Assembly: GCF_000443165.1 (NCBI RefSeq)
Contig: NZ_ATJV01000001.1
Location: 186,001-250,000 of the forward strand
Reading direction: 5' to 3'
DNA: 64,000 nucleotides
DNA from: Thauera terpenica 58Eu
GTDB taxonomy: Bacteria; Pseudomonadota; Gammaproteobacteria; Burkholderiales; Rhodocyclaceae
The stretch's first letter is position 1. Each line of letters begins with the position of its first letter. The notes beneath the pieces are model-generated. The model ran no database searches. It saw only the letters and a program-made list of their open reading frames with translations, and was not told the DNA's origin. This document shows positions 1-64,000 of this stretch, one piece after another. The translations under genes were made by a program, and so were the position numbers.

Positions 1-1165
<1,165 letters not shown>

Positions 1166-1416
1166 GGATCGCTCCGGCAGAAACTTGGACAAAGAGCGCG
1201 AGTTTAACGGCTTACGCGCGACGGGATAAGGCGCACGACGCGTACCATTCCAGGCTCGGCGGCCACAGCCCTGCCCCAGCCAGCAGCGCAGGCGAACAGG
1301 AAATGCACGGAACAACACCCGGCGTTCGAAGACAAAACGCAGTTGCCGCCTGGCTGCACACCCGCCCCCGGGCACATTCACCCCACTGAAAAAATCGAAC
1401 AAGGAGCCCTGAACCC

Positions 1417-2262
1417 ATGCTGGAAGACCTCACCAACCTGGACTGGATAAGCACCTACGCCCTGCCCTGGGGCATCAATGTGCTGCTTGCCATCGGCACC
1501 TTCATTGTCGGGCGCTGGATCGCGGGCATCGTCGTGGGCGTGGCGCGCAAGCTGCTCACCCGCGCGCGCATCGATGTGATTCTGGTGAATTTCATCGTCT
1601 CGATCCTGAACGGCGTGCTGTGGCTGGTCGTCATCATCGCCGCCCTCAATCGACTCGGCGTGGACACCACCTCGCTGGTGGCGCTGATTGCAGCCGCTGG
1701 TCTGGCCGTTGGCCTGGCGCTTCAGGACTCGCTGAAGAACTTCGCCGCCGGCGTCATGCTGATCCTGTTCCGCCCCTTCAAGGCTGGCGACTTCGTCGAG
1801 GCCGGTGGCACCTCGGGCGTGGTGGAAATGATCAACATCTTCAGCTCCACCTTCCGCACCGTGGACAACCGCGAGATCATCGTGCCCAACGGCGCCATCT
1901 ACTCCGGCGTGATCACCAACTACTCCGCCCGCCCCACGCGGCGCATCGACCTGCTGTTCGGCATCGGCTACGACGACGACATCCGCAAGGTGAAGACCAT
2001 CATCGAGCAGGTGCTCAAGGCCGAGCCGCGTGTGCTGGCCGATCCCGCACCCTTCATCGGCGTCGCCGATCTGGCCGACAGCAGCGTCAACATCCACGTC
2101 CGGCCGTGGGTCAGGACAGACGACTACTTCGGCGCCATGTGCGACCTGAAGGAAAACATGAAGATCGCCTTCGACGAGAACGGCATCACCATCCCCTACC
2201 CGCAGATGGACATGTACCAGCACGTGGTGCACGCCGCCCCCGCACAGGAGCTCAAGCGCTGA
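1417..2262 (+). CDS. MscS-family mechanosensitive channel (small conductance)
   Basis: 281-residue inner-membrane channel, nearly the length of E. coli MscS (286), which opens under membrane tension to release solutes on hypo-osmotic shock. Visible are TM1 (about residues 13-38), TM2 (about 45-70) and the Gly/Ala-rich pore helix (about 78-110, containing AAAGLAVGLALQDSLKNFA). The soluble beta domain follows (FRPFKAGDFVE, then TVDNREIIVPNG, the usual MscS signature) and a C-terminal alpha/beta domain. A GGAGC ribosome site precedes the ATG. It stands alone, divergent from trpS. Confidence 0.93.
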   Translation: MLEDLTNLDWISTYALPWGINVLLAIGTFIVGRWIAGIVVGVARKLLTRARIDVILVNFIVSILNGVLWLVVIIAALNRLGVDTTSLVALIAAAGLAVGLALQDSLKNFAAGVMLILFRPFKAGDFVEAGGTSGVVEMINIFSSTFRTVDNREIIVPNGAIYSGVITNYSARPTRRIDLLFGIGYDDDIRKVKTIIEQVLKAEPRVLADPAPFIGVADLADSSVNIHVRPWVRTDDYFGAMCDLKENMKIAFDENGITIPYPQMDMYQHVVHAAPAQELKR

Positions 2263-2386
2263 CCGGTATCAGGCGCGGACAGGCGCAGCAGACGTCGATC
2301 GGGATACCATTGCGCCTGCGTTCGCTGGTGCTCTTTCCATCAGCGCCCGCCCCGCCCTCCTTGAACCACTCAGCGTCGATTCCATC

Positions 2387-3034
2387 GTGAGCCTGCCCCC
2401 ACCCGAACGACCCCGCGTGCCGACCATCACCGTCGGCCTGCGCCCTCACCCCGCGACCCGCCCGCTCGAAGCCGGCACGGACAGCGCCCCCGCCCGTGTG
2501 TCGGCGGTGGGCATGCTGCTGGCGACGATGTACGCCGCGCCCGATGGCACGGCGGTGTTCGAGTTCAAGCTCGAAGACACGGAGCTCGACGGCCTGCGCA
2601 TTCCGCCCCCAGCCAGGCCGGGCCCGGCCGACGAACTGTGGAAGCACACCTGCTTCGAAGTCTTCATCGGCATCAAGGGCGAGCCCGCATATCGCGAATT
2701 CAACTTCTCGCCCTCGGGCCAGTGGGCGGTCTACGACTTTCGCGCCGAGCGCGAGCGCAACGACGATTTCCGCCTCGCGGCCGCTCCGCAGCTGCGCTTC
2801 GAGCGCGACGACAAGGAGGTCTGGCTCGAAGCATGCCTGCCCGCAGACGCGCTGCCGGCGGCAGCGCCCGGCACTGAATTCGAGCTCAGCCTCGCCGCCG
2901 TCATCGAACGCGCCGACGGCGAGCTCGAGTACTGGGCGGTGCAACATGGTCCAGGCGAACCGGATTTCCATGCGCGCGACAGCTTCGTGCTGATGTTCAA
3001 GACCTGGGCCGAGCCCAGTGAAAAATCCCGATGA
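2387..3034 (+). CDS. DOMON-like domain protein
   Basis: 215-residue protein starting at a GTG (MSLPPPERPRVPT). The middle, with ELWKHTCFEVFIG, YREFNFSPSGQWAVYDF and a long beta-rich stretch, matches the DOMON-like domain family that is often annotated next to cell-wall genes (the murB-like DOMON group). No signal peptide is visible. Biochemical function is unknown; DOMON folds usually bind heme or sugar. The stop overlaps the start of the next gene by ATGA, so it is probably translationally coupled to the muramidase-like gene. That supports, but does not prove, a role in cell-wall sugar metabolism. Confidence 0.8.
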   Translation: MSLPPPERPRVPTITVGLRPHPATRPLEAGTDSAPARVSAVGMLLATMYAAPDGTAVFEFKLEDTELDGLRIPPPARPGPADELWKHTCFEVFIGIKGEPAYREFNFSPSGQWAVYDFRAERERNDDFRLAAAPQLRFERDDKEVWLEACLPADALPAAAPGTEFELSLAAVIERADGELEYWAVQHGPGEPDFHARDSFVLMFKTWAEPSEKSR

Positions 3035-4251
3035 GCAGCGTCCGTTTCGGCCTCGACCGCCTGCTCACCGACCCTGCGCTACGCCAGCCGCTGGCTGACA
3101 AACGCGTCGCCCTGCTCGCCCACCCGGCGTCGGTAACACGCGAACTGACGCATGCGCTCGACGCCCTCGCCGCCCTGCCCGACCTCACCTTGTCAGCCGC
3201 CTTCGGCCCGCAGCACGGTCTGCGCGGCGACAAGCAGGACAACATGGTCGAGTCGGCCGACTACATCGACCCGCTGCTGGGCATTCCGGTGTTCAGCCTG
3301 TATGGCGAGCTACGCCGCCCGAGCGCGGCGATGATGGACAGCTTCGACGTGCTGCTGGTCGACCTGCAGGACCTCGGCTGTCGCATCTACACCTTCATCA
3401 CCACGCTGCGCTATGTGCTCGAAGAAGCGGCCCGCCACGGCAAATCGGTGTGGGTGCTCGATCGCCCCAACCCGGTCGGCCGCCCGGTCGAAGGCCTGAC
3501 CCTGCGCCCGGGCTGGGAAAGTTTCGTCGGCGCCGGCGCGCTGCCGATGCGCCACGGCATGACGATGGGCGAACTGGCGCGCTGGTTTGTCGCCACCCTG
3601 GGGCTGAACGTCGATTGCCGTGTGATCGAAATGGAGGGCTGGCGACCCGACCTCGCGCCCGGTTACGGCTGGCCGCTGGGTGAGCGCAGCTGGATCAACC
3701 CCAGCCCCAATGCACCCAACCTGTCGATGGCACGCGCCTACGCCGGCACGGTGATGCTCGAAGGCACGACCCTGTCCGAAGGCCGCGGCACCACCCGTCC
3801 GCTGGAGCTGTTCGGCGCGCCCGCGCTCGACGCCGCTGCGCTCATCACCACCATGCGTAGCCTGGCACCCGACTGGCTGCACGGCTGCGTGCTACGCACA
3901 TGCTGGTTCGAGCCCACTTTCCACAAGCACGCCGGCGAGTTGTGCGCCGGCATACAGATTCACGTCGAAGACCCCACGCACTACGATCACGCCGCCTTCC
4001 GCCCCTGGCGGCTGCAGGCGCTGGCCTTCAAGGCCATCCGCCAACTCCAGCCTGACTACCCGCTGTGGCGCGACTTTGGCTATGAGTACGAATTCGACCG
4101 CATCGCAATCGACCTCATCAACGGCTCGCCGCTACTGCGCCAATGGGTGGACGACGCCACCGCCAGCCCGCTCGACCTCGATGAGCTCGCTGGCGCAGAC
4201 GAAGCGGCCTGGATGGAGACCCGGCGCCCCTATCTGCTCTACCCGGCCTGA
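3031..4251 (+). CDS. DUF1343 / NamZ-like exo-beta-N-acetylmuramidase family protein
   Basis: 406 residues spanning the whole DUF1343 family (CAZy GH171), whose Bacillus member NamZ removes terminal N-acetylmuramic acid from peptidoglycan fragments. Recognisable blocks are LLAHPASVTRE (about 28), FGPQHGLRGDKQDNM (about 60), LLVDLQDLGCRIYTFITTL (about 107), VLDRPNPVGRPVEG (about 145) and NPSPNAPN (about 226). No clear export signal is seen, so a cytoplasmic cell-wall recycling role is likelier than an extracellular one. It overlaps the upstream DOMON-like gene by four bases. Substrate is inferred from the family only. Confidence 0.85.
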   Translation: MSSVRFGLDRLLTDPALRQPLADKRVALLAHPASVTRELTHALDALAALPDLTLSAAFGPQHGLRGDKQDNMVESADYIDPLLGIPVFSLYGELRRPSAAMMDSFDVLLVDLQDLGCRIYTFITTLRYVLEEAARHGKSVWVLDRPNPVGRPVEGLTLRPGWESFVGAGALPMRHGMTMGELARWFVATLGLNVDCRVIEMEGWRPDLAPGYGWPLGERSWINPSPNAPNLSMARAYAGTVMLEGTTLSEGRGTTRPLELFGAPALDAAALITTMRSLAPDWLHGCVLRTCWFEPTFHKHAGELCAGIQIHVEDPTHYDHAAFRPWRLQALAFKAIRQLQPDYPLWRDFGYEYEFDRIAIDLINGSPLLRQWVDDATASPLDLDELAGADEAAWMETRRPYLLYPA

Positions 4252-4370
4252 ACCCGTCTGCCTGCACCCCGGAAAATACGAGGGCTTCGCCCCTTCACGC
4301 GCGGCCGCAGTCGGGGTAAAAGAGTCAGGCGACACGACCTGCAACCCACTTTTTACAAGCGAGCCCTTGC

Positions 4371-5315
4371 GTGATGAAACACGGCCTCCAGATCTTTGCC
4401 TGCAACGCCAGCCGCGAACTTGCGGGCGAAATATGTCAACGTCTTGGCCTGCGCCTCGGTCAGCTGGATATTTCACGCTTCTCCAATGACAACCTGCGCG
4501 TGCAGGTGCAAGAGAATGTGCGCGAGCGCGACGTGTATGTCGTACAGTCCTTCACCGAGCCGGTGAGCGAGCACATCATGGAGCTGATGATCACGCTCGA
4601 CGCCATGCGCAGCGCCTCGGCGCAACGCATCACCGCGGTGATCCCGTATTACTCCTATGCGCGCTCCGACAAGAAGGACGCGCCGCGCATCTCCATCACC
4701 GGCCGCCTCATCGCCGACATGCTCAAGACCGCCGGTGCCGACCGTGTGCTCACCATGGATCTGCACGCCGACCAGGTGCATGGCTTTTTCAGCGTTCCGG
4801 TCGATCACCTCACCGCCATCCCGGCCATCGCCGAGCATTTCCGCCGCCATCACGACCTGTCCAACATGGTCGCGGTAGCCACTGACGCCGGCGGCGCCAA
4901 GCGCGTCGGGCGCTTCTCCGAGCGCCTCGGCATCCCGATGGCGATCATCGACAAGCGCCGCGTCAGCGACACCGACGTCAAGCACGGCGAGGTGGTTGGC
5001 GACGTGCGCGGTCGTGACGTGGTGATCTTTGAAGATGAGATTTCCACCGGCGGCACCCTGGTGTCCACCGTCGCCACCCTGAAAGCCGCCGGCGCGCGCA
5101 GCATCCATGCCGGTGCCGTGCACGGTGTGCTGTGCGGCCCGGCCATCGAGCGTCTGCGTGACGCCGACATCGATTCGGTGGTGGTCACCAATACCGTTGG
5201 TCTGCCCGAAGAAAAGCGCCTGGCGAAGATCACGACGCTCAGCGTGGCGCCGCTGTTCGCCGCCGCGATCGAGCGCATCCACGGTGGGCAGAGCGTGGGC
5301 GCGCTGTTCGAGTAA
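4371..5315 (+). CDS. Ribose-phosphate pyrophosphokinase, divergent PRPP-loop form
   Basis: About 314 residues, the usual length of PRPP synthetase, which makes PRPP from ribose-5-phosphate and ATP. Family marks are RVLTMDLHADQVHGFFSVPVDHL (about residues 122-144) and VAVATDAGGAKR (about 165). The PRPP-binding loop reads VVIFEDEISTGGTLV instead of the usual DDMIDTAGT type of common bacterial Prs. This suggests a second, specialised paralogue rather than the housekeeping prs, which in related bacteria normally neighbours ispE. The start is the GTG at 4371 or the adjacent ATG at 4374; they differ by one residue. It is a single-gene unit. Confidence 0.88.
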   Translation: MMKHGLQIFACNASRELAGEICQRLGLRLGQLDISRFSNDNLRVQVQENVRERDVYVVQSFTEPVSEHIMELMITLDAMRSASAQRITAVIPYYSYARSDKKDAPRISITGRLIADMLKTAGADRVLTMDLHADQVHGFFSVPVDHLTAIPAIAEHFRRHHDLSNMVAVATDAGGAKRVGRFSERLGIPMAIIDKRRVSDTDVKHGEVVGDVRGRDVVIFEDEISTGGTLVSTVATLKAAGARSIHAGAVHGVLCGPAIERLRDADIDSVVVTNTVGLPEEKRLAKITTLSVAPLFAAAIERIHGGQSVGALFE

Positions 5316-5430
5316 AGGCGCAAGCGGGCCAGGCGGGCCGCAAATCAGCGCGCCCGGCTCGTGCAGGATACGGTTCAGCCTTGCCATTCGCGACCCGCAT
5401 CTTCATCAGCAGCGGCGCTGCGTGCAGCGC

Positions 5431-5904
5431 TCAATCGGGTCGTGACGCCGACACCAGCCAATAGGTGACACCCAAGGCAAGAACGATGGCGCCGATACCG
5501 AGCAGGTAGGTCGGTGCCAAGGTCTGCAGGTCGAGCACGATCACCTTGCGCGCAATGGCCATCAGCGCGGTGGCGATCACGAGCTTGACGTGGATGACGT
5601 CATCGCGCAGGTAGAGCGTGATATTGACGAAGATCTCGATCGCAATCAGAACCGCGAGAAAAGCTGCGAAGACAACAAAAATATCATCCAGCCGCAGCAG
5701 AAAAACAGGTGGGCTTGCGAGCTTTTCGTAGAGCACCAGCACCACATCGGCCACGCTCAGCAAAATCACCACCACCATCAGAATCGCAAGAACACGGATT
5801 GACTGGCGGATGATCCAATGCAGCCGATCGACCAAAGGGTCGTCAGCGCGCTCACCGAGCTGGTTTTCACCACCGGCGAGCAGTTTGTCCGGTGCTATGT
5901 TCAT
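5431..5904 (-). CDS. PsiE-family inner-membrane protein
   Basis: 157-residue small membrane protein. After a soluble N-terminus of about 30 residues there are four hydrophobic segments (about 35-60, 68-95, 98-120 and 128-150), including VFAAFLAVLIAIEIFVNITLYLRDD, typical of the phosphate-starvation-inducible PsiE family. The biochemical role of the family is unknown. It lies 46 bases downstream of a TerB-like gene on the same strand, separated by a hairpin (5922-5944), so the two are probably co-transcribed with attenuation between them. I see no pho box. Confidence 0.8.
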   Translation of the reverse strand: MNIAPDKLLAGGENQLGERADDPLVDRLHWIIRQSIRVLAILMVVVILLSVADVVLVLYEKLASPPVFLLRLDDIFVVFAAFLAVLIAIEIFVNITLYLRDDVIHVKLVIATALMAIARKVIVLDLQTLAPTYLLGIGAIVLALGVTYWLVSASRPD

Positions 5905-5921
5905 GATGTTCTCAACAAGAC

Positions 5922-5944
5922 AGGGGCGGCGGCAGGCCGCCCCT
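5922..5944 (-). terminator. Intercistronic hairpin between TerB-like and PsiE-like genes
   Basis: A 9-bp perfect GC stem (AGGGGCGGC pairing with GCCGCCCCT) around a 5-base loop lies in the 46-base gap between two same-strand genes. There is no T-run, so this is an mRNA-stabilising or attenuating hairpin as much as a terminator. Confidence 0.45.
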
Positions 5945-5950
5945 TGGTCC

Positions 5951-6373
5951 TCAGTTCAGTTCCCGCGTGCGAGCGGGAACCGTCATCGGGCTCAGGCCCC
6001 ATTTCTGCAAGGCGTGGCCGAGCAGATCGACCTCGCTGGCGGTTTCGACGCCGTCGGCCTTGACCACGTCCTGCATCGCCTGCAGTAGCGCGGCCTGTAG
6101 CGCCGGGTCGCGGATGTCTTCGAGCAACAAGGCAAAGGCTTCGTCGGCCAGTTTCAGATGAACGGCGTCAAGGTAGTTCGCCCCCATCAGCAGGTCATCG
6201 CAGTATTCACGCAGGATGCGTTCAAACTCCACCTGGCCGATGCTCAGTCGGGCGGCGAGCTCGGTTTGCATGGCGGTATCGAATTCGTCCTGGCCCAGCC
6301 CACCATCGGCGAGCACAGTTGCGGCGAGAAGGCGGGCAACGGCGGGCGTGCTGTTGGTTTTGTAGTGACGCAT
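5951..6373 (-). CDS. TerB-like (tellurite-resistance fold) hypothetical protein
   Basis: 140 residues, all helical in appearance, with the spacing of a TerB-like domain: AVARLLAATVLADGGLGQDEFDT, then a second helical half, ALLQAMQDVVKADGVETASEVDLL. The acidic pair in each half (ADGGLGQDE and ADGVETASE) resembles the metal-binding loops of TerB domains. No membrane segment. Function is not known; TerB-like domains occur widely outside tellurite resistance. It is the first gene of a probable two-gene unit with the PsiE-like gene and is divergent from the LysR regulator. Confidence 0.6.
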   Translation of the reverse strand: MRHYKTNSTPAVARLLAATVLADGGLGQDEFDTAMQTELAARLSIGQVEFERILREYCDDLLMGANYLDAVHLKLADEAFALLLEDIRDPALQAALLQAMQDVVKADGVETASEVDLLGHALQKWGLSPMTVPARTRELN

Positions 6374-6527
6374 GGTGCAATCTCCTCAGGAGTGGTTGGG
6401 TCGTGATCGCTGTCGCATTGGCCGAAGCCCGTTTTGCGAGGCAGCGGAATCCACTCTAGCGGTGAGTCATCCCTTTAAAAAGTCGAGTATCTTTTGATGA
6501 ATGATCGATTTTTTGGATGAAACCACG

Positions 6528-7436
6528 ATGACTGATCTCAACTACAAGCACCTGCGTTACTTCTGGATGGTGGGCCGGGTCGGCACCATCGCCGCCGCGA
6601 GCAAGCTGCTCAATGTCACACCACACGCAATCAGCGCCCAGCTCGCGAGCTTCGAAGCCAGTTTGGGGAGCACGCTGTTCCGCCGCGTCGGGCGGCGGCT
6701 GGAAATGACCGAAGCCGGCGAGCGCATCCTCGGCCACGCCGATGAAATCTTCGCGCTCGGCGATCAGATCGTCGAAACCCTGCGTGACGGGGCGCAAAGA
6801 CGCGGGCTGCCATTTCGTATCGGCATCCCGGACTCGATGCCAAAATCGATCGTGTACCGCCTGATCGAGCCCGCACTGCACCTCGAGCGCCCGGGCCGTC
6901 TGGTGTGCCGTGAAAGCCCACTGCCGGCGCTGATGGCCGAACTGGCGGTGCGCCGGCTCGATCTGATCATCGCCGACCGCCCCATCCCGCCCAACCTCAG
7001 CGTGCGTGGCTACAGCAATCTGCTGGGTGAAAGCACGCTGACCGTATTCGGCAGTCCGGCGTTGTGCGAGCGCCTGCACGGCGGGTTCCCGGCACGGCTG
7101 CATAGCGCGCCCTTTCTGCTACCGGGGGAAGATGTCGCCTTTCGCGGTGCGCTCATGCAATGGTTCGACAAGCAGCGCATTCAGCCTGACATCGTCGCCG
7201 AACTGGACGACAGCGCGCTGATGAAGGCCTTCGGCCAGGGCGGGGCGGGCCTGTTCGTGGCGCCAAGCGCCATTGCGTCCTACATCTGCGCTCAGTATCA
7301 GGTGCGCGCACTGGGTGAAATCAGCAGCGTACGCGCGCAGATCTATGCCATCACCACCGAACGCCGGCTCAACCATCCGGTCATGGAAGCGATCCGCCTG
7401 CAGGCCGCCGCAGCGCTGCAGGCGGATGCACAGTAA
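6528..7436 (+). CDS. LysR-family regulator, NhaR-like
   Basis: About 302 residues. The N-terminus MTDLNYKHLRYFWMVGRVGT followed by AAASKLLNVTPHAISAQLASFEASLGSTLFRR is the LysR winged helix and closely resembles NhaR, the sodium-responsive activator of nhaA. A substrate-binding domain follows from about residue 95. The frame is open from an ATG at 6501, but the ATG at 6528 aligns with the usual NhaR N-terminus and is preferred. No antiporter gene is adjacent; the NhaC-type antiporter in this window is 51 kb away, so its target is unknown. Confidence 0.85.
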   Translation: MTDLNYKHLRYFWMVGRVGTIAAASKLLNVTPHAISAQLASFEASLGSTLFRRVGRRLEMTEAGERILGHADEIFALGDQIVETLRDGAQRRGLPFRIGIPDSMPKSIVYRLIEPALHLERPGRLVCRESPLPALMAELAVRRLDLIIADRPIPPNLSVRGYSNLLGESTLTVFGSPALCERLHGGFPARLHSAPFLLPGEDVAFRGALMQWFDKQRIQPDIVAELDDSALMKAFGQGGAGLFVAPSAIASYICAQYQVRALGEISSVRAQIYAITTERRLNHPVMEAIRLQAAAALQADAQ

Positions 7437-7453
7437 GGACGTCGTGCGCCGCT

Positions 7454-7831
7454 TCAGCCGGCTTGCTGGCCGTCCTGCTGCGCGGCGACTTCGGCACGCA
7501 CTGCGTCCATATCAAGGCCGCGCACGCCTTCGATGACCTGATCGAGCGCACTGGCCGGCAGCGCACCCGACTCGCGAAACACCATCACGCCTTCGCGGAT
7601 CACGGCGATGGTCGGAATCGAGCGAATCTGGAAGCTAGCAGCAAGCTCCTGCTGGGCTTCGGTGTCGATCTTGCCAAAAACGATGTCCGGGTGCGCCACC
7701 GACGCGGCCTCGTAAGTGGGCGCGAAATTGCGGCAAGGGCCGCACCAGGACGCCCAGAAATCGAGGAACACGATCGGGTTCTTTGCCAGCACTTCGTCAA
7801 AGTTTTCGGTGGTGAGTTCGAGGGTGGCCAT
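7454..7831 (-). CDS. Thioredoxin-family protein
   Basis: 125 residues from the ATG at 7831. It has the classic thioredoxin fold with active site WASWCGPC at about residues 27-34, the cis-Pro segment IRSIPTIAV at about 72, and a C-terminal tail (AAQQDGQQAG) longer than E. coli TrxA. Cytoplasmic disulfide reductase by family. The open frame extends another 20 codons upstream, but the start at 7831 fits the family N-terminus (MATLELTTENFDEVL). It converges on the LysR gene with an 18-base gap. Confidence 0.9.
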   Translation of the reverse strand: MATLELTTENFDEVLAKNPIVFLDFWASWCGPCRNFAPTYEAASVAHPDIVFGKIDTEAQQELAASFQIRSIPTIAVIREGVMVFRESGALPASALDQVIEGVRGLDMDAVRAEVAAQQDGQQAG

Positions 7832-7914
7832 GTCAGCGCGCTCCGTTGGATAAAGGCCGTCGATGCTACCCCAGAGCGGCGTACGACCCAAGCCGGCGAC
7901 CCGGGCCCAGGACC

Positions 7915-9750
<1,836 letters not shown>

Positions 9751-9771
9751 ACGTTAGGCGACCCTGCCTGG

Positions 9772-9801
9772 CACAAGGCCACAGGCCGCAAGGGCCTTGT
9801 G
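9772..9801 (-). terminator. Hairpin downstream of metH
   Basis: CACAAGGCC pairs with GGCCTTGTG (9 bp) around a 12-base loop, 20 bases past the metH stop and before the histidine-kinase gene on the same strand. No T-run follows, so termination is only probable. Confidence 0.4.
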
Positions 9802-9820
9802 GATTCAATACAAGCCCGGC

Positions 9821-13582
<3,762 letters not shown>

Positions 13583-13635
13583 GGGGATGTCCTCGGTCAT
13601 TCAAAAGTCGCCGGGCAACGCCACCCACACATGCG

Positions 13636-13735
13636 AACGGCGCCACAAACCAGCTGATGGTTTGTGAGCGCCGTTGATCGGTTGCCGAGCCTGGCCCGCG
13701 AATTTCTGATCGGGGTCGCAACGCTCCTCGGCAAG
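13636..13735 (-). promoter_or_regulatory. SAH riboswitch with competing hairpin in the metH leader
   Basis: On the minus strand the leader reads CCGAGGAGCGTTGCGACC (from 13731), then CCAGGCTCGG, then AACGGCGCTCAC (13675-13664), the conserved blocks of the S-adenosylhomocysteine riboswitch known ahead of metH and ahcY in proteobacteria. CCGAG pairs with CTCGG, and GAGCGTTG can pair with CGGCGCTC. The last block is also the 5' arm of a 16-bp hairpin (13636-13675, one bulge, 7-base loop), giving two exclusive folds. By family, SAH binding turns expression on, so MetH is raised when SAH builds up. No clean T-run follows the hairpin; a short GC stem followed by TTTTG lies nearer the start codon. 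Confidence 0.85.
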
Positions 13736-13817
13736 GACGGGATTGTATCGGCTCCAGCCAGGACTTGCCAACATGGCGATAAACACCTGGCGACAAGGAC
13801 TTACCGGGAGCAGGGGC

Positions 13818-14405
13818 TCACCAGTAGGGAAAGAAGGGGTGAGGCGGAAAAAACGGATGGCGGTAATACGGATAAGGATAGCCCCAGGGTCCGAAGTACG
13901 GACCTTCGCGTGGATAGAGGTAAGTCTGGCTGGTACGCACCACCTTGCCGTCGATGAAATGCACATTGAACAGCGTGCCCACACCCGGCCCGTCATTGCG
14001 CACGTTCCAGTCCCACACCTCCTCGCCCGACTGCTTGAACACCTGCTCGGAACGATGCTGGCCGAGCAGGCGGTCGACCTCCTCGCGCGTCATGCCACGC
14101 TGTACACGCGCCAGGTTTTCCTCGGAGAGCGCATTCCACTGCCGCAGCACGATGCCGCCCTGATCGACCTGCACCATCAGGCAGCTGCGCCCATTGGGCT
14201 GGGTTGCGTACTCGAGGGTGTGCGTGCCATCGCCATCCTGCCAGCGCCGCGTGGGCTCGCCCTTGGCGGCCAGGGTCTCGGCCTCGGTGGTGAAGGGGCG
14301 TGGCGGAGCGTAAGTCACGCAAGCGCTCAAGGACAGCGCACCCAGCACCGCAAGCAGCATCGCCAGCCAAGGCAAGCCCCCCGTCTTTGAATTCGTCATG
14401 GCCAT
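13818..14405 (-). CDS. BamE/SmpA-like outer-membrane lipoprotein
   Basis: About 195 residues. A signal sequence (LPWLAMLLAVLGALSLSAC) ends in lipobox LSAC, so it is a lipoprotein. The body contains two BamE-like units; GMTREEVDRLLGQHRSEQVF followed by EEVWDWNV is the typical SmpA/OmlA beta-alpha motif. The C-terminus is an odd aromatic/proline tail (YPREGPYFGPWGYPYPYYR and on) absent from BamE. The start is the ATG at 14405 or 14399, with GGAGGG just upstream. It lies 13 bases behind a shorter lipoprotein of the same design, so the pair looks like a duplication. Role by analogy is outer-membrane assembly or envelope integrity; not certain. Confidence 0.75.
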   Translation of the reverse strand: MAMTNSKTGGLPWLAMLLAVLGALSLSACVTYAPPRPFTTEAETLAAKGEPTRRWQDGDGTHTLEYATQPNGRSCLMVQVDQGGIVLRQWNALSEENLARVQRGMTREEVDRLLGQHRSEQVFKQSGEEVWDWNVRNDGPGVGTLFNVHFIDGKVVRTSQTYLYPREGPYFGPWGYPYPYYRHPFFPPHPFFPYW

Positions 14406-14418
14406 GACCACCCTCCGT

Positions 14419-14910
14419 TCAGCGTCTGTATTGGGTGTAGCGGCTGGTGCCGACCACACGACCATCGGTATTGAAGGACACGGTAAAGAACACCGGTTCG
14501 CTGCTGCCCGCAAAGCCATGGCTGATCTTCCATTCCCACACCGTCTCCTGCTTCAACGCAAAGAACTGGCTGCGCGCGGGCTTGCCGAGCAGGCGACGCA
14601 CCTCGTCGCCATTGAGCCCGTTGACCACGCGGGCGAAGCTCTGTTCGTCGAGCACCTGATCGACGCGGCGCAGGATGTTGTCCGCGCCGAGGGTGATCAT
14701 GAAGCACTCGATGCCTTCGGGCTGACGTGAAAACTCCCAGGTCACCGAGCCATCCGCGTTGGTCCACTCCATCTCCGGCACACCAAAACGGTCGCGCACC
14801 TCGGTGGCGGTCGACACCCCGGGCTGGAGCTCGCGCAGCTTGAAGTAATCACAGGCGCTGATCCCGAGCGCAGCCAGGACGGTGCACAAATAGGCAAGCA
14901 GACGTTTCAT
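14419..14910 (-). CDS. BamE/SmpA-like lipoprotein, first of tandem pair
   Basis: 163 residues with a short signal peptide and lipobox (MKRLLAYLCTVLAALGISAC, Cys 20). Two SmpA-type repeats are visible: LQPGVSTATEVRDRFGVPEMEW followed by VTWEFSRQ, and LNGDEVRRLLGKPARSQFF followed by ETVWEWKI. It ends soon after the second unit, without the aromatic tail of its neighbour. The order on the transcript is this gene, then the tailed paralogue 13 bases later. The partners are unknown; the fold is that of BamE, a lipoprotein of the beta-barrel assembly machine, but the tandem double-unit form differs from canonical single-unit BamE. Confidence 0.75.
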   Translation of the reverse strand: MKRLLAYLCTVLAALGISACDYFKLRELQPGVSTATEVRDRFGVPEMEWTNADGSVTWEFSRQPEGIECFMITLGADNILRRVDQVLDEQSFARVVNGLNGDEVRRLLGKPARSQFFALKQETVWEWKISHGFAGSSEPVFFTVSFNTDGRVVGTSRYTQYRR

Positions 14911-15019
14911 GCGTGGTGTTTTCCCTATTCGCTCGCATCTGCCGGGCAGCAGATCACTGGGCTAGAATCGATCATCACCTCGGGATTTGCAACGCCCACG
15001 CGGTGACTCTTTGCAACCT

Positions 15020-15331
15020 TCGGAGACACGGCGCGAGTTCACCAACGACGAGGCCACCGACTTCACCGCCATCCTCACCAAGATCAAGCCCCGCACCCCC
15101 GACGCCGGGGTGCAACTCTACGCCCCCTACAGCTACGACGCCGCCACCGCGCTCATCGAAGGCATGAAGGCCGCCGACTCGACCGACCCGGCCACGTACC
15201 TGCCCGCCATGCAAAAGGTGGACTTCAAGGGCGTGACCGGCAACATCGCCTTCGACGCCAAGGGCGACATCAAGGAAGGCGGCATCAGCCTGTATCGCTA
15301 CGCAGACGGCAAGTGGGAGCCGTTGAAGTAA
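15020..15331 (+). pseudogene. Shrunken livK remnant (branched-chain amino acid binding protein)
   Basis: The plus strand reads REFTNDEATDFTAILTKIK then, after a short junction, VQLYAPYSYDAATALIEGMK and on to a normal LivK C-terminus. Against the intact LivK at 34535-35650 it starts at about residue 192 and jumps from about residue 212 to about residue 305. So the signal peptide, the first lobe and about 90 inner residues are missing, while the frame stays open. A ribosome-site-like CTTCGGAGACA sits directly before the fragment, as if the 5' deletion joined the old translation start region to mid-gene. It cannot form a binding protein. Confidence 0.85.
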
Positions 15332-15386
15332 GCGCGCTGCAGCAGCGGACGGACGCCCACGCGGCGCCCGGTCTGTGACAGATGCG

Positions 15387-15425
15387 AACGGCGATGGGGG
15401 CGTAAACGGCGCCCCCATCGCCGTT
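15387..15425 (+). terminator. Long hairpin after livK remnant
   Basis: A perfect 16-bp stem (AACGGCGATGGGGGCG with its complement) around a 7-base loop, followed by TTTACG. It is probably the original terminator of the old livK gene; it could act on either strand. The rest of 15332-15581 holds no gene I can see. Confidence 0.6.
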
Positions 15426-15581
15426 TACGCGCTGCGCGACCACCGCCGCAGTGCTTTCCCCGCCAGAACTACCGTTCTGGATACGTTATTGTCGAATACA
15501 GGCAAAAGCCCTGAGCCCAAACGCCCTACAGTCTCCCTGCCCTGTTGCTTGGCAACGCAAATCCGACTACTTGGAGACAAC

Positions 15582-15926
15582 ATGAATAATCCGATTACCG
15601 TTCTACGCGACACCGTGCCCGTGCCCATGCTGGATGCCGGAAAGTGGGAGCGCATCGCTGGCGAGCCGCATACCGTCAACCTCAACGCCTACCTGTCCGA
15701 CGACGGCACGAAGATCATGGGCACCTGGATCTGCACGCCGGGGAAATGGCGGGTTTCGTACGACAAATGGGAATACTGCGACTTCCGCGAGGGCTACTGC
15801 ATCATCACCCCCGACGGCATGGAGCCGATCCATCTCAGGGCTGGCGACATCTTCATCGTCGAGCCCGGCATGAAGGGCACCTGGGAAGTGGTCGAGACCG
15901 TTCGCAAGTACTTCGTCTTTGCCTGA
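15582..15926 (+). CDS. Small cupin-domain protein (DUF861-like)
   Basis: 114 residues from the ATG at 15582, preceded by TTGGAGACA. The sequence GTWICTPGKWRVSYDKWEYCDFREGYCIITPDGMEPIHLRAGDIFIVEPGMKGTWEVVETVRKYFV is a single RmlC-like cupin barrel of the kind used by ureidoglycine aminohydrolase and EutQ relatives. The strong metal-binding histidines of catalytic cupins are not obvious; only one His lies in the second motif. Function unknown. It has its own strong terminator and sits between the livK remnant and the CRISPR island. Confidence 0.75.
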   Translation: MNNPITVLRDTVPVPMLDAGKWERIAGEPHTVNLNAYLSDDGTKIMGTWICTPGKWRVSYDKWEYCDFREGYCIITPDGMEPIHLRAGDIFIVEPGMKGTWEVVETVRKYFVFA

Positions 15927-15957
15927 TTCACCCTCGGCCCGACGCTGAATTGACAAG

Positions 15958-15994
15958 CTCACGCCCGCAGGCATTTGTTGCCTGCGGGCGTGAG
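15958..15994 (+). terminator. Terminator hairpin between cupin gene and WYL gene
   Basis: A 16-bp perfect stem (CTCACGCCCGCAGGCA with its complement) and a TTTGT loop lie 31 bases after the cupin stop. TGTTTG follows. The symmetry lets it serve both the cupin gene and the converging WYL regulator gene. Confidence 0.7.
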
Positions 15995-16065
15995 TGTTTG
16001 TGGAGGATGGCAGCGCTGCAATGGCGCGAGCCGTCACTGGCTCATCGCCGCACGACTGTCCCCGC

Positions 16066-16908
16066 TCATTCGACTGTTTGTGGAATCCAGGTTTCGTAGT
16101 GATCATTGCCGAACCATCGGTATCTGAGCGCCCGATCAACGTAAGGCTTGACGGCTTTTCTGACGGATGGAATGACCATCGTGTCAGGCCGACTGTTGTC
16201 GGTCATGGATGACGCCCATTCCTGCCTCAGTACCGCCGCGAGCGCCGCGGGCAACTCCGAAGACAGGCGATAAACCGCACTTGACTTGCTGTGCCAGTCC
16301 GCATCTTCAGATGAGGGCACTGCATCCCAAATCATCTCGCCGTCAATCGACTCGACACGGGCCGGAACGAGGTCGATGAACATCCCTTTCTCCTGCCCTG
16401 CGGCCCACTGCGCGTAGCCTCTGAAGTGGACGCGGTCCGGCACCTGAACCAAAGCGTGCGGACTGAAAGTCATTGGGAAGACGCCCTGCTTCGAGTGGTA
16501 TTGCATGCGGACAGCGCATTTGTGGGTGCAAGCCGCATAGAGGGCGCGGAACACCTCCGCGTCGGGTTCCGGCATGAGCCCGTGAAGGGGGTTCTCCACC
16601 CGTACACCCAACGGGTAGTCCTCGGGTGCATTCTGGAACAGGATCGAAATCCCATCGAGCATGCGCACAAGGTCCGACGGGCGAGAGGGTGCGAAGCGCA
16701 ATCCCTCAGAAGTATCCGCCAGCTTTCGCATCCGTCCTTGGGAGTTGATCAGCCGAACCCGATAGGTCCGCTCGAAGCGACTGATCGTATTGCGCTGCAC
16801 ATGCTCGCGGCTCTGCCCGAGGATCTTGGCAAGGCGCGAGGCCTGGAGACCTGACTCCCAGTAGGCCAGATACTCGAAGAAGATTTCATTAATCTTAGGC
16901 ACATTCAT
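16066..16908 (-). CDS. WYL-domain transcriptional regulator of the CRISPR locus (putative)
   Basis: 280 residues from the ATG at 16908. The N-terminus (INEIFFEYLAYWESGLQASRLAKILGQSREHVQRNTISRFERTY) is a winged-helix DNA-binding domain. A WYL domain follows at about residues 115-190 (CAVRMQYHSKQGVFPMTFSPHALVQVPDRVHFRGYAQW), in which the name-giving WYL is VHF here. A C-terminal WCX-like extension ends with YRWFGNDHYETWIPQ. It is divergent from cas6 with an 86-base gap. WYL proteins sense ligands and regulate CRISPR loci; one (Sll7009) is linked to the I-D system of Synechocystis. Repression of the cas operon and of itself is inferred. Confidence 0.85.
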   Translation of the reverse strand: MNVPKINEIFFEYLAYWESGLQASRLAKILGQSREHVQRNTISRFERTYRVRLINSQGRMRKLADTSEGLRFAPSRPSDLVRMLDGISILFQNAPEDYPLGVRVENPLHGLMPEPDAEVFRALYAACTHKCAVRMQYHSKQGVFPMTFSPHALVQVPDRVHFRGYAQWAAGQEKGMFIDLVPARVESIDGEMIWDAVPSSEDADWHSKSSAVYRLSSELPAALAAVLRQEWASSMTDNSRPDTMVIPSVRKAVKPYVDRALRYRWFGNDHYETWIPQTVE

Positions 16909-16912
16909 AGTG

Positions 16913-16927
16913 TGTGAAAGTATCACA
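16913..16927. promoter_or_regulatory. Palindromic operator candidate between WYL gene and cas6
   Basis: TGTGAAAGTATCACA is a TGTGA/TCACA dyad with a 5-base centre. It lies five bases upstream of the WYL start codon and 68 bases before cas6, in an AT-rich stretch. A weak sigma-70-like pair ATGAAA and TAAGAT (17-base gap) follows towards cas6. It resembles half of a CRP site, but the spacer is five, not six. An operator for the WYL protein is the simplest reading. Confidence 0.45.
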
Positions 16928-16994
16928 GTTATGACAATGAAAAATCCTTCGTGCTCGGATAAGATGACCTCGTAATTTCTCACGAGAGCATGAC

Positions 16995-17705
16995 ATGAGA
17001 GTTCTGATCGATTTTCGCAAGCAGCCCCAGCGCTACCGCTACACCGACAGCATGAACGCAGCCCTGGTCGCCGGACTGGTCGCGGCTGGCCTCCATTCAG
17101 ACGACTTGGTGGGAGAAAAGGCACTTCCATGGACATTCGGCACCGCAGGCAAAGCTGGCCCGGACGGCAGGAGAACGGTGTACTCGGTCATCCTTTCATC
17201 ACCTTCGCCACGCTTCGCCGAGGCGCTTGCGCGCCTTGATCCCGACGAGATTCGGGTGGCGTCGAGCAATGGCGACGCCATTTATCTAGGTGGTGCGGCA
17301 CTACGCCACTGCCCGAGCTTGCCGCCCGAAGGGGTCGCGGAATTGATGGTGAGCTTTGCCAGCCCGTTCCTGGTGCCCATGCCCAAGCAGGGCCGCGAGA
17401 AAACCCGCTTTCATGATGATCTCGTCGGCGTAGACCTCAACGCCGCACTGCTTGCCGGCCTTACTCGACGTGCAGGCCGCGCCCTGGATCTGACGATTTC
17501 GAGCGATCGCCTCTCGATGACGACAGATCTCAAAAAACAGCTCGTCCACATCCGACGCCTGTCGAATGGCAAGCCACTTTTTCATCCTGCCTTTTCCGTT
17601 CCGATGACGCTGCGCGGCCGGCCAGAGGATGTCCGATTCGCCTTTCTGGCAGGTGTCGGCGCCAAGACACGTGCCGGATTCGGCTGCCCGATCCTGATGA
17701 GCTGA
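16995..17705 (+). CDS. cas6: Cas6 pre-crRNA endoribonuclease
   Basis: 236 residues of the RAMP fold. The C-terminus FLAGVGAKTRAGFGCPILMS carries the glycine-rich loop that marks Cas6 (about residues 219-231). An N-terminal ferredoxin-like half begins MRVLIDFRKQPQRYRYTDS. It should cut each repeat of the array on the 3' side of its small hairpin. The catalytic histidine is not certain by eye; HCPSLP at about 103 and FHPAFS at about 197 contain candidates. It opens the cas operon, which differs from the usual I-D order where cas6 follows csc1. Nine bases separate it from cas10d. Confidence 0.85.
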   Translation: MRVLIDFRKQPQRYRYTDSMNAALVAGLVAAGLHSDDLVGEKALPWTFGTAGKAGPDGRRTVYSVILSSPSPRFAEALARLDPDEIRVASSNGDAIYLGGAALRHCPSLPPEGVAELMVSFASPFLVPMPKQGREKTRFHDDLVGVDLNAALLAGLTRRAGRALDLTISSDRLSMTTDLKKQLVHIRRLSNGKPLFHPAFSVPMTLRGRPEDVRFAFLAGVGAKTRAGFGCPILMS

Positions 17706-17714
17706 GGCCGAGAC

Positions 17715-20633
17715 ATGTTGTCCATTGCTCCCACACTCTTCAAGCACTTCCTCGACACCGTTGTGATCGGTGCTGCTTTCAGCGATGCAGAACGTGCGCT
17801 CACCGCAGGGCCGCTCGGTGCAAAGTCGGCACAGGAGGTCGCAGCCAACAAGCGTATCGATCACCGTGCCCCGTATCTGATGACGGTCTCCGGCAAGGGT
17901 GGATACATTCCAGGCCCGGGTTTTGCCAAACGCGAAGGCTTTCGCAACATCAGCCTGCTTGATCATCTTGTCTCTGTCGCACGCGGTAGCGCGGTGTTCG
18001 CCGAACTGGATATGCGCGCAGCGGGCATTGACGACACAAAAATCCGCTTGCGCGTCGCGCTGCTCATTGCGGTGGGCTTCCTGCACGATGCCGACAAGAT
18101 TCTCGGCCTCGCGCGCACGGACGAACTCACGCCAGAGCATGTCGAAAATCTTCTGGAACGATTCCAAGTGGGTCGCTTCCTCGAACAGGCCGGGGTGAAT
18201 GTGTCTGCGGCCGAGCTGCTTTCCATGATTCATGCAGTGGAGCTCAGCCGCAGTGGCACATTGAAGCCCGGCATGCGCTTGCTTTCGGCAGCAGAGAATG
18301 CCGACTGCGGCTATGTGCGGCTTGCTGATCGGCTTGAGGGGCTGTTCCTCAACAGCGCTCTAGGCCCAGCAGCGATGGTGGCAGAACTGCAAAAATTCGG
18401 CGGCTTTCGCAGCCCGTTTTTCACCACAGGCTGGCGTGTACTGCACCTCCGTTCAGGCCATACCCCCTTCCTGCTCAACGCACTTCAGCGCGGCTTGAGT
18501 GCACAAACCGTCGCCCTGTGCGGCATGCCACCCCTGCTGGAAGTCCATCATGACGGCGAGCTGTTCGCGATCGTTCCAGAGCCAGAGGCCAACAGGATCA
18601 TCGAAGGGGGAATACAGCGCGCAACCCGGCCCTTGAATCTGAGCCTGCGTGTGATCGTGCCGCAAGGAAACGGCATGCGTGACATTCAGGACGGCGGCGC
18701 GGGCGTGGACGACTTGCGCGAGGCCTTGCAAGACGACCCGACTTGCGCGGCCAAGTCCTTGTTCGTGCATATCGACTTGTTGATCGGCGACGCGTCCTTG
18801 CGAGATGAAATCGACCGCCTGTTCGGGCCGCTCGGCTTTGCGCCCAACTATGCCGGCATCGACAAGTTTGCCGGCAAGCTCTTCCAGATCTGGCCAGTTC
18901 GCTCGGCAGACGACGAGCTGATTCGCACGCTTCGCACCGAAGCAGCCATGATTGCGGTCGCGCTCGGGTGCACCGAACCCACTCTCAAGGCGCTGGCGGC
19001 GCAGGTGCCGGCGGCCGAGGTGCGTGAAGCCGAACTCCTTGCCACACTGGCGCAGTGTGGCCACGTGGCGCCGGCATGGCTGACGGCGGTCGCTCACCGT
19101 CTGAGCCGCCAGTCCCTCCTGGGCGCGTGGGCGGCAGCCCTTACGGAACAGAACGAGGACTTGCGCGAGCGTCTTTTCGGGGACGATGGCCTGCTCCAAC
19201 TCTGGCTCTGTGGTGACAAGGGCAATCGCGCCGGCCTGTTGGACAAGAACGGTGATCCCGGCGCGGCGCTGGTTGACGCAGCCATGCAGTGGTTCAAGGC
19301 GGTCCTTGGTCGTCGCTTCATGGTGTCAGCGACCGAAGACAGCGCGGGACGATGCCATTTCACCAATCTGCCGGTCGGCATCGAAGTCCGCATCGACTCA
19401 AAGTCTGGTCTGGACGGCATCAAGACCAGCGCGTTCTCCGGGAGGGAGGGTCGACCGGAGTCGTTTGAAAGCAGCAAGGCCCAAACCCTGGTTTCGCCCC
19501 CTGTAGCCGCTGAACATCGCCTACGCACGCTGATGAGCGAGGGTCGTGGCAATGGTGATGTTCCAGCCTATGTCTCTGCACCAACCATGATGGGACTCTT
19601 TGCCAGCCTGAGCATGAGAGCGGACGCCGATTTCATTCAACTGAATCACTACGACCTGATGCGTCAGGAAATCAAACCGGACAGGCCGGTTTTCCCCGAA
19701 AGCGAGATCTACGGGCAGCGCCTGATGTTCGGCCGTCACACCTCCATTCCCGCCAAAACCGTGGAGATCATCGCCTTTGCGCGAATGATGCTGCAGTCCG
19801 CATTGCGAATGGGGCGACCGGTGCACGTATTCCGGGGTCTGCCCACACCTGAAAACGCTTTCGTACATTTCGACTTCCTGCCTGGCGCCATCGAACGCGG
19901 TATCGGTGGGCGCTCCTTGCGACTGGAGCAGATTCCGCCGGCAATCGAACTGTTGCGCGCACTCGAAGCGATGAGCGAAACCCCGAATCTCGGACTGGAA
20001 CTGGCGCTGCGCTACGCCGACCCCACTACTCGCTTTGCCGCCGCCTGCGAAGCACTCGCGGTGCTTAATCGCCTGTCGGACGACAAGCTTAACAAGCTCG
20101 GCAGCCTCAGAACCACCCTTCAAACTTTCACCCGGAGCCCGGATATCAACATGACACCGTCAGACAACGTATTGATCGAATTTGCCCGGGCGATGACTCG
20201 GGTGCAGGACGCGCCTTCACGCGACGCAAGCAACGCGGTTCGCACGCTCGGCCTCAAGGTCGCGCTTGATGCCGTCGAAGCTTGCGCAACGGCCCTTCAT
20301 CAAACAGGCAAGGAAACACAGATTGCGGCCATCGCAGGCACGCTCGAGAACGAATTCGAGCGCTCGTCCCGCCTCGCGTGGCGTGGCAGTCAAAAACAGC
20401 TGCCATTTCCCCGCGTGGCGGCGACGGCGGCAGCCACCCTGTTCGTGGAAAAGGTCTGGCCCATCGCATTCAAAAGCCGCCCGCCTGCGTCGAAAGCACG
20501 TCGAATCGCAATGGCTGTCTATCAAGTGGCCTTCGAGGTCGAATCCTACCGTCCTCGCGACAAAGCGAATTCTGAAGCCACGGTAGCCGATGGCGCTGCC
20601 AAGACCCAAACAAGCGCTGAACCCAACACCTGA
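17715..20633 (+). CDS. cas10d: Cas10d (Csc3), large subunit of type I-D Cascade with HD nuclease
   Basis: 972 residues, the size of Cas10d. The N-terminal HD domain is intact: LLDHLVSVARG (His 84), VGFLHDADK (His 124-Asp 125), MIHAVELSRS (His 173) and RLADRLEG (Asp 205). This is the nuclease that Cas3 carries in other type I systems. The middle and C-terminal parts fit a Cas10-like body (RPVHVFRGLPTPENAFVHFDFLPG), but I see no GGDD cyclase motif, as expected for I-D. A likely structural segment, GRCHFTNLPVGIEV, lies at about 555. In the complex it recognises the PAM and degrades DNA with Cas3'. Confidence 0.85.
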   Translation: MLSIAPTLFKHFLDTVVIGAAFSDAERALTAGPLGAKSAQEVAANKRIDHRAPYLMTVSGKGGYIPGPGFAKREGFRNISLLDHLVSVARGSAVFAELDMRAAGIDDTKIRLRVALLIAVGFLHDADKILGLARTDELTPEHVENLLERFQVGRFLEQAGVNVSAAELLSMIHAVELSRSGTLKPGMRLLSAAENADCGYVRLADRLEGLFLNSALGPAAMVAELQKFGGFRSPFFTTGWRVLHLRSGHTPFLLNALQRGLSAQTVALCGMPPLLEVHHDGELFAIVPEPEANRIIEGGIQRATRPLNLSLRVIVPQGNGMRDIQDGGAGVDDLREALQDDPTCAAKSLFVHIDLLIGDASLRDEIDRLFGPLGFAPNYAGIDKFAGKLFQIWPVRSADDELIRTLRTEAAMIAVALGCTEPTLKALAAQVPAAEVREAELLATLAQCGHVAPAWLTAVAHRLSRQSLLGAWAAALTEQNEDLRERLFGDDGLLQLWLCGDKGNRAGLLDKNGDPGAALVDAAMQWFKAVLGRRFMVSATEDSAGRCHFTNLPVGIEVRIDSKSGLDGIKTSAFSGREGRPESFESSKAQTLVSPPVAAEHRLRTLMSEGRGNGDVPAYVSAPTMMGLFASLSMRADADFIQLNHYDLMRQEIKPDRPVFPESEIYGQRLMFGRHTSIPAKTVEIIAFARMMLQSALRMGRPVHVFRGLPTPENAFVHFDFLPGAIERGIGGRSLRLEQIPPAIELLRALEAMSETPNLGLELALRYADPTTRFAAACEALAVLNRLSDDKLNKLGSLRTTLQTFTRSPDINMTPSDNVLIEFARAMTRVQDAPSRDASNAVRTLGLKVALDAVEACATALHQTGKETQIAAIAGTLENEFERSSRLAWRGSQKQLPFPRVAATAAATLFVEKVWPIAFKSRPPASKARRIAMAVYQVAFEVESYRPRDKANSEATVADGAAKTQTSAEPNT

Positions 20634-20649
20634 GTCTGAACTGGAGATC

Positions 20650-21660
20650 ATGATGCCCCTGAACACCCTCAAGCCCTACCTGGGCGACATCGACGCGCTG
20701 CTTTCCATCACCGAAGAGGACGCAAAGAAATCCTACGCCCAACCCGCGCTGAAGAACTTGGGCTCGGTCACCTTCGTGGTGCTACGAGAACTCATCTCAC
20801 CGGCCTCGTTTCGCAACGCCGAATCAGAGATTACCGATATTGAATCGCGAGGCCGTCGTCATGTCCGCGCAGTGGCCAACAAGTTCAAGTTTGGCGAGCG
20901 CGCGCGCGGGCTACAGGTATTGCGCTTTTTCGCAGCGGGCGGCGTTTCCGCACAAAACAAGACCGCCTTTTACGGCAAGGAAAAGCCGTCCGACAAGTTC
21001 GACCTCAATGCCCTGGTGTTCGGTGACAGTGCCAATGCGGGCAACAAGGTGTTGCCGGTGAAAGCCGCGGCGCAGTATTCAGACGCGATCTCACTGCAGG
21101 AATATGGCGACGCGGTTGATGTCACCTTCCACAACCGCGCATCGGAAGACGGCACGCTGTTCAATGCGCAAAAGAAAGAAAACTCGGTCAACCTGTTCGA
21201 CCGGCACTTTGTCCGCCCCGGCACCCTGTTGCTGCAAACCATCTCGTTCAACGGCAAAGTGGCGCCGCTCGAGGCAGTCGAGCACTTGATCCTTTCGATG
21301 GGTCTGGCCGGCGCCTATGGCGGACAGACGTCGATCTACGGCGTCAATGTGCGCAATCATGTGGTCGGCTGCTACGCCGGGCGCTTCGAGCGCGACCTGG
21401 CCAGCCCCTATGTGGCCGTCGACGCCCTCTATCAGGCCGGCGTGGATGTTGCAGATTCCGTCGCCGTCGTGGATGCCTTGAAAAACCTGTACTCGCACGC
21501 CTACCCGATCGAGGTAAACGGCGCTGAGATTGTTGATGTGCAGAAATCCCTCATCGCCCGACTCGAGGCCGAAGACGATGGCATGCGTACAAGCTATCAG
21601 GGCAATGCGAAGAAAATTGGCATGTATTTCGACGCCTGGTTTGAGGGAATAGGCGGATGA
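20650..21660 (+). CDS. csc2: Csc2 (Cas7-type backbone subunit of type I-D)
   Basis: 336 residues from the first of two adjacent ATGs (20650, 20653), with CTGGAGATC as ribosome site. Conserved Csc2 blocks are LVFGDSANAGNKVLPVKAAAQYSDAISL (about 120-148), FHNRASEDGTLFNAQKKENSVNLFDRHFVRPGTLLLQ (about 158-195) and LAGAYGGQTSIYGVNVRNHVVGCYAGRFE (about 217-247). This subunit polymerises along the crRNA. An in-frame extension upstream overlaps the end of cas10d and is not needed. The stop overlaps the csc1 start by ATGA, so the two are translationally coupled. Confidence 0.88.
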   Translation: MMPLNTLKPYLGDIDALLSITEEDAKKSYAQPALKNLGSVTFVVLRELISPASFRNAESEITDIESRGRRHVRAVANKFKFGERARGLQVLRFFAAGGVSAQNKTAFYGKEKPSDKFDLNALVFGDSANAGNKVLPVKAAAQYSDAISLQEYGDAVDVTFHNRASEDGTLFNAQKKENSVNLFDRHFVRPGTLLLQTISFNGKVAPLEAVEHLILSMGLAGAYGGQTSIYGVNVRNHVVGCYAGRFERDLASPYVAVDALYQAGVDVADSVAVVDALKNLYSHAYPIEVNGAEIVDVQKSLIARLEAEDDGMRTSYQGNAKKIGMYFDAWFEGIGG

Positions 21661-22340
21661 GCACGCCGACTGCCACACCGGTCCGGGCCATAAGCCTGAC
21701 GCCGTTTCACTATCACAGCCTGGCAGTGCCTTCGGGCACAGCGACGCTGGCGGCCTATCTGGCCGATCGTTCAATGTCGTATGCACTGGCCGGCGCCATG
21801 GGGGCGCTCGCGCCCTCGGCAGCCTTGCCGCAAAAGGACTATGCACGCGATCTGCGCCAACTACCCTGGCTGTGCTCGGTCTTCGAAGCGCGCAATCCTC
21901 GTCTGTTGCCAGCGATCGGCAAGCGGCTGAACCTGGACACCGAGGGCGGCTACCAGAAGCGGGTCATGGACGCGACCGGCACCGGCAACCTGAAGACCTG
22001 GTTCTACATCCAGGAAGTGCCCGTCGGCGTGGAATACGACGGCGCCATTTTTGGCATGGACCCGTTTCGCATGGCCAGCGAGGTGGAGCAAAAGGAAGTC
22101 ACGGAAATCATCGTCCGCACCGGACGCCACTTGGGCGGTCTGCTTTCACTCACCCGTCAGCAGGACAGTAGACCCGTCCGACTCAACGCTCACACCGCCC
22201 ATCTTTTCGGACAGCGCCCCGAGGATGACCCCGCGCTGGCGGTGGATGTCTTCGCCTTGTACGACATCCAGGTGACCGCGCCGATGGAACTCGACATCGC
22301 AGCGGCCACGGTGGGCAACTGGCGAGACTTTCAGGCCTGA
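21657..22340 (+). CDS. csc1: Csc1 (Cas5-type subunit of type I-D)
   Basis: 227 residues, overlapping csc2 by four bases. The early segment YLADRSMSYALAGAMGAL matches the ALSYALG block typical of Csc1, and the position between csc2 and the helicase fits. This Cas5-like protein caps the 5' handle of the crRNA in Cascade. Sequence conservation of the family is low, so the call rests on length, the short motif and context. The stop is 12 bases from the cas3' start. Confidence 0.78.
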   Translation: MSTPTATPVRAISLTPFHYHSLAVPSGTATLAAYLADRSMSYALAGAMGALAPSAALPQKDYARDLRQLPWLCSVFEARNPRLLPAIGKRLNLDTEGGYQKRVMDATGTGNLKTWFYIQEVPVGVEYDGAIFGMDPFRMASEVEQKEVTEIIVRTGRHLGGLLSLTRQQDSRPVRLNAHTAHLFGQRPEDDPALAVDVFALYDIQVTAPMELDIAAATVGNWRDFQA

Positions 22341-22352
22341 GGGGCGGTGGAC

Positions 22353-24347
22353 ATGGAGCCGATCGAGTTTGTCATTCCGCGCCACGCCGTGCCATCCGAC
22401 CCGCACAGCGGCCTGTCGCCGCTACAGGAGCGGATGCTGAACGAAGCGGCACCCATCCGCATCTTCTCCGCACCGACCGGAGCCGGTAAGAGCTACGCCT
22501 ATCAAAAGGGCATGCGCGAGCGTGACGAGCGGGTGCTGTTCATCGTTCCCACTCGCCGTCTGGCGCAGAACCTTGCACAAGGACTGGTCAGCGACCTGAT
22601 GCACGACGGTGTGCCGGAGAAGAAAGCGCTGAAGCAGGTGTTGCTGTGGACCTCGGACGAACGCCAACGTCAGGAAGCCGAAGAACCCCAGATTCGCAGC
22701 CGCGACCGCCGCATTGCACAGGTGCGCGCAGAGGCGACGCGCAGCGGTGGCGGCTTCATGGTCGTTGCCACCCCGGAAAGCGTGGCTTGGTATTTGTTGA
22801 ATGCGCATCTGCGTACCGACGGCATCGATCCGGAAAACCTGCTCGACCTCCTGCGCCTGTCTCATGTCGTCTTTGACGAGTTCCATACGATCGAGGCGCG
22901 TGGCATGGGCATGGCCTGTGCGCTGGCCACTTTTGCCTGGCAGGCGCTGGGCACCGCACGCATCAGCTTTTTGTCGGCCACCCCGATCGATCTCAAGACC
23001 ACCCTGGTCGGTTTCGGGATCCCAGCGGAGCAAATTTTGATCGCAGCAGAAACCGTGGTGACGGGCAGCGCGCTTGAAACAGCCGACATGCGCGCAATCC
23101 ATGGGGATGTCTCGATTCGGATTGAAGATGGCGAGGGCTTGATCTCTGCGCTGGATATCCACCGCACGCAGATCATCGACACGCTGGCACGTACCGATGA
23201 CGGGCGGCAAGTGGTGTTGGTGTATGACTCGGTAAAGCAACTGCTGGCCGACAAGCACGCACTGGCGACCTGGTTTGGCAACATCGGCGTCGGGCCAGCT
23301 GAGCGACTGGCGGTCAACTCGGTGGACGACAGCGTCGAGCACGAACTCGATGAGCTGTTCACCATCGGCCGCCAGACCGACCCACGGCAGTTCAAGGTCT
23401 TGGTTGCGACGTCGAGCATCGAGATGGGCGTGAGCTTCAAGGCTGGCCTGATCCTGATGGAGCCCGGACATGATGCCTGCTCATTCGTGCAGCGCATTGG
23501 CCGCGTCGCGCGAGGCGATCTGCCGGGGGCGGTGATCGTGCATGTCACGCGCGCGCAGCTTGACCGTCACGCGTGGTTGCGCCAGTTGAGGCTGGACCTG
23601 GCACAACAAGCACCACGCATCCCGATAGACCGCTTCATCGACCTGGTACTGAAGGCGGTGCGAACCCGCTTCGATGTCAGCGCTGACGAACTGATTCAGG
23701 ATCAAGGTGATTTTCGTCGCATGCCGCAATCCGCTATCTGGTGTGCCGGCTTGTTCTGGGCTGCGCTGCAGCGCAGCGCACGCTACAAGGGCATGAGGGA
23801 TACTTTGCGCAACTTCCAGCCTCGCCACGCAGCCGTCGTTGACGCACTGCTGAGAAAATTGGAGCACTGCGGCCTGGATGCCGCGCGCACGTGGGCTCGA
23901 GCCTTTCTCGAGGAGGCCAAGCGGCTGCGCATGATCCTGCCGAAAGTCTGGCTGGTCGATTCATTGGGCAAGAGGAAAGCCATTCCATGGCACCTCTACG
24001 CAAGCACCGAAGCCTTGATCACTGCACCCACACGCCCGGGGAAAAACGATCAGATCGAAGTACTGCTTTCCGGCTCGATCGTAGAGATCGAGTGTGCCTT
24101 GGGCGGGCGTTGGGTGCGGCGCCACGAAGAGGCCTTGTTCCCGCATGCAGGGTGGACGAAGTCGTTCGAACTGGACGCGATCAGGGAGGCCTGGTTGCGT
24201 ACCGTCAAGTCCGAAAAGCGCGACCCCGGCCTGTCCGACCAGCAGCTCACAGCGCTCGAAGCCGCTGAAAAGCTTGTTCGACTGTCGGGCATCGTGCCCA
24301 TGAGCACGGGCGAAATGGTGGCCAATGACGCAAGCCTCATCTGCTGA
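22353..24347 (+). CDS. cas3: Cas3' helicase without HD domain
   Basis: 664-residue superfamily 2 helicase. Walker A is SAPTGAGKS (residues 39-47), motif II DEFH (175-178), motif III SAT (208-210), and motif VI QRIGRVARGD (about 380). No HD motif is found at either end, in agreement with the HD domain being in Cas10d. It unwinds target DNA after Cascade binding. A GTG at 22347 is in frame, but GAGGGG upstream is better spaced for the ATG at 22353. Its last 23 bases overlap the start of cas4. Confidence 0.88.
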   Translation: MEPIEFVIPRHAVPSDPHSGLSPLQERMLNEAAPIRIFSAPTGAGKSYAYQKGMRERDERVLFIVPTRRLAQNLAQGLVSDLMHDGVPEKKALKQVLLWTSDERQRQEAEEPQIRSRDRRIAQVRAEATRSGGGFMVVATPESVAWYLLNAHLRTDGIDPENLLDLLRLSHVVFDEFHTIEARGMGMACALATFAWQALGTARISFLSATPIDLKTTLVGFGIPAEQILIAAETVVTGSALETADMRAIHGDVSIRIEDGEGLISALDIHRTQIIDTLARTDDGRQVVLVYDSVKQLLADKHALATWFGNIGVGPAERLAVNSVDDSVEHELDELFTIGRQTDPRQFKVLVATSSIEMGVSFKAGLILMEPGHDACSFVQRIGRVARGDLPGAVIVHVTRAQLDRHAWLRQLRLDLAQQAPRIPIDRFIDLVLKAVRTRFDVSADELIQDQGDFRRMPQSAIWCAGLFWAALQRSARYKGMRDTLRNFQPRHAAVVDALLRKLEHCGLDAARTWARAFLEEAKRLRMILPKVWLVDSLGKRKAIPWHLYASTEALITAPTRPGKNDQIEVLLSGSIVEIECALGGRWVRRHEEALFPHAGWTKSFELDAIREAWLRTVKSEKRDPGLSDQQLTALEAAEKLVRLSGIVPMSTGEMVANDASLIC

Positions 24348-24891
24348 GCTCGGCGAATGGGATGCCCCGGTGCGCCGATTTCATGCGCTCGCGGAGCAAT
24401 TCGACCTGCATGGCCTGCTGTTCCAGCACCTCGAATTGTGCGAACGACGTGCCTGGCTACATCTGAATCGAATCGACTATGCCCATCTGGAACCGCGCAT
24501 GCAGTTGGGCATTGTCGCGCATGAGATTCATCGACCCCGTGATCATTCGGTCGAGGGGCTGATGGGGATCGCACCGGACCGCGTAGATTGGGCTCGTCGC
24601 GAAGTCATCGAAGCCAAGGCGGGGGCCGGTGCGCGGGCGGCCGTTTCATGGCAGACCCGCTTCTACGCAATCATGCTGATGGCCGCCACCGGAGTGCGCT
24701 GGTCGGCGGCCAACGAGATTATCGGCGGCCGCAAGCACATCACGGTTGAAATCAAACTCGCCAACATTATCGAGATGGTCGAGATGGCGCAGCGCCTGGT
24801 GCGCTTGCGCGCCGACCCGCTGCCGCCCGCCGCAGCGCAAAAACCAATTTGCGCATCCTGTTCATATCGCTTCCTGTGTGGGCATAGCTGA
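24325..24891 (+). CDS. cas4: Cas4 exonuclease
   Basis: 188 residues. Iron-sulfur ligands are Cys 39 (LELCERRAWL) and Cys 176, 179 and 185 (ICASCSYRFLC). The RecB-type nuclease core has His 66, an Asp in GIAPDRVDW (85 or 88) and EAK at 96-98. Cas4 trims prespacers and fixes PAM choice and orientation together with Cas1-Cas2. The reading frame starts inside cas3' and ends on TGATG shared with cas1, so translation of the adaptation genes is coupled to the effector genes. Confidence 0.88.
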   Translation: MTQASSAELGEWDAPVRRFHALAEQFDLHGLLFQHLELCERRAWLHLNRIDYAHLEPRMQLGIVAHEIHRPRDHSVEGLMGIAPDRVDWARREVIEAKAGAGARAAVSWQTRFYAIMLMAATGVRWSAANEIIGGRKHITVEIKLANIIEMVEMAQRLVRLRADPLPPAAAQKPICASCSYRFLCGHS

Positions 24892-25865
24892 TGGAAACGC
24901 TTTACCTGACCAAGGACGTAAAGCTGGTGCGTGAGCACTCAACCCTGGTGGTTATTCCGTCCGAGGGGCCTCGGCGCCGGGTGCCGATTGAAGGCTTGCG
25001 CAATGTCATCGTTGCAGGAGAGGCGCAGTTGACCACGGCCGTGCTCGGGCTGTGCGGTCGAGGCGCGGTCCGGGTAACCATTCTCGACTGGCACGGAAAC
25101 GTGGTTGGAAGTTTCGAACCCAAGGGTTCGCCCGCTGCCGGAAAGATTCGACTTCTTCAGGCTGCCGCGCACCTCGACCCCGCTCGTCGCATGGAGTTTG
25201 CGCGTGCGTTCGTAATGGGTGCAGCGCGCAATATAAAAGTAAATCTTAAATATCGAGCCTACCGAGGCAATCGTGACCTGGAACGAAGCCTGTCCTTGAT
25301 AGACCCGCTGATCGCACGTATTCCCCAGATGGAAACCGTAGAAAGCCTGATGGGTATCGAGGGCCAGATCCGGGCGTTCTATTACGACGCCTGGGGCATG
25401 ATCGATCATCGGCTGGACTTTGGCGCACGCAGGCGCAGACCACCGAACAATCCCATCAACTGTCTCATCTCCTGGTTCAATGGGCTGGCCTATGCGCTGG
25501 TCCGCAACGAAATCGCAAAAACCCACCTGGATGACTGCATTTCGTTCCTGCACTCCAGCCAGGAGGCGCGCGCATCGTTGGCGCTGGACCTCTCCGAGGT
25601 ATTCAAGCCCGCCATCTGCGACACCTTGATCTTCGAGGCTGTGCTCCGCGAGCAAATCAAGCCCGAGTGGTTTCATCAGGAAGACCAGGTGTGCCGTTTG
25701 TCCGAACTTGGACGAGGCAGCACGCTCGAGTCATGGGTGCGCAAAACTGAGGAGCGGGTTCAAGGCGAACCGTCCTTTCGTGAAGTGATACGCCAGGAAG
25801 CACTGGCGCTGGAGCGGGACCTCCTTGGAATCAAGGAGTACCGCCCCTGGCGGAGGAAGATCTGA
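24891..25865 (+). CDS. cas1: Cas1 spacer integrase
   Basis: 324 residues. Metal ligands are readable as Glu 157 (LMGIEGQIRAFYYDAW), His 221 (ISFLHSSQEARASL) and Asp 233/Glu 236 (LDLSEVFKPAICD). An N-terminal beta domain (YLTKDVKLVREHSTLVV) precedes the catalytic helical domain. With Cas2 it integrates new spacers at the leader-proximal repeat. All key residues are present, so adaptation can be active. The start overlaps cas4 by one base, and the stop overlaps cas2 by one base. Confidence 0.95.
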   Translation: METLYLTKDVKLVREHSTLVVIPSEGPRRRVPIEGLRNVIVAGEAQLTTAVLGLCGRGAVRVTILDWHGNVVGSFEPKGSPAAGKIRLLQAAAHLDPARRMEFARAFVMGAARNIKVNLKYRAYRGNRDLERSLSLIDPLIARIPQMETVESLMGIEGQIRAFYYDAWGMIDHRLDFGARRRRPPNNPINCLISWFNGLAYALVRNEIAKTHLDDCISFLHSSQEARASLALDLSEVFKPAICDTLIFEAVLREQIKPEWFHQEDQVCRLSELGRGSTLESWVRKTEERVQGEPSFREVIRQEALALERDLLGIKEYRPWRRKI

Positions 25866-26164
25866 TGTTCATCGTCATTACATACGACGTAAGAGCCCAC
25901 CGAACCGAGATCTACAAGCGCCTTCTGCTAAAATTTCTGACCCACGAGCAGAACTCAGTCTTTGCTGGCGACTTGACCGAGGCGCAGTATCGCAAACTGC
26001 GCGCCAGCATTTCCAGAATTGCAATTCCGGACGACCGGGTTTTGCAATTCCGCGCAATGAACCGCCATAACATCCAGGCATCCATCCTGGAAAAGAATAG
26101 CGGAAATGGCGCACTGACCGAGCGCTCCCTGCTCCATCACGAAATGAATGCGTTGATCCTGTGA
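25865..26164 (+). CDS. cas2: Cas2 adaptation subunit
   Basis: 99 residues with the ferredoxin-like beginning MFIVITYDVRAHRTEIYKRLLLKFLTHEQNSVFAG; Asp 8 is the usual metal-site aspartate. It has the Cas2 length and forms the Cas1-Cas2 integrase core. It is the last cas gene; its stop lies 117 bases before the first repeat. Confidence 0.93.
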   Translation: MFIVITYDVRAHRTEIYKRLLLKFLTHEQNSVFAGDLTEAQYRKLRASISRIAIPDDRVLQFRAMNRHNIQASILEKNSGNGALTERSLLHHEMNALIL

Positions 26165-26280
26165 CTACGATATCGGATCGTGCAAAAAAGAACGGACTGC
26201 GTAGCTCTTTTGGCATGTTTGCGCAGGCCCTGTTCCGTTTTTTTACCCTCTCGCAGTCGTTAAATGACGAGAAACGGAGG
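26165..26280 (+). promoter_or_regulatory. CRISPR leader
   Basis: This 116-base, visibly AT-richer stretch runs from the cas2 stop to the first repeat. It has A- and T-runs (CAAAAAAGAA, CGTTTTTTTACC) and no open frame. Its position, and the truncated repeat at the other end of the array, mark it as the leader that carries the pre-crRNA promoter and integration signals. No exact promoter can be fixed by eye. Confidence 0.75.
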
Positions 26281-29200
26281 GTTCCCGTTCCCCATGAGGG
26301 GTTAGGAGGAAAACGCCACCCGTAACCGTTGTGCTCGCCAGCGTGTTCCCGTTCCCCATGAGGGGTTAGGAGTCGTACTTGAGCGCGTATGCCTCGAGCG
26401 CATCCTTGTTCCCGTTCCCCATGAGGGGTTAGGAGGCCAGTGCGTCCTTCAGGCTGCGGGTCAGCAGCTCGTGTTCCCGTTCCCCATGAGGGGTTAGGAG
26501 TCCGACGCCTTGGCGTTGGCCGCAACCGCAGTGGTCGTTCCCGTTCCCCATGAGGGGTTAGGAGGGGCGCTCAGGAGCGGGCGCGCGGTCGTCGTTGCCG
26601 TTCCCGTTCCCCATGAGGGGTTAGGAGGTCGTCAGCTTCAGGCCGGTGAGCTCGGCCAGTGTCGTTCCCGTTCCCCATGAGGGGTTAGGAGCGCATCAAT
26701 GGCGTGATCGGCAGCTGGGACAAGGGCGTTCCCGTTCCCCATGAGGGGTTAGGAGGGCGCCACCCACATCGAGACTGTCGAGGACGAAGCCGTTCCCGTT
26801 CCCCATGAGGGGTTAGGAGGACGCCTGGCGCGCCGCCAAAACCGACATGCTGGGCGGTTCCCGTTCCCCATGAGGGGTTAGGAGACCAGCGCGCTGGGGT
26901 TTGGCGCGCCAGGGCAGGGCGGTTCCCGTTCCCCATGAGGGGTTAGGAGACGCCAGGGGAGCGGAAAAGTTGAACGCCAAGCGTGTGTTCCCGTTCCCCA
27001 TGAGGGGTTAGGAGGGGTTCGGGGGCGTTGAGGGCAGCCAAGGCGCGCTCGTTCCCGTTCCCCATGAGGGGTTAGGAGCTTGCCGGATCCCTCGAACTGC
27101 TCCACGACCTCGATGGTTCCCGTTCCCCATGAGGGGTTAGGAGTCTGCGATCTTTGCTTCGAGCCGCTCGCACTTGCCTGTTCCCGTTCCCCATGAGGGG
27201 TTAGGAGCAGATCCTTCAGCCCTTCCAGGCCGGACCCGCGCAGCGTTCCCGTTCCCCATGAGGGGTTAGGAGGAGGCGTTGGTCAGCGCGACGCCCGTAC
27301 CCTCGGCGTGTTCCCGTTCCCCATGAGGGGTTAGGAGAGCTCAAAGAACTCGCCTTGGTCAAGCGACTCGAACGCGTTCCCGTTCCCCATGAGGGGTTAG
27401 GAGCATTGACGTGCAAGTCTTCGGCCAGCATTCTGAGTTGTTCCCGTTCCCCATGAGGGGTTAGGAGAGGCGCTGCATCGCGTTTGCGAAGGCATGGGGC
27501 TACGTTCCCGTTCCCCATGAGGGGTTAGGAGTGTGCTCAAGGTGGATAGCGATGGAGCCATCGGGGTGTTCCCGTTCCCCATGAGGGGTTAGGAGGACAG
27601 CAGTCCGCCTTTCGCGCAGTCACGAACGGACCGTTCCCGTTCCCCATGAGGGGTTAGGAGTCTTGCCCACACAGCGCGAACGGCAGCCTTCCACTCGTTC
27701 CCGTTCCCCATGAGGGGTTAGGAGAACGCCCGCCGCTCGAAGCTGCAATGGCTGCTCGCGGGTTCCCGTTCCCCATGAGGGGTTAGGAGACGTCCTCGGC
27801 CTTGTTCTGGCTGGCCGCGTCCACGGTTCCCGTTCCCCATGAGGGGTTAGGAGGAAAACTGTTGGTCGCCCTGCGCTTGCGCGTCAGCCACGTTCCCGTT
27901 CCCCATGAGGGGTTAGGAGACGACACGCTCGGCATCCAACACGACGGTTGGAATTGTTCCCGTTCCCCATGAGGGGTTAGGAGGTCGCCCAGGCGCGCAA
28001 GGCGTTTGCCGATCACTGGGTTCCCGTTCCCCATGAGGGGTTAGGAGACAAGCCGCGTCACGCACGAGTGCGCACAGGGCTCCGGTTCCCGTTCCCCATG
28101 AGGGGTTAGGAGTACAGCAAGGCGGGCAACGGAACCACGGCAGTAAGCCGTTCCCGTTCCCCATGAGGGGTTAGGAGAACGAGGGCATCATCGTGAAAAT
28201 CGGCCTGCTCGGGAGTTCCCGTTCCCCATGAGGGGTTAGGAGTACTTCACGACGACCGACGGCACGACCGAAGGGACGTGTTCCCGTTCCCCATGAGGGG
28301 TTAGGAGCCGAATGGAGCGCCGCGACAAGCTACACCGTCGGGCAAGTTCCCGTTCCCCATGAGGGGTTAGGAGGTCGCCGCTCTGGTTGCCGCGCTCGCT
28401 GCGTTGAATTCGTTCCCGTTCCCCATGAGGGGTTAGGAGGGTGCTGGGACGAGTTCGGGATGATCGGCGAATTTAGTTCCCGTTCCCCATGAGGGGTTAG
28501 GAGCTCGATCTGCATCATGCGCGCCAGTGCGGCTTCCAGCGTTCCCGTTCCCCATGAGGGGTTAGGAGTGCGCGATGTGTTCGACCGCTACGACGTACAG
28601 GCGAGTTCCCGTTCCCCATGAGGGGTTAGGAGCCGGTGTAGTCCTGCATGTCAGCCGTGCGCGAAAACACAGTTCCCGTTCCCCATGAGGGGTTAGGAGC
28701 GGAAACAGGAGTTCTTACTTGGAAGAGAAACACCCCGTTCCCGTTCCCCATGAGGGGTTAGGAGGTCAGCACCAAGGGCGCGCTGTCAGAGGCTCAAAAA
28801 GGTTCCCGTTCCCCATGAGGGGTTAGGAGTTCGCCGCCTATGCGGGGCTTGAGTGGCAGGACCACATGTTCCCGTTCCCCATGAGGGGTTAGGAGCCGTT
28901 CTAGGAGTCTCATCATGAACGAAGCTGAAGCGTTCCCGTTCCCCATGAGGGGTTAGGAGTAGAGAGCGACGTTGCGCGGATCTGCTCGGTGCTGAGTTCC
29001 CGTTCCCCATGAGGGGTTAGGAGCTCGCCGACACCGGCGACATGGCCGCGGTCACGCGCCGGTTCCCGTTCCCCATGAGGGGTTAGGAGGATCCTCCGCG
29101 CGGCCTTTCGCCCATGTCCGCTCTGGTTCCCGTTCCCCATGAGGGGTTAGGAGGTGTGCGGCCCGGTCGGGTGAATGCAGCGGTCGTGCTGGTTCCCGTT

Positions 29201-32200
29201 CCCCATGAGGGGTTAGGAGGCGCATGGGTGCCGCGATGCGCTCTGCCCGCTCAAGGTTCCCGTTCCCCATGAGGGGTTAGGAGACCGCAGCTTTCGGCTT
29301 GACCGTCTGATCTAATCCCGTTCCCGTTCCCCATGAGGGGTTAGGAGACTGTCCATGGCTGTGCCACACGACTGCGCAAGCAGGTTCCCGTTCCCCATGA
29401 GGGGTTAGGAGCAAAGCAGCGCCAGCACGGCGCAGCGCCTGCGCATCGAGTTCCCGTTCCCCATGAGGGGTTAGGAGCTGGACGGGCTCGATGTGGTCGG
29501 CGTCGCTGTGCAGTTCCCGTTCCCCATGAGGGGTTAGGAGGGGATCAGTTCGGCTGTCACGTTGTCGGCTTGGTCGTTCCCGTTCCCCATGAGGGGTTAG
29601 GAGACTTCCGCCTCGTTCCTCACGAACTTGAATTGTATGGTTCCCGTTCCCCATGAGGGGTTAGGAGCTCACCCGTTCGGTGCTCGCCTTCGGCTGCGCT
29701 CCGGTTCCCGTTCCCCATGAGGGGTTAGGAGTTGAATGGGGGCCTGTTTGTGATGCGGCGGAGGCCGGTTCCCGTTCCCCATGAGGGGTTAGGAGTTAGC
29801 GGTAGTTATTCTGGTTCGCTCGGTGGTCGGGGTTGTTCCCGTTCCCCATGAGGGGTTAGGAGCTTGGCGCGAGGATCGGCCATCTCATCCTGCAAAAGGT
29901 TCCCGTTCCCCATGAGGGGTTAGGAGTGGATCGACCGCATCTATTCGCCGGACTGGCCGTGCGCGTTCCCGTTCCCCATGAGGGGTTAGGAGGCCGCCAG
30001 CACGTGGTCGTGTTGGGCTTCCAGTTTGGCGTTCCCGTTCCCCATGAGGGGTTAGGAGAGCGTGAAAACCTGATTCGCGGGCTTGAGAAAGCACAGTTCC
30101 CGTTCCCCATGAGGGGTTAGGAGAGCGCCCTGGTCGTCACCAACGAAGGCGCCACCACCGTTCCCGTTCCCCATGAGGGGTTAGGAGGCCATCAACCACG
30201 ACCCCGAGGCCGTGGCCATGCACGGTTCCCGTTCCCCATGAGGGGTTAGGAGCTCGCCCGATCGGCCTCCAGCCGCTTAACCCGCTCGTTCCCGTTCCCC
30301 ATGAGGGGTTAGGAGCACGCCGTCCTCACCATCGCCCAAGGGTTCGTCGGATGTTCCCGTTCCCCATGAGGGGTTAGGAGAAGTTGTTTAGCTTTTCTCG
30401 TGCTTGTTCGTATGTGGTTCCCGTTCCCCATGAGGGGTTAGGAGTTGATCTCTCCGCCCATACCCGGCCCGAAGGACAATCGTTCCCGTTCCCCATGAGG
30501 GGTTAGGAGCGGATCGACGTTGAACCGCCGCATCGTGCTACCTGGCGTTCCCGTTCCCCATGAGGGGTTAGGAGCACTGATGGACCGTCGGGACAGAAAC
30601 GCCTATTGCTCGTTCCCGTTCCCCATGAGGGGTTAGGAGCGCCCCGCGAACGCGCTCAGCTTGCAGATGGTGGGTGTTCCCGTTCCCCATGAGGGGTTAG
30701 GAGCTCGCCGCAGGGAAGCTCGACTTCAACAAGCCGCTTGTTCCCGTTCCCCATGAGGGGTTAGGAGGACATCGGCCCGAGCACGCTCGCCTGGGTTACC
30801 GAGGTTCCCGTTCCCCATGAGGGGTTAGGAGGAGATCTGCGCCGGCATCGAGGACGCCACCGACGGCGGTTCCCGTTCCCCATGAGGGGTTAGGAGCGGC
30901 ACTCAACGCCGACGACGCCGGCCTGGAGGGCGAGTTCCCGTTCCCCATGAGGGGTTAGGAGATGAGCCGGCTCGCACACGCAGCGCTCGGGGCGCCGGGT
31001 TCCCGTTCCCCATGAGGGGTTAGGAGCCCGTCCTTCAGGGCGGGGAGGATGTCAACTTCGCAGTTCCCGTTCCCCATGAGGGGTTAGGAGCAGGTTTCTC
31101 ATCCGTCCAGGCTGTATGTGACCGACGTTCCCGTTCCCCATGAGGGGTTAGGAGAGCAGCGTCGCGTTGCCGAAGTAGAGCGAGGCCAGCATGTTCCCGT
31201 TCCCCATGAGGGGTTAGGAGGGACGCCTCTTCAATCGCTTGCTGAATCAGTTGTGCGGTTCCCGTTCCCCATGAGGGGTTAGGAGATGAGCATTTGCAAC
31301 GCCGATGTGAGCGGTAACGAGGTTCCCGTTCCCCATGAGGGGTTAGGAGACTGTCGAAGCCGCCATCAAGCAGATGCAGAGCGCCAGTTCCCGTTCCCCA
31401 TGAGGGGTTAGGAGATCGCCAAAGCTGCTGGGCGTAGGGGTCGGAGTGGCGTTCCCGTTCCCCATGAGGGGTTAGGAGACGACCCACATGCCCCTGTCAC
31501 GCAAGGCGGTCACGGTTCCCGTTCCCCATGAGGGGTTAGGAGTCCCTCTTGGCCCGGCCTTTTGCGCCGGGCATTTTTGTTCCCGTTCCCCATGAGGGGT
31601 TAGGAGAGCAGCTACTGGCGCAAGCCGGATGCGACGTTCCACGTTCCCGTTCCCCATGAGGGGTTAGGAGGACGAGCTCGATGAGCGTGTCGCCGGCTAC
31701 CTGCCGTTCCCGTTCCCCATGAGGGGTTAGGAGCCAGATCATGCCGGCGGGCAGTTCGATGCCGTCGAGGTTCCCGTTCCCCATGAGGGGTTAGGAGATC
31801 TCGGCGTTCGTGCGACCGACCATCTGCGCGTTGAAGTTCCCGTTCCCCATGAGGGGTTAGGAGAAGTGCTGATTCGCCCGCCTCCATGGCACTAACGATG
31901 TTCCCGTTCCCCATGAGGGGTTAGGAGACGCTGGTGGCCACGCTCAAGCCCAGCTTCACCGCACGTTCCCGTTCCCCATGAGGGGTTAGGAGCTCAGCCA
32001 AGGCGACATAGACGCACTAAGCTACCTCGTTCCCGTTCCCCATGAGGGGTTAGGAGAAGAATGCGCCGGATCGTGAGGCGCTCCTGATCAAGGTTCCCGT
32101 TCCCCATGAGGGGTTAGGAGGGCGCAAAGTTCTCGCACACCTCGAGCGCCCGCCCGCGTTCCCGTTCCCCATGAGGGGTTAGGAGTGCAGCACTCGTTCG

Positions 32201-34110
32201 AGCAGTCCATGTAACTCCGTCGTTCCCGTTCCCCATGAGGGGTTAGGAGTTCGGCGATTGGCCGGAAGAGTCGGCCGAGGGGGCGAGTTCCCGTTCCCCA
32301 TGAGGGGTTAGGAGTGGTCGTCGGCGCCTGCCTGAGGCAGCTCGCGCACCGTTCCCGTTCCCCATGAGGGGTTAGGAGTGGTCGTCGGCGCCTGCCTGAG
32401 GCAGCTCGCGCACCGTTCCCGTTCCCCATGAGGGGTTAGGAGCGCATCCACAGGTCGTAGCGGGCGATGGGCTCCATGCGTTCCCGCTCCCCATGAGGGG
32501 TTAGGAGACCATCAAAACCAAACTCGCCGCCGGCATCTACAAGTGTTCCCGTTCCCCATGAGGGGTTAGGAGAGCGTCGCATCAGCCGCAGGGGCATGCA
32601 CGGGCGCAGGTTCCCGTTCCCCATGAGGGGTTAGGAGCCGACGAAAGGGCGCGGCTACGACTCGCCTCACTGGCGTTCCCGTTCCCCATGAGGGGTTAGG
32701 AGGCCGACATTCAGCGCTTCGATGTCGTCGTCGCTCGTGTTCCCGTTCCCCATGAGGGGTTAGGAGTCGATCGCCCGCCGCACCGCCGGGCGCGCGCGCC
32801 GCTGTTCCCGTTCCCCATGAGGGGTTAGGAGGCCCGCCGGCGGTGCGGTACAGCTTGAGTTCCGTCCAGTTCCCGTTCCCCATGAGGGGTTAGGAGGATT
32901 GCGACTCCAAGTTGTTCTTGAACTCGAGCGTCGTTCCCGTTCCCCATGAGGGGTTAGGAGACCAGCGGACGCCCCTCGGCGTCCACCACGCGGCTGTGTT
33001 CCCGTTCCCCATGAGGGGTTAGGAGTGGACCCGGTTCAACCCAGACGTCGCGCGGATCAAGGTTCCCGTTCCCCATGAGGGGTTAGGAGTGTGCCGACTG
33101 CTGCTCTGCCGCGGCGCGGCGCATTGTTCCCGTTCCCCATGAGGGGTTAGGAGTGGGTCGGCTGCTGGCCCATGGCATGGAGCTGCATTGTTCCCGTTCC
33201 CCATGAGGGGTTAGGAGACGATTGCTGCGTCGGCGTGCAGGTCGGGTGCGGTGGTTCCCGTTCCCCATGAGGGGTTAGGAGAACTTCTACGCCTGGGACA
33301 TGCCCACGCGGGCGTACGGTTCCCGTTCCCCATGAGGGGTTAGGAGTCGTCCTCGGTGTGCTCTTCCCCGTCGAAGCCCTCGAGTTCCCGTTCCCCATGA
33401 GGGGTTAGGAGAAACTCGCGCCGCTCACAATGCCGCCTACGGCACAAGTTCCCGTTCCCCATGAGGGGTTAGGAGACCCTGTTTGCCGGTGGCGCCACAC
33501 CCGCCGTGGCTGTTCCCGTTCCCCATGAGGGGTTAGGAGTCGCCCTGATAGCCATGCGCACGCGCCACGCGCTGCGTTCCCGTTCCCCATGAGGGGTTAG
33601 GAGTTGGTCGTCCAGTCTCGCCGTGCCCACAGCTCCTTCTCGTTCCCGTTCCCCATGAGGGGTTAGGAGGCCGAGCAGCAGGGTTACAGGCTCGGCCGCA
33701 AGGCGTTCCCGTTCCCCATGAGGGGTTAGGAGTCGACGTGCACCGCGTAAGTCGCGCCGCGCCGTTGCGTTCCCGTTCCCCATGAGGGGTTAGGAGCTGC
33801 GGCCACCGACGCCGATCGGGACGGTTGGCGGCGTTCCCGTTCCCCATGAGGGGTTAGGAGGATCACGGCTGGCCTCGCTCGAATCGAGCGCAGGGAGTGT
33901 TCCCGTTCCCCATGAGGGGTTAGGAGAGCTTCATGGGTCGCCTCGGGGGTTCTGGTTGGGACGGTTCCCGTTCCCCATGAGGGGTTAGGAGTGCGGCGCG
34001 ACGGCCTCAGCGGCCGGCTTGTCCTGTTGTTCCCGTTCCCCATGAGGGGTTAGGAGGATCGCGCAGCGTCGTTCGTGGGTCGAGTCCCGCTCGTTCCCGT
34101 TCCCCATGAG
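26281..34110 (+). CRISPR. CRISPR array, 121 full repeats plus a truncated last repeat (121 spacers)
   Basis: The 28-base repeat starts GTTCCCGTTCCCC and ends GGTTAGGAG. The centre is a CCCC/GGGG stem with an ATGA loop. Stepping through by hand I count full repeats from 26281 to 34029, with periods of 63-67 (spacers 35-39), and a terminal one at 34093 that matches only its first 18 bases. Repeat 97 (32480) has one T-to-C change; I noticed no other variant. Leader-proximal end and direction follow from cas2 and the degenerate far end. After cutting by Cas6 the handle would be GTTAGGAG or one base shorter. The minus strand shows long LLTPHGERE/PNPSWGTGT frames that are only repeat translation. 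Confidence 0.97.
32315..32414 (+). repeat. Tandemly duplicated spacer (spacers 94 and 95)
   Basis: The two 36-base spacers at 32315-32350 and 32379-32414 are identical, both beginning TGGTCGTCGGCG and ending GCTCGCGCACC, with one repeat between them. This is a 64-base spacer-repeat unit duplicated in place. Confidence 0.97.
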
Positions 34111-34534
34111 AGCCGGATACCCGGGAAAACCTTGAGCACGTCGGGTCCATACCGGAGCGGCTTCCCCACACCTCCACCCCTGATCAGGGTTAGCCGCAAC
34201 ACCACATCAATTGTGCTACGCAGCACCTGGCCGTAACGCCGAAACAGCCGCCCAGATCACGCAGAACAAGCCTTGCTGACCCCCCACCTCAAGCATCTAA
34301 CATTTTTTACCGCACTGCAGCACCCGCAGCAGGCAGCGCCGCCCCGCAGCAGCGCGCGCCTGCGCTGCGTTTATGTGCAGAATACGCAAGCTTTTGTCCC
34401 ATTCGCGACCATCGCGGGGGTGACAAGGGGAAGAAGGGGCGCCACCAATACGGTGCCGACGAGGGGAGACAAGACCTCGCAGATGCAGCAGAAAACAACA
34501 TCAGCCATCACTTGCATTCGTCGGAGGATCAAGC
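34111..34534. other. Intergenic stretch between CRISPR array and livK
   Basis: 424 bases without a credible gene. It holds a short dyad (CCCTGATCAGGG, 34178-34189) framed by GCGGCT and AGCCGC, a GTGCT/AGCAC inverted repeat at 34213-34226, and a T-run (CATTTTTTACC). The livK promoter must lie here, but no convincing -35/-10 or sigma-54 site could be picked. No integrase attachment site or tRNA was seen. Confidence 0.5.
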
Positions 34535-35650
34535 ATGAAGCACAGCATCGTTGCACTCGCGATCATGAGCGTCGGACTGGGCGCGGCCCAGGCGCAGGAC
34601 GTCGTCAAACTGGGCAATGCGGCGCCGCTGACCGGCACCATTTCGCACCTGGGCAAGGACCTGGAGAACGGCAGCCGCATGGCGGTCGATGCGATCAATG
34701 CCCAGGGCGGCGCCGACATCGGCGGCAAGAAGGTGAAGTTCGAGCTCATCGGCGAGGATGACCAGGCTGACCCGCGCACCGGCACCACGGTGGCGCAGCG
34801 GCTGGTGGATGCGGGGGTGAAGGGGGTGATCGGGCACCTGAACTCGGGCACCTCGATTCCGGCATCGCGCATCTATGATCAGGGCGGGGTGCCGCAGATT
34901 TCGCCGGCGTCGACCAACCCCAAGCTGACCCAACAGAAATTCCCGGGCGTGTTCCGCACCATTGCCAACGACGTGCAGCAGGGCGGTGCGCTGGGCAACT
35001 TTGCGGTGAAGACGCTGAGCGCCAGGAAGGTGGCGATCATCGACGACCGCACGTCCTACGGCCAGGGCCTGGCCGACGAGACCGAAAAGGCAGTGAAGGC
35101 GGCAGGGGCGCAGGTGGTTGCGCGTGAATTCACCACCGACAAGGCGACCGACTTCAACGCCATCCTGACCAAGATCCGCGCCACCGCACCTGATGTGGTG
35201 TTCTTCGGCGGCATGGATGCCCAGGCCGGCCCGATGCTGCGCCAGATCAAGCAGTTGGGCATCAACACCCAGTTCCTCACCGGTGACGGTGGCTGCAGCC
35301 CGGAGATGATCAAGCTCGCGGGCGACGCCATCAACTCGAACACCTATTGTTCGATGGCCGGCCTGCCGCTGGACAAGATGCCGGGTGGCGCCAAGTTCCG
35401 CGCCGACTACAAGGCGCGCTTCAATGGCGAGGTGCAGCTCTACGCCCCCTATGCCTACGATGCGGCGATGGCGATCGTGAAGGCGATGGAGAAAGCCGGC
35501 TCGGTCGAGCCCGCCAAGTACCTGCCCGAGCTCAAGACCATCAACTTCGAAGGCGTCACCGGCAACGTCGCCTTCGACGCCCAGGGCGACATCAAGGAAG
35601 GCGCGGTGACCATGTACCAGTTCAAGGACGGCGCCTGGCTGGCGCTGTAA
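34535..35650 (+). CDS. livK: Branched-chain amino acid ABC transporter, periplasmic binding protein
   Basis: 371 residues with a Sec signal peptide (MKHSIVALAIMSVGLGAAQAQ) and the two-lobe LivK fold: KLGNAAPLTGTISHLGKDLENGSRMAVDAIN near the N-terminus, GHLNSGTSIPAS (about 108), and a C-terminal EGVTGNVAFDAQGDIKEGAVTMYQ. It binds leucine, isoleucine, valine or related substrates for the permease encoded next. Ribosome site TCGGAGGATCAAGC. A broken paralogue lies on the far side of the CRISPR island (15020-15331). A hairpin after the stop probably lets livK be expressed more strongly than livHMGF. Confidence 0.93.
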   Translation: MKHSIVALAIMSVGLGAAQAQDVVKLGNAAPLTGTISHLGKDLENGSRMAVDAINAQGGADIGGKKVKFELIGEDDQADPRTGTTVAQRLVDAGVKGVIGHLNSGTSIPASRIYDQGGVPQISPASTNPKLTQQKFPGVFRTIANDVQQGGALGNFAVKTLSARKVAIIDDRTSYGQGLADETEKAVKAAGAQVVAREFTTDKATDFNAILTKIRATAPDVVFFGGMDAQAGPMLRQIKQLGINTQFLTGDGGCSPEMIKLAGDAINSNTYCSMAGLPLDKMPGGAKFRADYKARFNGEVQLYAPYAYDAAMAIVKAMEKAGSVEPAKYLPELKTINFEGVTGNVAFDAQGDIKEGAVTMYQFKDGAWLAL

Positions 35651-35677
35651 GCGCCCTGTCTGCTCTGTCCCAAAACA

Positions 35678-35700
35678 CCCTCACGCCCACGGCGTGAGGG
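35678..35700 (+). terminator. Hairpin between livK and livH
   Basis: CCCTCACGCC pairs with GGCGTGAGGG around a three-base CAC loop, 28 bases after livK and 113 before livH. No T-run follows. Partial termination or protection of the livK mRNA end is usual at this place in such operons. Confidence 0.6.
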
Positions 35701-35813
35701 GCAAGGCCTGCGGGTTGTGTCACCGCCAGCCGGTACACCCTGCTCCTCCAAGCCGTACGCCCCCATGGGCCGTGCGGGCCACTCCGACCTCCTTTCGGTG
35801 CTAAAAGCTCAAA

Positions 35814-36746
35814 ATGGAAACCCTCATCCAGCAACTCATCAATGGCCTGGTGATCGGCAGCGTGTATGCGCTCATCGCGCTCGGCTACACGATGGTGTAC
35901 GGCATTCTCGGCCTCATCAACTTCGCCCACGGCGACGTGCTGATGGTGGGCGCGCTGACCGCCTTGCAGACCATGCTGTTCCTGATGGGCGTGGCGCCCG
36001 GGCTGTCGCCGATCTACATGCTGACGATCGCGCTCATGGTGGCGATCCCGGTGTGCATGACGCTGGGCTTCCTGATGGAGCGGCTGGCCTACCGACGGCT
36101 GCGCAACGCACCCCGCCTGGCGCCGCTGATCACCGCGATCGGCATGTCCTTCTTGCTGCAGACGGTGGCGATGATCATCTGGGGGCGCAACTACCACACC
36201 TTTCCGCAGCTCATCTCCACCACGCCGCTGGAGCCGATCGCGGGCGTGTTCATCACCCCGGTGCAGGTGGTGATCATCATTGCCTCGGCGGCGATCATGA
36301 TCGGCCTGTCGCTGCTGGTGACGCGCAGCAAGATCGGCCGCGCCATGCGCGCCACCGCCGAGAACCACCGCGTCGCCAGCCTGATGGGCGTCGACACCAA
36401 CGCTGTGATCGCCTTCACCTTCGTCGTCGGTGCGGCGCTGGCCGCCATCGCCGGCGTGATGTTCGCCAGCAACTACGGCATTGCCCACTATGGCATGGGC
36501 TTCATGCCCGGCCTCAAGGCCTTCACCGCGGCGGTGCTGGGCGGCATCGGCAACCTGGGCGGGGCCATGCTCGGGGGCATCGTGCTCGGCCTGGTCGAGT
36601 CCTTCGGCGCGGGCTACATCGAACACCTGAGCTTCGGCTTTCTGAACTCGTCCTATCAGGACATCTTCGCCTTCATCATTCTGGGCCTGGTGCTGATCTT
36701 CAAGCCCACCGGACTGCTCGGCGAGCGCGTGTCGGACCGGGCATAA
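35814..36746 (+). CDS. livH: Branched-chain amino acid ABC transporter permease LivH
   Basis: 310-residue inner-membrane permease. It opens METLIQQLINGLVIGSVYALIALGYTMVYGILGLINFAHGD, the standard LivH start, and has about eight membrane helices. The cytoplasmic coupling region is TRSKIGRAMRATAENHRVASLMGVD (about 162-186), and KAFTAAVLGGIGNLGGAMLGG follows near residue 237. It pairs with LivM. livM begins 15 bases after its stop, with AAGGAGG between them. Confidence 0.94.
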   Translation: METLIQQLINGLVIGSVYALIALGYTMVYGILGLINFAHGDVLMVGALTALQTMLFLMGVAPGLSPIYMLTIALMVAIPVCMTLGFLMERLAYRRLRNAPRLAPLITAIGMSFLLQTVAMIIWGRNYHTFPQLISTTPLEPIAGVFITPVQVVIIIASAAIMIGLSLLVTRSKIGRAMRATAENHRVASLMGVDTNAVIAFTFVVGAALAAIAGVMFASNYGIAHYGMGFMPGLKAFTAAVLGGIGNLGGAMLGGIVLGLVESFGAGYIEHLSFGFLNSSYQDIFAFIILGLVLIFKPTGLLGERVSDRA

Positions 36747-36761
36747 GGAGGCCGGACGCTC

Positions 36762-37859
36762 ATGAATGAACTCGTCTCCGCCGTGCCCTGGCTGGGCAAG
36801 CGCAACCCGATGGCGGCGCGCTGGCTGATCATCATCATCGCCCTCGTGGCGCCCCTCATCGCCTGGCAGTTTGGCCGCAGCTGGGTGCGCATCCTCGACT
36901 TTGCCCTGCTCTACATGATGCTGGCGCTGGGCCTGAACCTGGTGGTGGGCTTTGCCGGCCTGCTCGACCTAGGCTACATCGCCTTCTACGCGGTCGGGGC
37001 CTACGCCTTCGCGTTTCTGGCCTCGCCCCACTTCGACGTCCACATGCCGTTCTGGATCGTGCTGCCGCTGGCGGCGGGCTTCGCGGCACTGGCGGGCATC
37101 ATGCTGGGCTTTCCGGTCTTGCGATTACGCGGCGATTATCTCGCCATCGTCACCCTGGGCTTCGGCGAGATCGTGCGCATCTTCCTTCTCAACCTGAACT
37201 ACCCGATCAACATCACCAACGGGCCGCAGGGCATCAACATGATCGATCCGATCAACCTGTTCGGCTGGGATCTGTCGCGCAACCTGCAGATCACCGAAAA
37301 CTTCTCGATCAACTCATTGTTCCTGTACTACTACTTCTTCCTGCTGTGCGTGGCAGGCTCGATCCTGTTCGTGCAGCGCCTGCAGATCTCGCGCATTGGC
37401 CGCGCCTGGGCGGCGATGCGCGACGACGAGCTCGCCGCCAAGGCCATCGGCATCAACACGCGCAACATGAAGCTGCTGGCGTTTTCGCTCGGCGCCACCT
37501 TTGGCGGCGTGGCGGGCGCGCTGTTCGGCGCCTTCCAGGGCTTTGTCAGCCCTGAGAGCTTCAGCCTGATGGAATCGATCGCGGTGCTGACCATGGTGGT
37601 GTTCGGCGGCATGGGCAACATCGCCGGCGCCATCGTCGGTGCCTTCGTGCTCGCCCTGCTGCCCGAGATCCTGCGTGACGTGGCCGTGCCCATGCAGCAG
37701 ACCCTGTTCGGCACCGTGATCCTCGACCCCGAGGTGCTGCGCATGCTGCTGCTGTCGCTGGCCATGATCCTGATGATGTTGCTGCGCCCCTCGGGGCTGA
37801 TCCCCGCGCGCGCACGCTACGCCCACGCCGAGAACATGAAGCGGGAGGGCGCACAGTGA
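36762..37859 (+). CDS. livM: Branched-chain amino acid ABC transporter permease LivM
   Basis: 365-residue inner-membrane permease. The typical block LALGLNLVVGFAGLLDLGYIAFYAVGAYA lies at about 50-79, the LivM loop LRLRGDYLAIVTLGFGEIVRI at about 120, the coupling segment RIGRAWAAMRDDELAAKAIGIN at about 210, and VFGGMGNIAGAIVGA near 280. Eight to ten membrane helices are expected. The stop overlaps the GTG start of livG. Confidence 0.94.
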   Translation: MNELVSAVPWLGKRNPMAARWLIIIIALVAPLIAWQFGRSWVRILDFALLYMMLALGLNLVVGFAGLLDLGYIAFYAVGAYAFAFLASPHFDVHMPFWIVLPLAAGFAALAGIMLGFPVLRLRGDYLAIVTLGFGEIVRIFLLNLNYPINITNGPQGINMIDPINLFGWDLSRNLQITENFSINSLFLYYYFFLLCVAGSILFVQRLQISRIGRAWAAMRDDELAAKAIGINTRNMKLLAFSLGATFGGVAGALFGAFQGFVSPESFSLMESIAVLTMVVFGGMGNIAGAIVGAFVLALLPEILRDVAVPMQQTLFGTVILDPEVLRMLLLSLAMILMMLLRPSGLIPARARYAHAENMKREGAQ

Positions 37860-38629
37860 TCACCTTGCTCGAAGCCCGCAACATCGGCAAACGCTTCGGC
37901 GGCCTGCACGCGCTGACCGAGGTCTCGCTCACCATCCACAAGGGTGAGGTCTACGGCCTGATCGGCCCCAACGGCGCCGGCAAGACCACATTCTTCAACG
38001 TGCTCACCGGCTCCTACACGCCCGACGGTGGCGAGTTCGTGTTCAACGGCAGCGAGCTGCCCAGCGGCAAGCCGCACAAGATCGTCGGCCGTGGCATCGC
38101 CCGCACCTTCCAGAACATCCGCCTGTTTCGCGACCTCACCGCACTCGAGAACGTCATGGCCGGCCACCACATCCGCACCAAGGCGGGGGTGTGGGGCGTG
38201 CTGACGCAAAACCGCTTCACCCGCGAAGAAGAGCGCCTCACCACCCAGCGCGCCAACGAACTGCTCGACTACGTGGGCATCGGCCACTTTGCCGAGGTGG
38301 TGTCGAAGAACCTGTCCTACGGCGACCAGCGCCGGCTGGAGATTGCACGCGCGCTGGCCACCGAGCCGCAACTGCTGGCGCTGGACGAGCCCGCGGCCGG
38401 CATGAACGCTACCGAAACCGGCCAGCTCAAGCTACTGATCGAGCAGATCCGCCGCGACGGCATCACCGTGATGCTGATCGAGCACGACGTGAAGCTGGTG
38501 ATGGGCTTGTGCGACCGCGTCGCGGTGCTCGATTTCGGCAAGAAGATCGCCGAGGACATACCCACCGTGGTGCAGAAGGACGAAGCGGTGATCGCCGCCT
38601 ATCTGGGTGGAGGCAAGCATGCAGACTAA
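37856..38629 (+). CDS. livG: Branched-chain amino acid ABC transporter ATPase LivG
   Basis: 257 residues beginning with GTG inside the livM stop (GTGA). Walker A is GPNGAGKTT (about 39), the ABC signature LSYGDQRRLEIARAL (about 155), and Walker B LLALDEPAAGMN. It has the long LivG-type loop between Walker A and signature (RTFQNIRLFRDLTALENVMAGHH). It powers the LivHM permease as a heterodimer with LivF. Confidence 0.95.
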   Translation: MITLLEARNIGKRFGGLHALTEVSLTIHKGEVYGLIGPNGAGKTTFFNVLTGSYTPDGGEFVFNGSELPSGKPHKIVGRGIARTFQNIRLFRDLTALENVMAGHHIRTKAGVWGVLTQNRFTREEERLTTQRANELLDYVGIGHFAEVVSKNLSYGDQRRLEIARALATEPQLLALDEPAAGMNATETGQLKLLIEQIRRDGITVMLIEHDVKLVMGLCDRVAVLDFGKKIAEDIPTVVQKDEAVIAAYLGGGKHAD

Positions 38630-39353
38630 GCCCGGCTCTCCCCTGCTGAAGTTGCAGAACCTGCAGATTTCCTACGGCGGCATCCAGGCCGTGAAGGGCA
38701 TCGACCTCGAGTTGTGGGCGGGCGAACTGGTGTGCCTGATCGGCGCCAACGGCGCCGGCAAGACCACCACGCTCAACGCCATTGCCGGCGTGCAGCCGAT
38801 TGCCGGCGGCGACATCCTCTACGCCGGCGACACGATCAACGTCCTGCCGGCACACAAGCGCCTGCGTCGCGGCGTGGCGCTGGTGCCCGAGGGGCGCGGC
38901 ATCTTCACCCGCCTGACGGTGGAAGAGAACCTGCGCATGGGCGCCTACTCACGCAACGACAAGGCCGGCATCGAAGCCGACCTCGAGCGCGTGTACACCA
39001 TGCTGCCGCGTATCAAGGAACGTCTGCCCCAGGTGGCTGGCACGCTGTCGGGCGGCGAACAGCAGATGGTGGCAATCGGCCGCGCGCTGCTGTCGCGGCC
39101 CAAATTGCTGCTGCTCGATGAGCCGTCGATGGGCCTGGCGCCGCTGGTGGTGGAAAAGATCTTCGAGGTCGTGCAGTCGGTGGCGAAAGAAGGGGTGACC
39201 ATCCTGCTGGTGGAGCAAAATGCCAACCTGGCGCTGGAGTTTGCCCAGCGCGGCTATGTGATGGAATCGGGCAGGATCACGCTCACCGGCAGTGGCGACG
39301 AGCTGCTCGCCAACCCCAAGGTGCGCGAAGCCTATCTCGGCGAGATGGTGTGA
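38619..39353 (+). CDS. livF: Branched-chain amino acid ABC transporter ATPase LivF
   Basis: 244 residues from the ATG at 38619, 11 bases inside livG, with GGTGGAGG as ribosome site; an in-frame GTG at 38607 is less likely. Walker A is GANGAGKTTT (about 42), the signature LSGGEQQMVAIGRAL (about 140), Walker B LLLLDEPSMGLAP. PEGRGIFTRLTVEENLRMGAY is the usual LivF switch region. Partner of LivG. Confidence 0.95.
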   Translation: MQTKPGSPLLKLQNLQISYGGIQAVKGIDLELWAGELVCLIGANGAGKTTTLNAIAGVQPIAGGDILYAGDTINVLPAHKRLRRGVALVPEGRGIFTRLTVEENLRMGAYSRNDKAGIEADLERVYTMLPRIKERLPQVAGTLSGGEQQMVAIGRALLSRPKLLLLDEPSMGLAPLVVEKIFEVVQSVAKEGVTILLVEQNANLALEFAQRGYVMESGRITLTGSGDELLANPKVREAYLGEMV

Positions 39354-39391
39354 AGGCCGTGCCCGAATTCCGCGCCCAAGGAGAACAAGAC

Positions 39392-39784
39392 ATGAAGCAG
39401 ATCACCCCCACCGAGGCGTACGCCTTCCTGCAGGCGAACCCCAGCGCGCTGCTGATCGATGTGCGCAGCGAGATCGAATACCTGTTCGTCGGCCACCCCG
39501 TCGGCGCCATCCACGTGTCGTGGAACGACGGCCCCGACTGGGAGGTGAACCCACACTTTGTGGGCGAAGTCCGCAAGCTGGTGGGCAACGGCGACCAGCG
39601 CCCCATCCTGCTCATCTGCCGCTCGGGCAACCGCTCCGAGACCGCCGGCCAGGCCTTGATCGACGCCGGCTTTGGACAGGTGTTCAACGTCCAGCATGGC
39701 TTCGAGGGCGATCTCGACGACAACCACCATCGCAATTCGCTCAGCGGCTGGCGCTTCGACGGCCTGCCCTGGCAGCAGTGCTGA
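39392..39784 (+). CDS. Rhodanese-domain protein
   Basis: 130 residues, one rhodanese domain: ALLIDVRSEIEYLFVGHPVGAIHV, then the active-site loop LLICRSGNRSETAGQAL with catalytic Cys at about residue 74. It moves sulfane sulfur between donors and thiols in the cytoplasm; physiological substrate unknown. It is 38 bases behind livF with its own AAGGAG site and could be the last gene of the liv transcript. An upstream in-frame GTG at 39350 is not favoured. Confidence 0.88.
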   Translation: MKQITPTEAYAFLQANPSALLIDVRSEIEYLFVGHPVGAIHVSWNDGPDWEVNPHFVGEVRKLVGNGDQRPILLICRSGNRSETAGQALIDAGFGQVFNVQHGFEGDLDDNHHRNSLSGWRFDGLPWQQC

Positions 39785-39788
39785 GGCC

Positions 39789-41288
39789 TCAGCGTCCGTC
39801 CAGGCTGCGCCGGTACTGGATGGCCTCGGCCACCTGCGCCACACCCGGCTGCGCCACCCCCGCCATGTCGGCCAGCGTGCGCGCCACGCGCAGGATGCGG
39901 TGATAAGCGCGCGCCGACAGATCGAGGCGCGTCATCGCCTGTTGCAGCAGACCTGCCCCCGCGCGATCGGGCACGCAGTAGCGCTCGACCGCGCGGCTGT
40001 CCAGACGGGCGTTGAGCATGCCCTGGCGTTCGGCCTGGGAGGCACGCGCCAGCACCACGCGCGCGCGAACCTCGGCCGAGGACGCTGCCGGCGCAGTGGA
40101 AGTGAGCTCTTCATGGGCCAGCACCGGCACCTCCACCACCAGGTCGATGCGATCCAGTAGCGGCCCCGACAATCGCCCCCGATACCGTGCCACCTGCTCT
40201 GGCGAGCACCGACAAGCCTTGCGTGGATGGCCGGAATAGCCACAGGGACAGGGGTTCATCGCCGCGACCAATTGAAAGCGCGCCGGGAAGTCCGCTCGCC
40301 GGCGCGCACGTGAGACGCTGATATGGCCGGTTTCCAGCGGCTCACGCAGGGATTCGAGCACCCGCCGGTCAAACTCGGGGAGCTCGTCCAAAAATAAAAC
40401 TCCGTTATGAGCGAGCGAAATCTCACCTGGCCGCGGGTTTGCGCCGCCCCCCACCAGCGCCGCCGCCGACGCCGAGTGGTGTGGCCCCCGGAACGGCCGC
40501 TGCGCCCAGCGCGTGGCGTCGAAGCTGCCGTCCAGCGAGCACACCGCCGCCGTCTCCAGCGCCTCGGCTTCGGACATCGGTGGCAGCAGTCCGGGCAAGC
40601 GCTGCGCCAGCATGGACTTGCCCGTGCCCGGCGGCCCGAACAGCAGCAGCGAATGCGACCCGGCGGCCGCCACCTCCAGCGCTCGTCGCGCCTGCAACTG
40701 GCCGCGCACATCGGCCAGATCCGGCCCCGTCGGCGCGATCGCCTGCGGTGCGGTGCACGGCTGTGGCTCGAGTGCGCTGTGACCGTTCAGATGCGCGGCC
40801 ACCGCGCACAGACTGCTTGCCGGCAACACCGTGGCATCACGCGCCAGTGCAGCCTCGGGCGCATTGGCCAGCGCCACCACCACACCGCGTTGCGCCCGCC
40901 CCGCGGCCAGCGCCACCGCCAGCACGCCGCGCACCGCGCGCAGCTCACCATTCAGCGACAGCTCGCCGCAAAATTCCAGACCATCCAGGAGTTTGGCCGC
41001 GACCTGTCCCGATGCCACCAGAATGCCCAGCGCAATGGCCAGGTCGAAGCGCCCGCCTTCCTTGGGCAGATCGGCGGGCGCCAGGTTGACGGTGATGCGC
41101 CGCTGCGGGAATTCAAACTGCGAGGTCTGCAGCGCGGCGCGCACGCGGTCGCGCGCCTCGCGCACTTCGGTATCGGGCAGCCCTACCAGGCTGAAGGCAG
41201 GCAGGCCGTTGGCCAGATGCACCTCGACCGTGACCTCGGGCGCATCAAGGCCGACGAGCGCGCGGCTGCGCACGAGCGCAAGAGACAT
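39789..41288 (-). CDS. comM: YifB/ComM-family AAA ATPase (Mg-chelatase-like)
   Basis: 499 residues. The N-terminal ChlI/Lon-protease-like domain starts MSLALVRSRALVGLDAPEVTVEVHLANGLPAFSLVGLPDTEVREARDRVRAAL. The AAA module has Walker A FGPPGTGKS (about 217) and Walker B LFLDELPEF (about 300). A Cys-containing insert, NPCPCGYSGHPRKACRCSPEQ, lies at about 350, and the Mg-chelatase C-terminal domain ends the protein. In competent bacteria ComM is a branch-migration helicase that widens recombination tracts after DNA uptake. Converges with the rhodanese gene. Confidence 0.92.
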   Translation of the reverse strand: MSLALVRSRALVGLDAPEVTVEVHLANGLPAFSLVGLPDTEVREARDRVRAALQTSQFEFPQRRITVNLAPADLPKEGGRFDLAIALGILVASGQVAAKLLDGLEFCGELSLNGELRAVRGVLAVALAAGRAQRGVVVALANAPEAALARDATVLPASSLCAVAAHLNGHSALEPQPCTAPQAIAPTGPDLADVRGQLQARRALEVAAAGSHSLLLFGPPGTGKSMLAQRLPGLLPPMSEAEALETAAVCSLDGSFDATRWAQRPFRGPHHSASAAALVGGGANPRPGEISLAHNGVLFLDELPEFDRRVLESLREPLETGHISVSRARRRADFPARFQLVAAMNPCPCGYSGHPRKACRCSPEQVARYRGRLSGPLLDRIDLVVEVPVLAHEELTSTAPAASSAEVRARVVLARASQAERQGMLNARLDSRAVERYCVPDRAGAGLLQQAMTRLDLSARAYHRILRVARTLADMAGVAQPGVAQVAEAIQYRRSLDGR

Positions 41289-41352
41289 GCGGTTCTCCGG
41301 ACTGGGCAGAGCGCCAGTCTAGCGGACAACGCATCGATGACAAACAGATAAA

Positions 41353-41369
41353 CCGGGCGTTCTGCCCGG
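41353..41369 (-). terminator. Terminator after ubiK
   Basis: On the minus strand CCGGGC-agaac-GCCCGG is followed by TTTAT, ten bases past the ubiK stop. A short but well-formed intrinsic terminator. Confidence 0.65.
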
Positions 41370-41378
41370 CTGCGGAAC

Positions 41379-41681
41379 TCAGGCCGGCTTGTCGGCCTTG
41401 TCGGCACTTTCAGCCGTACCGACATCGGCGGGCTTTGCAGCCACGACCGGCGGCGGGCCCTCGAGTTGGGCAATGCGCAATTCGAGCTCGGCGAGTTTCT
41501 GCCGCGCATGTGCCAGCACCTCGCGCTGCACTTCGAATTCCTCGCGGGTAACGAGATCGAGCTTGCTCAAGGCACTGCCGAGCATGGCCTTGACGTTCTT
41601 TTCAATATCGCGGGCGGGGCTGTTGGCGGCCAGCTCGGAGAGCTTGGCGCCGATGTCGTCGAGTAAGCGGGGAGTAGCCAT
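41379..41681 (-). CDS. ubiK: UbiK-family accessory factor (BMFP/YqiC)
   Basis: 100 residues: MATPRLLDDIGAKLSELAANSPARDIEKNVKAMLGSALSKLDLVTREEFEVQREVLAHARQKLAELELRIAQLEG, with an amphipathic N-terminal half and a C-terminal trimeric coiled coil as in YqiC/UbiK. It binds lipid and assists the aerobic ubiquinone biosynthesis complex. A low-complexity Ala/Asp/Lys tail follows the coil. It is 90 bases upstream of comM on the same strand but has its own terminator. Confidence 0.88.
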   Translation of the reverse strand: MATPRLLDDIGAKLSELAANSPARDIEKNVKAMLGSALSKLDLVTREEFEVQREVLAHARQKLAELELRIAQLEGPPPVVAAKPADVGTAESADKADKPA

Positions 41682-41771
41682 GTGGAGTATCGATTACCGG
41701 TTGGGAATGGGAGAAAGTCTAGCACGCACATTGCACGCACCTGAGCCGAATCCGGGCATGCGGAGTGCGAC

Positions 41772-41786
41772 GCACCGCGCTGGTGC
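41772..41786. promoter_or_regulatory. NtrC-type binding site upstream of glnK
   Basis: GCACCGCGCTGGTGC matches the NtrC dyad GCACY-N5-RGTGC perfectly. It lies about 110 bases upstream of the sigma-54 promoter of glnK, a normal enhancer distance. Confidence 0.75.
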
Positions 41787-41894
41787 ATCACAGTCCAGAT
41801 TTGTGCGCATGCGCCTTACACTTCAGCGCGCCCAGGGGCGATGCCGGGCCCGCAACCCGCCTGAATCCGCGCACAAGCAGGAGTTTACGCGTCC

Positions 41895-42302
<408 letters not shown>

Positions 42303-42316
42303 GGGAGAGCACGAAA

Positions 42317-43648
42317 ATGCACAAGAACCCTGCACGCCTGCCGACCCTTGCTGTCGGTGGCACACTCGCGCTGATCTCGGCCGGGGCCTCGGCCCAGGAT
42401 GTGGCCGCCGTCGCAGTCGAGGTCAACAAAGGCGACGTGGCCTGGATCATGACCTCCACCCTGCTGGTGCTGATGATGGCCCTGCCCGGCCTGGCGCTGT
42501 TTTACGGCGGCCTGGTGCGCGCCAAGAACATGTTGTCGGTGCTGATGCAGGTGATGACCGTGTTCTCGCTCAACGCCTTGTTGTTCGCGCTCTACGGCTA
42601 CAGCCTGGCCTTCACCGAGGGCAATGCCTTCATCGGTTCGCTGGACAAGGTCTTCCTGTCCGGCGTGACGATCACCTCGCTCGCCGACACCTTCACCGCC
42701 ACCGTAAAACTGCCCGAGTTCGCCTTCATCGCCTTCCAGGCCACCTTTGCCGGCATCACCGGCGCCCTCATCGTCGGCGCCTTCGCCGAGCGCATGCGTT
42801 TCTCCGCGGTGCTGATCTTCTCGGTGGCCTGGTTCACCCTTTGCTACCTGCCGATCTGCCACATGGTGTGGGGTCCGGGCGGCTACCTGCTCGAAGACGG
42901 CGCCCTCGACTTTGCCGGCGGCACCGTGGTGCACATCAACGCCGGCATCGCCGGCCTGGTGGGTGCCTACATGGTGGGCAAGCGCATCGGCCTTGGTCGC
43001 GTGGCAATGGCACCGCACAACCTGACCCTGACCATGGTGGGCGCCGCGCTGCTGTGGGTGGGCTGGTTCGGCTTCAACGCTGGCTCCAACCTCGAAGCCA
43101 ACGCCGGGGCTGCACTCGCCTTCATCAACACCCTGCTCGCCACTGCGGCAGCCGTGCTGGCCTGGTCGCTGGGCGAGGCCCTGGTCAAGGGCCAGCCCTC
43201 GATGCTGGGCGCGGCCTCGGGCGCCGTCGCCGGTCTGGTGGCCATCACCCCGGCCTGCGGCAGCGTCGGCCCGATGGGCGCCATCATCATCGGCGCGCTC
43301 TCAGGCTTCATCTGCCTGTGGGGGGTGAATGGCTTGAAGCATGCACTCGGCGCCGACGACGCCGTCGATGTGTTTGGCGTGCATGGCGTGGGCGGCATCG
43401 TCGGCGCCCTGCTCACCGGTGTGTTCGCCGCGCCCGCGCTAGGTGGCACGGGTGGCGTAGACTTTGCCATCGGCCCCCAGGTCTGGATCCAGACCTACAG
43501 CGTGCTCATCACCATCGTCTGGTCTGCCGTGGTCGCCTTTGTCGCCTACAAGCTCGCAGACCTGACGGTCGGCCTGCGGGTGGCGGAAGAAGACGAGCGC
43601 AAGGGTCTGGACATCAGCGCGCACGGCGAAACGGCGTATCGGATGTAA
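42317..43648 (+). CDS. amtB: Ammonium transporter
   Basis: 443 residues from the ATG at 42317. A cleavable N-terminal segment (LAVGGTLALISAGASAQ) and eleven membrane helices follow. Family blocks are LALFYGGLVRAKNMLSVLMQ (about 58-77), LPICHMVWGPGGYL (about 178) with the first pore-histidine region, and DVFGVHGVGGIVGALLTGVFA (about 353-373) with the second. Imports ammonium and is gated by GlnK encoded just upstream. The longer reading frame that opens upstream overlaps glnK and is not used. Confidence 0.95.
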   Translation: MHKNPARLPTLAVGGTLALISAGASAQDVAAVAVEVNKGDVAWIMTSTLLVLMMALPGLALFYGGLVRAKNMLSVLMQVMTVFSLNALLFALYGYSLAFTEGNAFIGSLDKVFLSGVTITSLADTFTATVKLPEFAFIAFQATFAGITGALIVGAFAERMRFSAVLIFSVAWFTLCYLPICHMVWGPGGYLLEDGALDFAGGTVVHINAGIAGLVGAYMVGKRIGLGRVAMAPHNLTLTMVGAALLWVGWFGFNAGSNLEANAGAALAFINTLLATAAAVLAWSLGEALVKGQPSMLGAASGAVAGLVAITPACGSVGPMGAIIIGALSGFICLWGVNGLKHALGADDAVDVFGVHGVGGIVGALLTGVFAAPALGGTGGVDFAIGPQVWIQTYSVLITIVWSAVVAFVAYKLADLTVGLRVAEEDERKGLDISAHGETAYRM

Positions 43649-43668
43649 GGAACCTAGGTGCTCAGCGA

Positions 43669-43693
43669 CGGAACCGGCTGCCCGCCGGTTCCG
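43669..43693. terminator. Bidirectional hairpin between amtB and purU
   Basis: CGGAACCGGC pairs with GCCGGTTCCG around a five-base loop in the 59-base gap between the converging amtB and purU genes. Confidence 0.65.
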
Positions 43694-43707
43694 CGCACCC
43701 GGAGCGC

Positions 43708-44583
43708 TCAGCGGAACACGATGGTCTTGTTGCCATGCACCAGCACGCGGTCTTCGAGGTGGTAGCGCAGGCCGCGGGCGAGCACGGTTTTCTCGATGTC
43801 CTTGCCGTAGCGCACCATGTCTTCCACGGCGTCGGAGTGGTCGATGCGGATCACGTCCTGATCGACGATCGGCCCCTGGTCGAGGTCGGCGGTAACGTAA
43901 TGGCAGGTGGCGCCGATCAGTTTCACACCCTTGTCCCAGGCCTGGTGGTAGGGCTTGGCACCGACGAAACTGGGCAGGAAGCTGTGGTGGATGTTGATGA
44001 TGCGCCCCGGATAGGCAGCGCACAGCGCGGGCGACAGGACCTGCATGTAGCGCGCGAGCACCATGGTGTCGCCACGCACCTCTTCAAAGATGCGCTGCAC
44101 CTCGGCGTAGGCGGATTCCTTGTTGTCGGCGTTGACCGGCACGTGGTGAAAAGGAATGCCATGCCATTCGACAAAGCCACGAAAGTTGTCGTGGTTGGAG
44201 ATCACGCAAGGAATCTCGATGTCGAGTTCCTTCGACTGCCAGCGCGCGAGCAGGTCGTACAGGCAATGTTCCTGCTTGCTGACCATCACCACCACGCGCT
44301 TCTTGACCGCAGAGTCGGTGATCTTCCATTCCATCTCAAGCTCTTCGGCGAGCGGACGGAAGCGCTCGCGGAACTCGGCAAGATGGAAAGGCAGGGAGTC
44401 GGCCTTGATCTCGATGCGCATGAAGTAGCGCCCGAGCGCCTCACCATTTTGTGGCAGTTCGGCGTGCAGTGAGGTCTCGAGGATCCAGCCCTTGTGTTCG
44501 GCGATGAAGCCCGACACCCGGGCGACGATGCCGACGCGGTCGGGGCAGGAGGCGGAAAGCGTGTAAAAACGTTGGCGATGCAT
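43708..44583 (-). CDS. purU: Formyltetrahydrofolate deformylase
   Basis: 291 residues. An N-terminal ACT domain (FYTLSASCPDRVGIVARVSGFIAEHKGWILETSLHA) precedes a formyltransferase-type hydrolase domain (VVVMVSKQEHCLYDLL, CVISNHDNFRGFVEWHGIPFHHVP, IINIHHSFLPSFVGAKPYHQA, and a conserved Asp in the DLDQGPIVDQDVIRI region). It releases formate and THF from 10-formyl-THF to balance one-carbon units. It may share a transcript with thrH, which ends 14 bases upstream of its start. Confidence 0.94.
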   Translation of the reverse strand: MHRQRFYTLSASCPDRVGIVARVSGFIAEHKGWILETSLHAELPQNGEALGRYFMRIEIKADSLPFHLAEFRERFRPLAEELEMEWKITDSAVKKRVVVMVSKQEHCLYDLLARWQSKELDIEIPCVISNHDNFRGFVEWHGIPFHHVPVNADNKESAYAEVQRIFEEVRGDTMVLARYMQVLSPALCAAYPGRIINIHHSFLPSFVGAKPYHQAWDKGVKLIGATCHYVTADLDQGPIVDQDVIRIDHSDAVEDMVRYGKDIEKTVLARGLRYHLEDRVLVHGNKTIVFR

Positions 44584-44597
44584 GGTATCTCGTGAGT

Positions 44598-45209
44598 TCA
44601 GCCGGCGCGGGCGAAGGCGGCGTCGATTTCGGCGCGCAGGGCCGCGTAGTCGCGCACCACCGGATACTGCGGAAATTCGCGCACGACGTTTTCCGGTGGA
44701 TGAAAGAGGATGCCGCCGTGGGCCTCGCCCAGCATGGCGAGGTCGTTATAGGAATCGCCCGCGGCCACGACCTTGAAGTTGAGTTCCTTGAAGCGTTTCA
44801 CCGCCTCGCGCTTCTGGTCCGGCATGCGCAGGTGATAATTCACCAGAATGCCTTCGGCATCTGCTTCCAGGCTGTGGCAGAACAGCGTCGGCAAGCCGAG
44901 TTGCTGCATCAGCGGCCTGGCGAATTCATAGAAGGTGTCGGACAGGATCACGACCTGGTAAGCGTCGCGCAAGGCGTCGAGGAATTCACGCGCACCTTGC
45001 ATCGGCCCCATGCTGGCGATGACCGCCTGGATGTCGGGCAGGCCGAGCTTTTTCTGCGCCAGGATGTCGAGGCGGTACTTCATCAGGGTGTCGTAGTTGG
45101 GCTCGTCGCGCGTGGTGCGGCGCAACTCGGGAATGCCGCTACGCTCGGCGAATTCGATCCAGATTTCAGGAACCAGCACACCTTCGAGGTCGAGACAGAC
45201 GATACGCAC
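44598..45209 (-). CDS. thrH: ThrH-type phosphoserine/homoserine phosphotransferase
   Basis: 203 residues of HAD fold starting at a GTG (45209) with AGGAG seven bases upstream; the family starts at this point (MRIVCLDLEGVLVPEIWIEFAERSGI). Motif I DLEGVLVPE, motif II ILSDTFYEFARPL and motif III with AAGDSYNDLAMLGEA are present. ThrH removes phosphate from phosphoserine and can pass it to homoserine. The frame continues upstream only through non-conserved sequence. Confidence 0.9.
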   Translation of the reverse strand: MRIVCLDLEGVLVPEIWIEFAERSGIPELRRTTRDEPNYDTLMKYRLDILAQKKLGLPDIQAVIASMGPMQGAREFLDALRDAYQVVILSDTFYEFARPLMQQLGLPTLFCHSLEADAEGILVNYHLRMPDQKREAVKRFKELNFKVVAAGDSYNDLAMLGEAHGGILFHPPENVVREFPQYPVVRDYAALRAEIDAAFARAG

Positions 45210-45410
45210 CGGACACTCCTGCGGGCAAGATTTTGGCGAAGCCGCGATTCTAGCATCGACCCATCCACACCGAATCGCACGGTTTGCCCGGAGGCGGGCA
45301 GACGCATGCACGACGTGCGCGCTGTGCGCCATTACTCGAACCGGGCGGTCTTGCACTGGCACGAGGTGAACGCAAATTGGATACTTCCGGCAAATATCGC
45401 ATTCAAGACC

Positions 45411-46613
45411 ATGATCAAGCTCATCCCGACCGAAAAGCTCCAGACTGGCATGTTCATCCACGACCTCAACTGTGGCTGGATGGATCACAACTTCGTGCGC
45501 AGCCGCTTTGCCGTGAAAACCGAAGCGGTCGCGCTCAAGGTACGCGCGCTGGGCGTGAAGGAAATCTACATCGACACCGCGCGCGGGCTAGACATCGTCG
45601 AGGGACCGAGCCAGGAAGCCCAGGAGCACCAGGTCGACGCGGCGCTGCAGGCGCTGGCGACCACCAGCGCCTCGGACATGCCGCGCGTCTCGGTGCAGCG
45701 CGAAGTCGAGCGTGCACAAAAGCTGCACGGCGACGCCAACCGCATCGTGCGCGACGTGATGGGTGACGTCCGCCTGGGCAAGCAGATCCAGCTGGAGCAG
45801 ATCGAGCCCCTGGTCGCGCGCATCGTCGACTCCATCTTTCGCCGCGCCGACGCGCTCATGCCACTGGCACGGCTGAAGGAGCACGACGAATACACCTTCC
45901 AGCATTCAGTGTCGGTGTGCGTGCTGATGACCTCATTTGCGCGCGCGCTGGAATTGCCGCGCGAGATCATCCACGAGATCGCGATCGGCGCCCTGCTCCA
46001 TGACGTGGGCAAGGCCAAGGTGGCGGACGAGATCCTGAACAAGCCGGCCAAGCTCACCGACGCCGAGTTCGCCAAGATGAAGAACCACGTCGTGCAGAGC
46101 AAGATCATCCTGCAGGCCACGCCCGGCATCAGCAACATCGCGCTCGACGTCGCCGCCCAGCACCACGAGCGCTTCGATGGCACCGGCTATCCGAACAAGC
46201 TCAAGGGTGAGGAGATCAGCCTCTACGGGCAGATGGGGGCGATCGTCGACGTCTATGACGCGATCACCTCCAATCGCGTCTATCACAAGGGGATGATGCC
46301 GACCGACGCCATGCGCAAGCTGCTCGAGTGGAGCAAGTTCCACTTCAAACCGGAACTGGTGAAGGCCTTCATCCGCGCCGTGGGCATCTATCCGACCGGC
46401 TCCCTGGTGCGGCTGGAAAGCCGGCGCCTGGCGGTGGTGCAGGCGCAAAGCGCCGATCAGGTGATGCAGCCGGTGGTGAAGATCATCTTCCACACCCGCG
46501 GCTACTATCTGACCCCCGAAATCGTTGACCTGCGGCGCTCGCACGACCGCATCGTTGGTCACGAGGATTTCGCCACCTGGAACATCGACCCGCTGCGCTG
46601 GTTGCCGGAGTAG
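45411..46613 (+). CDS. HD-GYP cyclic-di-GMP phosphodiesterase with DUF3391
   Basis: 400 residues from the ATG at 45411. An N-terminal DUF3391 domain (MIKLIPTEKLQTGMFIHDLNCGWMDHNFVR) leads into an HD-GYP domain at about 175-345. This contains LLHDVGKAKVADEILNKPAKLTD (HD pair and KDVGK-type lysine), HHERFDGTGYPNKLKGEEI (the HHExxDGxGYP signature) and YDAITSNRVYHKG. All catalytic motifs are intact, so cyclic-di-GMP hydrolysis is expected. The long open frame upstream of 45411 is antisense to thrH and not coding. Confidence 0.92.
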   Translation: MIKLIPTEKLQTGMFIHDLNCGWMDHNFVRSRFAVKTEAVALKVRALGVKEIYIDTARGLDIVEGPSQEAQEHQVDAALQALATTSASDMPRVSVQREVERAQKLHGDANRIVRDVMGDVRLGKQIQLEQIEPLVARIVDSIFRRADALMPLARLKEHDEYTFQHSVSVCVLMTSFARALELPREIIHEIAIGALLHDVGKAKVADEILNKPAKLTDAEFAKMKNHVVQSKIILQATPGISNIALDVAAQHHERFDGTGYPNKLKGEEISLYGQMGAIVDVYDAITSNRVYHKGMMPTDAMRKLLEWSKFHFKPELVKAFIRAVGIYPTGSLVRLESRRLAVVQAQSADQVMQPVVKIIFHTRGYYLTPEIVDLRRSHDRIVGHEDFATWNIDPLRWLPE

Positions 46614-46644
46614 GACGGCACTGAGCCGACGCAGCGCTGCGGTT

Positions 46645-48576
46645 TCAGTCGGCCGGGATCGCGTCCAGCGTCTCGTGCAGCTCCAGCCAGCGCAGCTCCG
46701 CGTCCTCGATGCGCTGCACGAGTTCGGCCTGGCGCTTGTTCAGCGTCGGCACCTCAGCGGCCTGCTGCCCCGTGTAAAGCTCAGGGTCGGCGAGACGCGC
46801 ATCAAGCTCGCTCTTTTCCTTGTTCCATGCCGCCAGGCGCTTGTCGATCTGCTCGATCTCCTTCACCAGCGGCCGACGTGCAAGGATGCGGGCTTGGCGA
46901 TCGGCGCTGGCCTGCGCACGATCGGCCTTGCGTGTCGCCTTGTCGGCGGTCTGATCAGGACAGGCTGCCGCGGCCGCCACCACAGTGCGCCGGGTGGCGA
47001 GCCAGTCGCGGTAATCGTCGAGGTCGCCGTCGAAGGGCTGGATGCGGCCGTCGTCCACCAGCAGGAAGCGGTCGCAGGTGGCGCGCAGCAGGGCGCGGTC
47101 GTGTGACACCAGCACCATGGCGCCCTCGTAATCCTGCAGCGCCAGCGTGAGGGCGTGGCGCATCTCGAGGTCGAGGTGGTTGGTGGGTTCGTCGAGCAGC
47201 AGCAGGTTAGGCTTTTGCCAGATCAGCAGCGCCAGCGCCAGGCGCGACTTCTCGCCGCCGGAGAACGGGCCGCAAGGCGTCGTCGCCGGGGTGGAGCTGC
47301 CGCCCAGGCCGTCGCCGCGGAAATCAAAGCCACCGAGATAGTCGCGCAGCTCCTGCTCGCGAGTCAGCGGGTCGAGCCGCGTCATGTGCTGCAGCGCGGA
47401 CTCGTCCGTGCGCAGGGTTTCGAGCTGATGCTGGGCAAAATAGCCGGTGATCAGACCCTTGCCCTCCAGGCGCTCGCCCGCCGCCAGCGCCAGTTCGTTG
47501 GCGAGCAGCTTGATCAGGGTCGACTTGCCCGCGCCATTGCGCCCGAGCAGGCCGACACGCTCGCCGGGGCGCAGCGTCAGACCGATGTCGGCCAGCACCA
47601 TGCGCTCACCGTAGCCCACCGCGCCATCCTCGATCTGCAGCAAGGGGTCGGGCGCGGGCGGCGCGTCACGAAAACCGAAACTGAACGGCGTGTCGACGTG
47701 GGCGGCGGCGATGCGCTCCATGCGCTCGAGCGCCTTGATCCGGCTCTGCGCCTGGCGCGCCTTGGTGGCCTTGGCGCGGAAGCGGCGGATGTAGTCTTCC
47801 ATGTGCGCGATGTCGCGCTGCTGCTTTTCAAACATCGACTGCTGCTGCAGCAGGCGCTCGCCACGCTGACGCTCGAAATCCGAATAGCCGCCGGTGTACA
47901 GGGTGAGCTTCTGCTGCTCGATGTGGGCGATATGGGTGACGCAAGCGTCCAGAAACTCGCGGTCGTGCGAGATCAGCAGCAAGGTGCCGCGATAGTCGCG
48001 CAGCCAGGACTCGAGCCAGATCACCGCGTCGAGATCGAGGTGGTTGGTCGGCTCGTCCAGCAGCAACAGATCGGAGCGGCACATCAGCGCCTGCGCCAGG
48101 TTCAGGCGCATGCGCCAGCCGCCGGAAAAGTCTGCCACCGGGCGCTCGATATCGGACTGCAGGAACCCCAGACCATCGAGCAACGAGGCTGCACGCGAGC
48201 GCGCCGCGTAACCGCCAATCTCGTGCAGGCGGGCGTGCAGCTCGCCGATATGGGTGCCGTCGTGTGCGTTTTCCGCCGCAAGCAGCTCAGCCTCGATGCG
48301 GCGCAGCTCGGCATCGCCATCGAGCACGTATTCGATCGCCGCCTGCACCAGGCCGGGGGTTTCCTGCGCGACGTGGGCAATCACCCAGGCGGGCGGCATG
48401 TCGAGGTCGCCCTGATCGGGATGCAACTGGTCGCGCAGCATGGCGAACAGGCTGGATTTGCCGCTGCCGTTGGCGCCGGTGAGGCCGACCTTCCAGCCCG
48501 GATGGATCTGCAGCGTGGCGCTCTCGATGAGCACCTTGACGCCGCGCACAAGGCGTAAATTTCGAAGACTGATCAC
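46645..48576 (-). CDS. ABC-F family ATPase (YheS/Uup type)
   Basis: 643 residues from a GTG at 48576 (VISLRNLRLVRGVKVLIESATLQIHPGWKVGLTGANGSGKSSL). Two ABC domains in one chain with no membrane segments. Walker A is GANGSGKSS and GRNGAGKST; the signatures are FSGGWRMRLNLAQAL and FSGGEKSRLALALL; Walker B is LLLLDEPTNHLDLDAV and LLLLDEPTNHLDLEM. The ABC-F linker between them is Arg/Lys-rich (IRRFRAKATKARQAQSRIKALERM). A C-terminal coiled coil (about 560-643) binds nucleic acid in Uup-like members. Ribosome-associated function is likely. The frame extends over 170 codons further upstream antisense to the next gene; this is not coding. Confidence 0.9.
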   Translation of the reverse strand: MISLRNLRLVRGVKVLIESATLQIHPGWKVGLTGANGSGKSSLFAMLRDQLHPDQGDLDMPPAWVIAHVAQETPGLVQAAIEYVLDGDAELRRIEAELLAAENAHDGTHIGELHARLHEIGGYAARSRAASLLDGLGFLQSDIERPVADFSGGWRMRLNLAQALMCRSDLLLLDEPTNHLDLDAVIWLESWLRDYRGTLLLISHDREFLDACVTHIAHIEQQKLTLYTGGYSDFERQRGERLLQQQSMFEKQQRDIAHMEDYIRRFRAKATKARQAQSRIKALERMERIAAAHVDTPFSFGFRDAPPAPDPLLQIEDGAVGYGERMVLADIGLTLRPGERVGLLGRNGAGKSTLIKLLANELALAAGERLEGKGLITGYFAQHQLETLRTDESALQHMTRLDPLTREQELRDYLGGFDFRGDGLGGSSTPATTPCGPFSGGEKSRLALALLIWQKPNLLLLDEPTNHLDLEMRHALTLALQDYEGAMVLVSHDRALLRATCDRFLLVDDGRIQPFDGDLDDYRDWLATRRTVVAAAAACPDQTADKATRKADRAQASADRQARILARRPLVKEIEQIDKRLAAWNKEKSELDARLADPELYTGQQAAEVPTLNKRQAELVQRIEDAELRWLELHETLDAIPAD

Positions 48577-48663
48577 AAACGTAAAGCGCCGCTGGGTGGC
48601 CGCGAACTGAAATAAAGGCGCTATTCTACGCGCCAAGCGAATCGTCTTCGGAAACCTGTGCGC

Positions 48664-49377
48664 ATGTCCCGCTCCACCCTCCGTTCCGCCCTGCCCGTGC
48701 CCTTGCTTGCCCTCTCCATGGCCGTGTTGTTGACGCTGTCGCCGGGCACAGCAAGGGCCGCAGATACAAGCAGCGCCGCCCAGGACAGTGCCGACAGCGC
48801 GCGCATGATCGAGCTGCAAGCTCAGGCCAGGGCGCTGCGCGCCGAGGCCGAGGCCACCTTCCAGGCCGCGGAACCCGCCTGCTACAAGAAATTTCTCGTC
48901 AATCGCTGCATCGATCAGGCCAGGCAGCAGCGCCTGGAAACCATACAGCGTGCACGCGCGCTCGAATCCGAAGCGCATCAACTCAAGCTCGAGCAGCGTC
49001 AGCGCGCTGCAGCCGAAGCCCAAGCCGCCCAGCGTGACAGCACCGCCGGCGGTGACGCGGGAGCCGCAACAGACACCTCTGCGGACGAGGTGCACACACC
49101 GCCCGCCGCCACGGTCACGCCGCTGCCCTTGCCGGACGGCCGCATCACCCCTGACGCCGCGGCCGAGCGCATCCGCGCCGAGCGCGCACGCAGCGCCGCC
49201 GAAGCCGAGGCCGGCGCGCAGGCCGCGCGTGCAGCACGCGACGCCGAAAAAGCTGACAAGCGCGCCAGAACGGAGGCTGAGGCCGCAGCACGCGCCGCCG
49301 CCGCAGACCAGGACCGCGCGCGCTACGAAGAGCGCTTGCGCAAATACGAAGAAGAACAGGCCGCAAAAAAGAAATAA
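48664..49377 (+). CDS. Exported Ala/Glu/Arg-rich coiled-coil protein, unknown function
   Basis: 237 residues from the ATG at 48664 (a GTG two codons earlier is possible). A signal peptide (LPVPLLALSMAVLLTLSPGTARAA) is followed by long alanine/glutamate/arginine-rich helices, for example MIELQAQARALRAEAEATFQAAEP and a C-terminal KYEEEQAAKKK. One pair of cysteines (ACYKKFLVNRCIDQAR) could form a periplasmic disulfide. I do not recognise a family beyond its resemblance to small periplasmic coiled-coil proteins of betaproteobacteria. It is divergent from the ABC-F gene. Confidence 0.7.
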   Translation: MSRSTLRSALPVPLLALSMAVLLTLSPGTARAADTSSAAQDSADSARMIELQAQARALRAEAEATFQAAEPACYKKFLVNRCIDQARQQRLETIQRARALESEAHQLKLEQRQRAAAEAQAAQRDSTAGGDAGAATDTSADEVHTPPAATVTPLPLPDGRITPDAAAERIRAERARSAAEAEAGAQAARAARDAEKADKRARTEAEAAARAAAADQDRARYEERLRKYEEEQAAKKK

Positions 49378-49480
49378 GCCGCCGTCAGCGCCTGCGCTCG
49401 CCAGCCTCGAACCGCGGCCTTCAGGGCGCTGCTTTCAGACCGCAGCTTTCAGGCCGCTGCGCAACCCATTGCCCAGGCGC

Positions 49481-50089
49481 TCACCCGGCGCCGTGACTGC
49501 GCGCCCAGGCCAGCGCATCATCGAGCCGGTCGTTACCCCAGAACAGCTCATCGCCGACGCGAAAACTCGGCGCACCGAACAGACCCAGCTCGGTCGCGCG
49601 CTCGGTCTGGCGGCGCAAGGCCAGCTTGTTGGCATCCGCTTGCGCGCGCTCGATCACCGCGTCAGCGTCCAGGCCCTGCGCGGACAGGATGTCGGCGATC
49701 ACCGCGCGCTCGCCGATGTCGCGGTCCTCGGCAAAGTTGGCCTGCATCACCGCGCGCGAGAAGCTCGCCACCCAGCCCTCCTCCACGCCGACCAGCGCCA
49801 CCCGCGCCGCCAGCAGGCTGCTGCGCGGAAAGCCGCTGGGCTTGCGAAAAGGCAGCTCATAGCGGGCGGCGAGGCGCTCGAGGTCACGCCACATGTAGCG
49901 CCCCTTGGGCGGATAGATGTTGAACGGCGAGTCGTTCCAGCCCAGGGCGAGGAACACCGGGCCGAGCAGAAAGGGCTTCCACTCCACCTCCACACCTGCC
50001 GCCTGCGCCAGCGGCTCGATGCGCATCACCGACAGCCAGGAATAGCTACTGGCGAACTCATACCAGAACTCGACGACGGGACGGGACAC
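49481..50089 (-). CDS. 2-hydroxychromene-2-carboxylate isomerase family (kappa-class GST/DsbA fold)
   Basis: 202 residues: VVEFWYEFASSYSWLSVMRIEPLAQAAGVEVEWKPFLLGPVF is the N-terminal thioredoxin half of the HCCA isomerase family, with Ser in place of a redox Cys. A helical insert follows, and the second half ends GLFGAPSFRVGDELFWGNDRLDDALAW. These enzymes use glutathione to isomerise naphthalene-pathway intermediates, but no aromatic-degradation genes are nearby, so the substrate is unknown. Confidence 0.88.
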   Translation of the reverse strand: MSRPVVEFWYEFASSYSWLSVMRIEPLAQAAGVEVEWKPFLLGPVFLALGWNDSPFNIYPPKGRYMWRDLERLAARYELPFRKPSGFPRSSLLAARVALVGVEEGWVASFSRAVMQANFAEDRDIGERAVIADILSAQGLDADAVIERAQADANKLALRRQTERATELGLFGAPSFRVGDELFWGNDRLDDALAWARSHGAG

Positions 50090-50134
50090 GGCAGCACTCC
50101 GAAGCAGAAATCAATGCCACCAATATAGCCCTGA

Positions 50135-50593
50135 TCAGGCCCTGGTGGCGGCCGTCGTGGAATCACGGCGGCGACGGCGGATGCTCACGCCCACACAATC
50201 AGCGGCGTCGAAGATTCCCGGCTTGCACACACTGACCGCCACCGTGTGCAGGGGAAAGTCGTGCAGCAGGTTGTCGGCCACGTCCTGCGCAAAGGCCTCG
50301 AGCAACAAGCGCCGATTGAGCAGCGCCAGGCGGCGCACGGTGGCGACGACGGCGCCGTAATCGACCGCATCCTCGATCTGATCGCTGGTGCAACAGCGCG
50401 AATGCAAGAGCTCGAGCTCCAGATCCACCTGCAGGGGCTGGGGGCCCAGACGCTCATGCTCATAGATGCCGATGAGCGCCTCGACGCGCAGGCCGCGCAC
50501 CGAAATACCGTCATTGCCGACCGGCACTGAGCGCGGCAAGGCGGACGGCGACACCGTCATCCTGGCCGCAGATTCGAAGGATTCAGTTTTCAT
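50135..50593 (-). CDS. folB: Dihydroneopterin aldolase family protein
   Basis: 152 residues. The core is ISVRGLRVEALIGIYEHERLGPQPLQVDLEL, DAVDYGAVVATVRRLALLNRRLLLEAFAQDVADNLL (with the family Glu) and VAVSVCKPGIFDAADCVGVSI (with the Lys of the active site). It converts dihydroneopterin to 6-hydroxymethyl-dihydropterin in folate synthesis. An N-terminal extension of about 28 residues and an Arg-rich tail are unusual. It lies behind soxG, but a hairpin separates them. A folate gene here is in keeping with the THF-dependent sarcosine oxidase; co-regulation is a guess. Confidence 0.82.
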   Translation of the reverse strand: MKTESFESAARMTVSPSALPRSVPVGNDGISVRGLRVEALIGIYEHERLGPQPLQVDLELELLHSRCCTSDQIEDAVDYGAVVATVRRLALLNRRLLLEAFAQDVADNLLHDFPLHTVAVSVCKPGIFDAADCVGVSIRRRRRDSTTAATRA

Positions 50594-50645
50594 TGGGTAC
50601 GAACGCTGTAGGCAGGAAAAGGGTGCATGAAGCAGCTGGAGCTTT

Positions 50646-50673
50646 GCGACCGGGGCCTCTCAGCCCCGGTCGC
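50646..50673 (-). terminator. Hairpin after soxG
   Basis: GCGACCGGGGC pairs with GCCCCGGTCGC (11 bp, 6-base loop) seven bases past the soxG stop. No T-run on the minus strand. Probably ends the sarcosine operon before folB. Confidence 0.6.
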
Positions 50674-50679
50674 TGCTCG

Positions 50680-51318
50680 TCAGCGCGCGACGAAGACGCC
50701 GTACTCCTCGCTGGCGTCGAGCAGCCAGCGGTACAGGTAGTCGGCGAAGCTGCGCCGGATGATCAGCTCCCACTGCGCCTCGCCCACACGGCGAATGACC
50801 GCCGTGCTCTTGGCCAGGGTGGTGCTGACGCCCTTGCCGACCGGGAAATTGCGCGGATGGAAGTCATAGCCGGCCGACTTCATCAACACCGCAAGCGCGG
50901 AGGGACCGCTCAACTCAAGCACGGTCTGCGCGCCGCTGACCTGCATCACCGCATAGTGACCGCTCAGGGCTTCACGCAGACGTGCTTCGGTCGCGTAGTC
51001 CTCGCCTTGCGGCACGACGATCAGCCACTCGTCAGGCGACATCCACTGCACACTGACACCGCGCTCGGCGTCACGTGACACCGGGCCCATCTTCAGCGGC
51101 AAGGGCAGACCCAGGGCCACCTCGACCCCGGCGCGGAAGCCCTCGTCGGCGGCCCTGCCGCGCAGGATCAGATGACCAAGCAGGGCGTGCTCGCGCACAC
51201 AAACCCCCGCGCCTTGTGCCGAAGTGAGGGTGGCCACCGTGATGCGGCTGATGGCAAGCGGCGACTCGGCCTGAACTGCCACCGCCGGGTGGGCATTGAA
51301 AGTTGCTACATCAGACAT
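50680..51318 (-). CDS. soxG: Sarcosine oxidase gamma subunit
   Basis: 212 residues from the ATG at 51318, which lies within the last codons of soxA (8-base overlap). GcvT-like fold: MSPDEWLIVVPQGEDYATEARLREAL, VMQVSGAQTVLELSGPSALAVLMKSAGYDFHPRNFPVGKGVSTTLAKSTAVIRRVGEAQWELIIRRSFADYLYRWLLDA. It is the gamma chain of the four-subunit enzyme that oxidises sarcosine to glycine, hydrogen peroxide and methylene-THF. Last gene of the sox set. Confidence 0.92.
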   Translation of the reverse strand: MSDVATFNAHPAVAVQAESPLAISRITVATLTSAQGAGVCVREHALLGHLILRGRAADEGFRAGVEVALGLPLPLKMGPVSRDAERGVSVQWMSPDEWLIVVPQGEDYATEARLREALSGHYAVMQVSGAQTVLELSGPSALAVLMKSAGYDFHPRNFPVGKGVSTTLAKSTAVIRRVGEAQWELIIRRSFADYLYRWLLDASEEYGVFVAR

Positions 51319-54300
51319 GATGACGAGTTCCTTTTGGATCGTAGAAGACGGGGCTGACCACTTCGGCGGCATGCAACGAACCATCGCCACTCGACAGATA
51401 GACGGTCTGACCCATGCGCTCGCTACCCCCCTTGAGCAGGGCGAGCGCAAAACCATGGCCCAGCACCGGGCTGAAGTAGCTGGAGGTGACGTGTCCGTAC
51501 ATCGGCATCGGGATCTTGATCTCCTTCTCGAGCACGATCTGCGCGCCTTCCTGCAGCACCACCTTCGGATCGAGCGGCTTCAGACCGACGAGCTGCTTGC
51601 GGTCGGTGCGACGGGTATCGGGTCGTGACAGCGCACGACGGCCGATCCACGAATAAGGCTTCTTGTAGCCCACGCACCACTGCATGCCCAGATCCTCAGG
51701 CGTCACCGAGCCATCGGTTTCCTGCCCGATGATGACGAAACCCTTCTCCGCACGCAGCACGTGCATGGTCTCGGTGCCGTAAGGCGTCAGGTCGTACTTG
51801 GCACCCTTTTCGAACAAGGCCTTGCAAACATGCATCGCGTAGTTGGCCTGGACGTTGATCTCGTAGGAGAGCTCGCCGGTGAAGGAGATGCGGAAGATGC
51901 GCGCCGGCACCCCTGCCACCTTCGCCTCACGCCAGTCCATGTAGGGAAAGGCCTCCGCCGACACGTCGATGTCTGCCACTTCGGCCAGCAGCTTGCGCGC
52001 CTTCGGCCCGGTGATCGTCATCGCCACCCAGTTGTCGGTGGTGGAGTTGAAATACACCTCAAGCTCTGGCCACTCGGTCTGGTGCCACAGCTCCATCCAG
52101 TCCAGCACCCCGGCGGCACCGCCAGTGGTGGTGGTCATGTGGAAGTGGTTCTCGGCGAGGCAGGCAGTGACGCCGTCGTCCATCACCATGCCGTCGTCCT
52201 TGCACATGAGACCGTAACGGCACTTGCCGGGCTCGAGCTTGGTCCACGCGTTGGTATAGAGGCGGTTGAGGAACTCGCGCGCGTCCTTGCCCTGGATCTC
52301 GATCTTGCCCAGCGTCGACGCGTCGAGCATGCCGACACCCTCACGCACCGCGCGGCACTCGCGCTGCACCGCGTCGTGCATCGACTCGGTGCCACGCGGG
52401 AAGTACCACGGCCGCATCCACTGGCCGACTTCCTCGAACTTTGCGCCGCGCTCGAGGTGCGAAGCATGGAGCGCGGTGTAACGGCGCGGATCGAAGAGCT
52501 CGTCGCAATGGCGTCCGGCGATCGCGCCGAATGCGATCGGGGTGTAGTTCGGACGGAACACGGTGGTGCCGGTTTCGGGGATCGTCTGCTTGGTGACGCG
52601 TGCGGCGATCGCCATGCCGTTGATGTTGCCCAGCTTGCCCTGGTCGGTACCGAAGCCCAGACCGGTGTAGCGCTTGACGTGCTCGATCGACTCGAAGCCC
52701 TCGCGTGTGGCGAGCTCGATGCCGGCCGCAGTGACGTCGTTCTGCTGATCGACGAACTGCTTGGGTGCACGCATCGTCGGCTTGGTGTGCGGCACCTCGT
52801 ACAGCGCCACCGCCTTGCCTTCGCGCACCGCCGCCACCGCGGGGGGGGTGACCGTAACTGCGTTCAGACCGGCCTCGGCGGCAGCGCGTGCGCCGGCCTC
52901 GAAGCCGTCCTCGAGCGCATCGCGCAAGGACCAGCGCCCATTGACGCCGCCGGCGGCGATCTGCCCGGGCACACCGCCCGAGACAAAGCCGAACAGGTCC
53001 TCGCGCCACACCGGACGGCGGCCGGTATGCGCCGCGAGGTGGATGACGGGGCTGTAGCCGCCCGAGCTGGCGATGGTGTCGCAGCCCAGCTCCTGGGTGC
53101 TGCCCATGACGCGGAAGCCCTCGATGTCGATGGCGGCCACCACGGCCGAGGTGACGCGCTTCTTGCCCTGCGCCTCGATCACCGCGCTGCCGCTGATGAC
53201 ACGGATGTTGCGCGAGCGCGCAGCGGCCACCAGATCGCCGTCCGGCTTGTCGCGTGCGTCGACGATCGCCACCACCGTACGACCGGCATCGTGCCAGTCG
53301 AGGGCCGCGCGGTAGCCGTGGTCGTTGGTCGTCGACAGCACCAGGGTCTTGCCCGGGATCACGCCGTAGCGGCGGATGAAGGTCGACACGGCGCCGGCGA
53401 GCATGTTGCCCGGAACGTCGTTGCGCCCATACACCAGCGGCCGCTCCAGCGCACCGGTGGCGAGCACGACACGCTTGGCGCGCACCTTGTGCATGCGTGC
53501 CCGGCTCTGGCGGCGGCCATTGGCCTGGGGCGCGAGGTCGGCCAGGTGCTCGGTGCGGCGCTCATGCAAGGTCACGAAGTTGTGATCGTGATAGCCATTG
53601 GCGGTGGTGCGCGCCAGCAACAGCACGTCAGGCAGGGTGGCGAGCTCGGCCAGCACCGTGGCCACCCACTCTGCGGCCGGGCTACCGTCGATCGACTCGC
53701 GGCTGTCGAGCAGCGAACCGCCCATCTCTTCCTGCTCGTCGCACAGGATGACGCGCGCACCGCTGCGCCCGGCGGCCAGCGCGGCGGCCAGGCCACTGGG
53801 GCCGGCGCCGACGATGAGCACGTCGCAGTGATGGTTCATGTGGTCGTAGATGTCCGGATCGCTCTCGACCGGGCTACGACCCAGGCCTGCGGCCTTGCGG
53901 ATGTATTGCTCGTACTTCGGCCACGCCGAGGCCGGCGTCATGAAGGTCTTGTAGTAGAAGCCCGGCGGCATGAACTGACCACCCAGGGAGCCCAGCAGAC
54001 CCATCACGTCGCGGTCTACGTTGGGCCAGCCATTGGTGCTCTTGGCGACCAGGCCGTTGTACAGCGCCTGCTGCGTGGCGCGCACGTTGGGCACCTGGCC
54101 CGCTTCGGTGGAACCCAGCTGCACGATGGCGTTGGGCTCATCGGCTCCAGCGGCCATCACACCACGCGGACGGGCGTACTTGAAGCTGCGATTGACGACG
54201 TCCACACCATTGGCGAGCAGGGCCGAGGCGAGCGTGTCGCCGGCAAAGCCCTGGAGGCTGACGCCATTGAAGTTGAAACTCAGCGGGCGCGTGCGGTCGA

Positions 54301-54337
54301 TGCGGCCGCCGGTGCCGAGACGATTGCGTTGGCTCAT
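51311..54337 (-). CDS. soxA: Sarcosine oxidase alpha subunit
   Basis: 1008 residues from the ATG at 54337, full length for the family. It starts RPLSFNFNGVSLQGFAGDTLASALLANGVDVVNRSFKYARPRG (a 2Fe-2S-ferredoxin-like fold). An NAD/FAD-binding domain follows at about 165 (CDVLIVGAGPSGLAAALAAGRSGARVILCDEQ), and a C-terminal folate-binding GcvT-type domain at about 600-1000 (FTGELSYEINVQANYAMHV). It holds the THF site that traps the methyl group as methylene-THF. The stop of soxD overlaps its start (4 bases). Confidence 0.95.
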   Translation of the reverse strand: MSQRNRLGTGGRIDRTRPLSFNFNGVSLQGFAGDTLASALLANGVDVVNRSFKYARPRGVMAAGADEPNAIVQLGSTEAGQVPNVRATQQALYNGLVAKSTNGWPNVDRDVMGLLGSLGGQFMPPGFYYKTFMTPASAWPKYEQYIRKAAGLGRSPVESDPDIYDHMNHHCDVLIVGAGPSGLAAALAAGRSGARVILCDEQEEMGGSLLDSRESIDGSPAAEWVATVLAELATLPDVLLLARTTANGYHDHNFVTLHERRTEHLADLAPQANGRRQSRARMHKVRAKRVVLATGALERPLVYGRNDVPGNMLAGAVSTFIRRYGVIPGKTLVLSTTNDHGYRAALDWHDAGRTVVAIVDARDKPDGDLVAAARSRNIRVISGSAVIEAQGKKRVTSAVVAAIDIEGFRVMGSTQELGCDTIASSGGYSPVIHLAAHTGRRPVWREDLFGFVSGGVPGQIAAGGVNGRWSLRDALEDGFEAGARAAAEAGLNAVTVTPPAVAAVREGKAVALYEVPHTKPTMRAPKQFVDQQNDVTAAGIELATREGFESIEHVKRYTGLGFGTDQGKLGNINGMAIAARVTKQTIPETGTTVFRPNYTPIAFGAIAGRHCDELFDPRRYTALHASHLERGAKFEEVGQWMRPWYFPRGTESMHDAVQRECRAVREGVGMLDASTLGKIEIQGKDAREFLNRLYTNAWTKLEPGKCRYGLMCKDDGMVMDDGVTACLAENHFHMTTTTGGAAGVLDWMELWHQTEWPELEVYFNSTTDNWVAMTITGPKARKLLAEVADIDVSAEAFPYMDWREAKVAGVPARIFRISFTGELSYEINVQANYAMHVCKALFEKGAKYDLTPYGTETMHVLRAEKGFVIIGQETDGSVTPEDLGMQWCVGYKKPYSWIGRRALSRPDTRRTDRKQLVGLKPLDPKVVLQEGAQIVLEKEIKIPMPMYGHVTSSYFSPVLGHGFALALLKGGSERMGQTVYLSSGDGSLHAAEVVSPVFYDPKGTRHHV

Positions 54338-54657
54338 TTTGCCGCTCCCTTGTCTGAGGCCGAGCCATTGCGCGACTCGGCGGTGACCACCGGTTGCTGA
54401 CCGGGCTTGTAGGTTTCGAGGATTTCGTAGCTCACGGTGTCGCGTGTGACGTTGAAGAACTTGCGGCAGCCGACGGCGTGGAACCACTGCTCGTGATGCA
54501 GGCCACGCGGATTCTTGCGGAAGAACAGGTAGTTGCCCCAGTCTTCGTCACTGGCGCTTTCGGGCTCGGGCGGACGGGCGATGTGCGCCTCACCCTTGGA
54601 GCGGAACTCTTCTTCCTCGCGATGCTCGTCGCAATGGGGACAGTAGATGTGCAGCAT
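54334..54657 (-). CDS. soxD: Sarcosine oxidase delta subunit
   Basis: 107 residues, overlapping the soxA start. Zinc-type motif MLHIYCPHCDEHREEEEF and a third/fourth ligand region HAVGCRKFFNVTRDT; GNYLFFRKNPRGLHHEQWFH is the family core. Small structural chain that binds zinc in the heterotetramer. The Ala/Ser/Lys-rich C-terminus is variable. Confidence 0.94.
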   Translation of the reverse strand: MLHIYCPHCDEHREEEEFRSKGEAHIARPPEPESASDEDWGNYLFFRKNPRGLHHEQWFHAVGCRKFFNVTRDTVSYEILETYKPGQQPVVTAESRNGSASDKGAAK

Positions 54658-54672
54658 GGTGTCGTGCTCCTG

Positions 54673-55923
54673 TCAGTGCGCAACGCCAGCGGCGCCGTGC
54701 TCGTCGATCAGCTTTCCGGAGATGAAGCGGTCGATGGTGAAGGGGGCGGCAAGCGGATGTGCCTTGCCGGCGGCGAGGGTGGCGGCGAAGACGTGGCCCG
54801 AGCCGGGCGTGGCCTTGAAGCCGCCGGTACCCCAGCCGCAGTTGAAGAACAGGCCGCCCACCGGCGTGGCCGAGATGATCGGGCAGGCGTCGGGCGTGGT
54901 ATCGACGATGCCGCCCCACTGCCGGTTCATGCGTACGCGCGAGAAGATCGGGAACAGTTCGACGATGGCCTGCAGCGTGTGCTCGATGGTCTGATAGCTG
55001 CCGCGCTGGCCATAGCCGACGTAGCCGTCGATGCCGGCACCGATGACGAGGTCGCCCTTGTCCGACTGGCTGATGTAGCCATGGACGTGGTTGGACATCA
55101 CCACCGTGTCCAGGATCGGCTTCATCGGCTCGGACACCAGCGCCTGCAGCGGATGCGACTCCACCGGCAGCTTGAAGCCAGCCATCTTCGCCAGCACGCC
55201 CGAGTTGCCTGCGGTGACCACGCCGACGGTCTTGGCGCCGATGAAGCCACGGCTGGTCTCGACGCCCAGCACCTTGCCGCCACTCGTGCGAATGCCGGTG
55301 ACTTCGGTCTGCTGCAGCATGTCCACCCCCAGCGCATCGGCGCCGCGGGCAAAGCCCCAGGCCACCGCGTCATGGCGTGCGACGCCGGCACGCGGCTGCC
55401 AGGAAGCGCCCAGCACCGGAAAACGGCGATTGGCCGTGCAGTCCATGTGCGGCACGATCTCCTTGACCTGGCGCGCGTCGATCACCTCGCCGTCGATGCC
55501 ATTGAGACGGTTGGCGTTGACGCGGCGATGGATGTCGCGCATGTCCTGCAGGGTGTGACCCAGGTTCATCACCCCGCGCTGCGAGAACATGACGTTGTAG
55601 TTGAGCTCCTGCGACAGCCCTTCCCACAGCTTCATCGCGTGCTCATAGAGCCACGCCGACTCGTCCCACAGGTAGTTGGAACGCACGATGGTGGTGTTGC
55701 GCGCCGTGTTACCGCCGCCCAGCCAGCCCTTCTCGACCACCGCAACGTTGGTGATGCCGTGCACCTTGGCGAGGTAGTACGCGGTCGCCAGGCCATGCCC
55801 GCCGCCGCCCACGATGATCACGTCGTACTCGCGCTTGGGCGCAGGGTTGCGCCACATGCGCTGCCAGTTCTCGTGGTGGCTCAACGCGTGCTTGACGAGT
55901 CCGAAGCCTGAATATTGTTTCAT
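54673..55923 (-). CDS. soxB: Sarcosine oxidase beta subunit
   Basis: 416 residues of the DAO family. N-terminal dinucleotide motif [20 protein letters not shown] (about 32-51). The covalent-flavin and substrate region is [45 protein letters not shown] (about 335-380). It contains the FAD/FMN site where sarcosine is demethylated; methylene passes to the alpha subunit's THF. It follows sdaA by 33 bases and precedes soxD by 15. Confidence 0.95.
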
Positions 55924-55956
55924 GAGGTGTTCTCCTTTGGCTGCCTGGCTGCGCGC

Positions 55957-57336
55957 TCAGCACTCGATGACGTTCACGGCTAACCCGCCGCGGGATGTTT
56001 CCTTGTACTTGTCCTTCATGTCGCGACCGGTCTCGCGCATGGTCTTGATGACCTCGTCGAGCGACACGAAATGCTTGCCATCGCCGCGCAGCGCGATGCG
56101 CGCGGCGTTGATGGCCTTCACCGAGCCCATCGCGTTGCGCTCGATGCATGGCACCTGGACGAGGCCGCCGACCGGGTCGCAAGTCAGACCGAGGTTGTGC
56201 TCCATGCCGATCTCGGCTGCGTTCTCGACCTGCTCCGGCGTGCCGCCCAGGACTTCGGCCAGCGCGCCGGCTGCCATCGAGCAGGCCACCCCCACTTCTC
56301 CCTGGCAGCCGACTTCGGCACCGGAGATCGAAGCGTTCTTCTTGAACAGCAGGCCGATGGCCGCGGCCGTCAGCAGGAAGCGCACCACGCCGTCCTCATT
56401 GGCGCCGGGCACGAAGCGGTAGTAGTAGTGCAGCACTGCGGGGATGATGCCGGCCGCGCCATTGGTGGGCGCGGTGACGACGCGCCCGCCGGCGGCGTTC
56501 TCTTCATTGACCGCCAGGGCGTAGAGGTTCACCCAGTCCAGCGTCGTCAGCGGATCGCGCAGCGAAGCCTCAGGCGCACTGGACAGCTTGCGATAGAGCT
56601 CGGCCGCACGCCGGCGCACTTTCATGCCACCGGGCAGAACGCCCTCGTTCTCGCAACCACGGCGCACACAGGCCTGCATCACCTTCCAGATGTGCAGCAA
56701 GCCGTTGCGCGTCTCCGCTTCGCTGCGCCAGTGCTTCTCGTTCTCCATCATCAGGCTGCTGATCGACAGATTGCTTTCCGCGCACTGCACGAGCAACTGG
56801 TCACCGGTGAGGAAGTGATAGGGCAGCTGGGTGTCGTCGAGCACGATGCGATCAGCGCCCGCCGCATCCTCATTGACGACGAAGCCACCGCCGACCGAGT
56901 AATAAACCCGGCTCGCCAATTCCACATCGTCCTCACCATAGGCGGTCAGGCGCATGCCGTTGGGGTGGAAAGGCAGACTCTGCCGACGCAGGAAGATGAG
57001 GTCGGTCTTTTCAGCGAAGTCGATCTCATGCATGCCCAGCAGCAGGAGCTTTCCGCTTGCACGGATGCGCGCCAGGCGCTCGTCTATCGAGTCCGGATCG
57101 ACCAGGTCGGGCGCCTCGCCCAAGAGGCCGAGGATCACCGCCTTGTCGCTGGCGTGCCCCTTCCCGGTGGCGCCGAGCGAGCCATACAGCTCGGCACGCA
57201 CCCGGCGCACGCTGCTCAGCACGCCCTCGTCCTGCAACCGGGTGACGAAGATCAGCGCCGCACGCATCGGGCCCACGGTGTGCGAGCTCGACGGCCCGAT
57301 GCCGATCTTGAACATGTCAAATACGCTAATAGCCAT
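55957..57336 (-). CDS. sdaA: L-serine ammonia-lyase (single-chain, iron-sulfur)
   Basis: 459 residues from the ATG at 57336 ([31 protein letters not shown]). The alpha domain carries the iron-sulfur cysteines: [32 protein letters not shown] and [31 protein letters not shown]. It deaminates serine to pyruvate. Its place between glyA and soxBDAG makes it the exit step for carbon from sarcosine and glycine. It is 22 bases behind glyA. Confidence 0.95.
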
Positions 57337-57358
57337 TGTCGTTCTCCTGGCGCATCGT

Positions 57359-58621
57359 TCAACGGCTGGCGGGATACACCGGGAAGCGGGCACACAGGGC
57401 GCTGGCCTTCTCGCGTACCGCGGCAATCACCGACTCGTCGTCGATGTTGTCGAGCACGTCGCAGATCCAATGCGTCAGTTCCTTGGCCTCGGCTTCCTTG
57501 AAACCACGGGTGGTGATGGCTGGGGTGCCGATGCGGATGCCGCTGGTGACGAAAGGCGACTGCGGGTCGTTGGGCACCGCATTCTTGTTGACCGTGATGT
57601 GGGCCGCGCCCAGGGCGGCGTCGGCGGCCTTGCCGGTGATGCCCTTGGCGACCAGATCGACCAGGAAGAGGTGGTCATCCGTGCCGCCGGAGACGATGTT
57701 GTAGCCGCGCGCGACGAACTCGGCCGCCATGGCGCGGGCGTTCTTGAGCACCTGCTCCTGGTAGAGCTTGAACTCGGGCTGCAGCGCCTCCTTGAAGGCG
57801 ACGGCCTTGGCGGCGATGATGTGCATCAGGGGGCCACCCTGGGTGCCCGGGAACACCATAGAGTTGAACTTCTTCTCCAGTTCGGGGTTCGAGCGCGCCA
57901 GGATCAGGCCACCACGCGGACCGCGCAGGGTCTTGTGGGTGGTAGTGGTGACGACGTCGGCGAAAGGCATCGGGTTCGGGTACAGGCCGGCCGCCACCAG
58001 CCCGGCGACGTGCGCCATATCGACAAACAGGTAGGCGCCCACGGCATCGGCGATGTCGCGGAAGCGCTGCCAGTCGATGACGCGCGAATAGGCCGAGAAA
58101 CCGGCAACGATCATCTTCGGCTTGTGCTCGCGCGCCAGCGCCTCAACCTGGTCGTAGTCGATCTCGCCGGTCTCCAGGACGATGCCGTACTGCACCGGGT
58201 TGTAGATCTTGCCCGAGAAGTTGACCTTGGCGCCGTGGGTCAGGTGACCACCGTGAGCGAGGCTCATGCCCAGCACGGTGTCGTGCGGCTCAAGCAGGGC
58301 CATGTATACCGCGGCGTTGGCCTGCGAGCCGGAGTGCGGCTGCACGTTGACGTAGTCGGCGCCGAACAACTCCTTGGCGCGGTCGATGGCGAGCTGTTCG
58401 ACCACGTCGACATGCTCGCAGCCACCGTAGTAACGCTTGCCGGGATAGCCCTCAGCGTACTTGTTGGTCAGCACGCTGCCTTGCGCTTCGAGCACACGCG
58501 GGCTGGCGTAGTTCTCGGATGCGATCAGTTCGATGTGCGACTCCTGGCGCACGTACTCGGCGTCCATGGCGGCCTTGAGTTCGTCGTCGAAGCCAGCGAT
58601 GCGGTCGGTCATTGCAAACAT
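57359..58621 (-). CDS. glyA: Serine hydroxymethyltransferase of the sarcosine operon
   Basis: 420 residues from the ATG at 58621, ribosome site GAGGAGACACC. PLP lysine in [20 protein letters not shown] (Lys at about 232), early family block [39 protein letters not shown]. It condenses glycine with methylene-THF to serine, using both products of sarcosine oxidase. First gene of the six-gene leftward unit. Other glyA copies may exist outside the window, since pathway-specific glyA1-like genes accompany sox operons in pseudomonads. Confidence 0.96.
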
Positions 58622-58795
58622 GATGGGGTGTCTCCTCGTTGGTATTGAAATCCGTCGATCACGGCAGGCCCGTCCACACGACGACCTGATGGGAACCGAT
58701 CTTAGGAACTTAGCCCCTGTCACTTTTGCCTGTATCCGTCATGCGTTTGCCCACTGCAGACAAAGACGCAAAAACCCGGCTAATGCGGTGATAAA

Positions 58796-58857
58796 TGTAA
58801 ATACGGCCAGCCCAGCCCTTGCACAACATTGCACAAGTCGCCGCAATGGCATTTACA
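58796..58857. promoter_or_regulatory. Nested repeats in the glyA/nhaC divergent region
   Basis: Two direct copies of TTGCACAA (58819-58826 and 58829-58836, ten bases apart, one helical turn) are flanked by TGTAAAT (58796-58802) and its reverse complement ATTTACA (58851-58857). This looks like an operator for an AraC-type protein such as the GlxA regulator at 60495. The whole gap 58622-58911 has no gene; promoters for glyA and the antiporter must lie here. No glycine riboswitch was recognised. Confidence 0.5.
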
Positions 58858-58911
58858 CGCCGACCGTAGTCTCCCCATTGACCGCAAGGTCACAATTACA
58901 AGGAGACACGC

Positions 58912-60420
58912 ATGACTGCGAAAACGATAAAGCGGCCGACTCTCGGCCTCGCGCTGCTGCCCATCGTCCTGACCCTGGGCGTACTGGGAATCCAGCTGTT
59001 CTACTTCAAGGACTTCACCCCCCACGTCCCGCTCGCCTTCGGCCTCGCCATCACCGCCGCGCTGGGCTGGATGCAGGGCCATCGCTGGCATGACATGGAA
59101 GCGGGCGCGCTGCGCGTGGTCACCATCGGCCTGCAATCGGTAGCCATCCTGATGGTGGTCGGCATGATCATCGGCACCTGGATCGCCAGTGGCACCGTGC
59201 CCTACCTCATTCATGCCGGTCTGCAACTGCTCACTCCGGCCTGGTTCCTGGCCGCCGGCATGTTGCTGTGTGCGGTGGTATCCGTCTCGCTCGGCACCTC
59301 GTGGGGCACGGTGGGCACCGTCGGCCTGGCGCTGATGGGCATCGGCGCCGGCTTCGACATTCCGATGTACTGGACGGCGGGCGCCGTGGTTTCGGGTGCC
59401 TTCTTCGGCGACAAGGTCTCGCCGCTGTCCGACACCACCAACCTCGCCCCTGCCGTCACCGGCACCAATCTGTTCGATCACATCCGCAACATGATGCCGA
59501 CCACGATTCCGGCCATGCTGATCGCCTTCGTCATCTACCTGATCGCCGGGTACGAGCTCGTCGATGGCCGCCCGGTGGACTTCGGCAAGATCGAGACCAT
59601 CACCCTTGGCCTTGAGCAGAATTTCAAGCTGTCATGGATCGCGCTGCTGCCCGCTGCGCTGGTGCTGCTGCTGGCACTGAAGAAGATGCCGGCCATTCCG
59701 TCGCTGTTCGCGGGCGCGGTCGCCGGCGCGGTGATGGCGATGACACTTCAGGGTTCCGGCCTGCATGACGTGTTCGCCTACATGCAAAGCGGCTACTCGA
59801 TCGAGACCGGCGTCAAGGAAATCGACAGCCTGCTCAACCGCGGCGGCATCCAGTCGATGACCTGGGTCATCACCCTGGTGCTGATCGCGCTCGGCTTTGG
59901 CGGCGCACTCGAACATACGGGTTGCCTCGAGGTCATCGTCGAGTCCGTGCTCAAGCGCGCACGCAGCTTCGGTTCGATGCAGGCCGCCGCCGTAGGCACC
60001 GCGGTTGCCACCAACCTCGTCGCCGGCGACCCCTACCTGTCGATCGCGCTGCCCGGGCGCATGTTCGCCCCCGCCTACCGCGGCAAGGCTTACTCAACCC
60101 TGAACCTGTCACGTGCCATTGAAGAAGGCGGCACCCTGATCTCGCCGCTCGTGCCCTGGAATGCGGGTGGGGCGATCGTCATCACCGCGCTGGGTCTGGG
60201 CGTGGCCGACGGCAACTTCGACAACCTGCTCTACATCCCGCTTGCTTTCGCGTGCTGGGTGTCACCGGTGATCGGTATCATCTATGCTTACCTTGGCTGG
60301 TTCTCTCCCAAGGCCAGTGCTGCTGAGAAGCAGCGCTGGCACGACCTGGGCGAAGCCATCCAGATCATCGAACCCCAAGCTGGCACAACAGGCCTGAAGC
60401 CCAGCCTGGCAACCGGCTGA
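58912..60420 (+). CDS. NhaC-family sodium/proton antiporter-like transporter
   Basis: 502 residues with about eleven membrane helices. It has the NhaC-family blocks TSWGTVGTVGLALMGIGAGFDIPMYWTAGAVVSGAFFGDKVSPLSDTTNLAPAVTGTNLFDHI (about 130-190) and VATNLVAGDPYLSIALPGRMFAPAYR. RBS AAGGAGACACGC. By family it exchanges Na+ for H+; members next to amino-acid catabolic genes may instead move a carboxylate with sodium. Divergent from glyA, with the shared control region between. Confidence 0.88.
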   Translation: MTAKTIKRPTLGLALLPIVLTLGVLGIQLFYFKDFTPHVPLAFGLAITAALGWMQGHRWHDMEAGALRVVTIGLQSVAILMVVGMIIGTWIASGTVPYLIHAGLQLLTPAWFLAAGMLLCAVVSVSLGTSWGTVGTVGLALMGIGAGFDIPMYWTAGAVVSGAFFGDKVSPLSDTTNLAPAVTGTNLFDHIRNMMPTTIPAMLIAFVIYLIAGYELVDGRPVDFGKIETITLGLEQNFKLSWIALLPAALVLLLALKKMPAIPSLFAGAVAGAVMAMTLQGSGLHDVFAYMQSGYSIETGVKEIDSLLNRGGIQSMTWVITLVLIALGFGGALEHTGCLEVIVESVLKRARSFGSMQAAAVGTAVATNLVAGDPYLSIALPGRMFAPAYRGKAYSTLNLSRAIEEGGTLISPLVPWNAGGAIVITALGLGVADGNFDNLLYIPLAFACWVSPVIGIIYAYLGWFSPKASAAEKQRWHDLGEAIQIIEPQAGTTGLKPSLATG

Positions 60421-60429
60421 CCCGCCAGC

Positions 60430-60465
60430 ACACGATCCGGGGGCCTGTTCGCCCCCGGATCGTGT
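60430..60465 (+). terminator. Terminator hairpin between antiporter and GlxA genes
   Basis: ACACGATCCGGGGGC pairs with its complement (15 bp) over a six-base loop, nine bases past the antiporter stop. The 3' arm covers the GTG at 60462, which argues against that codon as the start of the regulator gene. Confidence 0.75.
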
Positions 60466-60494
60466 CGCCGCGGCAGAGTGCACAAGGCGTGGCA

Positions 60495-61571
60495 ATGAGC
60501 AACGGCGAGCAGTCAAAGACCGAACAGACCCCCGGCAACCGGCACTTCAACAGCCGCCTGCGCCACAGCAATCAGGCGTATCTGCGTGCACGTCAGAACG
60601 ACAGTGAACACCCCCCGATCAGCCGGCGTATCGTCTTCGTGCTGCTCGAACACTTCTCGATGATGGCCTTTACCGGCGCGGTGGACACCATCGTCACCGC
60701 CAACCTGCTGAGCCGCACGCCGCTGTATCGCTTCCAGGCCTACAGTCTGGAGGGCGGCGCGGTGCTCAGCGATCTGGGCATCAACATCTCGGTCGACGGC
60801 GAGCTGAAATCACTCGACGCCAACGATCTCGACATGCTGATCGTCTGTGGTGGCTACCGCTCTGATCTGACTCCACACCGCCCGGTACTTGAACGCCTGC
60901 GTGCGCTCGCCTGGCATACGCTGACCATGGGCGGGCTGTGGAACGGCAGCTATCTGCTGGCCCAGGCCGGCCTGCTCGATGGCTATGCGTGCACCGTGCA
61001 TCCCGACAGCCGGGCGGGCCTTGAGGAGAGCTTCCCGCGCGTGAAGCTGCTCCCCATGCCCTTCGTCATCGACCGCGACCGCATCTCCTCGGCCGGAGCC
61101 AACAGCGCCCTGAGCATGATGCTGGCCGTCATCCGCCATCAGCATGGCGACGACGTGGTGCGTGGAATCGAAGAGATCCTGGCCTGTGATCGGGTCGCTG
61201 ACGACATCCCCGACCGTCCGATGTCCATCCTCGAAGGCAGCGCCACGCTGCCCGACGCCCTGCGTGCGATCCTCAAGCTGATGGAGAGCAATATCGAGGA
61301 GCCACTGAGCATCGAAGATCTCGCGCACTACGCGCAGGTTTCACGGCGCCAGATCGATCGCCTCTTCCACCGCCACATGAAGACCACGCCCTCGCGCTAT
61401 TACCTCGAATTGCGCATCACCCGTGCCCGCCGCCTGCTGCTGCAGACCAATGCGCCGATCACCACTGTTGCCATCGCCTGCGGCTTCACCGGCGCGCCCC
61501 ACTTCAGCCGCAGCTACCGCGACTTCTTCGGCGTCTCGCCCTCGCAGGCGCGCTCGACACAGCGCCTCTGA
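60495..61571 (+). CDS. GlxA-type AraC-family regulator (GbdR/SouR-like)
   Basis: 358 residues from the ATG at 60495. The N-terminal two thirds is a DJ-1/PfpI-like class I amidotransferase domain (RIVFVLLEHFSMMAFTGAVDTIVTANLLSRTPLY, LDMLIVCGGYRSDLTPHRPVLERL), used here as a ligand sensor. A C-terminal AraC double helix-turn-helix follows (EDLAHYAQVSRRQIDRLFHRHMKTTPSRYYLELRITRARRLLLQT, VAIACGFTGAPHFSRSYRDFFGVSPSQAR). In Pseudomonas such regulators (GbdR, SouR) switch on the sarcosine and betaine genes. Control of the divergent glyA-sox operon is inferred from position. Confidence 0.88.
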   Translation: MSNGEQSKTEQTPGNRHFNSRLRHSNQAYLRARQNDSEHPPISRRIVFVLLEHFSMMAFTGAVDTIVTANLLSRTPLYRFQAYSLEGGAVLSDLGINISVDGELKSLDANDLDMLIVCGGYRSDLTPHRPVLERLRALAWHTLTMGGLWNGSYLLAQAGLLDGYACTVHPDSRAGLEESFPRVKLLPMPFVIDRDRISSAGANSALSMMLAVIRHQHGDDVVRGIEEILACDRVADDIPDRPMSILEGSATLPDALRAILKLMESNIEEPLSIEDLAHYAQVSRRQIDRLFHRHMKTTPSRYYLELRITRARRLLLQTNAPITTVAIACGFTGAPHFSRSYRDFFGVSPSQARSTQRL

Positions 61572-61582
61572 GCCAACCCCGC

Positions 61583-63997
61583 TCAACCCGGCCGCGTGCG
61601 CGCGGCAAATTCACGCGCTGCCGCCAGCTCAGCCTCGAAACCGGCATCGAACTGCTGCCACTGTGCGCGGCAAGCGAGCAGCTCATCGGCGGCGGCCATT
61701 CTTTCCATCGCCCTCAGGCTGCGCCCACTTGCGTCCAGACCGAGAAGCTCGCAACTGCCGGCGAGCTTGTGCGCGATCGCCTCGGTTTCGTACAGGTCTT
61801 CGGCTCTTAGCATCTCGGCCAGCTGTGTGCGCAAGTCACCCGCCTGCTCCATCATCTGCTCCAGCAGCGCCAGCAGGCGCGAGCGGCCGAACACACTGGC
61901 GTGAGTTGCGAGCAGGCGCGTATTGACGCTGCCGCCCTGGGCTGGCGCTGCCACCGCGCGCTCGGACCCCGGCACGGGCGCAGGGACAGGCGCATGCACC
62001 ACCTCGGCCAGCACCCGACGCAAGCGCTCGAGCCGGATCGGCTTGGCCACCACCGCGTCCATGCCACTGTCGAGATAGTGACGAATGTCTTCCGGCGCGA
62101 CGCTGGCCGTCAGCGCCACGATCGGCGTCGCGCTGTTGAGATTGCCGGAGCTGTCAGGCTCTGCGCGGATGCAGCGCGCCACCTCGGCACCGCTCATGCC
62201 AGGCAGGTGCATGTCCATCAGGATCACATCGAAGCCCTGCTGGCGGCACAACGCCAGCGCGCCCTGTCCGTCTTCGGCGGTGAACACGAGGTGCCCCGCA
62301 CTTTCCAGCAGGCCGCTCAATACCTCGCGGTTGATGGCCACATCCTCGACCAGCAACAGGCTCAGGCTGTGGGCGTCCGCAAGCACCTCCTCATGGCGCG
62401 CCGCCCCCGCCTGCACAGCGTCCTCCCCCGCCACCAGAACTGCGCCCGCCCCGGCGTCCGGGCACGCCACCAGCGGCACCTCGAACCAGAAGCGGCTGCC
62501 CACTCCAGGTGTGCTGTCCACATCCAGCACCCCGCCCATGCCTTCGACCAGCTTGCGGCAGATCGCCAGGCCGAGGCCGGTTCCGCCAAAACGCCGGGTG
62601 ATGCTCTCGTCGGCCTGCGTGAAGCGCTCGAATACGCGCTCCTTCTGTTGCGGCTCGATGCCGATCCCGCTGTCTTCGACCTCGAAGCGCAGCCCGCTCT
62701 GGTCCTGCATGCGGATCGCTCGCACGCGCACAATCACCCTCCCCGCTGCCGTAAACTTGACCGCATTCGACAGCAGGTTGCCCAGCACCTGGCGCAGGCC
62801 ACCCACACTGCCGCGGTAGGTGTCGGGCAAGTCCTGCGCAATTTCGGCCTGCAGCAGCAGCCCTTTCTGGCGTGCCGCCGCATCATGCAGGAGCAGCTGC
62901 CCCTCCACCAGCTGGCGCAGCGAGAAGCTCAGCGTCTCAGGCAGGTAGGCCTCTTCCTCGAGGCGTGCATAGTCGAGGACCTGATTCAGGGTGGCCAGCA
63001 AGGACTCCCCCGACTGGTGCAATACTTCCAGGCGCCCGATGTTTTCAGTCGCGAGCGGGCGCTGACGCAAGAGCTGGATCATGCCCAGCATGCCATTCAT
63101 CGGCGTGCGGATCTCATGGCTCATGGTGGCAAGGAACTGCGACTTGGCCCGATTTGCCGACTCGGCGGCCTCCTTCGCCGCGCGCAGGCTGCGCGTACGC
63201 TTGTCCACCTTGTCCTTGAGCTGGTCGCGGCTGAAGGCAAGCTGCTCATGGGCGCGCTGGCGGCGATTGATATCCTGCTGGATTGCCACCCGCATGTCGT
63301 TGAGTGCGGCCACCACCGCATCCAGCTCGTCGGGCGGTACGCTGGCCGCCCGCGCAAGCCGCAGTGGCGCATCGAGCCGCCCCTCGCCCAGCTGGCGGGC
63401 ATAGCGCGCCATGCTCTCGAGGTGGCGGGTGACGAGCCACTGGAAGATCACCACCAGCACCCCGGCAATCATCAGGATGGTGAAGGTCTGGCTGAGGAAG
63501 ATCGTCACTCCATTCCACGCCAGGCGCCCCAGCACCGCATCGAGGTCAACCTGGACCACGAGCCGACCAAGCTCGCGCATACCCTCGGGCGCCGCATGGC
63601 GCAGCGCGAAGATCTGATCACGCGTCGCCCCCGGCGAGCCTTGTGGGCTCAGCCTCATCTCCATCGCGGTGGCCGCGTCCGTTCCTTCCAGACGCACTGC
63701 GCTCACGTCCGGGAAATACAGGATGCCCTGCATCTGCAAACGCAACTGCTCGTCATCGACATCCCACAGGCTGCGCGCAAGGCTGGCTACATAGCCGCTA
63801 CGGATGAGCTCGAAGCGCTGGTCGATGAGGCGCATCTCGCTGCGGTACTCGATGCCCAGTTGCAGCGCAGTCGACAACAAGGCGAAGCCCAGGCTGCAGG
63901 CCAGAACATAGATCGTCAGGCGATGGGCGAGCGGATGTTCCTGACGATAACCAGGTAGCCGGCCCAGGGCGCGTTCAATCCAGCCTTTCATCGCCAT
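61583..63997 (-). CDS. Hybrid histidine kinase with HAMP, receiver and Hpt domains
   Basis: About 804 residues. TM1 at about 25-48 and TM2 at about 172-195 enclose a periplasmic sensor of some 120 residues, followed by HAMP. HisKA has phospho-acceptor His in [23 protein letters not shown] (about 295), then the ATPase domain ([18 protein letters not shown]). The receiver at about 550-670 has [14 protein letters not shown] and the Lys in VAKPI, and the C-terminal Hpt domain has [15 protein letters not shown]. This is a complete TorS/BarA-like phosphorelay chain; the partner regulator is not in the window. Starts at 63997 or 63991 are both possible; the upstream sequence is cut by the window edge. 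Confidence 0.92.
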
Positions 63998-64000
63998 CCT

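Follow-up and report, generated by a model that had tools for sequence, protein, structure and literature searches.

The 64,000-nucleotide stretch of the Thauera terpenica 58Eu genome analysed here (the window) very probably carries a complete I-D-type CRISPR-Cas system, belonging to a sharply distinct, mostly proteobacterial branch that has its own short repeats, a Cas1 that looks borrowed and probably its own PAM. This lineage is already filed under I-D by the profile library PADLOC and, judging from its sequence, the window's system is probably working. An earlier note on this DNA had read it as a I-D system with 28-base repeats and an unusual gene order, perhaps a distinct lineage. The assignment to I-D and the distinct lineage with 28-nt repeats stood and the peculiarity of the gene order did not; the I-B-like Cas1, the probable ATC PAM and the reach beyond Proteobacteria (8 of 39 loci) had escaped that reading.

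Organization of the locus

ORF and profile reading placed eight cas genes on the plus strand at 16995–26164, followed by a CRISPR array and preceded at the left by a divergent WYL-type gene, in the layout WYL<-cas6-cas10d-csc2-csc1-cas3'-cas4-cas1-cas2-array (Table 1). All of the claimed components (Cas10d with an HD domain, Csc2, Csc1, an HD-less Cas3', Cas6, Cas4, Cas1 and Cas2) were found in the place and order that the earlier note gave. The WYL ORF matched Pfam WYL at E 0.0023 (18.3 bits, below the cut-off of 21.8); its plasmid homologues in loci L004 and L006 carry WYL annotation, and a WYL gene is present in 35 of the 41 lineage loci described below. The window's genome gave one Cas1 match, indicating that this locus is the only cas1-bearing system found there. 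To the left of the locus (15110–15325) is what remains of the 3' part of a gene for a branched-chain amino acid binding protein; an intact paralogue lies to the right of the locus (34535–35650; 57% aa identity over 72 aa), and the pair is perhaps the scar of a rearrangement or insertion.

Table 1. Features of the CRISPR-Cas locus (window positions 16066–34110)
Feature	Position	Strand	Remarks
WYL-type putative transcriptional regulator	16066..16908	-	likely start 16908; 86 bp from cas6
cas6 (Cas6d), crRNA-processing endoribonuclease	16995..17705	+	Pfam Cas_Cas6_C; PADLOC Cas6d 128.6 bits
cas10d, large subunit, N-terminal type-I-like HD domain	17715..20633	+	PADLOC Cas10_Id 1283 bits
Putative internal small subunit cas11d	20151..20633	+	160 aa; in-frame ATG = Cas10d codon 813
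csc2 (Cas7d), backbone subunit	20590..21660	+	TIGR03157 40.2 bits (cut-off 38); Pfam Csc2 38 (cut-off 25.5)
csc1 (Cas5d)	21657..22340	+	PADLOC Cas5d 334 bits; model best matches 7sba_H, 7sbb_H (I-D Cascade)
cas3', HD-less helicase	22347..24347	+	666 aa; PADLOC Cas3d 499 bits
cas4	24325..24891	+	Pfam Cas_Cas4 70.3 bits; PADLOC Cas4d 166.5 bits
cas1, I-B-like	24891..25865	+	PADLOC Cas1b 265.6 bits vs Cas1d 168.4; tree
cas2	25865..26164	+	Pfam CRISPR_Cas2; PADLOC best = Cas2b
Leader	26165..26280	+	116 bp, cas2 stop to first repeat
CRISPR array	26281..34056	+	121 full 28-nt repeats, 120 spacers between
Partial terminal repeat	34093..34110	+	18 nt, after one further 36-nt spacer

The effector module

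Judged by predicted fold, the effector is of type I-D, with sequence similarity that is weak for Cas10d and undetected for Csc1. The earlier note had proposed a profile search of each Cas protein as a check on the subtype; in PADLOC, the best profiles of all five effector genes, Cas10d and Csc2 included, were those of I-D (Cas6d, Cas10_Id, Cas7d, Cas5d and Cas3d), and no other subtype came first. The Cas10_Id profile matched all 34 lineage members, and the NCBI Csc3 model (NCBIfam) matched 6 of the 34 at E<=0.01; NCBIfam does not name the window's protein Cas10d, and neither this protein nor Csc1 had a Pfam or NCBIfam match at E<=0.001. In hhalign comparisons with canonical I-D families, Cas10d scored a probability of 65 with five canonical rows and 98 with eight. 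The corresponding eight-row values were 98.1 for Csc2, 67 for Cas6 and 99.7 for Cas3', and no sequence-profile similarity was detected between Csc1 and canonical Csc1 (0.7). A five-member Cas10d profile searched against PDB sequences found no I-D chain.

Predicted structures helped with these two weakly matching subunits. The Cas10d model (pLDDT 84.2) had four PDB matches at E<=0.001, all of them I-D Cas10d chains (7sba_I, 1.8e-12), with TM-scores of 0.30–0.46. The Foldseek overlay on 7sba_I was poor (TM 0.42–0.45, rmsd 16 A), which a different placement of domains would explain. The Csc1 model (pLDDT 86.9) had nine matches at the same threshold, of which the first two were I-D Cas5d chains (7sba_H, 3.6e-6) and the others III-D, VII and IV-B chains; Csc1 thus resembles Cas5d of I-D in fold and not in sequence. 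Cas10d agrees with I-D in fold and Csc2 with Cas7d by sequence profile, and the predicted folds of Cas10d and Csc1 together with Csc2 are the reason for our assignment of the effector to I-D. The HD residues of Cas10d (H84, H124-D125, D127 and D205) are invariant in 34/34 members and stand in the type-I, non-permuted order. The nuclease and helicase are separate, as in I-D: Cas3' showed no HD domain in Pfam, only helicase-type and restriction/DEAD-type families, and its helicase motifs are conserved across 31 members.

A start codon with a suitably spaced Shine-Dalgarno (SD) sequence occurs within one 8-codon stretch, at approximately Cas10d residues 806–813, in 25 of 34 members, compared with 10/34 for the start of cas10d itself and 5/34 for the next internal stretch. 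Nine loci lack such a cas11d start: the window, L007, L009–L012 and L020 (six of its closest kin), L019 and L046. In the window and its closest kin the Met of the putative cas11d start is present, but in the window its SD misses the spacing criterion, and the kin likewise lack a well-spaced one; production of Cas11d from an internal cas10d start is therefore no more than likely in the window.

A type I subtype in its own right, similar to I-D only in appearance and combining a Cas10-like large subunit with an I-B-like Cas1, would account for the absence of profile similarity in Csc1, for the affinity of Cas1 and for the failure of family profiles at 1e-4 to find Cas10d, Csc2, Csc1 and Cas6 of five canonical I-D loci. 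We consider it improbable, because the top structural matches of both the Cas10d and the Csc1 model are I-D chains, Csc2 scores above the I-D NCBIfam cut-off, the best profile of Cas3' is Cas3d and the gene order recurs in two haloarchaeal I-D loci. For the effector as such, a subtype other than I-D was rejected in view of the predicted folds and Csc2.

Distribution of the lineage

A Cas10d alignment scan of 84,980 genomes (genome_contigs) returned 39 loci, a lower bound because it was a pattern search, and searches of plasmids and relatives added four more (L004–L007). Three loci were dropped: L016 and L037, which by contig and coordinates duplicate L007 and L006, and L025, which is nearly identical to L018. 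This left 41 distinct loci, including the window. Proteobacterial record titles (Alpha-, Gamma- or otherwise, L016 being labelled merely 'Proteobacteria') accounted for 31 of the 39 loci from the scan; the other eight, likewise sorted by title, were Desulfobacterota-type, SAR324, Vicinamibacterales, Truepera, Entotheonella and Binatia. The lineage is rare: it was found in 1 of 398 genomes of a phylum-wide sample, namely the window's own, and in 2 of 101 genomes of relatives, the window's own again counted. Two Cas10d scans of viral_contigs found no relative, leaving viral carriage of the system unsupported. In three plasmid copies, NCBI annotates cas10d and csc1 as 'hypothetical protein', so the lineage is easily overlooked.

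All eight cas genes were detected in 21 of the 41 loci and at least cas6 to cas3' in 32, many of the incomplete loci being contig fragments. An array without detected cas1 was seen in L004, L013, L028, L029 and L036. In the two Paracoccus loci among these (L004 and L013), cas4-cas1-cas2 went undetected and the repeats have drifted, as expected once acquisition stops; L036, with the same three genes undetected, has exact 28-nt repeats. In a same-genus genome (G013), a match to the window's array lies on a second contig (L056, C28:56-796) besides the cas-bearing one.

Gene order

The detected genes were colinear in 41/41 distinct loci. The order that the earlier note called usual, cas3'-cas10d-csc2-csc1-cas6, was that of six cyanobacterial and Chloroflexota I-D loci, but not of two haloarchaeal ones (Halorussus and Natribaculum), which have cas6-cas10d-csc2-csc1-cas3' like the window, with Csa3 as regulator. 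The order is thus not unusual, and we rejected it as a mark of novelty because these two I-D loci, both of the haloarchaeal ones examined, share it. A Cas3' tree separated two clades, one made up of the lineage (99/99) and the other of the eight remaining I-D rows (99/96); long branches, foremost that of the outgroup, make its root unsure. The two clades and the haloarchaeal match suggest that the cas6-first order may be ancestral.

Repeats, leader and array

The regularity of the window's array is far beyond chance: 120 of 121 full repeats are exact and one has a single substitution, and the 120 spacers between them, of which 119 are unique, are 35–39 nt long (mode, 36). The 28-nt length marks the lineage as a whole. 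It was exact in 24 of the 26 distinct loci with such an array and degenerate in two, the Paracoccus loci L004 and L013 (means of 2.6 and 3.2 substitutions relative to the window's repeat); excluded from the count were L031, whose sole array consists of five 35-nt repeats beyond its WYL gene, and un-CRISPR-like tandem repeats in L015 and L047. A consensus, GT.......CCCCATG.GGG.T...GA., was common to 23 distinct loci, and the repeat of L015 (close to L014) is also 28 nt long. In contrast, all seven other I-D loci with arrays (L048–L053 and L118) have a 37-nt repeat; no array was detected in L054. The earlier note was therefore correct about the repeat, and the combination of this gene order with 28-base repeats is not the common form of I-D among the arrays examined.

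The 3' end of the L021 repeat, ATTGAGAC, is close to the canonical ATTGAAAC, and the lineage repeat looks like the canonical one shortened at its 5' end with the hairpin and 3' handle retained. A CCCC/GGGG stem is predicted for the window's repeat, with an unexceptional energy (z -1.65). The gap between cas2 and the first repeat was 116–154 bp in 18 of the 20 loci measured, and an alignment of 19 leaders revealed no strongly conserved motif.

Adaptation genes

In a 36-row Cas1 tree, 20 lineage rows formed one clade (100/100), which joined four I-B rows (100/100) apart from 12 I-D, I-C, I-G and III rows; three short lineage rows had been left out, and three of the four I-B rows were long. The Cas1 phylogeny, which the earlier note had named as a further check, thus showed a monophyletic lineage that sides with I-B and away from I-D, and the Cas1b profile outscored Cas1d accordingly (Table 1). 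Adaptation genes are often swapped between CRISPR systems, and for this reason a Cas1 that is not Cas1d was not treated as excluding I-D. The leaning towards I-B is evident for Cas1 and weaker for Cas2; it does not extend to Cas4, whose best profile is Cas4d. Given the Cas1 clade and the Cas2b score, an exchange with an I-B system probably replaced cas1, and perhaps cas2 as well, ahead of the diversification of the lineage. The suggestion of a distinct I-D lineage is borne out by this Cas1, the 28-nt repeats and the separate Cas3' clade. As a distinguishing feature, gene order counts for less than the I-B affinity of Cas1 and the PAM, probably ATC, described below.

Spacer targets and the PAM

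Perfect protospacers were found for four spacers: s53 (IncW plasmid R7K), s59 (the same-family genome G550), and s8 and s6 (IMG/VR viral contigs; two of six viral pattern scans matched). All four had 5'-ATC directly upstream, counting one copy each, although further perfect plasmid copies of s53 exist. The PAM GTN published for Synechocystis was not matched; a PAM is not a criterion of classification. These targets bear on whether the locus is decayed or inactive, as the two Paracoccus relatives, with cas4-cas1-cas2 undetected and degenerate repeats, might suggest. Decay of the window's locus is very unlikely, since its genes are all open, catalytic residues are present, all repeats but one are exact and two spacers close to the leader, s6 and s8, have perfect matches in viral contigs.

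We also counted flanks per distinct protospacer at >=80% identity for 15 spacers, weak matches included. ATC was found at 2/2 protospacers of s6, 1/1 of s59, 5/5 of s74, 3/4 of s61 (the best one having ATT), 3/8 of s53 (also GTC 2, GTG 1, GCC 1 and CTC 1) and 4/12 of s115 (also CTG, CTC and ATG), and s13 had one ATC and one GTC. The flank of s24 was AGC in 10/10 and that of s3 AGG in 5/5. No ATC was seen for s71 (two protospacers, CGC) or for s76 (ATG), s100, s101, s104 and s117 (GCC), with one each. The weak matches are likely to be drifted or chance homologues. On the basis of the window's array, the PAM of the lineage is probably 5'-ATC rather than GTN.

Protospacers also lie in plasmid records of Denitratisoma oestradiolicum (same family) and Massilia sp. 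H6 (same order), in keeping with a host in the Rhodocyclaceae/Burkholderiales. Spacer s53 (29668) matches sequence with no gene annotated on many plasmids, in some of them several times, as at six places in a Denitratisoma plasmid record. In many genomes of the same genus, the target sites of s24 (27790) and s115 (33670) are separated by approximately 110 bp. At the s115 site, the 16 same-genus copies read are flanked by CTG, ATG or CTC and three same-family copies by ATC; its match in Achromobacter phage AchV4 lies within rdgC and is flanked by ATC. Spacer s74 (31027), with ATC at all five distinct copies read, matches a hairpin-containing sequence that recurs across unrelated phages and genomes and that we take to resemble the end of an IS200/IS605-type element. 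No match to the window's spacers was found in the window outside the array with up to five substitutions. In other loci, L020 spacers matched among plasmids only the two lineage plasmids, L005 spacers matched the record they come from and a single further plasmid in that strain, and L009 spacers had no match among phages.

A proposed model of interference

The anatomy of the locus, as computed from its genes, their predicted folds and conserved catalytic residues, the length of the repeat, the affinity of Cas1 and the association with ATC, suggests that the window's system would act in RNA-guided DNA interference. The array would be transcribed, and Cas6 would cleave every 28-nt repeat where its CCCC-AUGA-GGGG hairpin begins, at the foot of the stem, to leave a 5' handle of approximately 8 nt. 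A Cascade of Csc2, Csc1 and Cas10d, probably joined by a Cas11d translated from within cas10d, would assemble on the crRNA and locate protospacers adjoining a 5'-ATC PAM. Recruitment of the helicase Cas3', a separate protein, would follow, with cleavage of the DNA by the HD nuclease of Cas10d. Cas4-Cas1-Cas2, with its I-B-like Cas1, would insert spacers of approximately 36 nt at the leader end, and the divergent WYL regulator probably governs expression. Targets would include viruses and conjugative plasmids.

Relationship to known systems

The available part of a 2023 review (PMC10212523) describes four Cas10d lineages, one predominantly from other bacteria, I-D groups with different regulators and variable placement of cas3' and cas6, and the I-D PAMs GTN and GTH. 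The lineage might accordingly be ordinary I-D, that is, this described group of other bacteria with trivial differences, and the match of Cas10_Id to every member agrees with that. We nevertheless find this rather unlikely, given 28- versus 37-nt repeats, the I-B-like Cas1, ATC versus GTN and the two Cas3' clades; moreover, Chlorohelix, the sole control that is neither cyanobacterial nor archaeal, looks canonical. A bolder reading, plausible but somewhat less likely than not, is a deep sister lineage, either a variant of I-D or a new subtype, in which a I-D-like Cascade with crRNAs from 28-nt repeats and an ATC PAM has entered a stable partnership with an I-B-type Cas1; the cas6-first order would then be ancestral and the cyanobacterial order derived. 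A deep second branch of I-D, distinguished by repeat length, Cas1 and a probable PAM, allows a test of which I-D features are ancestral, and a proteobacterial I-D system with a different PAM would broaden I-D tools. Among the literature matches listed (including the available parts of PMC12669027 and PMC10715143), no paper was devoted to a proteobacterial I-D lineage and none described the hallmarks of this one; McBride 2020 and the supplement of PMC10212523 lay outside that scope and may contain a description.

Among known systems, the haloarchaeal plasmid I-D loci of Halorussus pelagicus (L053) and Natribaculum luteum (L118) share the order of all eight cas genes, from cas6 to cas2, with the window, but have Csa3 in place of WYL, 37-nt repeats, Cas1d and a Cas3' of the other clade. 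The I-D locus on pSYSA of Synechocystis PCC 6803 (L048) resembles the window in gene content and in its divergent WYL regulator. It differs in having cas3' first, cas6 after csc1, a 37-nt repeat and Cas1d, and its PAM, in the available part of PMC10212523, is GTN as opposed to the probable ATC here. The I-D Cascade structures 7SBA and 7SBB have Cas10d and Csc1 folds like those predicted for the window. The Cas1 of the lineage groups with I-B Cas1 proteins of Thermus, Flammeovirga, Haloferax and Arcobacter plasmids (100/100), whereas the Thermus locus, the one whose effector was compared, has an I-B effector (Cas7b/Csh2 and a TM1802-family protein) unlike that of the window.
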